NCBI GenBank assembly: GCA_037833965.1
Contig: AP031352.1
Span: forward strand, 9,404,501 to 9,468,500
DNA from: Marchantia polymorpha subsp. ruderalis
Taxonomy: Eukaryota > Streptophyta > Marchantiopsida > Marchantiales > Marchantiaceae
Length of the DNA: 64,000 nt
Direction: 5' to 3'
The notes beneath the pieces were generated by a model. The model saw nothing but the letters and a program-made list of their open reading frames with translations, was not told the origin of the DNA and ran no database searches. The position numbers and the translations under genes were made by a program. Positions 1 through 64,000 of this stretch are shown one piece after another (positions within the stretch are counted from its first letter, which is position 1; every line of letters begins with the position of its first letter).

Positions 1-238
1 TTGAATACAAGGGGCTTAGGCAGCGAAGACAAGTGAATCATTATCTATAGTATAGTATATGAATCTATTTCTATATGAAAATTATTTAGAAAAAGTGCCC
101 ACTACTCTTCGTTGCACAAAATTCTCTATCTGTATTCGTTAGCTGGCTATGTCAAAAGCTTCTATCTAAGTCTACACGCTGCCAGCTAATTTAACAATAA
201 ATCATCGTATGAATTTGTGAGCGAAAAATTTCTCAGAT
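1..238. other. 3' flank of the LRR gene
   Basis: AT-rich sequence beyond the stop codon of the LRR receptor-like protein gene. I see no coding stretch and no clear canonical polyadenylation signal here. Confidence 0.5.
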
Positions 239-3200
239 CTAAGTAGGCCAGCGAAAGAGACCGTAGTCAGGCTGAGCAGGAGCCATCGTTCTCCTCTGAG
301 GAAATAAACATCTGTTTCTCAAGGCTGGGATCATCGTGATCATAACGATAACAATTGCAAATCCAAATGAAGCTCCTATTGCAAAGGCCGTCATGAACAC
401 ACCATAAAAATACAAACTCCTCGACTCTTTTCGTTCATCTATAGGAACAGGATCAAGATGACCACCGCAACTAAATGCAGAAGATTCGCAAGGCTTCTTA
501 ATGGAATCTCCGCAAAGTTTTGGATTCCCAGGCAGAAAAGATCCTGACAAACGCGTGTCAAACGCATTTGCAACAGGAATGGTACCGCATAGCTGATTGA
601 GTGACAAGTTGAGATAACCCAATCGCAATTTGCTAAGTGATACTGGGATTGGACCCGATAACTGGTTTCTCGATAAATCCAGCTCTAATAGATCAGAAAT
701 TTCACCCAACTCGGCTGGAATAGATCCCTCGAAATTGTTGTTGGCCATGAATAGGTATTTGAGACCTTCCAATGTGCCCAATTCCATAGGTAGTTTTCCA
801 CTAAGTTGATTGCTAGAAACATCTATCATCGTCATTGCATCTAGCAAGTACTTGTACTCAAAAGTATGTTCTCCTCTTTTGAGTGACATATGCTTGTATA
901 AGTAATAATTGCTTTCTGCTGACTCCACGGGGAGCTTGTAAGTCACCAATCCTGAAAGGTCATGAGGCAATACACCTATGAAGGCGTTGGAAGAGAGATC
1001 AAGAATTTGTAGTGAGGAGAGATTCCAGATTGAAGAAGGTAGGAAGCCATAGAAGTAATTGGATGCCATATTCAACACTCGCAAGGATCCCAAGTTGAGG
1101 ACATCGAACTTCGGCAGCATCCCCGCAAAGTGGTTATTACTCAAATCCAACAAGTGCAGACGAGAATTGTTCCATAATGTTACGGGAAAGAGTCCGCTGA
1201 GTTGATTCCCGCTGAAGGACAACACGGAAAGATATCTCAGTACTGGGAAATTTATGTGCGTGAGCTGACCTCTCAAAAAATTGTTATTCAGTCTGAGAAT
1301 AATCAGGGCACTGCAGTTGGTAACGGCAACTGGAATGCTTCCACTGAGTTTGTTGTTATGGAGGAGAAGGAATCGCAAAGTCTGCAGCTTCCACAAATCC
1401 GGTGGAATTTCACCAGTCAGATTGTTCGTATGCAGAATCAAGTTTACAATCTCCGTGAGGTTGCCAAACTGCTGGGGTATGGAGCCCGTAAGCTTGTTAT
1501 CTCCCAAGTCAAGATAGTAGAGATCTTGCAGGTTAGCCAAGCTAGCGGGAATCTTCCCCGTGAGCTCATTGTCATTCAACGCCAACCAGAGCAAACTTTT
1601 CAGGTCTCCAAACTCTTCAGGAATGACTCCATCGAACTTGTTTCCAGGTAATCTTGTATCTTGGAGTTGGGTCAGATTACCTAGGGCTCTGGGGATCTTT
1701 CCAATCAGAGCATTGTAGCTGAGGTCCAAAGTCTTCATTTTCAGCCACAAACTCACCATCTCATCCGTCAGACGTCCCGTGAATTTATTATGCCCCCAAT
1801 TCCTACTTCCTAATTCCAGATATTGTAGGAGTGTTGAGTTCCTCAGCGCATCCAAAGGACCAGTGAACTTGTTGTCAAGGAGTCGCAGCTCGTTGAGCAA
1901 GCTGATGTTTGTTAAAGATTCAGGGAGCTCTCCTCCGAACGTATTGGACTCGATATCGATGGTCTTCGCACTTGACAGCCTCCCAAGGTCCGCAGGTAGA
2001 TTACCACTGAAGTTGTTGAAGCTGAGATCCAACATCACCAAGTTGCGACAAGAGAGGAGGAGCTCAGGAAATGTTCCAGTAAATGAATTAAAACCTGCAG
2101 AGAACAATGATAATTTAGACCATGATGTGGAACTGACATGGAGCAGGTTTCCGGTGAAAAAGTTCCACTCCACATCTAGGACGCTGAGCCGGGACAGATT
2201 TGCAAGTCCCACGGGTAGATGCCCTTGCAGGTTGTTGCTTCCAAAATTAAGGTACTTGCATATGGTCAAATTCCCCAGTTGATGTGGTACAGCTCCTGTG
2301 AAAGTGTTATCCTGAAAACTGAGATACTCCAGGTGTATAAGCTTTCCAAGCTCCTCTGGGATCACACCTGTAAGATGGAAGTTGCCGTAGAAATCCAAGT
2401 ACCTCAACTTTGTGCAGTTTCCTAGGGACCTGGGAATTGTGCCTCCGAGACCATTGCTATTAGACCCTCCAGAGTTTGGATACTCCAAATCTGCGTTCAT
2501 GACAGCTCCGAGATTTAGAATCCGTAGTTCCAGGAGCTGCCCGAGCTCTTCTGGAATCGTTCCATTGAACCTTTCTCCCTGACAGCCAAGGTTCAGTACC
2601 TGCAGGCTTGTCAGATTTCCCAGCTCGTTAGGAATGCTTCCGTAGAGCCAATTGGTTTCCAGGTTCAGGATTCGTAACCTCGAGAGCCGTCCTAATTCCG
2701 GAGGAATCTGGCTTTCCAGATGGTTTTGATCCAGATGGAGCTCTTCCAGGTATGAAAGATTGCTCAACGAAGGGCCCAACGAGCCAGTCAAATCCAGCGA
2801 AGACAAGTGGAGAGCAGTAACATGCAACTGACGATTGCAAGTGACTCTGGTCCACGAACAGTACTCTGATCGCTTGCCAGGAGTCCAATCATCCAAGGCA
2901 CCCTCCGGATAGTTCCCGATCCCGTCCTTGAATGCCAGAAGGTCATCAGCTTCCCTGAAACAGGAACTTGACAGCATAACTCAATCTGAAGCAGAAATAA
3001 TTATTTGGTAATACGAGGTTTCATTTGCTCATTCTGGTAAATTTGGTCACAATCTGGAAAATATCAATCGTAGAATGGAGCCGGAGTCTTTCACTTACCC
3101 AAAGCTAACTTCCAGCAAGGAAACTGCGTGTGAGAGCACATGGGACCTGGAGTCGGTTTCATGATCACTATCATGATCATGAAAATATCCCTCTCGAATC

Positions 3201-3442
3201 TGATGAATCTTTGACGCATGTAGCTGTAATCGTCGATGGTCTAGATGATCTAGTTCCCTTTCCCTGAACTGTGCTGCACGAAGACGCTCGCCTTTACGGC
3301 TAGATGGGCTGAACTTTCTATCGGACTCGGAAGATGTTGATCGGTACAAGAGCGAACTAGAGGCTTCTGCTTGCCAGTTCTCTCCGATAGAGGAGCCAAC
3401 GAGAAAACATGCCAGAAGGACAATGGAATGACCTGGGGCCAT
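239..3442 (-). CDS. LRR receptor-like protein (kinase-less), two exons
   Basis: A predicted cell-surface receptor without a kinase domain, likely a ligand-binding partner of a co-receptor kinase. Exon 1 (3442-3099) opens with ATG and a signal peptide (MAPGHSIVLLACFLVG). Exon 2 (2954-239) carries the rest. The splice phases agree (2 nt + 1 nt give a Gly codon), for a protein of about 1019 residues. Exon 2 starts with an LRR N-cap (EADDLLAFKDG, then a Cys pair around CSWTRVTC). About 25 leucine-rich repeats of the plant LxGxIPxxLGxLxxL type follow, then a non-LRR island (near EYKYLLDAMTMIDVSSNQLSG) as in PSKR-type receptors and RLPs. It closes with an NPKLCG cap, one membrane segment (about residues 964-993) and a 26-residue tail. 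The Ser/Arg/His/Asp-rich stretch of about 90 residues between signal peptide and N-cap is unusual for the family, so part of exon 1 may be spliced differently. Confidence 0.88.
2955..3098 (-). other. Predicted intron of the LRR gene
   Basis: A 144-nt intron. On the minus strand the donor reads GG|GTAAGTGA and the acceptor TTCCTGTTTCAG|G. Exon 1 is open right up to the donor, and its frame meets a stop (TAA) only inside the donor. This supports splicing and joins the signal peptide to the LRR N-cap in frame. Confidence 0.8.
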
Positions 3443-6400
3443 ATTGGCATCAATGTTACGGTGGGATTGAAGGTTGGACAGATGGGATTCAAGTCTGGCT
3501 TTAATAGATGCTGCTCCCAGAGCCCAGCATTCTCTGTTTCTCAAGCAAGTGGATGATTTGTCAACAAAGAGTTAATGAGCCTTTTACCATTTAGATGTGT
3601 TCATTGACTCAGATAAGATGCACCCGCGAGCCTTTGGACTTTTGCACCAGTCTAAATTTGTAAGCATGAAGGGCAAAGTAATGAAGACCCCAAGTTTTAT
3701 GAGCTCAGCAGGAATACAGACTGCCAGCTCAAAGACAGTTCGGTCGGGATCCCCAACACCTCTGATTAGATATATTGATTGAAAAAGAAAGTCGCATTTC
3801 GTAACAGCAAAAAGCTTGGAAGACGGCAGTCCTCTTTTGTTGCCTTTGAACTTCCCGAGTCTCCACCAGACTCGGAAAGTTTACTCTCGGAGCTTTTCCA
3901 TCTGAGCTATCGTCGCGTTTACGCTTTGAAACATTGTGCCGAGAAAAGCGTCGTGACTGTAGTATCATTATTGAAACAGTGTTAAAACTTACTCTTTCGC
4001 AACACGCACAGATACCCAAAGACCAAATATGAAGAGCAGCGGCTAGACGGGAGAATTATCTTGCTTTTACATACACTCCATCGACCGGCCGGTCTCGTAG
4101 CTCCCCATGAGTCTTTTCTGGCTCTTGATTCAAAGAACAGGGCCTGGTTCCAGCGACGCAGATGTGCTAGGTCTATTAACAGTGCTGCAGCAGTATAGCA
4201 CATGCATATACAGCATGTCAAATACAATCTCACGTCTCAGTACTAAATCCAACTTTGGAGAGGCACTGTGATTTAGGACTCTTTATTCACTTCCTGTTCT
4301 GCAAGTACTGCTTTCTACGATGCTAACTTCGAGAGATGAGTGATTATAAAGACAAAGAGGTAGTGGAAGAGCAAAAGGGCTTTAACTGTCAACCTTACGT
4401 CGAACTTCAAACTAGTAATTCCAATCTTACAGAAGTGATGTGGAAGCAATGATCCAGTCTCGAACACGACCACTATATCCAACCGCGAGTTCCAAAAGTA
4501 CTTGTAGAGTTTTTCACTGTTGGAGGACTTTTAAGTCGTATTTCTTCATCGATTAACACGAAAAGTATTGTGTATGTCGAAACGCAGACGGTGCTACTAT
4601 CAATGATAAAATATTTGGGATCGCCCATTTGAATTTCTTGAAGATGATGTAATGCGCCAGGTGGTTCATGCGTCACACCTTTCCATGTAAGGCGGTGAAT
4701 TCATGGTAATTTGTTTTCTTCCTTCTTTCAAGGCCGTATTGGAACAGCGGGAAGCCAAAAGAGCATAGCAAAATAAAATTACATGTATAAGAAATTTGAA
4801 GAACTTCAGAGTCCAAAAGTGGATATAAAATACCAAGTCATACAGCTGCAAGAGCACACAGTTAAAACCCGAAGGTCAAGGATTCCGATGTCAAATAATT
4901 TCAAATCAGAGAAAACCCCATAAAACGGACGGAGCTCACGTCCATGAATAAGCGTAAAACATCTTCATACTCACTTCCACGTGATATAGAGATGCGACAA
5001 TGAGAGTACTTCCAAAGCAAAAATATGCTCTGATAAAACAACGATGAGCTGATTGTTTCCAAGCTTCTTGTGGCATCATATGGTTGAGCTGAAGAATCAA
5101 AGGTGTGATAGCATTCGTCCGAGGCCGACGAGCAGAATTATACTCTTGGCATATGTTTTCATCTTCATCATGTTTTGCATGCATAGTTGGGTTCGCATTG
5201 AAACTAGCATGTAGTACACGTGCTGTGAACCGTGGTGATCTTTGCTCAATGCTGCCTACCTTGTCGTGGAATTTTTTTTTCTCATTTGAGAAAGAACCTG
5301 GCTGAATCCATTTTTAAACATTAAAGCTTCTGGAAAAAATAAATGCAAACCTTGCATTAAACACTTCGAACGAGAGTCCTATCACAATCAGATCTTGGCT
5401 TCTTCATCCTCTTTGATATTCCGAATCGGGACACTACTCAAACTACTGCTTCGATGTTATTCAGGACAATGTGTGTCACATCCATCCTTGCTTTTGGAGC
5501 TGCAAGACATGAAGATTTCTGCTCAAATACGTCAATTTGCAACTTCAAGAATCTAATGTTTAAGCTCTATATTCTCTACCCGTAATTAAAGTTCGTAAAG
5601 CTCAACTTGGTTGAAGACAACAGCATCGCCCATCCAACGGTCACTGTGCTGGCAGAACGACTTTCATTCTTTTTCCCGTCCTTTCCAAAGTCATCTCCAT
5701 TTGTCGAACAGGTCTTCCTTGAAATTCGCGATTTCTCTCCAAAGTCATCTCCATTTGTCGAGTATACCATATGTATTTGTTTCACTTCGAGAAAGAGAAG
5801 ATAATACTGCACGTCACTGACGGAAACAAAGTTCCACCCTTGCCATTGCATGGAAGTCCTTTCCCTAGTATCGCAACTTTTGACAGACCGCCGCACCGGA
5901 TGGAAAATCTTGCCAAACATTCTGCACATGCTCCAATGAGAGATTATTAGTCCTCTCCAACATGGCTGTGTAGTTACATGAACACAGTAAATTTACGTAT
6001 ATTTTAGGCAAAATAAATGTAAATTGTAGTTGACTCGATGGGAATTAAAGCTGATTCCATGGATCCAAATCTGATCTCTATCTTCAGTACTTGAAAGAAA
6101 TGTAACTTCTATCTAATTGTGATTACAACTGCTGGAGCGGATTATGACAAGTGTGCAGTCTCATTGTTCACCGTGAATGTTTCTGAAGATAACAGTAATT
6201 CTGCGATTCATCAGCAGCTTGTCCGGGTCTTCACTTATGTAGGTCAAGAAGAAACTGTTCTAGAAAAAATATCGATGGAGTGATTATACAAATGTACAAG
6301 TCTGTTGACATTTGTAGATGTTGCAATCCATCAAGTCAATCAGTACTAGACCTGAAGTACCAATAGAAACGTTTACTTATTCGTGCCATGGAATTGCAGT

Positions 6401-7496
6401 ACTCGTACACGTGATCAAGGTCATTCACATAGCACTCTCTAGCAGTTCCGTGCTCAGGTCCTGAGCACTCCAAGCACTTATCCTACTAGTTTGGCTTGTG
6501 CTTTTATGGGCACATGATATGATATACCTTTGGCAGTGCACCATGCTCTCATGTACATACATTGGTCTGTCAAATGTCAAAAACAATTATTAGGCCTCAT
6601 AGCCTCAACGACGATAGCAGAGTATTACAACTCTTGAATGTATGCATGGTCACCTCTTTGGCCACCTCATTGGCATGTTTGAATATAATTCACTCATTCC
6701 TTAATGAATGAATGAATTAAATCGAATCCATTTTTGAATAAGTGAGATCTCGATTTATGTTTCGAATGGAGAAGAAGGGAAAATGCTTTTGTTGAGAGTG
6801 ATCCGGAATAACTTTGTAACACCTTGTTCGAACCTGAGGATTGAAGACAAGGCCTTCCTCAGAAAGAGGCGGAATCTCCTATTTACGTATGAAGAGGAAG
6901 AGCCTGTAGTATTTTTGTCTTCTCTCCTTACAACAAGAAGGCCTTCAGAATAATAAGAATTTTGGCAGATTCTTACTCCCTGTATGTTGAGCGCGAAACT
7001 GGTTTCCATTCGATTCACTGCGCTCGAGACTTAGCCTGAGGGAGACGAGGACCTTTGTTGCGATGAACATGCATCCTTACTTAGGAACTCAAATGCAGAA
7101 GTCATATCCGGAATGTTTGGGCGTGCACAAAGGATCGACTCATAGAATGAAGGCAAGATGGCAGAACCATTGATACGAAACAAAAGGGACTAAATTTCCC
7201 AGCACGCAGGGATGAGGAGAGAAACGAACTCAAGATATATCTCTCCCGCCTCTCTTCTTAAATATACTGGATGTAAAATCTAGGATCTAGTGTTAACTGA
7301 TGGTCTAGAACAAGGATCACCAAAAACACTCTCCACGTTTTCAAACTGTTTATATAGTTCGAGAATCTAGGGGCAAAAAACGTGTCCACGGGATATAGAA
7401 CTTGCGATAGCACTACCAATTGATCCCGGCGGTTGCTCTGAGCGTATTGAACCACTCACTATTTTGCTCGTCGCAACATTCTTCCCTGAACCTAGT
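3443..7496. other. Gene-poor intergenic region
   Basis: About 4 kb upstream of the LRR gene. No recognisable gene. One ATG-initiated frame on the minus strand (5929-5576, 117 codons) contains the peptide STNGDDFG twice because of a 24-bp direct repeat. It has no family features and I do not call it a gene. A GTAAGT-type donor context on the minus strand near 3990 could belong to an untranslated leader exon, but nothing proves that. Confidence 0.4.
5684..5761. repeat. 24-bp direct repeat, period 54 bp
   Basis: Two identical 24-bp copies (5684-5707 and 5738-5761) of a sequence beginning TCCAAAGTCATCTCC. The period is a multiple of three, so the open minus-strand frame repeats a peptide. Confidence 0.8.
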
Positions 7497-7582
7497 GCAC
7501 TCCATCTCCTCCAACCTCCGCCGGCGTTTAGTTTTCTCCGCACTCCATCTCCTCCAACCTCCGCCGGCGTTTAGTTTTCTCC
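7497..7582. repeat. Perfect 43-bp tandem duplication
   Basis: Two back-to-back copies (7497-7539, 7540-7582) of a 43-bp unit beginning GCACTCCATCTCCTCC and ending GTTTAGTTTTCTCC. I see no differences between them, so the event looks recent. It lies just downstream (in minus-strand sense) of the broken ABCG/agenet piece. Confidence 0.9.
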
Positions 7583-7597
7583 AAGTATTGTCCGGAG

Positions 7598-7659
7598 ACG
7601 TGTTATCTAAACTATTTCATGCTGAGGTAAACTCGGAACGTCTTATCTAAACTATTTCA
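7598..7659. repeat. 22-bp repeat, period 40 bp
   Basis: Two 22-bp copies (7598-7619, 7638-7659) of a sequence like ACGTGTTATCTAAACTATTT with one mismatch. They follow the 43-bp duplication directly. Confidence 0.75.
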
Positions 7660-7869
7660 AGCAGAGTTATTTTCTGAAAGACGATCAGAACAAACGCTGG
7701 CATCAATTGGTCGTACCATGGAAAGTTCCATATCCCGTGGAGAAGTTTTTTGGAGAAGTTTTTTGGCCCCTACATTCTCGACCTATAGACATAGTTCTAA
7801 CGCGCTTCTCATTACACGGAAAATCTAACGCGCCTCTCATTCCTCGGAATTGTCACACCGGAATACCCT

Positions 7870-8290
7870 CTTAGTATGCATTTACACAAGTCCTCGTCCC
7901 AGTCTTACGCAATTCCCATGTCCTTTAAAGACATAGTCTCATGATCCTCTTCTTCCGGAAAATACACAGGGGCGCGCTTCTGCTTCTTCGAGCCACAAAC
8001 ATCTTCCTCAAGAATCCCTTCCCACCACGCATCATTGTGTCATCGAAGCTCATCCACTTGAGTGATATAAGCAGCCATCCCGCACTGAAGAGTCGTCTTG
8101 CGGCGACCGTTGAGCTTGTTATCTCCAGTAAGTCTCGCGTTCTTCGCGAGTCTTTCTGCCAAAAAGTCCAGAGCCTGATTTTCCAGGTCCCATAATGGCC
8201 AGCATAGCACCCGGTTCTGCATACCCGTCAAGATGTGGAGCAAAACTTGGTGTCGGATTTGCTACCCACGGCGACCTCCACCCACAACTC
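7870..8290 (-). pseudogene. ABCG transporter NBD fragment joined to agenet-like fragment
   Basis: On the minus strand, three frames together read as the start of an ABCG half-transporter ATPase domain: ELWVEVAVGSKSDTK, then GYAEPGAMLAIMGP, then LAERLAKNARLTGD, NGRRKTTLQ and MAAYITQ. This order (pre-Walker A segment, Walker A, then the AGRL...TG...LNGR...YVTQ region) is typical of plant ABCG proteins. The Walker A itself is scrambled (GPGKSGSG instead of GPSGSGKST) and two frameshifts are needed. From 8039 downward the same frame changes character after a TGA: DAWWEGILEED, VYFPEEEDHETMSLKDM, then an in-frame TAA and DWDED. This resembles a plant agenet (Tudor-like) domain. I read it as a dead, chimeric gene fragment. 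The ABCG part is the surer call; the agenet part is an inference from the WWEG...V.FP pattern. Confidence 0.65.
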
Positions 8291-9080
8291 TTTCCTCGTC
8301 AATCTTGCAGGCATCTCCGTTACAGTTTCTTTCTTTATCTTGTTACAGTTCCAAACCCTACTACTGAGAGGGCTCAGCCCAACAGGAGGCATCTTCTTGC
8401 CTTTGCTACCGATGCCATCGTTCGAAGAGCCCACCTTACCGATCTCCACTTGGCTAGTGAAAACCATCGTCACTTCCTGGGATGCGCGACGAGACTCAGA
8501 GCAATGAGGTAAAGTATTCGTCTTATGTACAACCTTACACAGGCCAAACCTGTCCGATGGCGGTCAAGTGTAAATCAGTTTAAGGTCTTCGTGGGTAACA
8601 ACGCAAACATGGACGGTAGTCGTTGCTAGTCGTTACAGCTCCTTTGGTATCTGATCATATTCACGAGAATCCTTCGGTTTCGTCCCTTCTGAATGCATGC
8701 AAATCTGAAGAGTAGACAGTTCCTCCCCCGACGTTGCAGTGGAATTCTCTGCTGGAGTCTGTTGAGCTACCAGACTGACTGCTCGTGGGCAATACAATAC
8801 ACTCAACAACAATATATCACGTACTGCTGCCACTGCGGCGGCCAACTCACAAACATTCTAAGAAAGAATGGTGAAACGATATCGGGAGGTGACCGGGTTG
8901 ACCATTTCCATCTCCGTATTCTTTCACTCCCACCACTCGGAGTAATCTTCGACTCGCGCAAATCCCTAATCCTTCCTGCTCAATCGCGATGCCCCTCTCT
9001 CATGGATCCCTCGTTCCGGCACTCATCCCACTTGCACATCGCCTTCTTTAACATACTCTAAAATCTCCTAGTGTCATGAA
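8291..9080. other. Intergenic, possible upstream remnant of the ABCG fragment
   Basis: Moderate-GC sequence. An open minus-strand frame runs upstream of the ABCG piece (to about 8473) but shows no recognisable ABCG sequence before ELWVEV. Nothing else is identified. Confidence 0.35.
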
Positions 9081-10740
9081 AATCTAGCGAAAGTACAATT
9101 CATTCTTTCTCAACAATTGGTTACGGGTGGGTGAGTTTGTTCCATCAATACTGTACCTAAAATAATCATTGAATTGTGTAACTATTAAGATAATATATTT
9201 TTTCAATTTAAAAAATTTATGTCTATATCATTTTTAATTTATAATTTGTGTATTTAAATTTAAAAAACAACTAAATTTATTTTTTTATCATTCTATAATA
9301 TAAAAAATATATGTGAATATCACTTTCAATTCACAACTGACGTATTAAAATTAGAAAACTATAATTACGAAATTGAATGAATTTATTTTTATAATGTCAA
9401 TTCAATGCGTATATATCATTTTTAATTTATATTTTAAATATTCGAATTAAAACATTATAATTCCTAAAATAAATTAATAATTTTTAAAAAAATTTCTGTA
9501 GTATCATAAAATATATGTGAACGTCATTTTCAATTTATATTTTGAGTATTCAAAATTGATTATTAAGATTAAAAATATTTTTATATTAAAATCTTTATAG
9601 AATTAAAAATATATGTGAATGTCATTTTCAATTTATATTTTGAATATTTAAATTAAAAACTATAACTATTAATATAATTAAATATTGGTTTATTAAAATT
9701 TTTTATTATTTTTATTACAATTTATTGCTAGAGCACAATTAAAATTAAGATAAAAATTTAATTAAGTAACTTCTTTCTTCACAAATTTATAGTATATACA
9801 TCCTGGCGAAATTTGAAACAAGATACAAACAAGACAAGTACTTGAAATTCCAGTATTAAATTATAACACTATTTTTGAATAATCAAATGAATATGAATAT
9901 ATATATATATATGTAATATTATCAATAACACAAAAACTTATTGGAAGTTTAACGTGAAGAACAAACATAAGCTTTAGGAAAAAACGTTAAAACTTCAAAT
10001 TTTTAGAAATTTTTTACATTGTAATAAAGAAAAAAAATCAAATTTATTTCTGTGGAGCAAGATTATCCAAAACATGTAATACTCACTATTTATTTTGAAT
10101 TGTGTAGATCAATCTGTAAAGTATGATGATCTTTTCTTTTTATATGTTATTATATATAAAATCAGGTCAAAACTATTCACTTATTACTCTAGACATAAAA
10201 TATGTGGAGCAAAATATGTCATTATCTGCTTAATGAATAGTGAGTAGCAATGGATAATTCACTAAAATCAATATTCTTGTAAGAAAAAAAATCTTCAAAT
10301 TGCAAATAATAGAGAAATAATTTAATAATAATAATAATAATTAATAGTAATTATTATTAATTAGTAATCATAATTTGGGCCACAAAGAGAAAAAAAGGAC
10401 TATTCTTCATACACTTCAAGCTTATACACAAGTCAAAAAATTATTCCAAATGCAGCAATAAATGCAATTTTTTACAACCCAATCATTGTGAGTTTTCACA
10501 ACAAGTCTTTACCACTACAAAGATTTCAGAAATGAGATAAAATGAACTGCTGATCCATAGCAAAGTGAATAGTTTTCTTCATATATAAAATGAATGAAAT
10601 CATGAAAATTGAGTATTACAATTCAGGTTTGGTATGACTATATCACATGAGCTTCTTGCATGAAGTAGGACTAGCAATAAGCTATATGCATCTATGTTCA
10701 ATGGTAGACTTTAAGTAAGCTGGAGATAGATTATGTAATC
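9081..10740. other. AT-rich gene-free block
   Basis: Very AT-rich, full of stops in all frames, with short homopolymer and AT/AAT microsatellites (for example around 9896-9912 and 10322-10340). Phrases such as ATATGTGAATRTCATTTTCAATT recur several times between 9220 and 9640, suggesting a decayed tandem or dispersed repeat. Confidence 0.6.
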
Positions 10741-11608
10741 TCGATCTTGTGTGTATTACGTAAATAGAGTAGTAAGACATAGATAAATATTCGGTTGACT
10801 ATTTTTTTGTTAGTTGATGATGGACTTGCTCGATCTGTGAATGCGTCACCGAGCACCAGAATTTCACGGCGATGTCTCAAGTCACAAGAGACAGTCTCTG
10901 TTTTGAAACGGCATGACGAGAGCGGTGAGGAACGTAAACTGCATAATTCGATATTTTTGTTATGTGTCCGTTGATTCGGATCCGTCTGCATGACAGGGAG
11001 AGCTTACCAACGTTTACTCTGGCTGAATCCAGACAAGGGCCTTATCCAGCTACCAATTTTGGACCCAGGAGATACCAGCAGCTAGTTCAGCTCTGGAAGT
11101 ACAACCATCATTCAAAACATTTAAATTGTTATCTATGCTTTAGCACGATAAGTACTGATGCATCTGTACTTTCGACAGTTAATAGCCTCAACGTATCATT
11201 CCTTAGCTAAAATCGGAAACCAACCGTCTAACCCGATGGAGTATACCATTAGAAAAAATTTGATACGAGTTGTTACGATTTTTTTTAAAACAAAAATTCA
11301 AATTCTATTTTTGCGGTTGAGATTTTGCTCTGAATCCTCGGGATGTTTTTTTTAAGTCAGCCTGGTGATGAATCAATATCTTTTTAAAGATGCAGCATTC
11401 ATTTGCAAGTTATGTCGCTGTAGAAAGCTCGCTTTTATCAGCAAACCAACTTTTCATACATTGTGAAATTAGTTCAGAAATCAAAAACAGCTACAAATTG
11501 TGTATCGCGCAGTGTTTGATGTCTGAGCTAATTTCAAAAACGTGCATCGTCAGCCAAGTGAAAACAATGGGGTCCAGCAATCGGCTTTTATAATCATAGC
11601 GGTCACTA
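10741..11608. other. Intergenic, nothing recognised
   Basis: Mixed-composition sequence with only short open frames that lack family features. Confidence 0.4.
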
Positions 11609-11747
11609 GCACTAGCACTAGATCAAATTGATTTAATTGCTATTCTGGCTGTTGTCCTCAAGATACCGACCATGCACTAGCACTAGATCTGATTGATTTA
11701 ATTGCTATTCTGGCTGTTGTGAGCCAAGTCCTCAAGATACCGACCAT
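11609..11747. repeat. Tandem duplication, 65 and 74 bp units
   Basis: Two adjacent copies (11609-11673 and 11674-11747) of a unit starting GCACTAGCACTAGATC and ending CAAGATACCGACCAT. The second copy has a 9-bp insertion. A diverged, extended relative lies at about 12225-12310. Confidence 0.8.
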
Positions 11748-11782
11748 GCATTTGCATGTGTTGAAAACCTTTTGTAGAATTG

Positions 11783-12130
11783 ATGTTATCCCAAGAGTAT
11801 ACGATTGCGAAAAACATGAGTTTACGTGCAGAAAATGGTACTTTTTTCGTGGAGGAATATGATTGTTGTGCGTCGGAGTACAAGGGGCCGATTCTGGACG
11901 TCGAGCTGAAGTATAACGCTTCCGCACCTGTTCGAATCCGGAGGTCTATGGATTGTTTAGGCGAAGATGAGGCGTCGGAGTACGGGGAGAAACTGCGGAA
12001 GGGGATCTTGCTGATGAAGGCTTTGACGGCGGATGAGCCCCGCTCGTTCGCTCAGCAGGCTAGACTTCAGTCCGGTTATGCTACAGGATTCTTCGTGACG
12101 GGTTCAGAGGGTTTCGACCGTCCTTCTCCT
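11783..12130 (+). pseudogene. Polyphenol oxidase (tyrosinase) N-terminal fragment
   Basis: From an ATG at 11783 the frame reads CCASEYKGPILDVELKY, then APVRIRRSMDCLGEDE, YGEKLRKGILLMKAL and ADEPRSFAQQARL. This matches the block of plant polyphenol oxidases just before the copper-A site (NCC...V.F....LRVR, then ELMKALPxDDPRSFxQQAxxHCAYC). The expected HCAYC copper-binding motif is changed to QSGYATG, and no second or third His region follows. The frame stays open to 12400, but the rest looks like non-PPO sequence that includes local repeats. I call it a broken gene piece or a stranded exon. A transit peptide and the copper-binding core are absent. Confidence 0.65.
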
Positions 12131-12759
12131 CACCAGGCACGGACACTTACTCAGGATCAATGGGGTCTAACAAGGGTCCCAATGCACGATGGCTTACTCA
12201 TGACAGTCCTGATACTCAGCCTGAGAACAATGGGATCGAACAATAGGCCTTTATCACTATCACTTCCTTTAATTGCTACTCTGGCTGCTGGGAGCCAAGG
12301 CGTCAAAATATTGACGAAGTATGCGCATACCCGGCGATCTGAAGGTAGCGTGTTCGATCCGCGCTCTAGCTTTTGCTGGGAATATTTATATCGCGCTTGA
12401 TCCACGTTCACGCTTTTGCTGGGCATATCTATATAGTTTTTGCTGAGACTCCTTAATAAATTCAAATTGTGATCCAATCATATGTAATCTAAACAATGAT
12501 TACAAGCTCCTCACAACCCTGACATTTCCACCCAAAAGTGACATCGAAACATGGACAAACTGACAAGTTTAGGGTTTTCAAAAACCCTAAACTTTAACGT
12601 CACAATCTATTATCACTATTTGGATTATATATATTACAGTTTGAATTTATTAGTTCTTCTCATCAAAAGCGATATAGATAAAAAGTTTGAGCGGATCAAA
12701 CACACGACCTTCAGATCTAGGCTTATACTAAGTGCAACTAAGCTAGGGGGTCGATAACC
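12131..12759. other. Open but non-homologous tail and flank
   Basis: The PPO frame continues open to 12400 with no PPO similarity. A segment at about 12225-12310 is a diverged copy of the 11.6-11.75 kb tandem unit. The rest is unremarkable. Confidence 0.4.
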
Positions 12760-12815
12760 TTCTACGAGATTCACAGGATCCCAAAAGGATACGATTGCGA
12801 AGAGCATGAGGTCAG
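12760..12815 (+). repeat. Second copy of the region around the PPO fragment start
   Basis: 12760-12815 resembles 11768-11825: both read TACGATTGCGAARARCATGAG after a CTTYTACGAGA-like stretch. In this copy one frame reads IPKGYDCEEHE. The copies flank the PPO fragment and show that this interval was locally duplicated. Confidence 0.55.
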
Positions 12816-14642
12816 AGTTCTCTATCACTAATGTCGGCTCTACGCATCAGAATTCTTGTCTTCTTTTATATATTATTCAGAATAATGGCAAAAATAAACA
12901 GCAAACTTCGCTTTGGTACTCATGTCATTTTTGTACACTGGATGCTTACATGCTTCGTCTGCATCGGGTTATACTTCGAGGCAGCCTGGGCAAGTCTGTG
13001 TGGGAGTGGCTGGAGCCGAAGCTGATACTTAAGCACAAGAACAAAGAGGCCGTTCCCTTCGTTCAAGAACCCACCGTCCTAAGGCTGTAGCCATGTACAG
13101 AAGTATTCCTCTAAGAAGCTCATAAAGTCTTTCTATCCTGTTGGAGGTCAAGCGGGTGTATCCATACCCTGAATATTATCTTCATACTCTTCACCTGTGG
13201 ATATGGAGGTCCGAGTACTTCTTCCTCCTCTTCTCACTATACGGGAATGAATATTAACGTTTCAGTCTTCCCATGCAAGTATCTTTCAAGCATACTTGTA
13301 ATTTTTCAATTTTCAAAGTTTTATTTTTTAATCTCCAAAATTATCAACATATTAATATGATCATTCAAATCTCAAGGTTCAAGAAAAGTTTAAAGGCTTC
13401 AAACATGTTATACATATAGAGCATTGAAATAATGAAACTAAAAATTAAATATATTTTTATCTTTTTTCATATATACATATATACAAATATCAAACACACT
13501 CCATTTGACTACTACGATTAACAAAAAACCATCAAATAACTTGTACCATTGTATAAGAGTTTGCTTTACTCCATACAAAGAATTTAGAAAAATCTATGAA
13601 TTTTATTTTTCTTCACAAATCTTACATTTTTTTTATTTAAGAATATCTCATATACATTTTCACCAAAAAAAATGTTTTGACAACATCTATTGATACAAAT
13701 TAAAAGGAAAGAACAAAACAAGTACACGAAACATGCTTCAAAGTATCTTTGTATAAATATTACAATTTGATTTTTCCTTTTAAACTATCACATCTAACTA
13801 TTACTTTACAAGCTAAGCAAAATACTTTGCGTGAGATACAACGTTGATGAGGTCGCCATTTCAAAGATTTGAAAGAATTGAATGACGATCTTGTAATGAT
13901 CTAACATGTTTATTTCAAAAGCTAAGTAGAAGAAATTTTAAACTTTAGCCGGATGATTTAGGAAGCTTCATGGCATGTTGAACTCTTTATTGACAGCATG
14001 CATAATGCATGTCCCGCCATTCTTTTTCATTGCCAAGTGACAAGCATTGCTTATAGACTTTTAGTTTAGAAATAAGATTTTAAGTCATATTGTTCCATTC
14101 AGAGTAACGTCTCGAATGCAATAGATGCTTTTATGCAGAAAAAGTAGCTAGAGCTAACAAGAATGAATTAAAATTTAGCTGCTTGATAATATCTTAATGT
14201 GATTACTGTGATCCTAACAACATTTTCCATACGGGCAAAACTGTTTCTGTTTGATATAGTACTCTTATGCCGAACAAAAACATCTCCATTACAATAGTAA
14301 AAAAGAAAGTCAAATACCATTTTTTTTATCATTTGTGCCAACGCTATTAAAACAGATAAAAAAATTTGCAACTTAATAAAAGCTGGTACTTGACATTGAC
14401 AAGATTTTTTTATTTTCAGGAATGGAAAACTGGTATGACTGATATACGTCTACAAGTGAAAGTGACATCTGTTGAAAATATGACTTGCGCAAATCCAACG
14501 CAGACTGTAACCCGATCCTCCATGCTTCCTCTTGTTCATCTCAGTGCCAGACTCCTGTCTTAGCCCGAGATGTCGTTGACACCGTGACTTCGTGACTTGG
14601 TATCCACGTGACTTGGTGTCCACGTCCACGTGAGTATTCATT
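12816..14642. other. Intergenic, AT-rich between about 13.25 and 14.4 kb
   Basis: No gene recognised. Short frames only. 13240-14000 is strongly AT-rich. At 14582-14634 short repeats of CGTGACTT and CCACGTGA occur, including G-box-like CACGTG cores upstream of the F-box gene. Confidence 0.45.
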
Positions 14643-14749
14643 GACTCTGGGTCCCAGAGTCGGTCTTCTACTCTGGACTTATGCCCCTACAGTACTCCCA
14701 GACTCTGACTCTGGGAGCAGGGGCATAAGTGCAGAGCAGAAGACCGACT
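14643..14749. repeat. Small palindrome plus 92-bp foldback upstream of the F-box gene
   Basis: 14658-14749 folds back on itself. The left arm AGTCGGTCTTCT...ACTTATGCCCC pairs with the right arm GGGGCATAAGT...AGAAGACCGACT. There are only a few mismatches and a 4-nt bulge, and the loop is short. It is preceded by a perfect 9+1+9 palindrome, GACTCTGGGTCCCAGAGTC (14643-14661). The length and near-complete pairing would suit a MIRNA-like hairpin or a small foldback transposon. Confidence 0.8.
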
Positions 14750-14752
14750 TCT

Positions 14753-14798
14753 TGAATCTGTGAATCTGTGAATCTTCGTGAATCTTCGTGAATCTGTT
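14753..14798. repeat. GAATCTGT/GAATCTTCGT short tandem repeat
   Basis: Five copies of a GAATCT-headed 8-10 nt unit in the probable 5' leader of the F-box gene. Confidence 0.85.
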
Positions 14799-14935
14799 CT
14801 AATGCTGCAAGGTTTGTGGACTCCATCTGGTACTCCAATGTGAATTGAGTGACTGCCCAGTAGTCCCTGTTCACGTATCTCGATAATCCTTTGCATTTCT
14901 CGTTACTCTCGAGGAATTTTCGAGTGCGATTTGTG

Positions 14936-16333
14936 ATGAAGCTTGCAACAAGAAGCACGTCCATGGGGTGCTCGTTGCCGGACGAGCTAGTCCACAATGT
15001 GCTGGGCAGGCTGCCTTTGAAGGAAGCGATGGGATTTCGTTGTGTATGCAAAGCTTGGAACGCTCTGTTAATGTCGTGGGACTTTTCACACTCGTTTTGC
15101 CGCAAGCCAGGGAAGCTGGCTCCGCTGTATCTGGACGATCGAGCTCTCACCATGTACAATTCCAGCACTAATTCGTGGTTGCAATGCGATCTACATCATG
15201 TTCTGTCGTTGAAATATCATCAGGTCCAGCTGGTGGCGTCAGGTGGAGGTCTGCTCTGCTTTCTCGCCAAGAAACTCAATGATCCGAATATGTCGTTCGT
15301 CATCTACAACCCTTTCACGCGACAACACCTTAAATTGCCGACGCCATTTGAGTCTGGTTCACGTTTCTGTCTCAAAATCCCTAACTCAGGCAATCTGTTG
15401 TGCGGAATCGATGCGAATCTCGAGACAGGGTTTTATAGGTTCGTGTTTTTAGATCCTCGTTCTGCGTACGGTGAAGGCGAAACTTACATCTACGACTCAA
15501 GATTACGCTCATGGCGGCTAGGTTGTAAATTACCCTCATCCATCAGGAGGCTCGATGGATTTGCGGAGCCTTATATTCTCTACGGCAGATACACGACTCA
15601 ATGTCTGACGAACGAGGGAAAATTCTATTGGTTGGTGAATAAAACGGAAGGGCCAACCCTGGACTTGCTGTACATTTACGATGCGAGTCTCGACGCATGG
15701 AGCTATGTGTTCTGCCAAGGATTGTGTTCTAACCAAAGGACTGCGTTGGGTACATATGAGACTTTTGTTAGATGTATGGAGCATAAGGGCGAGATCCTCG
15801 TGGTTGGAAAACGTGGACGCATGCTTTCGAAGAACCCTTTTTGTTACTTCGAGATTGTCGATACGGGACCTTCGAATTTGGACTCGACTGAGGGTCAGCG
15901 GTTATACCTGCAAGAGAAGGCGATGCCTATGGATCGGGTGCTCGACGTGATCATCCCCTTGCAGATCGAAGATACGCAGGAGTTAATACTCAGCTGGGGC
16001 ATAGGAGCCGGAGACGAAGTTATTTATCTTCTGGAAGCGCAATTGTTTGACTTGGCAAGTTATCCCAATCAAGCCGCCCGTTCTCGAGACGACTTCCCTT
16101 TGACTTTCCCGATGGTGCGCTACGAAGAGGTCGATGACTCTTGGACCTTATTGTGCAACTGGAAGATTGTTCACGATAAAGATGTGAGCCTGGGGCCTTC
16201 TGCTTCACATGTAGTCTGGGCATTCCAGCCCTCATTTGTGAGCCCTGGGGCGGTTGAGGGTGTGATCAAGCATCCTCACGGGTACAACGATGAGGAGTTG
16301 ATTTCTCATCGTAGTTTTTGCAGTAGTTTTTGA
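14936..16333 (+). CDS. F-box protein with kelch-like C-terminal domain
   Basis: Predicted substrate-recognition subunit of an SCF ubiquitin ligase. The first ATG in frame (14936) gives 465 residues; a second ATG at 14963 would give 456. An F-box lies near the N-terminus (LPDELVHNVLGRLPLKEAM then FRCVCKAWNALL, about residues 14-48). The rest has F-box-associated/kelch-like repeats: GGGLLCFLAKK, YNPFTRQHLKLP, YIYDSRLRSWRLG, FYWLVNK, YIYDASLDAWSYV and GEILVVGKRGR. Such proteins bind Skp1 through the F-box and a target through the C-terminal propeller. The gene appears intronless and complete, ending in TGA at 16333. The target is unknown. It is preceded by a foldback and a short tandem repeat. 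Confidence 0.9.
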   Translation: MKLATRSTSMGCSLPDELVHNVLGRLPLKEAMGFRCVCKAWNALLMSWDFSHSFCRKPGKLAPLYLDDRALTMYNSSTNSWLQCDLHHVLSLKYHQVQLVASGGGLLCFLAKKLNDPNMSFVIYNPFTRQHLKLPTPFESGSRFCLKIPNSGNLLCGIDANLETGFYRFVFLDPRSAYGEGETYIYDSRLRSWRLGCKLPSSIRRLDGFAEPYILYGRYTTQCLTNEGKFYWLVNKTEGPTLDLLYIYDASLDAWSYVFCQGLCSNQRTALGTYETFVRCMEHKGEILVVGKRGRMLSKNPFCYFEIVDTGPSNLDSTEGQRLYLQEKAMPMDRVLDVIIPLQIEDTQELILSWGIGAGDEVIYLLEAQLFDLASYPNQAARSRDDFPLTFPMVRYEEVDDSWTLLCNWKIVHDKDVSLGPSASHVVWAFQPSFVSPGAVEGVIKHPHGYNDEELISHRSFCSSF

Positions 16334-17393
16334 GAATGTGTAGATATGGAGATCCAAGGTAAATCGTCCATTTAGATCTTTGGTTCTTCTTCAGGAGTAT
16401 TCGCCTTTGTAAATTTCAAGCTTATGCTCAGTGTTTGTTAAATAACTTATGTTGAATCGTTGAAGTGCTTTTCTGACACCAACTGATCATCGCAAGAGAG
16501 TGTTATCAATGAGATTTCGTCTACACGTCTGCATTGACACTATCTTCATCATGGCGAAAAGTGTATGAATCAATATTTGAAGAATTTATTGATGCAAGCA
16601 ACTCCAGTTCAATATCCAAGGTTTAAATACAGAATCTCCTAGCACACTTGAGTGACAAACACGTGCCCATGTCACAATTCAAATACAATGACACGGCTGG
16701 AAAAAAATTTAAATTTTTTGACTATTTCATCATGATACTTTTTTATTATTTTATTTTTCTCGCTTTAGTTTCGGGTGCTCTCGGTATGCGTTTTTAACAC
16801 CTGTTTCATCAGATATCTCGAAATAAAGGCAAATAATAGGTACCTCACTGGATAAGGGCTTCTTTCTTCGGTTTCAAGTGAGATGAAGAGTTAATGATAC
16901 AGATTGAATACTCAGATCTCATTTGTTGTTTTGATGTAAAGAAGTACGTAAGTAGGTAGCAAGACAAGCGTAGCACTTGATTAAGTGAGTCCTTGTGTGG
17001 CTTTCTGTTAGTGTTATCATTTAATTAGAATGATATGCCGTTGATCCATGTTCATTCCGAAGAATAAGGAAGAGAATTGGGTGTCAACTGTACTTGCATC
17101 TCATGGTGTGAAGTTTACATTTCATTACATGAGTGAAGTACGCCATGAGGAGTTTCAAATGGAGGTGAATAGCAACGGTGGAAAGTGAAAGAAATGAAAA
17201 TTGGGGAATGGATGCACGAGACTGGATTGCTTATGTTGCAAAGCTAAGTTTACAGACTTTGTGAAATTTCAAACCGACTTCCCACCTCCAAATCTGCATT
17301 GGTGTGGAACTGCGTGGGACCAACCTCAAGAGGATCTCGGACTTACTTCTTACAAGAATGAGGTCAGGACAAACAACTAACTTGGGACACATA
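16334..17393. other. Intergenic, 3' flank of the F-box gene
   Basis: No coding stretch recognised. Moderately AT-rich. Confidence 0.45.
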
Positions 17394-18062
17394 CAGAATT
17401 AATCCTCCCAATAGTGTCTCTTCTGATGAGTGAAGTAAAGTTCCAAAACCATTTATTTGTAACTTATCGAGCAGATTTATATGAACAGTAGGTCACTATT
17501 GGCAATATCGGAGGTAGTATTTCAATCATGATCTCAATACATAGTGGTGAGAAAGAAGAATGTGACATACGTTTATTTAAAGGTCTATCTCAACAATTTA
17601 CTCTTTCAGGCTTCAGTAAAATACTTCGCTACATATATTATCATCAATTGTTTTATTTAGATTTTTATGTATTAATCCGAATTCAAACTCAATTGTAGCG
17701 CCTACATTAATCATCGTGAACAATCCAGAATTGCAAATGAAGGCGATCTTGAAACCAAACAACACATTTATAGAATTTTCTAGAATGGATGTAATGTAAC
17801 ATAAGATTTCTATGCACTTTCTTTTAAAAGTGACAACTCCCAATAGCGACATCCAACTCTAACACCAATTTATGTTAATATTGGAAGGCTATACTCAAGG
17901 TTACTCACCTCCCAACAGTGATATTCAACCCTAACACCAATGTATGTTACTATCTGGAGGTTATATTCAAGGTTAGGCATTTTCCTCTTGTGAATAACAC
18001 CTTCCAATATTGACGTAAAACTCTAGCACCAATCTACGTCACTATTGGGAGGTTTAATTCTG
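17394..18062. mobile_element. TIR element (non-autonomous DNA transposon-like)
   Basis: The ends are 23-bp terminal inverted repeats with one mismatch: CAGAATTAATCCTCCCAATA at 17394-17416, and the reverse complement of CAGAATTAAACCTCCCAATA at 18040-18062. The interior has no transposase frame. Its right third holds three related units (about 17834-17904, 17906-17976, 17998-18063), each a quasi-palindrome built from CTCCCAAYAGTGA and its complement. I could not find a clear target-site duplication, so the exact outer borders are open. Confidence 0.6.
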
Positions 18063-18235
18063 GAACTCCAAAGAACCTCAAATCTCGGACCATGTAGGGC
18101 CCAGTAACATTTCTCCTCGTACAACCAGTTTTTTTTATTTGTTGGGTCCTAATCTGTACTTCCACTTCCGGTGGGCTGGCCCTACGGTCACTATAGTGTG
18201 TTATGGATTCACCTGACGGTTGATTCAGACAAGAA

Positions 18236-18366
18236 TTGTGACCTGCTCTGAAGTGTTCTCTCTTCAGAGCAGAATACTGGCTGGTTGCAGCTGAAAGTCG
18301 AGAGAAAGTTAGCGGCCACCAACTAACATGTCAGCAAGGAAAACTGGACAGGGTCTCTGAATGCTA
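18236..18366 (+). repeat. Dispersed repeat, copy 1
   Basis: Shares an aligned stretch with about 58012-58130: GTGACCTGCTC..., CTGAAAGT, AGAAAGTTA, CGGCCAYCAAC and AAAACTGGA/AAAATTGGA recur in the same order and strand. This copy also holds a 10-bp-arm hairpin, TGCTCTGAAG/CTTCAGAGCA (18243-18271 region). Confidence 0.6.
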
Positions 18367-18489
18367 TGCCCATACCGTGACGCAGGTATGGTTTCTGCAT
18401 ACCGTAGTTTCTCAAAATGTGAGTTTGTGACAAAGTGACATGAACAGGAACACATTTACAAAAAATAATATCTAATTATGGTGAAGTCG

Positions 18490-18522
18490 ACTCAAGAAGC
18501 AAGAGCATTTTGCTTCTTGAGT
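18490..18522. repeat. 13-bp-stem hairpin
   Basis: Perfect inverted repeat ACTCAAGAAGCAA / TTGCTTCTTGAGT with a 7-nt loop. No run of T follows that would suggest a terminator. Role unknown. Confidence 0.85.
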
Positions 18523-21279
18523 TCAGTTCAGAAGAGCAAGTAAGGTCAAATACCTTTCTCTTAATCTGTTAAAAAGGTCTCACATATCACATGCAGAAAA
18601 CCCTTGACTCCGGAATGATCGTCTTCAATCCTCAGCCTACTAATTCTTGTATTAGTAGCCTGAGGAATGAGGATGATCAACATCGAATTCTTTGATCTCA
18701 GATGAAGAATAAAGCAGAGGAAACGCAGAGGCTAGCGCAGACAGTTCGCTATGACTTTGCAGAATTGCAGCCGGGTTAATCGATCTTTTCGCCGAATGAT
18801 AGCATTCCAGACCGTGAGAGCACATGACAAACATGTAGGAAAGCAATGAAGCCAAGTTTACGCAGGACCTAGTGGTGAAATGATCAGATTCCTCTATCCG
18901 AAACATTCGCTTCCATAACATCATTCAACAGTTCCAGATTCCGAATTTGTTGTAAACCGAATGTTTATTTAAGCCAGTTTTCCGATACACTGACACAGAG
19001 ATCGCATCTTTCTCAATCAGAAATTTACCACCATCACTCATGACACGTTCTCGTCTTCTCTACGTAGAATGTCTGTGAGATTGCTAATGGGTTCCAATCG
19101 AGTATATACGCCTCATGATAGAATGTCAAATAAAACTTCTCTTCCTGACTCTTGGAAAACAAACTTCACTCACTCCATAATGGGTATGGTCGACATTTCA
19201 GAAAGTATTCACAAATTGACATGGTGTCTCCTCACCCAGAGCGGGAACTGTTATGCAAATATTGTTCACAACCTAGAAATGTTCGATTGTGAGCCATCTA
19301 GTCTTCTAATTGTACAAGCTATTCTATCTGGTCCCCATGCTGCTGAAATTCCCTTGTTTCTAACTCTGTGAGATAAAGTGAAGTCACTCTGGATACGCAT
19401 TGATGAGAGCTGTAATAAACCGTGCGCAGCAAAATTTCACTTCGATTTGCATGCACAATTTACTCCTCTGCCTCCAGTCAATCTAAGAAGAGGCCCAGCA
19501 CTGACGACAGTGAGAGTAATGCGTCAGGACTAGAACCACTTGGTGTCTATTGTTCGTCATTGGATTGTTTGGATTCATTTTGAGCCAAACCACATCCTAA
19601 TATGGATGTATTTCTTCAAATATACCAGCTCGCAGATTAAAATCTTACTATCTATTTGTCCCAGCAGTGCAGGTGCATCTCATCACATTACGTACGTGAA
19701 GCTCTCTATCAAATGTCCTCGCACGGGAGGTAACAGGGAAATAGATCGACAACCATGTTCCGACAGTTACTTTCCCAAATTTCTGTTTGTGAAAATGACA
19801 GTACACAGGACAATGTATGGAAATCATATACGAGATCTCAGAGACTTCACATAAGAGGTGACTTCACTACTGAATTGCTACTTGAAGTAGTTAGCATGAG
19901 AGGGTTACTAGAGCTAACAGTAGGGCTAATTACAACAAATTTATCTCACCTGTTCAGTAGATGAACTCCGCTGCTCCAAAGGGTTCAAAGGCCCTCTTGC
20001 TCACGGAGCTAAGTGATTTGATCCGGGCTATCGACTCCTCTGAAGCGGAGGACCTGTAGACATGATACAGGAGGATGGAGGGTGATAAAAGACTAAGTAC
20101 AAGTTTTCTAGGCGCTGGACTGGAACGACATGGAAAGGGTCAAAAGGTTCAACTAGATGTGAAATTACGGGTCCCGGAGGAGATCGTGATTTTGATCAAT
20201 CTATAGTTTAGGAGGAAATGATATGACTGGGAATTCAAACTGATGCACGAAGTAAGATCCCATTTCTCCGTCGTGGAAGACTCAGGAACATGCGTCTCAT
20301 GAAGATGGAAGGTTCGGAGCTTCTGAAAGACGACAGTTTCTCCGGAGCTTCTCGAATTGGGAATCCGAAGAGGCAGAAGTTCTGCTGCCGGGCAATGTGA
20401 TTTGCTTGAATCGCACCTGCTTTGCTTTCTCCCCCTGAAAGTCGTGGATTCACATTCCTGGAAGTCGGCGTCGTGCTCGCCTCTGTAGCCTTGGAGATCT
20501 TCTCGGACCTGGTGGTCAAGTTAGCCACAGTCATGGCCGTCTTTCTCATAGTCTGGACCAATCTCGTCATGGTACCGATCATCCTCGCTATCACTAACCT
20601 TTCGACCAATGCCATCCTCGCCAGAGTCATGGCCACATTCGTCTTCCCGCTCATGGTTGTAGAAAGCCTCACGAGGTTTGCCATCTTTCCTCGCGCTCTT
20701 GGTCTCTCCGATCGAAATCTTGAATCTGTCATAGATCTCGGACTCTCCACTGCCGATGCTTCACTATCTGAACTGAAGTGAGTCACTTATCCATTTGAAC
20801 ATGTACATTCACCTGACGATGCGCAGCGCACGAAACGGACTGCTCAATCGGACTCGACCGACCAGCTCTTTGGAACATTCCGAGAATCAACCTCCTCCAT
20901 CTAATGCGCTGCCTGAGTTGAGTATGAGGCGGCCGGATGCGATTAGTAATGCCAAATGGTGGCAAAACTCGGGCCAAAATTCTTTGTAAGCCCATGTGCC
21001 TCGGACATGTAATTCCTGAAGGGGCGAGAAGTGTACGGCAGCCCCTCATGGGCCTCCACTAGCACAAAATTCGAAGCTTCGATCATGAACCCATGTTGGC
21101 GAAGTTCGAAGAAACTGTAACAGTGATACATTTCATATTGATAATATTTGATGCCTTGGGGTAGGTCATGGAGACCGGCCAGCCCACCATCAGTGCTTGG
21201 ACCGCCAACTTACGGGATTATAGCAATCTGCAGGCGGCATGAGAGCTTACATGAGGATGTGATTCTGAGTGCGAATATC
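18523..21279. other. Gene-poor region with an uncharacterised acidic open stretch
   Basis: No firm gene. On the minus strand, about 20762-20521, one frame is acidic (EREDECGHDSGEDGIG, KVSDSEDDRYHDEIG) and another frame through the same DNA is also open for about 180 codons but has no ATG near its start. Either could be an exon or a remnant. I do not recognise a family. A plus-strand ATG frame at 19069-19371 (100 codons) is likewise featureless. Confidence 0.3.
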
Positions 21280-22500
21280 ATGGTCTCATGCAAACATCAA
21301 GCCTTCGTCCCGTAAAATTGGGAACCTGGTGGGCATGTAGGTTGATCTCTGCCAAGTGGTGCAGTTTCCAGACGTGTGAAGTGAGAAGAATCTTTCGGAG
21401 GGGTCCACATTCTTCAGCAAGTCTCGCTGATGCTTCCATCTCTCCGGCTGCTCTGGGAGGTTCCTCTCGATCGAGTTTAGTCGCACCACAAACTGGCTTG
21501 GCGTAAGACAAACAACGCTCAATCCAAAGCAGCTTCAGCGTCTCGACGTCGTCATGGCATGAGATCCTGATCTGGCGAGCCACCACGATGAGGATGGCAT
21601 GAGCAGCTTGAGGATGTGGTTCTGGAGATAAGGGTGATGTGGTTCACTTCTCAAATTCCCACGAATTCCCACTTCATCTTCACTCCTTGCTTTACAGCTT
21701 GAGGACATGGTCTGAAGCTACAGCGGGCACGCCGCGAGTCACCAACCGACAACGCATATGGTTTTGATTTGCGTTGCACTTCACGTGTTCTCTTCGACCT
21801 GAAGACAATGATGAAGCAGGCGCTAAATTTAGAGGTGCAAGTGCGTGGATGTAGTGCGCAGAATCCTCAGTGTTCGTAAGCTCCGTGAAGCTTCCTTTGG
21901 CTTGACATGGAGGTTTTCAGACCTGTTTGGGAGTGGAGTCTAACCTGTTTAAGCTACGTTGACTGCATGAACAATGAGTAGACACATCATAATCGACAAT
22001 CATTGGCCGGTGTCATGAACTGAAGAAAGCAGAACTTAAATACTGGTTGTCTGTTTCTAGTCTTAACGTAGTAGATAATCGTGTCTTAGGCTGTAAGAAT
22101 GTCTTGCTGTATTCCCTACTTGACAAAGTTATTAATCTGAAGATCTTTAAGCTCGTTGCAAGAGTGCTCAGTGCATATTATGTTACGTCCTTTGTCGCAG
22201 CGGACAAAATTAGGCTGCCTATGTTGTAAGGAATGATGAAATGTCCGTAAGATGATAATAGTGCGGTCCACTCAAGAAGCTATAACAGATCATGGCCTGA
22301 CTCTTTCAGAAGAAGACCTTTTAGATGCACTGGTTTCAGTTTAGGAATCTGAGCTTCAACAGCCGGAAAGAATTTGAGACATCTCTGAATTAGTAGTGAA
22401 TGTGATTTCGGGTCCAGCGAAGAAACCATGATACAACATGTGATATGGGGATGTTGTGAGCGGCCAGGTCGAAGTCCATGGGATATTATGTTGGGCAACG
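21280..22500 (-). pseudogene. Possible degenerate LRR (NLR-like) remnant
   Basis: Scattered minus-strand pieces read like the LRR region of plant immune NLR proteins: SLLIQRCLKFFPAVEAQIPKL then VHLKGLLLKES (about 22430-22290), then LKLLWIERC and LNSIERNLPEQPERW (about 21560-21440). Frames shift repeatedly and no NB-ARC motif is present. The call rests on pattern only. Confidence 0.3.
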
Positions 22501-23821
22501 CGCCGATGAGTACATTTTCATTCTCGATAGATCGTGCTTGAGAAGTTCGATAAACATCAGACCGTTCAGACTAAACTTGTAGATCTTCATATTTATTTTT
22601 GCTCCGACGGGAGAGACTCTAGGAGCCGCTATAATTGTAAAGCATACATCGGCCTGGAGTTTCATGCATTTACGGGCGCAAATTCTGCTTGTAAGCAACC
22701 ATCCCCCGGTCGATTAGTTGTTAATCAGCACCCTAATCATCCGAGGATTATATGAAGAAATTGATCAAAGTGATTCATATGGCTTATTCTCACATGTTCA
22801 GATTGCAGCTGTCCAGATCGTATTACTCCATTCCGATCTGGGTATAATAAATGTGGCCGCTAAGCATCATTTCAGATAAAGTCGTCCCTGTAATGACTTG
22901 ATTCTATTTTCAAAAGAATATTCTCCTATATAAGTTATATTTGCAGGAGAATTTAAGCACATTCACTAGCTAGTATTCCGAAGTTTAGCAGTATACAGAT
23001 GACGGCGGAAGTGCAAGAGGAAAGACTGTGCACGAAGATCTCAAACATTATTCCTACGTGATGTTGTATACATGCCCGTGCCCAGTCCTTCAGAGGGGAA
23101 GCAAGATAACAGACAAAAAATACGCACATGAACACCAAAGCTCTGCCCATGAGTACTCAGAGCTGCAACGCAGTCGGGTTCAAATTCAGTTACAAAAAGT
23201 GAATATTATGGTGTACTCTGTGAACCGAGACAACCACAGATATCAGATTACTCACTCTCTACGAGATTCAGATCCAACAATGATAGATATAATTTGAAAT
23301 TCGTAAGACTTTATTCTTCACTTCATAATACATGACCCTGGACGTTGTTTTATCATTCACATGATGACTAAGTTTCAGTTGTTTTGATTTGTTCACGTTC
23401 CGGCCTCGTGAAATCTGCATATGACTTCAGAACCGGCTTTGATATCCTATAAAGAGGTCAAACTACCTCATACTAGAGAAAAATTTGTATTTGGCATGTC
23501 CTTGATGTCACTCTAGAGCAATTTGACCATGTTTTCTAACCAAACAGTACAATCGCATAGCGCCACTATGACTCACGAGTCATTAGCATAGACCTGGTCT
23601 CCCTGCCTGCTAACGGCTCCAGAAAATCTGCACAGCAAACATCGGGCTTCTTGCTATCAGCATTCGAATTCCATGGCTCGAAATCAGACTCATTCTACAT
23701 CTCTGTAAACTCACAAGTCACTGCTCCACAAATATCTGAATGGATTCAATGCGAACAGAACATGTCAGACTACTCGCCTGTCACGTTAACAAGAGTTGCC
23801 AACTCTGAGGAGACGTCCGCT
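22501..23821. other. Intergenic, 3' flank of wall-protein gene A
   Basis: No coding stretch recognised. 23390-23470 (CGTGAAATCTGCATATGACTT then AGAACCGG) resembles sequence found downstream of genes B and C, so the family's 3' flank extends about 0.4 kb here. Confidence 0.45.
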
Positions 23822-24466
23822 CTAGTATTGACCTGTGTACGGAGGTGGGGGAGACTTGACAGGAGGAGGCGGGGATTTTACAACAACGGGAGGAGGAGGA
23901 GACTTCGCTGGAGGTGGTGGAGAGGTCGGTTCGTATGAAGGAGGAGGAGGTGATTTAGCTGGAGGTGGTGGGGATTTCGCAACCATTGGGGGAGGTGGAG
24001 ATTTAGCTGGTGGTGGGGGAGACTTCATAACAACGGGAGGAGGCGGAGACTTGACAACTTCTGGAGGAGGAGGGGATTTAGCTGCAGGTGGGTTACAATC
24101 GGGAACCTGAGTAGGGGGAGACTTAGGCTTGCAAGGTTTGCGACCCTTGTAGCCCATCGACAGGCACTCCTCGTCATCTTTGCCCCCATAGTTTCCATCT
24201 TTCCAACCGCCGTCGCTTCCTCCCTTGCCATCTTTATGGCCGTCTCCGCCATTTCCTTTGTCGCTAGCGCCGCCATACTTGCCGCCACTGCTCCCGTCCT
24301 TCCGAGACTTGCCATCGCCACTCGATCCTCCGCCGTAGCCTGTCAAGGCTTGAAACTCGAGCTCGTCATATTCATGTCCATGAGCTTCGACAGAAGCCCA
24401 CAGCTGCACATTGAGAACGCTCACCAGAGCTATCATCACCAGAGTCTTGCATTCAAAGCGCCCCAT
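23822..24466 (-). CDS. Wall-protein gene A: Gly/Asp-rich extensin-like chimera
   Basis: A secreted cell-wall protein of 214 residues. A signal peptide (about residues 1-28, MGRFECKTLVMIALVSV...) is followed by EYDELEFQALTGYGGGSSGD, a Gly/Lys/Asp/Ser-rich segment, and the conserved linker EECLSMGYKGRKPCKP with a further Cys (VPDCNPP). The C-terminal half has ten Ser-Pro4 motifs (KSPPPPVVVKSPPPP type) and ends PPYTGQY. Ser-Pro4 blocks are classic sites of proline hydroxylation and arabinosylation in extensins; the N-terminal domain is not part of standard extensins. Single exon. It is the outermost and most diverged family member and lacks the DGKDGSDGKDG repeats of C and D. A TATA box lies about 100 bp upstream. 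Confidence 0.85.
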   Translation of the reverse strand: MGRFECKTLVMIALVSVLNVQLWASVEAHGHEYDELEFQALTGYGGGSSGDGKSRKDGSSGGKYGGASDKGNGGDGHKDGKGGSDGGWKDGNYGGKDDEECLSMGYKGRKPCKPKSPPTQVPDCNPPAAKSPPPPEVVKSPPPPVVMKSPPPPAKSPPPPMVAKSPPPPAKSPPPPSYEPTSPPPPAKSPPPPVVVKSPPPPVKSPPPPYTGQY

Positions 24467-24561
24467 GTCTACGAGTCAAGTGTTGCACTTTGTGTGAGCT
24501 ATGGCTGAATCCTGCGTGTTGATTCCAACTCGATGATGATATTCAAGCTCAGTCAAGCCTC

Positions 24562-24568
24562 TTATATA
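24562..24568 (-). promoter_or_regulatory. TATA box of gene A
   Basis: TATATAA on the minus strand, within the family-conserved context GTCCTATATAAGAGGCT, about 100 bp from the ATG. Confidence 0.75.
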
Positions 24569-24769
24569 GGACCCCGCTGGTACCACAACACACAAGAATA
24601 AAGCCTTCTACAAATCAGACTCCCTATCTGTGAGTAAAACTTTTCAATTATGAATAGTAGTGGGGACGGTTCTAGCCGGTATTGCGGTGATCTACAAGTC
24701 TCACCACGTGTAGATTTGCATGCTTACAACGGAGATAAGGTGCTGCCAAGGCGCGACCTGCAATTGGAA

Positions 24770-24800
24770 CATGAATTCTCTCGAGCTTCGTTAAGTGAAA
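24770..24800 (-). promoter_or_regulatory. Conserved 31-bp upstream block, gene A copy
   Basis: Minus-strand sequence TTTCACTTAACG...CTCGAGAGAATTCATG, 304 bp from the ATG. This copy has lost the ACGTCA core seen in the other four. Confidence 0.65.
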
Positions 24801-27250
24801 ATCTTGCAGTGCATACATCGTGAGCAGTGAAGCCTAAATGTGGACAGATTCAGAAGACGAGATAGGTGATTGCTCCTAATCACACTGTACTTATGGTATT
24901 CTATAGTTTCGGTTCACTTGCTTCTTGCTGGCCTCTGAGATCTGGAGTAACTTAGATATGGCCCCGCTGGAGCTGCATCTGGCTTCATGATGAAGTTTCC
25001 GATTTTCCGGACATGATCACTGTATAATGGGCTTATAAATCTATTTCAAACTAGAAAAAGACGTGATTGTAACCGACCACCTTCGCTTTGAGACCAGTCA
25101 GCTTCCTTCTCTTTTGGGCATTGCAGAGCAATCTAGAAATGGGACACGACATGAGCTTTTACGATTGTTCAACTCTGTCATTCAAACTGCTGTGGAGAAT
25201 CGACGTTGCAGTTGCGTGCAGCGGGATTCCAACTCTCTGCGCAACGTGATCACAAAACTTCAATGCAGTGGAGGGCACGTTTTCCAGTAATTTCATCTTT
25301 TTTCCCGGGATTAGTTGCGCAAAATGCAGCTGTCACAAAAAGGATGGCTGCTCATAGTGCCTGTGAGTAATGGTGAGAATTATACGACTGATCGGCTTAC
25401 ATCCTCAACCTGTGCAGTGACATAGAAGATAGAATCTCACCATATGGTTTCATTTACCTCTCTACGTTATCATGAACATGCTGCAGCGCTTCTTCGCACA
25501 ATTTCGAAATCGTGATCCTAATTAAAGTGCTAAAAGCAGTTGAAAGTCCAGGGGTTCCAAGCCTGCGAAGCTAGGACAACACTTGCACGAATTGGACCAA
25601 AAAGTGACCGAGATGGCTAATAAACTTAAGTGACCTTCGAAACAGCCTGACTAGCTGACTGTCTAAACCTCTGAGGCTGGATATAGTAAGCAACAGTTCT
25701 CGGGCATTCAAGCAGAAGCAACGCCCTTGATACGAGAGAAAGAACATCTGAGGGATGCCGATGTAAAAAGTGAAGGTGAAATACATGTTTTAGGCTATAG
25801 AAACTTGAACGATTCTCGCGGTTACAGTACACATCACGAAGGTTTTCAAATCCTCTAGAGCAGAAGAATGGAGTTTGGAATGGAAACCTTCCTTTCCAGG
25901 TTAGTGGAGCTCCAGAAAGTCGTGTAAATCCACAAGTTTAACATGTTCTTATCAAGAGGTTAGTAGAAACCTAGTGATTTACTCAGTCCATGCATTGAGA
26001 TCGAGCCCACGCACGATCTTCGACTCACCATCACCGACCGAAGGTAGTACATCAGTTCTTGCCGTTTCTGACCTAAATCAGAGAAAGCACCAGTCGAGAA
26101 CTTACCGTTCCTACGTCATGTTCGACGGGAAGTAAACCCAGATGAAGAGAGTCTCATAACGTAACAAAATCACAAAATTAGTAGCCTCTGAACGTAACAA
26201 AATCACATCATGGGAGGGTTAAAAATGTGTGCATGAGTAGAAATAGCTTATAAGCAGCACACTTCAGTACCAGGACGGATGCATGTACTAAATATCCACA
26301 CAGATGAATGTAATGGTGAATTAGTAGCCGACTACTTGAGCTGTCTCTCCTTCAAGAAGAAGATTCGAGCAAATCGTCCACATCTTTCTCATACAAAAAC
26401 CATAATTTTAGATTAATTTTACGCTTCTTTAGCTTGAAAGTATCAGAATGTAAAAAAATATCTGAGGAAGTGCACCTTCTTGTGAATAGCGATAATCTTG
26501 CAAACTTTCGCCAAAGCCATATGCATAAGCTTCTGCCAGTGGGTAAAAATTGGAAATAAGACCTCCAGTGTTTCCATTTGTTCCTATGCTTATTAACAGT
26601 ACATACCTGTCTCTTGTCAATCTGAGACTCAGGTAGTACTAGGCCACATCTAATCATCTGAGCTTCGCTGATTGTATCGTGATGCGCATACTCTGTACTC
26701 GCATGTCAACGCTAGAGCAAGGCCACTTGGAGCAGCTATACACTTCTTGTCTCTAGCTGTATTCTGCTACGCTAAAGCGATAGCCTTCTAAATCTGAATG
26801 GACAGATAGCATAATACTGGATTGTATATCTACGTGAGTTGTGTAGACGGAGGATTGGCTGTTCCCTCGAACATTTGAAATCCTCTCCGCTATTTATGTC
26901 CAATTCTAGCTTTGACTTTCAATGCTTGAGACAAGGATCTTGAAGAGTTCGAGATTTGCGATACTGTGATGTGGCTAGTGATTTGTTAGCTCGAGTAAAT
27001 CCACTAGTTACTTAGCATAAGTTACTTACACACCTGCAATAATGGTCGTACCTGGATTAATTCCTAAACAAACTTGGGTCATTATGTTTTTCCCATTCCA
27101 TCTTCAACATTAGATCGGTTCAGAATCGTAAAGGCTACTGATAAGGCAACTATTGATATTTTCGGAGAAGAGAGGAGCTCAATGGGTCCTCCCTGGACTT
27201 CCCAGATCTCAAGAAAGGGCGTTAATGGTGCACACCGTATTCCCTAAAGG
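24801..27250. other. 5' flank of gene A with blocks shared with B and E
   Basis: No gene. 25060-25280 aligns with the upstream regions of B (31565-31830, inverted relative to E at about 42150-42400). 26640-26890 (CAAGGCCACTTGGA, TATATCTACGTGAG) aligns with B at 32290-32520 and E at 41440-41660. The conserved flank thus reaches about 2.4 kb upstream of gene A. Confidence 0.55.
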
Positions 27251-28739
27251 CGTTCATTCTTATGAAATTTCTCTTTCTTTTTAAATAGCCAATAAGATCT
27301 TTCTTTAATGAGCTTTTAAGTATATTTTGAAAAATATTTATTATTTCATAATAAAAAAATCAGATCGAATAAAAAATATTTATTTAGAAATATTATTTTC
27401 AATAATTTAAAAAGTGTATAGGATTATTAAATTAATATGATTTGGTATAGGCAAAGAAATATATTAAATATATTTGCAACATATATTTTCCACATGACGT
27501 GGCTTCATTTTTTCTCATGGATTATTATGTACCATTGCCTGATTAGTTAATTCTTACTATCATAAACATCCATGTTTGTGGACCTCTGCACGTATGACCT
27601 GAGTTATATCATGAATGAAAAAATTGTGACTTACCCTTATTAACTTTCTTCAATAATGTATCTTTATTTTTTCTTTTTTCCCATGTACGATATATGATTT
27701 ACCTTTGAATACGTTGGATACGGGGCTCGGTGTGTGGAGCACCATCAGATCCCTCGGGCCATTCGGCCGTATTGAGAAGGGGCATGAAACATTTATTTAT
27801 ATAACTCATTTGCCATGCGATAATTACCTATAGTGGCATCAGAAATATGAACTTTTGCATATCATGAACAAATAAATCTATCAAAGTGAGCATTGCTTGG
27901 ATTTGCTTTGAAATGTACTTGAGACCAACTATACATAAGATTAATGCTGAATACCTACAATTATGTGATATTCCTGGCTAGAAATCCAAGAAATGACACT
28001 CAAGTTCTTGAAAGAAAAAGATGTTAAAAGTAGTCTTATATATTCGAAAAAAAAATTATTAATATTCTGATGTTTTAACTTTGAAAAATTATGAAACAAT
28101 GAATGTAAATTTCAATTGTATTATGGGAGAACGCGAAAAAGAATGTCCTTATTTTTTACGAAGGTTTTTTTCTTTCTATTACATCATATTATACAGATTG
28201 AATAAGTTGATTTCACAATTTATCATATCATAATAGATCATGATGTATTGGGATGACACCATCTGGTTTGATCATTATATCATTTGATGGCCTAACTCGT
28301 AAGAGAGCAATGTCATGTACTCATGAGTGTATTGAGCTAGTCCCATTTGGTTTGAGTGACAGTATATTGATATGATGTTCACCTGCTCTTTGCTATATTG
28401 CTTGCTACCCGTTTTCTTTCAGGGATCTATCTCCAATCTGGACAATGATTGCATTCCTTCCACACATACAGTAAGCGCAATCATATCATCATTACGGACA
28501 TGATCAGATGGAACAGAACGTGAACAGAGCTTACAATCAGCGGGTCAATACATGCCAGATTAGTAGCCAGCTTGTAAATGTTTGAAGTACCGTACATCAT
28601 TGCACTGGTCGGAATTTTAGGCTGACTTTCATCACGCCGGCACAAATTGAGTTGTGTCATGAATAATCAGCAGAGCGATAAATTAAGTATCTTCGTTGAC
28701 ATAACTCGAAGGAGTCACTTTTTGGCTAGAATAGAAGTC
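27251..28739. other. AT-rich gene-free stretch
   Basis: Separates the A and B units. AT-rich between about 27290 and 28240. No coding potential seen. Confidence 0.5.
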
Positions 28740-30251
28740 TAAGCACAGTTTCGATAAGGTCAACGTCAACTGATGGGAAGCAGTGAGGCAGCCTCCGGAG
28801 CTTACTTAGATAGTTACAGTCCTCCATAACCAGTTCGATACCCAGAGACTGAATAGATTTATAGGATATGATGATGATCTTGTTAGAAAGCAGAAATGCA
28901 AGACAGATTTTCCAGCAAGAAGAATCGTAGAGGATAAATGAATGACTGAATGCTCTCCGTCTACAGTCGTAAAATCTTTCATGTTACAGTTTACATATTG
29001 CAGCCCAAACAAAATACAAAACGTTTGAGAGTCTGAGGTAACAGTAAAGGTTACTATTTAGTAGACTTCCTAACTTTACAGCTGTCATGTCGGTAGATTG
29101 AACTTGGGATTTGATTCTACTTAACAAACACAGAATATAACATGCTCGTCTACAGATCGATTTCTTCCTTTTAACGAGTAAAATCTAAGTTGGCAACTTG
29201 TATTGGCATCGGGCTACATCGGGCTAACGCGTTGCTCTCGGCGATGATAACAAAGAATCAGAAATAGCAGCTCAAACAAAGTTAGAGTTGTTCGTTTCTA
29301 CGTAATCAGATGCAAAGGAACAACTTCCGGTGCAAGAGAACAACTTCTTCAGATTGATTTATGAAATTTCAATCTATTATTGAATCATAATTGATATTGG
29401 AGGTTGTACACATAAGTTAGTTCAGATATGAAGACCTGCTGTTTTCATTCACTCTTCAGTCTCGTGAAAACTACACATGCTTACGGAACCGAATTTAGAA
29501 TCCTCTAAGCAGCTAGACTAATGTGCATGACAATAAGATGGATGATACTGTGTAATAAACTTGCAGACCTTAGAGCTTCCAGAATGGTGGATTTGAATGT
29601 ATCTTGCTGGATCGACTGTATCTTGGATTGATGTTGCTTAACATCTCACAGTATGTGATCACAAACCGTAATAAGCTCGGCTGCAGAGTGATTTCTTGCT
29701 TTTTCATGATTGAAAGCTGAGTCGGTATTGGCAGAGGGCTACAATGTGATTGCTCTACGCAATGATGACAATCAGACACAGCAGACTCAAACGAAGTCAA
29801 AACTGTTCGTACCTACGTAATCAGATCACATTCCAGTGTAAAAACACGAGCTTTTCCGATGAATGTATGAAGCATCATGCTAATATCTGAATCCATTATT
29901 GACATTGAAGGTTGTACAGAGAAATGAAGAGATGAACAGCGTTTTCATTCACTCTTCTGTCTTGTGAAATCTGCATTCGCTTACAGAACCCATTCTATAT
30001 TAATCTAAGAACCTAAAGTATTGTGAATGACAACAGGTAAATTGGCCTCCGCCAAGACACCTAGTCACCCTAAGAGCACAGTGAACTCATCTATCCTTAA
30101 ATTTTATAAAGCGCACTACAACTCTGATTCACACGTTATATAGGCAGTGCTGGTGTGATATCCTCATTGATGGTGGTAAGCTCAAGAGGCATTGGTAGTA
30201 TCAATAACTGTTGTATTGATAAGAGCTTACAGCGCCGAGCGCAAGTCCGAT
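28740..30251. repeat. 3' flank of gene B with a tandem duplication of about 0.48 kb
   Basis: 28740-29050 resembles 33560-33860 downstream of gene C. About 29080-29500 and 29560-30010 are diverged copies of each other: both contain TTTCTT...TTGGCATCGGGCTAC-like sequence, TACGTAATCAGAT and TTTTCATTCACTCTTC. The same text recurs at 33930-34240. The flank just before the stop codon retains only the second half of the C/D hairpin (GTATTGATAAGAGCTTAC near 30213). Confidence 0.6.
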
Positions 30252-30998
30252 CTAATAGCTGTATGTTGGTGGAGACTTGATCGGGGGTGGAGGGGACTTG
30301 ACCACCACTGGAGGGGGTGGGGATTTTGCAGGAGGTGGTGGAGACTTCTGTACGTATGGAGGAGGAGGAGATTTTGCTGGAGGGGGTGGAGACTTCTGTA
30401 CGTATGGAGGCGGAGGAGATTTTGCTGGAGGAGGTGGTGATTTGGCCACAACGGGAGGAGGGGGAGATTTCATCGGTGGAGGAGGGGACTTCACAACCAC
30501 GGGAGGAGGTGGCGATTTTGCCGGAGGAGGTGGCGACTGAGGTGTGTAGGAAGGAGGAGGGGGAGATTTCACGACGACGGGAGGAGGGGGGGACTTCGCT
30601 GCAGGTGGGTTACAATCGGGAACCTGAGTAGGGGGAGACTTAGGCTTGCAAGGTTTGCGGCCCTTGTAGCCCATCGACATGCACTCCTCGTCGTCATTGT
30701 CGTGCTCATCTTTGCCTCCGTAGTTTCCATCTTTCCAACCGCCGTCGCTTCCTCCCTTGCCATCTTTACGGCCGTCTCCGCCATTTCCTTTGTCGCTACC
30801 GCCGCCATACTCGCCGCCACTGCTCCCGTCCTTCCCAGACTTGCCATCGCCACTCGATCCTCCGCCGTAGCCTCTCAAGGCTTGAAACTTGAGCTCGTCA
30901 TATTCATGCCCTTGAGCTTGGACAGAAGCCCACATCTGCAGAGCGAGAACGCTCACCAGAGCTATCATCACCAGAGTCTTGCATTTGAGGGGTCCCAT
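30252..30998 (-). CDS. Wall-protein gene B: Gly/Asp-rich extensin-like chimera
   Basis: 248 residues, single exon. Signal peptide MGPLKCKTLVMIALVSV..., then GHEYDELKFQALRGYGGGSS, a Gly/Lys/Asp-rich segment with KDEHDNDDEECMSMGYKG, the linker GRKPCKPKSP and the third Cys in VPDCNPP. Thirteen Ser-Pro4 motifs follow, several separated by YVQ. The C-terminus is shortened to IKSPPTYSY, where C, D and E read IKSPPPPYTVPYY or a near match, so a small deletion removed the last Pro block without breaking the frame. A secreted, probably O-glycosylated wall protein. It is the palindromic partner of gene E. Confidence 0.85.
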   Translation of the reverse strand: MGPLKCKTLVMIALVSVLALQMWASVQAQGHEYDELKFQALRGYGGGSSGDGKSGKDGSSGGEYGGGSDKGNGGDGRKDGKGGSDGGWKDGNYGGKDEHDNDDEECMSMGYKGRKPCKPKSPPTQVPDCNPPAAKSPPPPVVVKSPPPPSYTPQSPPPPAKSPPPPVVVKSPPPPMKSPPPPVVAKSPPPPAKSPPPPYVQKSPPPPAKSPPPPYVQKSPPPPAKSPPPPVVVKSPPPPIKSPPTYSY

Positions 30999-31095
30999 AT
31001 TTATGAATCAAGTTATACACTCTGTGAGAGCTGTGGCTGAAGCCTGTGTGTGGATTCCAACTCGATTATGATATTGAAGATCGCTCGAGCCTCTC

Positions 31096-31100
31096 TTATA
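31096..31100 (-). promoter_or_regulatory. TATA box of gene B
   Basis: TATAA on the minus strand in GTCCTATAAGAGAGGCT, about 100 bp upstream of the ATG. Slightly weaker than the TATATAA of A, C and D. Confidence 0.65.
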
Positions 31101-31295
31101 GGACTCCGCTTGCAACACGACACACAAGAATAAAGACCTCAACAAACTTCGTTTCTGTGAGTAAAACTGTGCAATTGTGCATAGAAGTGGGGACGGTCCT
31201 AGCCGGTGTAGCCGTGGTCTACAGGTCTTCGACCTATAGATTTGCATGCATACAACGGAGATAAAGTGCTGCGGAGATACGACCTGCCACTGGAA

Positions 31296-31326
31296 CATGA
31301 ATTCTCTCGAGCTTCGTGACGTGAAA
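31296..31326 (-). promoter_or_regulatory. Conserved 31-bp upstream block, gene B copy
   Basis: Minus strand TTTCACGTCACG...CTCGAGAGAATTCATG, 298 bp from the ATG. Contains the ACGTCA (TGACGT) core typical of bZIP binding sites. Confidence 0.7.
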
Positions 31327-33544
31327 ATCTTGCACTGCACACATCGTGAGTAGTAAAGCCTAAATGTGGACAGATTCAGAAGACGAGACAAGAGATTGCT
31401 GCTATTCACACTGTAGTTATGACACTGTATAGTTTCGATTCACTTGCTTCTTGCTGGCCTCAGAGATCTGGAAGCACTGCAGCTGCATCCGGCTTCATGA
31501 CCTACTTTTGTGTTTTCTCGACATGATCACTGCAATGTCAATTAAATTCTAACTCAAACTAGAAAAAGACGTGATTGTAAGCGACCAACTTCGCTTTGAG
31601 AGCAATCAGTTTACCATTCTTTCGGACATTGTGAAGCAACAAAGAGCTGAGACACGACATGATTGACATGTCTCATGATTCCAGGATTCGTGTGCGAGCT
31701 GACGATTGTTCAAGTCGGTGATTCGAGCTGTTGTGGAGGCTCGACGCTGCACATGCGTGCAGCAGGATTCGTACTCTCTACTCAATGTGAACACAAATAC
31801 TCCATGCAGCAGCAAGCATGTTCTCCAGAGGTTAATCTCATCCACAGGGAATAGTTCTGCAAACTTGCAGCTGTCACCAAACGAAATGGTATGGTGAGAG
31901 TCTTTTAGAATGTGCAGGTTACTTTCTCGTTCTGTACAGTGAGGGTAGAAGGTAGAATTTCGCCATGTGGTTTCATGTTTCGATGACTTGGTAGCCAACC
32001 ATATGAGCTGTCTCATTACAGATAAGAATTAGACAAAATCTTCGACTTCTTTCTTATAAAAGAGCCATAGATAAGGTCAATGCTATCAAATTGCTTCTTT
32101 CGCTAGAGATTATCAGATTGTAGAAAAAGACTTGAGCAAGTACACATTCTTGTTACTAATCAGACTCATAAGCTTGCTACATATGGATAAGCTTCTGCCA
32201 GTTTGTACAAATCGGAGATGAGACTTCCAGTAGTCCCATCTGTTTCACTTATGGTACGTAATTCTGTCAAGGTGAGATTTAGGTAGTAGCAAGCTGCATA
32301 TAATCACGTGAGCTGATTGCATCATGATTAACAACATCACGACCGCATGTCGACGGAGCAGCAAGGCCACTTGGACGTCCATAGCAGCTTTAGACTTTTT
32401 GTCAATAGCTGCTCTCTCCGCATGCTAAAGCGATTGTTTTCTAAAAAAGGATAGACAGTGAGCATTGTATATCTACGTGAGCTGCGTGGACGTCTGATTA
32501 TTTGTTCCGCAAACTTTTCGAAAGACACTGCTACTAATGTCCATTTCTAGGTTTATTTTTGAGTAGGATATTGAATCCTTCTTCATTTAGCTTGACTAAA
32601 TGTATAATTCATTTTGAATCCTTGTAGAGTAACGTCTATATTCATGTGTCACTACTACCAAAGATAAGACATATAATAGCACAGATGAAATCACTTCGTA
32701 ATTCATTCTTTTTTTTATATGTGGATTTCTTGGTCACGGACATATATTATATACTTCATCTCTGTTTCTTTTAGTTTATAGATACTTAGTACTGTTTATA
32801 TAGTGATATATTTCATCAAACAAAGGTAAACTTTCACTTTATTGAAAAGATGCGCATATTTACAAATTTATAACCAAAATTTTTCAAAATGAAAAAGACA
32901 ATGTTTAAGTTAATGTTTTTGGTATTAGTTATATAATTATTAATGATGAGAATTTTAATTAGCTAAATACTTCTAAAAAAGTCAATTTTCATGTGATTAG
33001 ATTAACAAAAAAAAATTTATATTCGTCTGAAATCCATAAACAGAAAAAATTTTGAACGTGATATATATTTTCTGATAAATCTTGCTGGATATTATAAAAT
33101 CTGCATTGTGTTCAAAAAATATGAAGGTTTCTAATTCATTGGATCATGTAGTTCATTGCGTTCAAAATTGTCTCAATATTAACAATGTCATGTGATATTT
33201 GTAAAAAAAATTATTTACCAAGTTATGACAATAAATTTGATAGTTTCCATAAACCTGGTTGTCATTTTAATATAGTTTGATTGAATCTTTAGACTATATC
33301 ATTGTAATATATAATAATAAACTATAAATGATCAGAAAAAATTTATGATCTTATTCGAAATAAAAATTTCTTATTTTATTATGAATTCAAAATTTAAATT
33401 GTAATTTTCACTTTGAAATTTTAAATGATACAAAATCTAAGATTTTAATCTAGATTATGAAATAAAATTATAAATCCAAGCTATCATTGATAAAAATATA
33501 TCTATAATAAATTGAAAAAATCATTTCTAATCCCACACATTGTT
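31327..33544. other. 5' flank of gene B and AT-rich stretch
   Basis: 31327-32540 is shared with E (inverted) and in part with A. It contains a 136-codon minus-strand ATG frame (32016-31606) that is interrupted by stops in the E copy, so it is probably not coding. 32540-33545 is AT-rich, gene-free and mirrored in the other arm near 40380-41400. Confidence 0.5.
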
Positions 33545-34553
33545 CTAAATGAAAAAGTTTTTATATAAACTATAAACTACAAAACCAGACGTCAACCAAT
33601 GCTGATAATTGAGTGAGCCTTGTATCGTACTAAGAAGGTTATACTCCTTCATAATCAGTTGGCTGTCCAACAACTCATTTGAATTGTAGGATTTGTTGAT
33701 GACCGTGATAGAAAGCAGAACTTCCCACCATTTACGGATAGTGGACAAATCGATGACCCAATGACCGAATGCTCTCCGTTGAAATCTAAAGTCGACGAAG
33801 ATGCCCACAGATGATACCAAACGTTTGAGAAATAACAGCAGCAAACATGGATATTAAATTAATAGACTTGCAGATGTAAGAGCTACCACGTCGGTAATTT
33901 GACTGTAACTTGGGATTTGAATTTGCTCAACAAACAGACTGGAACATGCTCGGCTGCAGATTGAATCCTTGCTCTTGACGAGAAAAATTGAAGTGGCTGT
34001 CTGTATTGGAATTGGCCTACAATGTGCTGTGTCTGCAGGATGCTGAAAGACAATAAAAAAACTGCTGTTTCGAATTTTCGAATTCACTTACTCAGATGAC
34101 ATTCCAGTGTAAGAGCACGAGTTTCTGCACAGGTGTTAAAAACTTGATACGAATATCTGAATCAGAAATTATATTGGAAGTTGTATACAGAATTTGGTTC
34201 AGAATGAAAACATGAACACATTGTACGTTCTCATTCACTCTTCGGTATCATATGCAGATTTCATGCGACATCTGCAGATGATACCGAATCTAGAATCCTG
34301 TGCGGAGCTAAACGATTCTGTATGACAGCATTTAAAATGGAGTTCGCCAGGAACGTAGTCACGCCCGAAGCAAAGTGACTTAATACCTCTCTAAATTCTA
34401 CAAAGGCACTACAGAGCTGGTATGATCTGCCGACCAAGGATCCAAATAAGTGCTGGTATGATAACCTCATTGATGTTGGTAAGCTCGAGGGGTAAGCTCT
34501 TATCAATATCTGATGTATTGATAAGAGCTTACAGCCGCGGGCGCAAGTCCGAT
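33545..34553. other. 3' flank of gene C
   Basis: Non-coding, mirrored at 39333-40340. Parts recur downstream of B. The first 60 bp after the stop of C contain the conserved hairpin. Confidence 0.55.
34492..34532. repeat. Perfect 17-bp-stem hairpin after gene C stop
   Basis: GTAAGCTCTTATCAATA (34492-34508), a 7-nt loop, then its exact reverse complement (34516-34532). It begins 21 bp past the stop codon of C on the minus strand, so it would lie in the 3' UTR. Present unchanged after gene D. Confidence 0.9.
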
Positions 34554-35597
34554 CTAGTAGTATGGAACTGTGTATGGTGGTGGGGGAGACTTGATCGGGG
34601 GTGGAGGGGACTTGACTACCACTGGAGGAGGTGGGGATTTTGCGGGAGGTGGTGGAGACTTCTGTACGTATGGAGGAGGAGGAGATTTTGCTGGAGGCGG
34701 AGGGGATTTGACTACCACTGGAGGAGGTGGGGATTTTACGGGAGGCGGTGGAGACTTCTGTGCGTACGGAGGAGGAGGAGATTTTGCTGGAGGAGGTGGT
34801 GATTTGGCCACAACGGGAGGAGGGGGAGATTTCATCGGTGGAGGAGGGGACTTGACAACCACGGGAGGAGGTGGCGATTTTGCCGGTGGTGGCGGCGACC
34901 GAGGTGAGTATGAAGGAGGAGGGGGAGATTTCACGACGACGGGAGGCGGCGGAGACTTGACAGGAGGCGGCGGCGATTTCACAACAACTGGAGGAGGGGG
35001 GGATTTCTTCGGAGGTGGTGGAGACTTGGGGCCCTGGGGAGGGGGAGATTTTGCAGGAGGAGGAGACACGGGCTTGCAGGGCTTGCGGCCCTTGTACCCC
35101 ATTGCGGTGCAATCCTTGTGGTCTTTGTCTTTGCCGTCGTGATCATCATTGTCGTCGTGATGACCGTCTTTACCGTCGTTGCCGTTCCCGTGGTCTCCCT
35201 TATCGTCATGGCCATCCTTGCCATCCTTGCCGTCTTTGCCATCGCCTTTGTCACGTCCATGGCCATCCTTGCCGTCACTGCCGTCTTTGCCGTCGCCTTT
35301 GTCACGTCCATGGCCATCCTTGCCGTCACTGCCGTCTTTGCCGTCGCCTTTGTCACGTCCATTGCCATCCTTTCCATCACTGCCGTCCTTGCCATCGCCT
35401 TTGTCACGTCCATGGCCATCCTTGCCGTCACTGCCGTCCTTGCCGTCGCCACTCGATCCTCCGCCGTAGCCTGTCAAGGCTTGAAACTCTAGTCCGTCAT
35501 GTTCATCGTCAAGGGCTTCGACAGAGGCCCATAACTGCAGAGCGATGACGCTCACCAGAGCTACGATCAACAGAGTCTTGCATCTAAAGCGCCCCAT
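34554..35597 (-). CDS. Wall-protein gene C: DGKDG-repeat extensin-like chimera
   Basis: 347 residues, single exon. Signal peptide of about 28 residues (MGRFRCKTLLIVALVSV...), then EFQALTGYGGGSSGDGKDG and four 17-residue repeats of DGKDGSDGKDGHGRDKG. Each repeat is a run of Gly-X-Asp triplets with short breaks, encoded by 51-bp DNA repeats. An Asp/His-rich stretch (DGHHDDNDDHDGKDK) and the linker DCTAMGYKGRKPCKP follow. The C-terminal half has 19 Ser-Pro4 motifs spaced by VVVK, AK, VK and YVQK, ending PPPPYTVPYY. Compared with A, B and E, the third Cys (VPDCNPP) is missing. A secreted, hydroxyproline-rich wall protein with an acidic, possibly cation-binding N-domain is the natural inference. 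Nearly identical to gene D. Confidence 0.88.
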   Translation of the reverse strand: MGRFRCKTLLIVALVSVIALQLWASVEALDDEHDGLEFQALTGYGGGSSGDGKDGSDGKDGHGRDKGDGKDGSDGKDGNGRDKGDGKDGSDGKDGHGRDKGDGKDGSDGKDGHGRDKGDGKDGKDGKDGHDDKGDHGNGNDGKDGHHDDNDDHDGKDKDHKDCTAMGYKGRKPCKPVSPPPAKSPPPQGPKSPPPPKKSPPPPVVVKSPPPPVKSPPPPVVVKSPPPPSYSPRSPPPPAKSPPPPVVVKSPPPPMKSPPPPVVAKSPPPPAKSPPPPYAQKSPPPPVKSPPPPVVVKSPPPPAKSPPPPYVQKSPPPPAKSPPPPVVVKSPPPPIKSPPPPYTVPYY

Positions 35598-35680
35598 GTC
35601 TCTCAGTTGAGTACTAAGAATCCGTATGAGCTGCGAGTGGACTCGAACTCGATTATGATAGTCGACTGCACTTGAGCTTC

Positions 35681-35687
35681 TTATATA
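35681..35687 (-). promoter_or_regulatory. TATA box of gene C
   Basis: TATATAA on the minus strand in GAGTCCTATATAAGAAGCTC, about 85-90 bp upstream of the ATG. Identical in gene D. Confidence 0.8.
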
Positions 35688-35862
35688 GGACTCCAGTGAC
35701 TACATTACGAGGCAAATAGACTCACGACGACTGAGTTACTCTATACACTAGAGTAACTCAGATCGATTGCATTTTGGCCAGTAAGTGTAGTAGTGGAGAC
35801 ATCGAGGCGTTATGGTGGGGTACATTCGGACTTCACGGACCGATCAGTTGCCCAGGTGGCGA

Positions 35863-35893
35863 CATGAATTCTCTCGAGCTCCGTGACGTGAAA
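35863..35893 (-). promoter_or_regulatory. Conserved 31-bp upstream block, gene C copy
   Basis: Minus strand TTTCACGTCACGGAGCTCGA then GAGAATTCATG, 266 bp from the ATG, the same spacing as in gene D. Confidence 0.7.
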
Positions 35894-36085
35894 TCCATGC
35901 GGCGAGTATGTCGTGAGTAATGTATGCTAAATGTGGACAGGACCGGAAGAAGAGACAAGCCACAGTATTCTTCTAGCTTGTAAAATTTACCGGTCCGCTG
36001 TTTTTCTTATTCATCTTGCTGCTTGCTGGCTTCATGTGGTTGGAGAAGGCACAACGTGGGGCGACGACGGCTCGATCAATTCTCG

Positions 36086-37701
36086 GATCTTCACGGCTGA
36101 ACATGTTTAAGACGGATATATCATACTACACTGCATTGTGATTGTTACCATAATTTTTGACAATTATTTATAAGACACTGAGGTTACTTTATTATGTACA
36201 CAATGAACTAACACCACATTTGAAACATATAATCTAATAAGCATTAAGACATTTCGGACTTGTATATAATATAGGTAATATATAATATTATATATTACCA
36301 AAAATTTGGTTATCTCAAGCAAATCATGTATCAGTAGAGAAAAAACAATGTTGTCCCGGATGGATTGTATGTAACATTCTCTTCCACCATCAAGACCATA
36401 AAGCACCCTCAGGGCTGCTTTAATATAGGTGTTGATTTCAAAGCTAACGTCTTACTAAAGAAAGGAGAGGTAAAGAGGTGTCTGTGTTTCTAAAATTATC
36501 GGGTTATGTTACGGGCTGAATTTTTAGGTAGAGTATGTTGAAGGAACTCTATTATGCACCAAAAGTTTTGATTCATGGGGTTAACTGCACAGGTTGAAGA
36601 AAGTGCACACGCATTGACCAAAAGTAGATATATCATTATGTGAATAGATTCTATATTTTTTATTATAATCAAATTACCACTTTGAGAAGGCTGGATAGTC
36701 AGCTCTGAACTTACGTAGAAATCTTTTGAAATCTTTGCCCGTGAAAGTTATGGGTTTCATACTCAGAGTTCAGAGATACAATAAAATGTATGTAATAAGT
36801 GATCAATTGTTAATCGAATTTGCTCTAAACCTTGTCAAAACATTATCACTCCTATTCTGACCGCTGACTTCTTATCCATTATCAAATTTTTAGAAAGAAG
36901 GCTCGCAGTCTGATCCTCGCCATACAATCAGTAAGTTCTGTTTGAGTGTAGCTGTCTTAATAAAACGTCGAGCTCAATGTCTTTCACTCGTTCCGCATCG
37001 TTCCTATGACAACATAGGACCGATTGACTTCTATAAAGGCACTCCTTCTGAATGGTAGCTTGAATCGGTCGCAAATTCAGAGACACAACTTTCGATAACT
37101 AGATACCCCAATCAGTCATGTACTCCTGGGAGTTTGTCATGGCTGTAGTACTTGAGAAAATGCTCCTTGAAATCAAAGTCTGAGATGTTTACATATTTAT
37201 CGCATTTCCATTTTCGGTTATGTAGGTAAATATCATTCAGGGGTAGTGTTGGTGAGCAGAAGCTCAAAAACACGTACTTATGAGCTAATCTGCAAAAATA
37301 ATATCCGACGTAAACTGTACACCTTAAACCAAAAGCCTTAGCTCTACCATCTCAATATTACTAAGAGAAACCATCCACTCTGCACCACAGCTTCACGTTA
37401 ACTTACGGGTTCTTAAAGTTCCAGATACAAATCTCATGATTAGGAAAATTCTCTCCTCCTCCCCCTTGTGCTCCGGTTGCTCAGAATAGTCCACATCCTC
37501 CTCCACGAGAGCGTAGTGTCTAGGTTATAGCAAATTGACTGATGTAAGAAACAGTTCTACCAGTTCAATCAGCCTCAATTCAGCGAATCACATCTGAAAC
37601 TGCTCGGAACCATTGGAGTCAGTAGATTTTGTCAAAAATTTATCTGGTCTGAAACACGTCTAGGAAAACATGTTCTGTGGTCATGATCTTATCCAGGAAC
37701 T
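36086..37701. other. Spacer at the centre of the palindrome
   Basis: 1616 bp with no counterpart elsewhere in the window and no recognisable gene. AT-rich at 36130-36350, including a TATAATATTATATATTA-like run near 36280. Confidence 0.6.
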
Positions 37702-37893
37702 CGAGAATTGATCGAGCCGTTGTCGCCCCACGTTGTACCTTCTCCAACGACAGGAAGCCAGCAAGCAGCAAGATGAATAAGAAAAACAGCGGACGGGAAA
37801 ATTCTACAAGCTAGGAGAATACTGTGACTTGTCTCTTCTTCCGGTCCTGTCCACATTTAGCATATATTACTCACGACATACTCGCCGCATGGA

Positions 37894-37924
37894 TTTCACG
37901 TCACGGAGCTCGAGAGAATTCATG
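37894..37924 (+). promoter_or_regulatory. Conserved 31-bp upstream block, gene D copy
   Basis: TTTCACGTCACGGAGCTCGA then GAGAATTCATG, ending 266 bp before the ATG. Same sequence as in gene C. Confidence 0.7.
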
Positions 37925-38099
37925 TCGCCACCTGGGCAACTGATCGGTCCGTGAAGTCCGAATGTACCCCACCATAACGCCTCGATGTCTCCACTACTAC
38001 ACTTACCGGCCAAAATGCAATCGATCTGAGATACTCTAGTGTATAGAGTAACTCAATCGTCGTGAGTCTATTTGCCTCGTAATGTAGTCACTTGAGTCC

Positions 38100-38106
38100 T
38101 ATATAA
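38100..38106 (+). promoter_or_regulatory. TATA box of gene D
   Basis: TATATAA in GAGTCCTATATAAGAAGCTC, 84 bp before the ATG. Confidence 0.8.
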
Positions 38107-38189
38107 GAAGCTCAAGTGCAGTCGACTATCATAATCGAGTTCGAGTCCTCTCGCAGCTCATACGGATTCTTAGTACTCAACTGAGAGAC

Positions 38190-39332
38190 ATGGGGCGCTT
38201 TAGATGCAAGACTTTGTTTATCGTAGCTCTGGTGAGCGTCATCGCTCTGCAGTTGTGGGCCTCTGTCGAAGCCCTTGACAATGAACATGACGGACTAGAG
38301 TTTCAAGCCTTGACAGGCTACGGCGGAGGATCGAGTGGCGACGGCAAGGACGGCAGTGACGGCAAGGATGGCCATGGACGTGACAATGGCGATGGCAAAG
38401 ACGGCAGTGATGGAAAGGATGGCAATGGACGTGACAAAGGCGATGGTAAAGACGGCAGTGACGGCAAGGATGGCCATGGACGTGACAAAGGCGATGGTAA
38501 AGACGGCAGTGATGGAAAGGATGGCCATGGACGTGACAAAGGCGACGGCAAAGACGGCAGTGACGGCAAGGATGGCCATGGACGTGACAAAGGCGATGGC
38601 AAAGACGGCAAGGATGGCAAGGATGGCCATGACGATAAGGGAGACCACGGGAACGGCAACGACGGTAAAGACGGTCATCACGACGACAATGATGATCACG
38701 ACGGCAAAGACAAAGACCACAAGGATTGCACCGCAATGGGGTACAAGGGCCGCAAGCCCTGCAAGCCCGTGTCTCCTCCTCCTGCAAAATCTCCCCCTCC
38801 CCAGGGCCCCAAGTCTCCACCACCTCCGAAGAAATCCCCCCCTCCTCCAGTTGTTGTGAAATCGCCGCCGCCTCCTGTCAAGTCTCCGCCGCCTCCCGTC
38901 GTCGTGAAATCTCCCCCTCCTCCTTCATACTCACCTCGGTCGCCGCCACCACCGGCAAAATCGCCACCTCCTCCCGTGGTTGTCAAGTCCCCTCCTCCAC
39001 CGATGAAATCTCCCCCTCCTCCCGTTGTGGCCAAATCACCACCTCCTCCAGCAAAATCTCCTCCTCCTCCATACGCGCAGAAGTCTCCACCGCCTCCAGC
39101 GAAATCTCCTCCTCCTCCGTACGCACAGAAGTCTCCACCGCCTCCCGTAAAATCCCCACCTCCTCCAGTGGTAGTCAAATCCCCTCCGCCTCCAGCAAAA
39201 TCCCCTCCTCCTCCATACGTACAGAAGTCTCCACCACCTCCCGCAAAATCCCCACCTCCTCCAGTGGTAGTCAAGTCCCCTCCACCCCCGATCAAGTCTC
39301 CCCCACCACCATACACAGTTCCATACTACTAG
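38190..39332 (+). CDS. Wall-protein gene D: DGKDG-repeat extensin-like chimera
   Basis: 380 residues, single exon, near-identical to gene C in inverted orientation. Signal peptide, GYGGGSSGDGKDG, then five 17-residue DGKDGSDGKDGHGRDKG-type repeats (C has four). The same Asp/His-rich stretch and DCTAMGYKGRKPCKP linker follow, then 21 Ser-Pro4 motifs (C has 19; the extra piece is a second AKSPPPPYAQKSPPPP). The 33-residue length difference from C is thus exactly one 17-residue and one 16-residue unit. This is the signature of repeat-number change by unequal exchange or slippage. The promoter and 3' hairpin match gene C. Inferred role as for C: a secreted wall glycoprotein with a repeat-built acidic domain. 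Confidence 0.88.
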   Translation: MGRFRCKTLFIVALVSVIALQLWASVEALDNEHDGLEFQALTGYGGGSSGDGKDGSDGKDGHGRDNGDGKDGSDGKDGNGRDKGDGKDGSDGKDGHGRDKGDGKDGSDGKDGHGRDKGDGKDGSDGKDGHGRDKGDGKDGKDGKDGHDDKGDHGNGNDGKDGHHDDNDDHDGKDKDHKDCTAMGYKGRKPCKPVSPPPAKSPPPQGPKSPPPPKKSPPPPVVVKSPPPPVKSPPPPVVVKSPPPPSYSPRSPPPPAKSPPPPVVVKSPPPPMKSPPPPVVAKSPPPPAKSPPPPYAQKSPPPPAKSPPPPYAQKSPPPPVKSPPPPVVVKSPPPPAKSPPPPYVQKSPPPPAKSPPPPVVVKSPPPPIKSPPPPYTVPYY

Positions 39333-39353
39333 ATCGGACTTGCGCCCGCGGCT

Positions 39354-39394
39354 GTAAGCTCTTATCAATACATCAGATATTGATAAGAGCTTAC
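39354..39394. repeat. Perfect 17-bp-stem hairpin after gene D stop
   Basis: Same 41-bp inverted repeat as after gene C, starting 21 bp past the stop codon. Conserved arms and loop. Confidence 0.9.
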
Positions 39395-42300
39395 CCCTCG
39401 AGCTTACCAACATCAATGAGGTTATCATACCAGCACTTATTTGGATCCTTGGTCGGCAGATCATACCAGCTCTGTAGTGCCTTTGTAGAATTTAGAGAGG
39501 TATTAAGTCACTTTGCTTCGGGCGTGACTACGTTCCTGGCGAACTCCATCTTAAATGCTGTCATACAGAATCGTTTAGCTCCGCACAGGATTCTAGATTC
39601 GGTATCATCTGCAGATTTCGAATGAAATCTGCATATGATACCGAAGAGTGAATGAGAACGCACAATGTGTTCACTTCTGAACCAAATTCTGTATAAAACC
39701 TCCAACATCATTTCTGATTCAAATATTCGTATCACGTTTCAAATAACTGTGCAAGTGTCGTGCTCTTACACTGAATGTCATCTGATTAAGTAGATACGAG
39801 CATTCGAGTCTGCAGTTGTTTATTGTCTTCCATCATCGTGGACACACAGCACATTGTAGCCCAATGCCGATACAGATAACCAACTCAAACTTCTCTCGTT
39901 AAGAGCAAAGAATCAATCTGCTGCCGAGCATGTTGCAGTCTGTGTTTGTTTAGCAGCTTCAAATCCCAAGTTACAGTCAAAATACCGACGTGGTAGCTCT
40001 AATATTTGCAAGTCTATTAAGTTTAATACCCATGTTTGCTAGTTAAAATTCTCAAAAAATTTGTATCCTCTATGGACATCTTCGTCTTTAGATTTGAACG
40101 GAGAGCATTCGGTCATTCGGTTATCGATTTGTCCTCTCTCCGTATATGGCGGGAAGGTCTGCTTTGTATCACGGTCATCAACAAATCCCACAAATGAGTT
40201 GCTGGACACTGTCCAGCAATGAATGGCTGTCCAGTGGACAGCCATTCATACCAGGACATAGCTTCATAGAACGATACAGAGGCTCACTCAATCATTCCCA
40301 TTGGTTGAAAATGGGATTATGGGAATTGCGCTTAATTTTCTACAATAGAAAACAGCGATATCTTTCAGTTTAGGTAACGAGGTCACTTTATGAACTTCAA
40401 CAAAAGTATTTAAAAAATTACCAAATTATTTGTATACATTGATAAATATGATAAATGAAAAAATGTATATTTAAGTACATCGAAATTCTTTAATTCTTGT
40501 TATGAACTGAAAAAATCTGATGAAGATTTGGAAGATAGAAGAAATTTTTTTCAGTTTTTTATTCACTTTCTTAGATTTTTTGAATCACAAATGTTATTTC
40601 ATTGTGATCATTTATTTTATTGCATGCTAATAAAATTATTTTAAATTACCTTTGGATTTTTTAATTTGTAGTATGTATTCGTTTAAATATAAATTAAAAA
40701 AAGTATTTGGTTCATGTCGTATTGTTTTAAATGTTATAAATGTATGTAGATATATTATTCAATGATAGCTTGAAATTTTTATCTTAATTTAAATACTATA
40801 TTTAAATTTTTTATCATTTTTAAAAATAAATTATTCAATTTAAAATTCAACTATAGGTACGATTCAGAAATTTTGAAAAAAATAAAATTTTAAAAATCTA
40901 AATTATAGATTTTTATTTTTATTTTTATTTTATATAAATTTTACTATATATTTCTATATATCATAATATTATCCAATCAAACATTATTGAAATGCAAAAC
41001 ATGTTTCTTGAGATTATCAAGTTTATTACAACAATAAAATACAAATTTTATCAATATTTACCATATCCCGAAGAACTTAATGAAAATATAGTTACTTTCC
41101 AAAAACAAATCTTGGATTTTAGACTAATGTAAAATTTTTTTTGAAATTATGAAATTATTATTTTAAATATATTACTGTGAAATATTATGGTTATAATTTT
41201 GAAATTATGCGCATCATTTCAATATAGTGAAACTTGACCTTTGTTTGACATAATGTATCACTAAAGAAATCTGTACTAAGGATCTGCAAACTAAAAGAAG
41301 AAGAGATGAAGTATAGAATATATATCAAACAAAGTCGGTGACCAAGAAATCCATGCATGAATCACAATATGATTTATACCCGGATTGCTAATATGTGTTA
41401 TCTTTAGTGTTACTAGCAGTGTCTTTCGAAAAATTCGGGGAACAAACAATCAGACGTCTACGCAACTCACGTAGATATACAATGCTCACTGTCTATCCTT
41501 TTTTAGAAAACAATCGCTTTAGCATGCGGGGAGAGCAGCTATAGACAAGAAGTCTAAAGCTGCTATGGAAGTCCAAGTGGCCTTGCTGCTCCGGTGACAT
41601 GCGATCGTGATGTTATTCATCATGATGCAATCAGCTCACGTGATTCTATGCAGCTTGCTACTACTTAAATCTCAACTTGACAGAACTCATTTACGTACCA
41701 TAAAGTGAAACACATGGGAGTACTGGAAGTTTCAACTCCGATTTGTACAAACTGGCAGAAGCTTATGCATATGTAGCAAGCCTATGAGTCTGACTAGTGA
41801 CAAGAAGGTGTACTTGCTCAAGTCTTTTTCTACAATCTGATAATTAAATCTCTAGCGAAAGAGGCGGTTTGATAGCATTGAATTAACCTGTGGACCTTTT
41901 AGAAGAAAGAAGTCGAAGATTTTGTTTAATTCTTATCTGTAATGAGACAGCTCATATGGTAGGCTACTAAGTCATCGAAACATGAAACCACATGGCGAAA
42001 TTCTACCTTCTATCCTCACTGAACAGAACGAGAAAGTAACCTGCACATTCTAAAAGACTCTCACCATACCATTTCGTTTGGTGAAAGCTGCAAGTTTGCA
42101 GAACTATTCCCGGGGAATGAGATTAACCTCTGGAGAACATGCTTGCTGCTGCATGGAGGTTATGTGTCCACAAAATTAGAGAGTTAGAATCCCGCTGCAC
42201 GCAAGCGCAGCGTCGAGCCTCTACAACAGTTCAGATCACCGACTTCAACAATCGTCAGCTCGCACACGAATCCTGGAATTACGAGACATGTCAATCATGT

Positions 42301-42632
42301 CGAGTCCCAGCTCTTTTTTGCTTCACAATGTCCGAAAGAAAGGTAAACTGATTGCTCTCAAAGCGAATTTCGTCGCTTACAATCACGTCTTTTTCTAGTT
42401 TGAGTTAGATTTGAATTGCCATTGGCAGCGATCATGTCGAGAAAGTGCAAAAGTTGAATCATGAAGCCGGATGCAGCTGCAGCGGTTCCAGATCTTTGAG
42501 GCCAGCAAGAAGCAAGTGAATCGAAACTATACAGTGTCATAACTACAGTGTGAAAAGCAGCAATCCCCTGTCTCGTCTTCTGAATCTGTCCACATTTAGG
42601 CCTTACTACTCACGATGTGTGCAGTGCAAGAT
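39395..42632. other. Flanks between D and E
   Basis: 39395-40370 mirrors the 3' flank of C. 40380-41250 is very AT-rich. 41250-42632 mirrors the upstream flank of B. No intact gene. The frame equivalent to the 136-codon frame near B is broken here by several stops. Confidence 0.5.
40199..40249. repeat. Two abutting perfect palindromes in the right arm only
   Basis: TTGCTGGACA-C-TGTCCAGCAA (40199-40219) overlaps by one base a 31-bp palindrome, ATGAATGGCTGTCCA-G-TGGACAGCCATTCAT (40219-40249). At the mirrored site in the left arm (near 33660-33680) only GGCTGTCCAACAACTC is present. The right arm therefore gained templated inverted copies of local sequence. Confidence 0.85.
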
Positions 42633-42663
42633 TTTCACGTCACGAAACTCGAGAGAATTCATG
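42633..42663 (+). promoter_or_regulatory. Conserved 31-bp upstream block, gene E copy
   Basis: TTTCACGTCACGAAACTCGA then GAGAATTCATG, ending 298 bp before the lost start codon. Core TCACGTCA retained. Confidence 0.65.
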
Positions 42664-42858
42664 TTCCAGTGGCAGGTCGCATCTCCGCAGCACTTTATCT
42701 CCGTTGTATGCATGCAAATCTAAAGGTCGAAGACCTGTAGACCACGGCTACACCGGCTAGGACCGTCCCCACTACTATGCACAATTGCACAGTTTTACTC
42801 ACAGAAACGAAGTTTGTTGAGGTCTTTATTCTTGTATGTCGTGTTGCAAGCGGAGTCC

Positions 42859-42865
42859 TATAAAA
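42859..42865 (+). promoter_or_regulatory. TATA box of gene E
   Basis: TATAAAA in GAGTCCTATAAAAGAGGCTC, about 100 bp before the lost start codon position. Confidence 0.65.
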
Positions 42866-42960
42866 GAGGCTCAAGCAATCTTTTATATCATAATCGAGTT
42901 GGAATCCACACACAGGCTTCAGCCACAGCTCTCACAAATTGTAACACTTGCTTCATAGAT

Positions 42961-43650
42961 ATAGGACCCCTCAAATGCAAGACTCTGGTGATTATAACTC
43001 TGGTGAGCATTCTCGCTCTGCAGATGTGGGCATCTGTCGAAGCTCAAGGGCATGAATATGACGAGCTCAAGTTTCAAGCCTTGACAGGCTACGGCGGAGG
43101 ATCGAGTGGCGATGGCAAGTCTCGGAAGGACGGGAGCAGTGGCGGCAAGTATGGCGGCGCTAGCGACAAAGGAGATGGCAAGGGAGGAAGGGACGACGGG
43201 TGGAAAGATGGAAACTCCGGGGGCAAAGATGAGCACGACAATGACGACGAGGAGTGCCTGTCGATGGGCTACAAGGGCCGCAAACCTTGCAAGCCTAAGT
43301 CTCCCCCTACTCAAGTTCCCGATTGTAACCCCCCTGCAGCTAAATCCCCTCCTCCTCCAGTCGTAGTGAAATCTCCCCCTCCTCCTTCATACTCACCTCA
43401 GTCGCCACCACCACCGGCAAAATCGCCACCTCCTCCCGTGGTTGTGAAGTCCCCTCCTCCACCTGCGAAATCACCTCCTCCTCCTGTTGCGGCTAAATCA
43501 CCACCACCTCCGGCAAAATCTCCCCCTCCTCCATACGTACAGAAGTCTCCACCACCTCCCGCAACTTCCCCACCCCCTCCAGTGGTGGTCAAGTCCCCTC
43601 CACCCCCGATCATGTCTCCCCCACCACCATACACAGTTCCATACTACTAG
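42961..43650 (+). pseudogene. Wall-protein gene E: start codon lost (ATG to ATA)
   Basis: Aligned to gene B, the start codon is ATA (42961-42963) followed by GGACCCCTCAAATGC. From that point the frame is intact for 229 residues: signal peptide body, GHEYDELKFQALTGYGGGSS, a Gly/Lys/Asp-rich segment, EECLSMGYKGRKPCKPKSP, VPDCNPP, twelve Ser-Pro4 motifs and PPPPYTVPYY. Two Lys residues before Pro blocks have changed (ATSPPPP, IMSPPPP). No in-frame ATG lies upstream within the open frame. The next one (in LQMWASVEA) would cut off most of the signal peptide. Either the gene is newly silent, or it uses an alternative start, an upstream spliced exon or RNA editing. Everything else is preserved, so the loss looks recent. 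Confidence 0.75.
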
Positions 43651-45180
43651 ATTGGACTTGTGTTCGGGCTGAGATCTCTTGTCTATAGAAGTGGTAAGTG
43701 GATTTGGAGCTGCATTATAATGATAAGTTTGTTATTTCTCAACAGCACTCTAGAAACGAGGTCTCAAGTGTGGATTCATATTTCAGTATTCAAGCTATGT
43801 ACTTTGTTTCCGATGCCTGAAGCCTGTTGATGATGTGCAGATCAGTGGAGAATATCTTACCAGCACTGATTTGGATCCGTGATCGGCAACTCATACCAGC
43901 ACTGCCCTCATCACTCAGATCCAGGATAGTGGTGCTCTTTGTAGAATTTAGAGATAGATGAAGTCACTGTGCTTTGAGCGTGACTAGGTTCCTGGAGACT
44001 GCCAATTTTACCTGTTGTCATGCACGATCGTTTAGCTTCCTAGAGTAGAAGACATTCCGTATGTAAATTCCACGAGACCGAAGAGGGAATGAAAACGTCA
44101 AAACGTGTTCATGTGTTCAACTTCTGCGTATAATTCCAGTATCAACTATGATTCAATAATTCGTGTGGGGTTTCATACATCCATCTAAGAAGTTCTTATT
44201 TTGTAGTGGAATGTCATATGTTACATAGATTCAACTCAACAACATGTCCTCAACCACGTCCCTAAGTTCGGCTGGCAAGTCAAAGCTAAGGTCGGTAGCG
44301 ACTACTGACGCTGAGATTAATTCTAGACCATGAACTAAACACATGAAATTTAATGTAACTCAATCTTAAGACGATCCACATCCCCTCACTTGCAATTGAT
44401 ACCAAAATCGCTTACGATAATTCGTAATCTTAAAATAAGAATTTATCTAAACACATTGCATCAACATGACGCGAGGTTTGTAAAATAGCGTGGATGAAAC
44501 ATTCTGGATTGGGATGAATGAAGTAATTACCAATAAACATGAGATTACGAGTGAACCTGGAGGAGATGAATTATGGTTTACTTAAGATATCCCGTTGGTT
44601 TTGCTCTATGTTCTTAACATTTTGCATATTTGTAACTTAGATGTAACTAGTAATTACATGTGATAATCGGAGATAGAAATTGGAAATGTATAGAGAAATA
44701 TGTTTTATTATTAATATTATTAATACCAAAGCCAATCCCAGGGAACAGTAAAGCTATAAGTATATACCAATATGTAAATGGATACGTATTCTTCTTTTTT
44801 ATTCTTATCTAAATTCTATTTCGAAATAATTATTATTATACTCTAATAAATTTTCTGAAATATAGTATTTACATGATATAAAAGAAAAAAAAAGCCCCAA
44901 GATTACCTATCATCTTTTAAAAAAAGTTGTATAGCTCATGTTCAAATGTCTAAAAGATTTGAGTAGAGACAACGGTGATGATTTTTGGAGTTGAATTGTA
45001 CTAGAGTCTGCACATGATTCATGTCATGAATGGACAATGCATAATTGTAGGCGAAAAGGTGGCGTCATGCAGAACAAAACACGGGAAGTACTAAAGATCT
45101 CCGGACAGAAATGTCCCGAACTTTTTTATTTTCAGTGCTCATTTACTTTCGTCATACATTAAATCTACTTTCCCTCATTT
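43651..45180. other. 3' flank of E and AT-rich intergenic DNA
   Basis: 43651-44230 is a diverged mirror of the 3' flank of B. It lacks the complete hairpin. 44400-44960 is AT-rich. No gene seen. Confidence 0.45.
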
Positions 45181-45189
45181 ACAAATCGA

Positions 45190-45709
45190 TAATGTCTTGC
45201 ACTATAGCTGGGACTAAATATGCTCGAAGGATGGCTTCACCCAAACTAGGCTATCTGTTCTCTGTACAGGCCCTCTCACTCATAAATCTACCTGTTAAAA
45301 TGTTCTCGAAGACTACTGTACTGTCAAGTATCTTATCTATCTCCAGATTAGCAATAATGACTTCTGCCTGTGCAGAAAATGCATTTAAATCGCTGACTAT
45401 GTCTAGCGCGTGCTGCACTCTCGCAGAATCCCTGTACACTTGTGTTCACGATATTGCGCGTTCTGGGAGGTGACAGCTTTCAGATTTTCGATACGTGGTT
45501 AGATGTGCGCGTGATGGTTCGTGGCAGCAACTGAGTCGAGAAGAGAAATACGGTACTCGAAGCTGGATGGCGGGTTCAGCTTCTTGCTGTGGTGCTGCGA
45601 TGATCAACTTCGATTCCTCCAGTGATATCATACCCGCCGCGGAGGAATCGAACAGGAATGAAATGATTTTCATCTCTAGCTCATACCCACAACAGCTCGA
45701 TTTCCGCAT
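45190..45709 (-). pseudogene. Unidentified coding-like stretch with one in-frame stop
   Basis: On the minus strand an ATG at 45709 opens 87 codons (including SLEESKLIIAAPQQEAEPAIQ) to a TGA at about 45446. The same frame then continues 60 or more codons (VYRDSARVQHALDIVSDLNA, EVIIANLEIDKILDSTVVFE) to a second stop near 45251. The second part looks protein-like, with amphipathic, helix-prone composition. It could be a decayed gene or two exons of a spliced gene. I do not recognise the family. Confidence 0.3.
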
Positions 45710-45894
45710 TCCACTGACTCCGTTGGCTTTCGACGTGCTTCAAAGAACATGTGATTGAGTTCCGATGTGAAAACGTTTTGTTACATGTGGTACAGAGGAC
45801 TGTGAAGATGGAGTGATGACAGTATCGAGTGAAGGATGAAAGATTATATCGGAATCATCTCTTTTCGACTAATACTAGGAGAGTTCTTCACGGC
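45710..45894. other. Short gap, 3' flank of the C2 gene
   Basis: No features recognised. Confidence 0.4.
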
Positions 45895-46575
45895 CTAGAA
45901 ATCTCCTCCACCGCAATCTCCCATGTCGCCAATCATGTCTCCCACGAGCAATCCACCCAGAGCACCACCTACAAGACCGGCGCCGAATCCAGGTCCTCCC
46001 CTGCGAGGCCGCTGCTGCTGGTAGCCTCCACCGTACTGCGATTGTCGCTGACCGTAGCCGTACTGGGGAGCACCGTATTGACCACCATAGCCACCTCCGT
46101 AGCCTGGAGCATATGCACCCTGCTGCATATACGCGCTTTGCTGAGGGACGTGCATTTGGATGATCCTCTTCGCTCCGACCCTGATCGAAAGATTTAAGAC
46201 ACCTCTCAATTCTCCTGTGCGTTGACTCCTCACTTGGAATGCCATGATCTGAGGCTTGTCGTTGAACTTCTCATCGCCGGCAATTTCTTGAAGGGGAATC
46301 GTGACAGTTCCTACGAGCTTGTTCGACAAGAACCCATCGCTTATGACTTCGAGCGTGATGAAGTATCCGGGCTGGTGTAGCAGCCGATCGTCGCAGGTCA
46401 GCAAAAGCTTCGAGTTCCACGTAGGGTTCAAGCCGCCGGCCTTGTCCACCTTCGTCGACTTCTTTTGATTCGAGTAGATGTACGCCACAACGTAAAATTT
46501 GGGCGATCCGAAGGTCTTGGTCTTGCGCAATTCCCCTGCCGAAACGATGTTCACTTCCAAAGTCCTCTCCTCCAT
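45895..46575 (-). CDS. SRC2-type C2-domain protein
   Basis: 226 residues from the ATG at 46575, single exon. The N-terminal C2 domain (about residues 1-130) reads LEVNIVSAGELRKTKTFGS, FYVVAYI, GGLNPTWNSKLLLTCDD, FITLEVISDGFLSNKLVGTV and YLVR-type end strands. A Gly/Tyr/Gln-rich linker follows (GYGGGYGGQYGAPQYGYGQ), then a hydrophobic Gly-zipper C-terminus (GAGLVGGALGGLLVGDMIGD). This order is that of plant SRC2-like proteins, which associate with membranes and respond to stress or calcium. The usual Asp at the first calcium-binding loop is not evident (SPKFYV rather than KMDPYV), so calcium dependence is doubtful. A possible TATA element lies about 285 bp upstream of the ATG. Confidence 0.88.
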   Translation of the reverse strand: MEERTLEVNIVSAGELRKTKTFGSPKFYVVAYIYSNQKKSTKVDKAGGLNPTWNSKLLLTCDDRLLHQPGYFITLEVISDGFLSNKLVGTVTIPLQEIAGDEKFNDKPQIMAFQVRSQRTGELRGVLNLSIRVGAKRIIQMHVPQQSAYMQQGAYAPGYGGGYGGQYGAPQYGYGQRQSQYGGGYQQQRPRRGGPGFGAGLVGGALGGLLVGDMIGDMGDCGGGDF

Positions 46576-46857
46576 GATCGCCGACGCAATCACCCGACTC
46601 GACACTCCGGTGACAGAGGAAAACTTCGCCAAATTCGACTCCGCCTCGCAAATCGGTGAGCAAATCGGCTCGACTGCAGATGCACCCGAAAGGGACTCTC
46701 TTCCTCCTACTCACCAACTCACCAGACAACCCTAGTCGCGACGGGGTACAATTGCAAAGATAGCGAGAAATCTACGAAATCTTAAAATGTAAATGAGAAG
46801 GAGAAGTGTAAGCGCGAAGAATGTCGCCCTGATTTAGAAACCGTCTGACGCCCGGGG

Positions 46858-46865
46858 CTTATAAG
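46858..46865 (-). promoter_or_regulatory. Possible TATA element of the C2 gene
   Basis: CTTATAAG in otherwise GC-rich sequence, about 285 bp upstream of the C2 ATG. This would imply a leader of roughly 250 nt. Confidence 0.45.
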
Positions 46866-47595
46866 CGAACCGGAATCTGCGCATCGACGGGGTCTCATTG
46901 CGGTGCTGTCACTCTCAAAGGAATCCAAGCGACTTTGTTTCCCAGTTCCTGATCGTCTCGCAACACGGGGACGTAACGTGTGAAGCAGGCCCTCGCCCGT
47001 CGAGGGAGACAAGATACAGCGCAGGCGTGAAGCCAAATCTCTGGCTTGGCTGACAGCTGGCGGGCGCCACGCAGCAGCGAGGCCTGCTTCCTCGTTGTTT
47101 CCGGTTGCGATTCCGTCGAAAACGTCCGCCTTTTCGGCTTGCGGGACACTCGTTCTCCTTCGAAAAGCTTCTGCGGCGACGCTTTTTCGGTGTCGTCGAT
47201 GCAGAGCGCAAGCTCCCGGCAGCTTCCTGGGGCTGTGGATAAGTGCGAAGCGCCCGTCCGGAGCGCCAGGTTCCGGATATGGAATCTTCGCACGCGCCTC
47301 CGGAAACGCGTCCAGGTGAATGATCCGTCCACATCGGACCTCGGCGGGAAGGCTCGTGGGCTCCGCCCCCGCCGCTCCGGGCTTGTCTTTATCCTAACGG
47401 AAATTGGGAAATCACAGAGCGATTTGTGGCAGATTACTGTTGCTTCCTGCTCCCGATATCTGTTATCTGATCCGCTGACGGCATTCGGCCCAAGTCGCCC
47501 GGTCCACTGGGGTTTGCGACGATCCAGTGGACAAGGAGTAGATTGTTTCCCTCGCCCCTAACCCGTGACGACTCGACGCCCCTTCTCGTGTTCGT
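46866..47595. other. CpG-rich stretch upstream of the C2 gene
   Basis: Markedly GC- and CpG-rich compared with the rest of the window, so several frames on both strands stay open for 140-170 codons. None carries family features. It may be a promoter CpG-rich island or a young insertion. Confidence 0.4.
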
Positions 47596-48035
47596 GATAT
47601 TTAATATTGAGGAAGACAAATTATCCGAAGCTGTCTCCTGCTTCACAGTTAGCGGTGTTCACTGTGTTCTCTGCTTCTGATATTTAATATTGAGGAAGAC
47701 AGATTATCCGAAGCGGTCTCCTGCTTCAGAACTAACTGTGTTCTCTGCTTCTGATATTTAATATTGAGGAAGACAAATTGTCCGAAGCGGTCTCCTGCTT
47801 CATAGTTAGGCTAACTATGAAATTTAATATTGAGGAAGACAGATTGTCCGAAGCTGTCTCCTGCTCCATAGTTAGCAGTGGTGTCCTCTGCTTCTGGATT
47901 TTGAAATTGAGGAAGACATATTATCCAAAGCGGTCTCCTGCTTCAGAGTTAGCCGTGTCCTCTGCTTCTGATATTTAATATTGAGGAAAACAGATTATAT
48001 GAAGCTGTCTCCTGCTCCAGAGTTAGCGGTGTCCT
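47596..48035. repeat. Minisatellite, six units of about 66-83 bp
   Basis: Units start at 47596, 47679, 47753, 47819, 47896 and 47970. Each has GATATTTAATATTGAGGAAG, ATTATCCGAAGCGGTCTCCT and GTTCTCTGCTTCT with small changes. The diverged units and uneven lengths indicate an old array. Confidence 0.9.
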
Positions 48036-48325
48036 ATGGGAGTTGCTGGGGCTGAGACAAGAGGTGAGAAGAGGGGCCCTGGGTCCTGATTTTCTTTCGA
48101 GGCTTTGGACAGAGATGATAATGCCGAAACCTTTCCGGGAGGTGTTCCGCAGATTCTGGAGCTGCAGGAAAACTAGTCTAAGTACTGTACCTTCCGTAGG
48201 ATCCTGGGAGTGGAGTGGATAAATTTTCCAAGTTTGGTGTCGGCATGGGATTTCTCCACGTCGTCTCATTCTCGCTCCGACTTTTTTGCCCTCCGTGTAG
48301 GGATGGATGCTCACGGGTCGGCTAA

Positions 48326-48450
48326 CGGCTATCTGAGGCCGAAAACTATACGAAAACTTGGACCGACTCTGCGTTTTCGGTCGATTATTTCGGCTGATTC
48401 ATTCGAAATTATCCCCCAAAATGCCGAAATGCGTTTTCGGCCGATAGCCG
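48326..48450. repeat. Foldback with 18-bp arms
   Basis: CGGCTATC-TGA-GGCCGAAAAC at 48326-48346 pairs with GTTTTCGGCCGATAGCCG at 48433-48450. The interior carries further TTTTCGG/CCGAAA words. Possibly a small foldback transposon. Confidence 0.65.
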
Positions 48451-48459
48451 ACGGCTAGA

Positions 48460-51400
48460 CGGCTAAATTTGAGTTACTAGCCGGCTAGCCCTTTGTATCG
48501 GGTTAACCGAAGATTAGCCTGCTACGTGACCATGCCTACTTCCGTGCACGTACCGGGGTACCCCTTGCTGAATCAGTACGCTGCGATCGATGTCTGCCAT
48601 CGTTTGTGATTCAGGCCGGAATCTGAGATTCCAACCTTTCGCTGACGTTGCCCGGTGACTCCCCTTCGTCCGTTCAGCATGTGCTACACTTTCTCCATAA
48701 CTCTAAGACTCGTTATGATCCAATATTTGATTCTCCAATATACATGAAATGAACAGGTTCTAAACTCCGGAAGATACGATTACTTTCTCTGCTCTGCGGA
48801 GAGAAAAGATATAGCACCGCAAGTTCCAGGAATGTGAAGCTGCTGAAATATGTGGGCGTGGATTAGACAGCTAATTGGACAGACAGGTATAATATATTTT
48901 CTCTTTTCATAAATTAGACACTTTGAAAGCAGCTCCTAAAACAGTCTTCGTGCGCGGCACCAAGAGAGACCCTTGACCCCAGGAGGGCCCATCCTGCAAA
49001 GCCCATCCCTTTCATTTGACTGATGTGTGATTTATTCTTCAATAGCTACCGCGTCGAGGATAACGACAGCACAGTACCCACGGAGATTCAGAGTTGGAGT
49101 GTAGAACACACACCGTCACACCTCTTGAGGAAGCTTCCCATCGGAGGGACGACATAGAACTATCTTCAATCATACATAATGCAATGAGTCCGGAGCAGGT
49201 ACTTTGAGCTGAGTGTTGCGAGGTTGCGAGGCTTTGCCGACTTTAGCTGACGTAAGACGAGGAGGAGGAGGAGGAGGAGCTAGCGTCGGCGTCCACCATC
49301 GCAGAGTACGGTGATCGGACTGCATAGTGGATAATTCGTGTCTTTCTGTACAACGTCAACTTTCCATCATCCATGATCGCTAGTGCAGTACGTGGAGATG
49401 CGTTTCAGAGCATCTTCGGAATCTTGCAGTTGACCGCTGACTCGTAAACCTCGATAAGTGTCAAGTGTGGCGTGAAAACTATGCGCCGATCCGTTCCTAC
49501 CGCTCACACAAAAATTTCAAGCTGTTTGTCGGTACAACATCGTACAACAGCGAAGCGAGCTCTCACGGTTGGAGAAAGTCATTGATCTGTGCAGTTTTTA
49601 ACAATTGCAGACCTTGAGAGAACTGGTCCCCTTTCCACGGCCCCTGATGTCATCAATCAATCTCAGGCTGCAAGCATCACAATGTCCTCATGACTCGACA
49701 GTAAATTGCTACAAGTCAAGCCGTGAGCTGTATTCAAAGACCTCGGCCTGTACTTGGTTTGAGTGGCCTCGATCGCAACCAGCCGCATTTTCATCCGATG
49801 ATCGAGTACTCAGGCCGGACACAACGTTCGACCTGAACTCCTCGAAATTCTGCGACTTTGATCTCTCCCACTTGCACATCGATGTCTACGTGCAAATGAC
49901 TGCACCTGAAACTAAATCCATGTTATTCTAGCATCCTCAAACCTGAAGCTGCCGGACTCCAGATTGAAGGGCGTGCAACACTCTTTGTAGCGATTTTCAG
50001 CCCGTACAAACATCACGAGCTACGAGATTAACTGGCCCAGGCCGATACTTTTGATTTGCGAGAACGTGGCCAGAAGCGAAAGTTGATCCGTACTCTCACT
50101 ATCTGATCGAGAGGTACTACCACAGCCTTGCGTCAACACACAGGAGCTTCTCGTGTCGTCAACCTCGCCTGGACTTTCCATGGAAGTCCGAATCCTGCGC
50201 GCCATCATCGAAACAATATTCAGCTTCATTATTTCCGGTGCATCGGAATTACATCTCAGCAAGATTTAAATGAGCGCAGGAAGCACCCGCCTGCTTGAAC
50301 GTAACTGCCACGTAAATACTAGTCCACATCTTCTTTTCACTTGCATACATCCATCGACTTTCTACTGCGAGATCCGTTGTTCGATGATGGCGAAAAATCT
50401 ACAAAAAGCTAAGGTGGAGACAACAGTGCATGAGAGTCAGTTTACCTCTACTCCGGAAGTCATTGCACTTCGTTCAGCTTTGACAACTGATACCATATCT
50501 ATTGGATTCGATGGTGAAAATTTATGTATTCATCTGCTACGGCATGACAAAAAGTGCCTTCTTAATGATTTAAGTTTTTGTCCAGCGACCATTCCTTGCA
50601 ATCCATTTTCATAACCAATTCTTAGCTCTGAGAAAGCCTGTGTTTCAACGTTACTCGATCAAAGCTAGGAAATTTTCTGTTCTGATTTGCAACCAAAGCT
50701 GGCTAAGCGCGTCTTGGTTTCTATTCTCTCTGAGCCTCTTCTTGTTCTCTTCTCAGCGAGAATCGATGGAGAATCATGAACTGGCGAGTTTCAACTAGAT
50801 TAAGTGTTTGACTGAGTGAGCAATAGTTATGCTGGCGTAGCTCCGAATGTCAGCTGGTAATAGGATGACAATTTTTTTGATTTGCCAATAAATGAAACTA
50901 CCTTGTCTCCCGTATCTGGTAAAATATATGTACATTAAGACGTGTTTTCAGGCTGAACTGTGTGTTGCTATGTCGTGCAGACAGCGAATTTCTCAACCTT
51001 TGTGGCAGTGAGATATTTTCAGGTATGCACCAGATATATCTTTATGTTCATGAATCTGTTCTTACGTACAGGAGTGGTCATTATATTCTGAAGACTACAC
51101 CTTTGACCGGTATCTGAGCACTGGCTTTGTGTGGCTATCCGTTCTTTAATAATTTCGGTTGAACTGATATCAAGTGTTATGTAGACTCTCGAAGTTTGAC
51201 ACAGGCTTCCGTTCAAGATCCCTCGTGTTTTCTTAGAAAGAGTGTTGTGGATAACTCCTTGGAAAAAAATTTGGACAACGATATTAGTTGGAGTCATAGC
51301 TCTAGTCCATACCGTTGCTTGTATTCTGCTCACCTTGACATGGTTGAGATCAATCAATCGAGATCCATCAACGGTAGGTTAATACAAAATATTGATGATT

Positions 51401-51540
51401 TGCTAGGGTTCAAGAGGTTTTCAAGAGGTTCCTCATCTGGTAAATTTCTATTAGGAGGATGACATCTGTGGTCTCAGAGTCCTAACTGGGATTACGTACA
51501 ATTCTATTCCGTGCAAAACAAGATATATTCGAATCACTTC
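48460..51540. other. Intergenic, nothing firm
   Basis: Contains a (GAG)7 microsatellite at 49259-49279 and several open frames of about 100 codons (49605-49931, 50270-50614 on plus; 50262-50020 on minus). None has recognisable domains. I do not call genes here. Confidence 0.35.
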
Positions 51541-51549
51541 GAGTTCTCA

Positions 51550-52580
51550 CTTGAGCCAGCATGAACAGACCAGTGCTTGCCGTCCAACAACTTCTGAGCA
51601 ACAACCACCCGTTTAGACAAATCATTGTCGACCTCGATGCGGATAGCCTTCTCCAGTGACACCCAATTGTTTAAAAATGAGGATCGGGTAAGCCTTTGTT
51701 GTACATCGCGTCAGCTGAGAAAATTCAGATGACATCGCTGTGGACGACCACGAAGAGCTTGATTCCCGGAAAAGAGGAAACCAGGTTCAAATAATCTGGT
51801 GCTGGAATTCGAGTCATCGAACGATATCGATGACTACAAACTGGAAGGATATTCCTACTCGGTAGGATCATTTGTGGGCAGGTTGAGGGTCAACAAACTT
51901 CTCAATCCAATTCCAGAGGGGAGAAGATGTGTCAGCGTTGGTTCGCTGATAGATCCATGAATGCAATTTACTTCCGCAGAAGTCTAATTCCGCTTGATAA
52001 TCAACCGCAGAAATTTGACGGAAGATGGCCCTTGAATTTGTCATGCAAAAGATCCAATACCTGCAATTGTTTCTGCTAAAATTTCCAACCTAGAATTACT
52101 CCTTCCAACCGATCATGACTGAGAATCAAACTCAGAAGGCAAGACAGATGGTGTGCAAGCCAGGGAAGACTTCAACGCCCCATATTACTATTATTATGGC
52201 CGATATCCAATCACTCCAAACGTTCACTACGCCCCAAACTGTGAGGAATACTCCCACTGAATAGAGTACCCCTAGATTTCAGATACGGGTTCCTCCAAAT
52301 CTCCGATTCCGGGCGTAATCGGAGTTCATCTTCTAGTTCATGAAAATCCTGTCCGAAAGAAGATAAATTTGAACAGTTGCTAAGCGAGGCTGGCATTGGA
52401 TAGTCAGTCAATTTCTGTTTCTCAGAAGCTCTGTAAGTATTTTAAATGCACTAAGTTCCTCGGAGGTGACTCTCGTCAGTAACATTGGCTCAGGAACATA
52501 TATTTTCTTACCTCACACTGCCCAACTTCTGGTGGAATGCTTCCGCTGAGCTTGATTTGTTAAATTGCATGCATGGAAGG
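51550..52580 (-). pseudogene. Degenerate LRR receptor gene
   Basis: Minus-strand pieces keep the plant LRR pattern but shift frame and hit stops: KLSGSIPPEVGQCE (about 52550-52510), ASLSNCSNLSSF and LFSGSIPHSLGRSERLE (52390-52211), then LLSLILSHDRLEGVIL, LQVLDLLHDKFKGHLPSNF and FMDLSANQ (about 52150-51950). Downstream, at 51860-51550, a different protein-like sequence follows with one frameshift (NLVSSFPGIKLFVVVHSDV, then NNWVSLEKAIRIEVDNDLSK); I do not recognise it. No kinase motifs seen. It may be a dead relative of the intact receptor at the window start. Confidence 0.6.
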
Positions 52581-53485
52581 TTCCGAAAGCCTGTGAGAAT
52601 TCTCCCTAGTCGGACAGTGGCTCCTAAAATGGATGTATCTGGAACATCTAGTGGGCTTACAAACCATTTCTGCGTAATCTATGAACCTCGGATGTGAGAC
52701 ACACAACAAGCTCGACCTCGAAAATCTTCATAATTACTGAAACGCTCAAAATAAGGATCGTCCCCGTACACCATTGTTAAGGTTATGGGCGAACTTAAGA
52801 GGGTTTATTTTGCAATTGCTCAACGTGCTCTTCAATTATTGGAGTTATGCATGTGATGTCACTCATGTGCACATGTTTTTTGGACATCACTGCCATGAGT
52901 GATGTCCGAAAATCAAAATATCTGCAACATGCGAAACCTGTGGAAGCATAAGGCGGGTGAAGCATGTGAGCCGAGGGGTGCTAAAACTAGTAGTGAAGAA
53001 CCTGAGGTGTTCATGTTATGACTGCAATAGGACAATATTGCACTTGATTTCATCGGCCTCAACTTCGAGGATATGATCAGATCATACTTATTATTTTGTT
53101 TCTCCATAGGGGGAGCGGAGAATCTGTTGGCCACTCATGACTGAATGTGGAAGGACAAAATCGTACTGAAAACCTATTTTTGATGCGCATTGCACACGTG
53201 GAGGTATTGTTGATAATATGTGCTGACCAACTTGAGATGCAGAAAATCCTAACCCATTCCGAAATCAAAACACTTGAACATACCTAAAAGATTCATGTAT
53301 GGGATCACTCTTAGATGTCAACGTCATACATGTTTCCATAAGAATTCTTATAATGTGTGTTTGACTTCAAAAGTAATTCTCATAATGTTCACAAAGTAAT
53401 ATTAGCAAAGATGTTTGGTTAATTGATATCTTGGAAGATGATAGTTCTGGTTTACCTTATCATGAAATTTGTAAATTACAGTTTC
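52581..53485. other. Intergenic, nothing recognised
   Basis: Only short featureless frames. Confidence 0.4.
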
Positions 53486-53970
53486 TAGAGTTGTCTTGTT
53501 GATGCGACACAAGCTATTGTGGTAGTGGATTGTATCATAATCTATAGTTAAAATCTCAATTTTTATTATTTAGAGTTGACTATTATATAAGACACAAATT
53601 GTATTTTTGTATTTTTTCCTATCCATTGTATCATAATCTATAGTTGAAATTTCAATTCTTATGATTTAGAGTTGACTCGTTTATACAACACAACCTATAG
53701 TTATAGATTGTATTTTTTCCGATCCATTATATCATAATCTATAATTGAAGTCTCAATTCTTATGATTTAGACTTCACTCATTGATACGACACTTCTTGTT
53801 GTGGTAGTGAATTGTACTTTTTCCAATCCATTGTATCATGATCTATATTTGAACTCTCAATTCTTATGATTTAGAGTTCTCTTGTTCATACAACACAATA
53901 TGTTGCAGGGATTATACTTTTCTCTATTATATGATAATTTCTTGTTGAACTTTCAATTTAGATGATGAAA
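53486..53970. repeat. Tandem repeat, about 100-bp unit, four copies plus partial ends
   Basis: Units begin at about 53528, 53623, 53724 and 53828 with CATTGTATCATAATCTATAG, followed by CTCAATTCTTATGATTTAGA and GTTGACTCGTT. Satellite-like, AT-rich, diverged. Confidence 0.8.
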
Positions 53971-55524
53971 ATGAAATTTGTTGAGCAATTAAAAGTTTTG
54001 TTCATTGTTTATCATTAACTCCTTTCAAATTTGATACCTCAAGACTCGTTTGAACTCAAGACTTCTGCTCCACTCATTTTCATGATAGATATTTGAAGAT
54101 CGTAAAATTTTTTAATATATTCATAGATACATATTTTATTTTTCAAATTTCATAACTTTATTCTTGTAATTTGAATAGAATTCATTGTTTGAAACTTTTG
54201 TATAAATATTTCTTGCATTCCACTTCATGAAATGATAACACCTCATTGTGAAAGCATTTTCTTTCACGTTGTGTACCATGTGAGAACCTAATTCGTAAAT
54301 AAGATCTCATGAACATTTCTACAATATAATTAAAAACATGAAAATGTGATAAATGAATATTCATCATCATTGTTTATATCTCTAAAATTTTTATCGCTCT
54401 ACTCTCTTTGTAAGCTTCTACCTTACAAGATTTTCCATTCAAAACAAAAGTTGTTTAATCTTTTATCTTTTGAAAACGTATCCTATTTGATTATGATGCA
54501 TCAATAAGAGTTGATGCATCATAATCTGTTGGACTTGGGAAGCTTGAACTTAAGTTTCAACTTCCATTTTTCCAACTCTCTCTCTCTATTTTCTCATTCT
54601 CTATTGTAAAATTTTTATTTTCCAAGGCTTCCTGTTTGATACATTCATCTACTATCGCTTTTTTAATTTTTTCATCTACTTCATGATTGCATTAAAATTC
54701 TCATTCATATCGATTGATGTTACCATGTTTCCTCACATTTATTCTAATACAAAGTAAGTATAATCATTATTTGACCTTTTGACAAATGAGTCACAAAAGA
54801 TAAAGGTGATTCTATCACAGCTCTATAGTACTAATTTTTTATAATTACTAACAAAAAAATATCTCCACGATCTTTATTGTCGAGAAACTGTTCTAATCTC
54901 TACATAAATATTGAATCAAATCAGAATATGTGGTTTACTATTCAAATTCATGAAACATTCAGTACATAATGTATATGGTACAATCACAAGTCTCTCCATA
55001 ACTATTAATTAAAAGAACCAGTGGCACTCTCGACTCCATCACTCTAGTCATAAAATCTACATCCTAACAAGCCACAAGGTACATCAAAAAATGATGTTTC
55101 TCCATGCAACAAAGGTAATTATTTAATAGATTAGAATAATCGGCTAGTGCGGTACTGGATTCCTATAAAATTCATCCATATCTGCAAAACCATAATTTTA
55201 CTCTTTTTCCTCTCTCTATACATGTAGATTAATGACATTTGTCAACCTCTATACACTCTCAACAATTGCATCATCATTCACTTGCTATTTCATGAAGAGT
55301 AATCTACACTAAAGTAAATAGTAAAGTCATTTTGATACCATTGTAACACAAACGCTTAGAGAAAAACTCATTCAAAAATAAAAATATAAACTTTGAAGAT
55401 GAGAGATCACAATAATGATTCTCTTTTTCTTTCTATCGCTCGAAGTAACAAGTACAATGAGATAAAATCTTGTCCCAACCATCCATCTCACTCTTAGTGG
55501 AAGTATAACGTTGCGGATAACTCT

Positions 55525-55681
55525 AACAAGCACATTGATTACTAACGTGACGCTCCCAACTAACACATTTAATCTTTACCTAACAAGCACACGGATTGCT
55601 AAACGTGGCGCTGTCAACTAACACATATACTCTCTACATATCAAGCACGCAGATTGTTGACGTGGTAGTTATGACAAGTGC
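55525..55681. repeat. 57-bp tandem repeat, nearly three copies
   Basis: Copies headed AACAAGCACATTGATTACTA, AACAAGCACACGGATTGCTA and ATCAAGCACGCAGATTGTTG, with CGTGRCGCT and CAACTAACACAT. Related words reappear near 56860-56950. Confidence 0.75.
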
Positions 55682-58011
55682 ACGCTAAAGTAACTATATA
55701 AACATTTTGAGTAACCTCTACTTTAGTTCTAACTAACTAAATATGATTATTCGTAATGATCAAATTGTTTATTGAAAAAAATATGTAATTAAACCTAGAT
55801 TTTTCACTCATTTTTATAAGAAAGTCCATTGGCATAGTGCAATCAAATGTCTTGCATTTAATCTTGTGAGTTATGCCCAAATCAATGTTACACGAGACTA
55901 GGAATTGGATCAACATGGACCAAACCTATTTCAAATTTACTTCTAAGAACAATTGAAATTTATTGTTGGACTCACAAAATAAGAATTTTATCCCATGATG
56001 GATTGGTACATGGTATATAATGAATTGTAAAATCTTCTTGTGCTACAGACTGAAGTTATCATGTGGTTTTCTTTTTTTGAATTCTTGGACTTTTAAACTA
56101 AGCTTATGAAGATGCAAACTCATCTTCATAAACTTAACTACAATATGCATAATTTTTCTTTTAGTTTATGTTATTTAGTTATGAAGATTATCATGATTTT
56201 CATACTTAAATAGAATAAAGTAATAACATTAAAACTTAAACTTTTTTGCCAATCTATTTAGAAATAAATAAATATAAACATTTATAGATATTTAATAAAT
56301 AATTTTGTATCTTACATTGAAATAATTATTACTATATAAAAACCAAATCTTTGAGTATGATACAAATCAATAGTTTGAGTGAAGTAATTTATTAAAAAAT
56401 CAAATTTTCATAAACTAACTTCAAATTATATTGTTGATATAAATTAAATTCAACATGAGTGTTGGAAAAAAAGTTATATGTTGCTTGACTAAAGTTAAGC
56501 AACATATACTAAAAATTTTGAAAAGATATTCATATCATTGACTATGCATAGTTTCATACTAGTCTCATTCAAATCAAATGATGTTGTAGTATGCAATAAA
56601 GTTCAAATTTTTATGATTTGGAGATATATAATAATTGTTAATCTACAAAGTAAATATATTTGTGTATAATTTTTTTATCATCCATTATTACACTAATGAT
56701 TAAAAAATAAACTTGTTCAAAATTAAAATAAATTTATTAAGTATAACTAAAATGATCAAATCTCTAGTTATTTAAAATTTCCATTATATACAAGAGTATA
56801 AAATCTAATCTTTATTAATCATTTCACTTTTAATGAATTGATGACATGACACATTATTCCAACAAGCATACATATTAATGACATAATGATTTGAACGAAT
56901 AATTCCATTTCTTACTTAACATGCACACACATTGCTAGGTGTTGCTTTTGAGAAACATATTTATTTTTTAACTATCAAACTCAAATAACTATAATCATGT
57001 ATTATTTATAGATCTACATTTTGTAAATAGAATTAATAATGAACTTAAATCAATTCTATTTAATTTTTAGCTTATTATACATGAAAACTTGCCAGAATTT
57101 TTCCAACCTCAAATCAAATTTGCACACAAAATAGTATATTAAGATATATTTTTACCCTTTCTGAATTATCTTTCAAGTAAATTATGTATAAAAAATTCTT
57201 TTAATAATAAATAAATGATTTGAATGATAATTTGTATTTAGAAAATTTTAAAATTTGATGTTTAAAAAAAATTAATAAAAACCTTAAACAATTCTACTAG
57301 CAAAATTTATATTATCAAAATGCAAAATATTTTACAATAATTTAATATTTGTATATTCGATCATATTATATAAATTTTTGTGTTTACAAAATAAAATGAT
57401 GAATAGATAGTATTTTTATTTTTTCATATTTTATAAGTATTTTTGTGGTATTAAAGATATGAAGTTTTATTCTTTTTAATTCATGATAAAATTATCAATT
57501 GATGATAAAAATATGGCAATTTAAATTTTGTCTTTATATATTTTGATCATAGATAATTATTTTAGCAATTGATCTGATTTTTCTTTCACGAACTATTTGT
57601 TTACAATAATGTTCATTTAAAATTGTGAATGAAAATAATAATAATATAAATATACTCAAATTTTTATAGATTTATATATATTTATATGAGTAATAAGTAT
57701 TAAATTTTGAAATTATAACAAAAAAATTCTATAATGATCGATGGAAATATTAATAAAAATTTATTTGATTCAAAAAATTAATAAAAGATTATTTTACAAT
57801 TTTAATTATACTTTATGCAATCTTACGAAAAAAATAGTTGATTAAGATTTATATTATATATTTAAGATTATAAAAACATTAAAATATATTGAAAAAAAAA
57901 ACTTTTTAATATTTCATTATCAAAAAATTAAAATTTAAACATAGTCTATAATTAAAGTGGTATTAAGAATATTTATTTGTTAAAACTAATGTATTTGATT
58001 TCAACAACAGT

Positions 58012-58130
58012 TGTGACCTGCTCAAAAAAGAGAACATTGAGTAGTGACAACTGAAAGTATATAGAAAGTTATCGGCCATCAACGAACATATTATCAAAGA
58101 AAATTGGAAAGTGGTCTTCCGATATTTGTA
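58012..58130 (+). repeat. Dispersed repeat, copy 2 (AT-shifted)
   Basis: Aligned with 18236-18366. Many differences are C-to-T or G-to-A relative to copy 1 (for example AAAGTCGAGAGAAAG versus AAAGTATATAGAAAG), as expected after deamination of methylated DNA. Confidence 0.55.
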
Positions 58131-59179
58131 GAGAAAATGTTGGTTTTGATCAGGTCAGAGTAAATTGAATAGAGTTATCAAAATTATGGTACAGCCTTCA
58201 AACTAGGTATTCAGAGCTCTGTCTCAATTGCGTTTGAAATAAATTATTATTAAAGTGGTATTAATAATATTTATTTTGCTAAAATTAACTTATTTGATTA
58301 AATGAAATGTATACTTCATATCAGGATTATATAATAAATTTTAAAAATATTAATTATAATTAATATTTATAAATTATTTTTAAATTATTTCAAAAAAAGT
58401 CACTTAATTGAAGTAATGAACAAAAATATTTATAAAAAAGTATGTAAATTTATTGATAGCAAAATAAATATTATTAATTTGAGCACAAATAGAGCAAGCA
58501 TAGATTTAAGTATAATTTGCACATAAAACTATTTCAAATAGAATCAATATTACATTTGAATATCAAATGCATCAGATTTGATATTTTAGAATAAGTGAAA
58601 TGAATGATAGTAATATTTCATCGTTCATATTTTTTACAATTATTCAGTTTGAATGTTCTTGTAGTTGCATCATAAAATCATAAAAAAACATAAAAAAAAT
58701 CTTTGATGTTATAGTTTATGAAATCTCATACATACTCAAATATGTCTAAAAGTACAACTTTATAGAATTTCATATCTTATTCCTTAGTGAAATTTTTATT
58801 TTAGTGATAATTTTAATATTTTAGGAATCTAATTATTTTGTATATATGTTGACTAAAATAGACACAATGATTTAATATTAGCTGAATAATTTTTAATAAA
58901 AAAATTTCGGTGATTTTATCTGAATTAAATTCATTATATTTATGATAATTGACCAAATCAAAAATGTTAAATTGTATTTATTTTTCATAATAAATTGTAT
59001 TATATCAAATGCAGTTATGAATAAATTTGATCATAAATCAGACAAATATTATTTTGACATAAGCAAGTGCTGTGAAAAAAATGATGAAAACTGAAGCCAT
59101 ATAACTTATTCCCCCTACCATAAAAGAATGCATGTATGTAACACCACCAATAGTGCTCGCCAAAGCTCCGATTATTTAT

Positions 59180-59183
<4 letters not shown>

Positions 59184-59213
<30 letters not shown>
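59184..59213. repeat. (AT)n microsatellite
   Basis: About 15 uninterrupted AT dinucleotides. Confidence 0.9.
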
Positions 59214-59216
<3 letters not shown>

Positions 59217-61240
59217 GCTTATATTAGATTAATTTTGTAATGAATTTGAGTTTCAGTCTTTTGTTCTAGAATATATAAAATTTATAAACTCTAAAGTCAA
59301 ATTTAAGTACTATAAGTAAGTATAGCATTAGTTAAATACTATATGAAAACAAAAATTGTTAGAGATTTTTTTTTAGATTTTAAATAAATCTAATGATGTA
59401 GATAGAAAGCAACTTAAATTTTTAAGCCTAATGCTTAAAATCTTTGTATTACTTAAGTTATAATCCGTAAAGTTATTAAATTAAGTCCATTAACAAAACA
59501 AAGTTGAGATTAATCACATATTTTCGGTATCCAATCTCTAAATCATAATTTTTTGTAGAATTTTGTGTCTTGAATCAACAAAAACAAAATTATCGAAACA
59601 ATGCAAAAAATTAAAAAATTAAAATTTTAGTTCATAATTATAAAAAAATTCTTGAAAAATCTCTTGTGTAATTATTTGAAATTTCAAAAGATTTGATATT
59701 TTTACATAATTTCATGTGAAAATTTAGTGATGTAAAATTTATTATTTTATATCGATAAAATTTTAATATTATATTTAATATGTTATCAAATAATAATAAG
59801 TTCTAATCAATGTGACCTAAATTAAAATATATATATATATGATATTTTATTATTACATAAAATAGATTTATCATTGCTTATCAAATATAAAAAGTAAATT
59901 TTCAAATGTGCAGTTTTTGTTTATTTATAAATTAAAAATCATATTTAATGATGCAAAAAAGTAATGATGTCATTCATACATATTTTTTCAGATTATAAAG
60001 TTTTTATACGTTATATATGATAAAAAATCTCATGTTTTAACCCACAATGATGAATTATATTTCATGAATGATTGAAAAATGATGTTAAAAAATAAGTTAA
60101 TTTAATTACTTAAATCTCTATTGATACTAATAATGATGATTCATTTTTATTTTTATTTTATAAAATTCTTACATGAAGATGTTGATAGTTGTTGCAATGA
60201 ACAAGAATGGGTAAGCAATCTATATGCAATGTGATCATAAATAAGCATGATATGAGATATGATGGTGATATATGCATGTATATAAAAATTGAATGAAGTA
60301 TTAACCATAATATTAAGCAAACAAAAAGTGTGATGATAATTGTTAAGTATATGCAACCCTAAATGTATACTCACACTTAAGCTCTTTATTCTCATTGCAT
60401 TATTCTTTTGGAAAGTTATGAAGATTTTGTTTAGTTATGATTTGCAAAGTTTTGTATCAATGTTCAAATTATTGGTGTAATTTTCTTTACAATGTGCTTT
60501 TTTATTGCTTTACATATTATAAATTCAAGCTCTACACATAGTCTTTGATCATATCATATGATGTGACATCAACTCAATATCTATGATAGTTATGAATGAA
60601 TTCAATGTAGATTATGATATATATTATGTTTTTATCATTTGTAACATTGTGACCAATAATTTATTCTTTCCTTTTTTTTACTCATTCAACTTATTGTTAT
60701 CAATCATATCAAGATTTTGAATTTAATTTACTTCTCTAAATACATTTCAAAATTTTGTAGGATTTTGATAGCTATTTTAATTGTAATTAGTCATTTATGA
60801 TAATGATTGATTTCATGTGTTATGATGTTCATTTGTAACATCCACTTTCTATATGTTATTGATGAATGAATTTCATGTACTTGTTTGCAATAGTGTTAAT
60901 GGTAAACTTTAACCTTATGAGATGAGAATTTAATGTTGTATGGTATGAATTTCTTTCAATAAAGTTGTGATGAAAAATAATTTGAAACATTTAGTTGGAG
61001 TATGGTTGACCTCAGTTGATAGTTTCTACTTTACTTAACTTTTTATTACAGTTTACCATGTCAAATATAGTAATATATATATCACAATCGAATATTCTTG
61101 ATTTTTTTTTCTGCTAATTATTAATTTACTCACAACTAAAGCATAGATATATAAAACATGACTTCTTCAACATTCATCGTTTCAAAAGTCTTCAATATAT
61201 TACTTTCATTTTCAAAATGTGATGTATACGACAAACATAT

Positions 61241-62759
61241 CTTTATCAATCTGGAAAACGAACAACGTGTGTGCAAATTTCCTTGATCTAGGTAGACAGA
61301 CATCGAAGAGGCAAAATCATTTTTCTATCTACAGACACTAAAATTAGCAACAGACTGGGTTTCAACGAACGAACTCCGATCCCCGGAGAGAAAGAGAAGT
61401 CAGACAAACAAACGAATAAATATTCGAGAGGTCATGAACGTTTTGAGATCGTGGAGAATCGGAAATGAACGTGGCGACAAAGTGCATCAGATGCACAAAA
61501 ACCAGGAGAATTACAATAGAGATCGACAACTAAAATTCCCACTCTGGATTCCGAGGAAGCGAAAAAGCTCTGAAAATCAATTATCAGAAATGCAGGAAAG
61601 GACGGGACCAGCACGGAACGAGTGCGTGACTTGAGTTGACGGATAGAGGAAGAGGGGCGGTCTGGGAGTAGCTGGTACGGACGGCGCTCTGGGGACACGC
61701 CACGGAGAAGAGAGCGAACGGATAGACAAGAGATACGGAATACGGCAGAGGAGCTTGTGCATGTGGCACGTAATTGGGCCAGGACGCGGACGAATGCCGG
61801 AAAGGATGGAGAGGTTCTATTTGCGGGTCCCTGTGGCAGCGGCCAGCCGGAATGTTAAATGCACAATTCCGAAGAAAATCAAGGTACAGCGATTTCGTGT
61901 CCGGGTCGCAAGTCAGTGCAGGACGAGAACGTGGATCGAACGGGCACGATAGGGTGCACAATTGATTCTCATTTAATTGGTCCAGGCCGATCGGGACCTC
62001 CCCTGGTACGCGAATAAGGTACTCTAACTCATCGAGAGTATGGGTTGCAGGTGATAACCTCACGAGAACGAGCGAACCGCGCGATTCGGGTCAGGTCAGG
62101 CTCTTGTGTTTTGGATTGTTCGTGCGGAGGCTTGTGCCTTGCCGGCCTGAATTCTTTTGATCTTTCCACGTGACCCGGAAATAATAGTCGGGTTTGTACG
62201 AGGAGGGAGGGTGGGGGCTCAAGGGAAGGCAATTTGCGGAGACGACAAGAAGGGAGGGACAGTAACCTTCTGAGAGAAAAGCAAAAAGCGAAAAGTTAGG
62301 GTCCTCATTGACTGTGGCGAGGAATCAAACGTACTGACTTGTTTGTGCCAGGAGATAGACAGTTAAGGAGGGTGATAATGTACAGGGAATGGTTTATGAG
62401 TAGGGGAATTGAGGTGTGAGCGAGGAGGGAGTAGGGAGGAGGGAGGAGACGAGGCGAGGATTAAAGCCTGTGGTGTTGTTGGTGGTGATGATGATGCAGG
62501 TGGAAGGATAGATTCTGTTTTAGAACGCATGCCAAGATAGCCGGCTCGGTGTGTGAAGACTCTTTGCCCAGGGGATGACGATCTTGCGTACTGTGTACAT
62601 TTTGTTTTTCGTGTCACTCACTTGTGTGTGTGTGAAAGTGGCGCATCTTTTCGTTTCTTTCCTTGCATAGTGATAGAGTACATCAGTTACAGTTGCTTAG
62701 CTGGGACTTTTTTACATCGGATTGTTTATAGAGGAAGCGGTGGGACGAAGGGAGAGAGG
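61241..62759. promoter_or_regulatory. Promoter and 5' leader region of the aminopeptidase gene
   Basis: Composition rises sharply from the AT-rich desert to moderate GC. Contains a purine-rich GGAGGGAG/GAGGCGAGG tract (about 62418-62460). Open frames on both strands lack features. No convincing TATA box, so this may be a TATA-less promoter. Confidence 0.4.
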
Positions 62760-63095
62760 ATGGATAGTAAAGCAGGCCACAAGGTTGAAGCAGCATGCAA
62801 AGTAGCAGTGGCAGTCTTAGCCTTCGGAGCTTCTTACGTGTTCGTGAAAAAGCTCAAGGATCGAAAGAAGGGTGAATCTACGCTGTCGTTGAAGGACACC
62901 ATGCGTCTCCCACGATTTGTCGAACCTGTGCGCTACGATTTGGAATTGATCCCCAATCTTGTCACCTGCAAATTCGATGGGAAACTTGCTGTTCGATTGG
63001 AAGTGCTTGAGAAGACCAATCACATTGTTTTGAACGCGGCTGACCTGAACATCTTCGAGAAGTCTGTCTCTCTTCGTACGACAGCATCGCGACAG
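62760..63095 (+). CDS. M1-family aminopeptidase (APM1-like), first exon, gene runs off the window
   Basis: The ATG at 62760 is the only one in its frame. The start MDSKAGHKVEAACK is followed by a likely membrane segment (VAVAVLAFGASYVFVKKLK, about residues 14-32). Next comes the N-terminal beta domain of M1 zinc aminopeptidases: RLPRFVEPVRYDLELIPNL, CKFDGKLAVRLEV, HIVLNAADLNIF and SVSL. This matches the start of plant APM1/puromycin-sensitive aminopeptidases, which trim peptides and have been linked to auxin transport proteins and membrane trafficking. The catalytic GAMEN and HExxH motifs must lie in later exons. The exon end is uncertain. A GC donor after residue 112 (ACAG|GCATGC) fits the family best; a GT donor at 63076 is the alternative. 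Confidence 0.8.
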
Positions 63096-64000
63096 GCATG
63101 CATGGCTTCCGATCCTCACCTTTCTTCGCTCATGTCATCTGATTGCTGTTTCTTCAATTCTTTTAGCAGTCGGAAATCAAACGATGAATTTCTATGTATG
63201 TACATAAATCGTATCAAGTTGAATACGTTGCTGGGTTTTTGAAATAGATAGAAGGGAGTGGTTGTTTCGTGAAGAGAGACTGTGGCTACTTGTTTTTGTG
63301 AACGCATCTAATTGAGCTGTGTAGCATGCAACACAACCTTCCTCGAATGTTGCAAGCTATTCGGGCAACGTCGTGCATGTTACCAGCTTCGAATTAAGTG
63401 GGTCCAATAATTATTCTTAAGAATCATCTACGATCGACAACACTTTCGAGCTGAAAGATTTGTTCTTGATTTTGGACATAAGAGTTTTGTCAAGATTCTT
63501 CTCCGTTCAATTCCGTGTGACTTGACTGTGCAATTAAAGTGGCTGAGCTTTACTACATTCTTACGTCATAAAAGTCATAATTACAGTGAAGAGGAAAACT
63601 TGATCAAAGTTTGTGATCAAGCTCAATAATTTGATATCCACTGGGTAAGTTTAATTTCTGGAAAGAGCCGGAGAAGTACATACCATACGTTTTCTGTAAA
63701 TTCAATTTTCTCTACAGATATAATTCAATCAGATTGTTAGTCGATTAGTGGTTGCAAAACATCGGGATGACAAATTTTGGTCCTGCAGCCTTCAGATACT
63801 TCCTGGCTTGTGTCGAATGTGTATTCATCAATGACTGGAATAAATATTTGATGTAGGTCAAGGACAAGTGTCGTCTGGGCGACTCAATTCAGATTAAAAG
63901 ACAGTTTATTTAGCGATCATGAAGGCCTTCACGAAAATAATGAAACGCTTCTGATGTCATGAATCTTAGCTACCTTGAAAAAGCAAGGCCTCTCTGCTAC
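63096..64000 (+). other. Probable first intron of the aminopeptidase gene
   Basis: No further M1 aminopeptidase sequence is visible to the window end, so this is read as part of a long intron. The open frame continues briefly to 63242 but leaves the family pattern. Confidence 0.5.

Follow-up and report, generated by a model that had tools for sequence, protein, structure and literature searches.

Uneven divergence between the arms of a Marchantia palindrome of extensin-like genes suggests local gene conversion

An imperfect palindrome carrying extensin-like genes is present in the 64,000-nucleotide stretch of the Marchantia polymorpha subsp. ruderalis genome analysed here (the window). A picture of evenly similar arms does not hold, since zones of the palindrome differ in divergence from 0.1% to 29%, and the lowest values lie in one short tract over the inner gene pair, C and D. 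Judged from the sequence, this tract is best explained by gene conversion between C and D.

Structure of the palindrome

The left arm (29813-36085, forward strand) and its inverted copy on the right (37702-44228, reverse strand) were delimited by self-blastn and arm alignment. Each arm spans ~6 kb and holds a pair of extensin-like genes: B and C in the left arm, D and E in the right. The main inverted blocks found by self-blastn are colinear, and comprise 30357-32537/43581-41410 (91.6% identity), 33664-34899/40208-38987 (89.4%), 34596-35451/39243-38387 (93.5%) and 35204-36085/38584-37702 (96.4%). Their top score is 3000 bits, whereas 20 Markov-1 resamplings of the window yielded no inverted match above 38 bits, and the inverted B-C and D-E copies proposed in the initial annotation are therefore real. 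Inner edges had been described as sharp at 36085 and 37702. These positions match exactly, but the edges are slightly ragged, because similarity continues weakly just past them in a 23-nt inverted match (36086-36108/37666-37688, 78%). The outer limits that had been given for the arms are backed by a weak but significant match between 29813-30158 on the left and 44228-43891 on the right (70%, E 2e-46 with permissive scoring). Part of the outer arm (44015-44211 on the right) recurs with 69% identity at 29325-29533, just outside the left arm.

The arms are separated by a spacer of 1616 bp (36086-37701), which is unique as had been reported: at an E-value of 1e-3, its sole blastn match in the window is to its own short AT palindrome. 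Eight of the 11 translated spacer fragments of at least 45 residues were scanned against Pfam and gave three weak matches, all far below the cut-off (best E 0.11), so a transposon origin of the spacer has no Pfam support in these eight fragments. Searches with Rfam, at gathering scores, and with ARAGORN gave no match and no tRNA, respectively.

Arms of this length had also been proposed to extrude or fold back. Spontaneous extrusion is made unlikely by mismatched arms and a long spacer, and the present arms, with ~9% mismatch and 1.6 kb between them, would be poor candidates for a cruciform or a fold-back structure.

A mosaic of divergence and a near-identical tract

Across 30220-36085 of the left arm, 495 of 5441 aligned gap-free columns are mismatched, a count that leaves out gapped columns and the outermost 29813-30219; overall arm identity is about 91%. 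In left-arm terms, mismatches occur at 38 of 573 sites in B/E coding sequence (from 30357), 106 of 1538 upstream of B/E, 233 of 790 in AT-rich intergenic DNA, and 79 of 588 in the outer 3' flank of C/D (33664-34269). The near 3' flank of C/D has a single mismatch in 284 sites and C/D coding sequence at 34554-35292 one in 739, and the numbers are 8 of 305 in the 5' coding sequence and 15 of 488 in the 5' flank. Neither the transition/transversion counts nor the CpG counts of the zones point clearly to methylation damage; CpG observed/expected ratios are 0.63-1.04 in six left-arm zones and 0.84 for the window.

The near-identity tract, which is absent from the initial annotation, corresponds in the arm alignment to 34270-35340 on the left and 38447-39616 on the right. 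It is ~1.07 kb long, has 2 mismatches in 1070 aligned sites, and covers C/D together with 284 bp of the adjoining 3' flank. Within 34270-35292, 2 of 1023 sites are mismatched, versus 23 of 746 inward of 35340. Its boundaries were placed as single maximum-likelihood change-points, each with a likelihood ratio (LR) reached in none of 2000 permutations. The outer change-point is at 34270 (2-lnL support 34226-34284), where the LR of 149 compares with a permutation maximum of 30. The inner one is at 35340 (support 35269-35340) and is much weaker, because its LR of 29.5 only just tops the permutation maximum of 26.5. When the arm was segmented independently under a stricter penalty, 34188-36084 stayed unsplit as one zone (29 mismatches in 1890 sites).

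The longest identical run has 656 aligned columns when counted across the 48-bp and 51-bp indels, and the gap-free maximum is 525. Three sets of 2000 permutations produced no run of 656 columns; the longest runs per set were 205 (whole arm), 249 and 311 (C/D block only). These permutations, like those behind the change-points, treat sites as exchangeable, which those of coding sequence are not. In the register of the nucleotide alignment, dS is 0.024 for C/D (345 codons, 2 skipped) versus 0.156 for B/E (222 codons, 26 skipped). Protein-guided alignment gives 0.048 versus 0.306, which is the same direction, and the higher values are attributed to repeats aligned out of register. The initial annotation had suggested that arms like these promote gene conversion, and the sharp tract supports this proposal for the C/D pair.

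Similarity in the outer genes is also patchy. In a mosaic scan with 120-bp windows, the proline-rich end of B and its 3' flank (30098-30578) are nearer to C/D than to the partner E in several windows; some windows place E closer to C or A, and two place B closer to A. Such a pattern suggests exchange among the copies, convergence of their repeats, or a loss from one partner.

The extensin-like genes

Genes B (30252-30998, 248 amino acids) and C (34554-35597, 347 amino acids, with DGKDG repeats) are on the reverse strand, and their inverted partners E (42961-43650) and D (38190-39332, 380 amino acids) are on the forward strand. A fifth family member, A (23822-24466, 214 amino acids), is outside the palindrome and on the same strand as B and C. 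By eye, all five are built to one plan, with an N-terminal stretch that is hydrophobic, a domain rich in Gly or DGKDG, the conserved sequence MGYKGRKPCKP, and a KSPPPP domain; the C-terminus of B is changed relative to A, C, D and E. D exceeds C by one 51-bp unit and one 48-bp unit.

Four wall-protein genes had been counted in the palindrome. B, C and D have an ordinary ATG start and an uninterrupted frame down to the stop codon. In E, the start codon shared by the other four family members, ATG, is replaced by ATA (42961-42963). Its frame is otherwise open to the stop for 229 codons, and the list of open reading frames starts it at TTG. A search of the same open frame upstream of E, from 42724, found no ATG. 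E is therefore a possible pseudogene, and should the loss of the start codon disable it, the palindrome would hold three genes and not four.

The extensin criteria quoted from PMC4769139 include two or more SPPP motifs and a signal peptide. SP3-5 motifs number 10 in A, 13 in B, 21 in C, 23 in D and 12 in E, so each of the five has the repeated motif many times over. The YXY cross-linking motif, which is present in some extensins and not required of all, occurs once in B and is absent from A, C, D and E. C and D score 16.3 and 16.5 bits against Pfam Extensin_2, below the cut-off of 20.8, and A, B and E are unmatched at E 0.1. Classical extensins carry SPn motifs throughout apart from the N-terminal signal, whereas these proteins have a long non-proline N-terminal domain rich in DGKDG or Gly, and their sequences fit the description "chimeric extensin-like" better. 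As in the chimeric extensins of PMC4769139, SP3-5 motifs are repeated over part of the protein. Unlike them, the present proteins have an N-terminal Gly/Asp/Lys-rich domain, YXY in only one of five, and an Extensin_2 match that is below the cut-off or absent.

When viral contigs were scanned with residues 1-140 of C, at least 33 loci matched; among the matches listed, all overlap the DGKDG stretch, which begins near residue 50. We read these loci as compositional matches and not as relatives.

A 12-bp hairpin, TGAGTTACTCTA...TAGAGTAACTCA, is found ~160 bp upstream of both C and D (at 35731-35760 and 38026-38055), with one mismatch in D. A search for the same motifs in the 500 bp upstream of A, B and E found none. 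The soybean CHS locus is reportedly subject to RNA-hairpin silencing. At the present locus, the inner genes C and D point away from each other, so a hairpin transcript of the arms would need read-through.

Origin of the palindrome and of the tract

A and B are 77% identical over 1.67 kb, and B and C are 62-67% identical, flanks included. Their sequences and shared strand give A, B and C the look of an older tandem array, and for this reason the left arm is probably ancestral and the D-E arm probably derived. We consider it likely that such an array was followed by inverted copying of its B-C end, divergence, conversion between C and D, and slippage. In this history, the B-C end of the extensin-like array A, B, C would have been copied in inverted orientation across the 1.6-kb spacer, so that C and D came to lie head to head with B and E at the outer ends. 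Divergence of the two arms would have followed, until a later conversion event between them overwrote about 1.1 kb of C/D and its 3' flank. The inner 5' flanks, which are 3% apart, may record an older conversion. After conversion, repeat-unit slippage would have altered the copy numbers of the 51-bp and 48-bp units, while the outer pair B/E would not have been kept alike and E would have lost its ATG. We infer both the order of these events and conversion, in place of some other copying event, as the origin of the tract; that the inverted copying took place by replicative template switching is a guess.

Two repeat-unit differences within a tract nearly free of substitutions call for fast slippage or for more than one tract. 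A tentative and rather unlikely extension is that the coding minisatellites themselves (51-bp DGKDG and 48-bp KSPPPP units) are sites of breaks or slippage that seed repeated conversion, so that the inner pair stays identical and the outer pair decays.

Strong selection that holds C and D identical would agree with their low dN (0.004). Protein constraint does not explain the tract, however, because noncoding and synonymous sites, including those of the 3' flank, are near-identical too, and the step from 13% to 0.2% divergence at 34270 is in noncoding DNA; we regard selection in place of conversion as extremely improbable. Near-identity could also be restricted to the inner gene, with no conversion at all, if B-C had been duplicated in inverted orientation long ago and the C/D segment replaced recently by a second, short inverted duplication. 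Yet colinearity holds to either side of the tract, an intermediate divergence of its own (3%) marks the inner 5' flank, and a clean in-register replacement is what conversion does, and we find this account quite unlikely.

Near-identical inverted copies are in general hard to assemble, and mirror-joined haplotypes, or consensus collapse followed by polishing, might produce a palindrome or a tract like the one seen here. A pure assembly duplicate is nevertheless unlikely, because the arms diverge by 3-29% elsewhere, differ by many indels, and include a lost start codon. Polishing would not be expected to erase 13% divergence in a unique 3' flank, and the 48- and 51-bp unit differences have been kept. 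The earlier case against a simple assembly duplicate, made from indels and repeat counts, thus stands and is joined by substitutions between the arms, and we assign an artefact a low probability, although part of the tract could come from assembly or polishing. Conversion between the arms remains the preferred explanation.

Other features of the window

Elsewhere in the window, a single open frame on the reverse strand (242-2974) encodes an LRR receptor-like protein (LRR_1 E 1.8e-49, LRRNT_2). An F-box protein is encoded at 14906-16330, with a weak KIB1-4 beta-propeller match below the cut-off; a scan of this protein against genome contigs gave 12 pattern matches and no relative. Taken with the extensin-like genes, the LRR receptor-like and F-box proteins indicate a land-plant source. 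The likely start of an M1 aminopeptidase gene is at 62541-63239, where Peptidase_M1_N matches above the cut-off over the first 55 of 186 profile positions. Ten other open reading frames, from the 158 of at least 75 residues in the window, have no Pfam match at E 0.01. Tandem arrays are located at 47595-48035 and 53529-53905, with units of about 74/143/217 bp and 101 bp, and the region 56001-60000 is very AT-rich (18-21% GC).

Comparison with known systems

Inverted gene duplicates with conversion are already well known. Concerted evolution of tandem genes by gene conversion has been suggested for the moss Physcomitrella, an earlier proposal cited in PMC3045890. Conversion among neighbouring duplicates is a known route, and the general picture of duplicate evolution is unchanged by this locus. 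In Folsomia candida, inverted duplication has given multi-gene palindromic collinear blocks with a wide range of Ks (PMC5490193). The present locus is likewise a multi-gene palindrome; the F. candida blocks are from an arthropod, some have more genes per arm, and no sub-gene tract is described in the parts of that paper drawn on here.

Primate sex-chromosome palindromes have arms of >99% identity with demonstrated arm-to-arm conversion (PMC8981503). Inverted arms and a unique spacer are shared with the Marchantia locus, where tract statistics support conversion. Unlike the primate arms, those described here are about 91% identical overall and have one near-identical tract; >99% identity over the arms, expected of a gene-converting palindrome, extends here over only about 1.07 kb.

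GSTT2/GSTT2B of African apes (PMC3375281) is a tandem inverted duplicate that is homogenised by gene conversion and in which silencing mutations build up in one lineage. Both loci are inverted gene duplicates, homogenised by conversion in the apes and probably so in part in Marchantia. The GSTT2/GSTT2B unit is 29 kb, mammalian, and 99.4% alike in humans, whereas near-identity here covers only about 1.1 kb of a ~6-kb arm, in a plant. At the Marchantia locus, conversion has probably homogenised one gene pair of a palindrome, and the neighbouring pair decays. As a compact natural example, the locus could serve to measure the limits of conversion tracts and the slippage of coding repeats in a plant.
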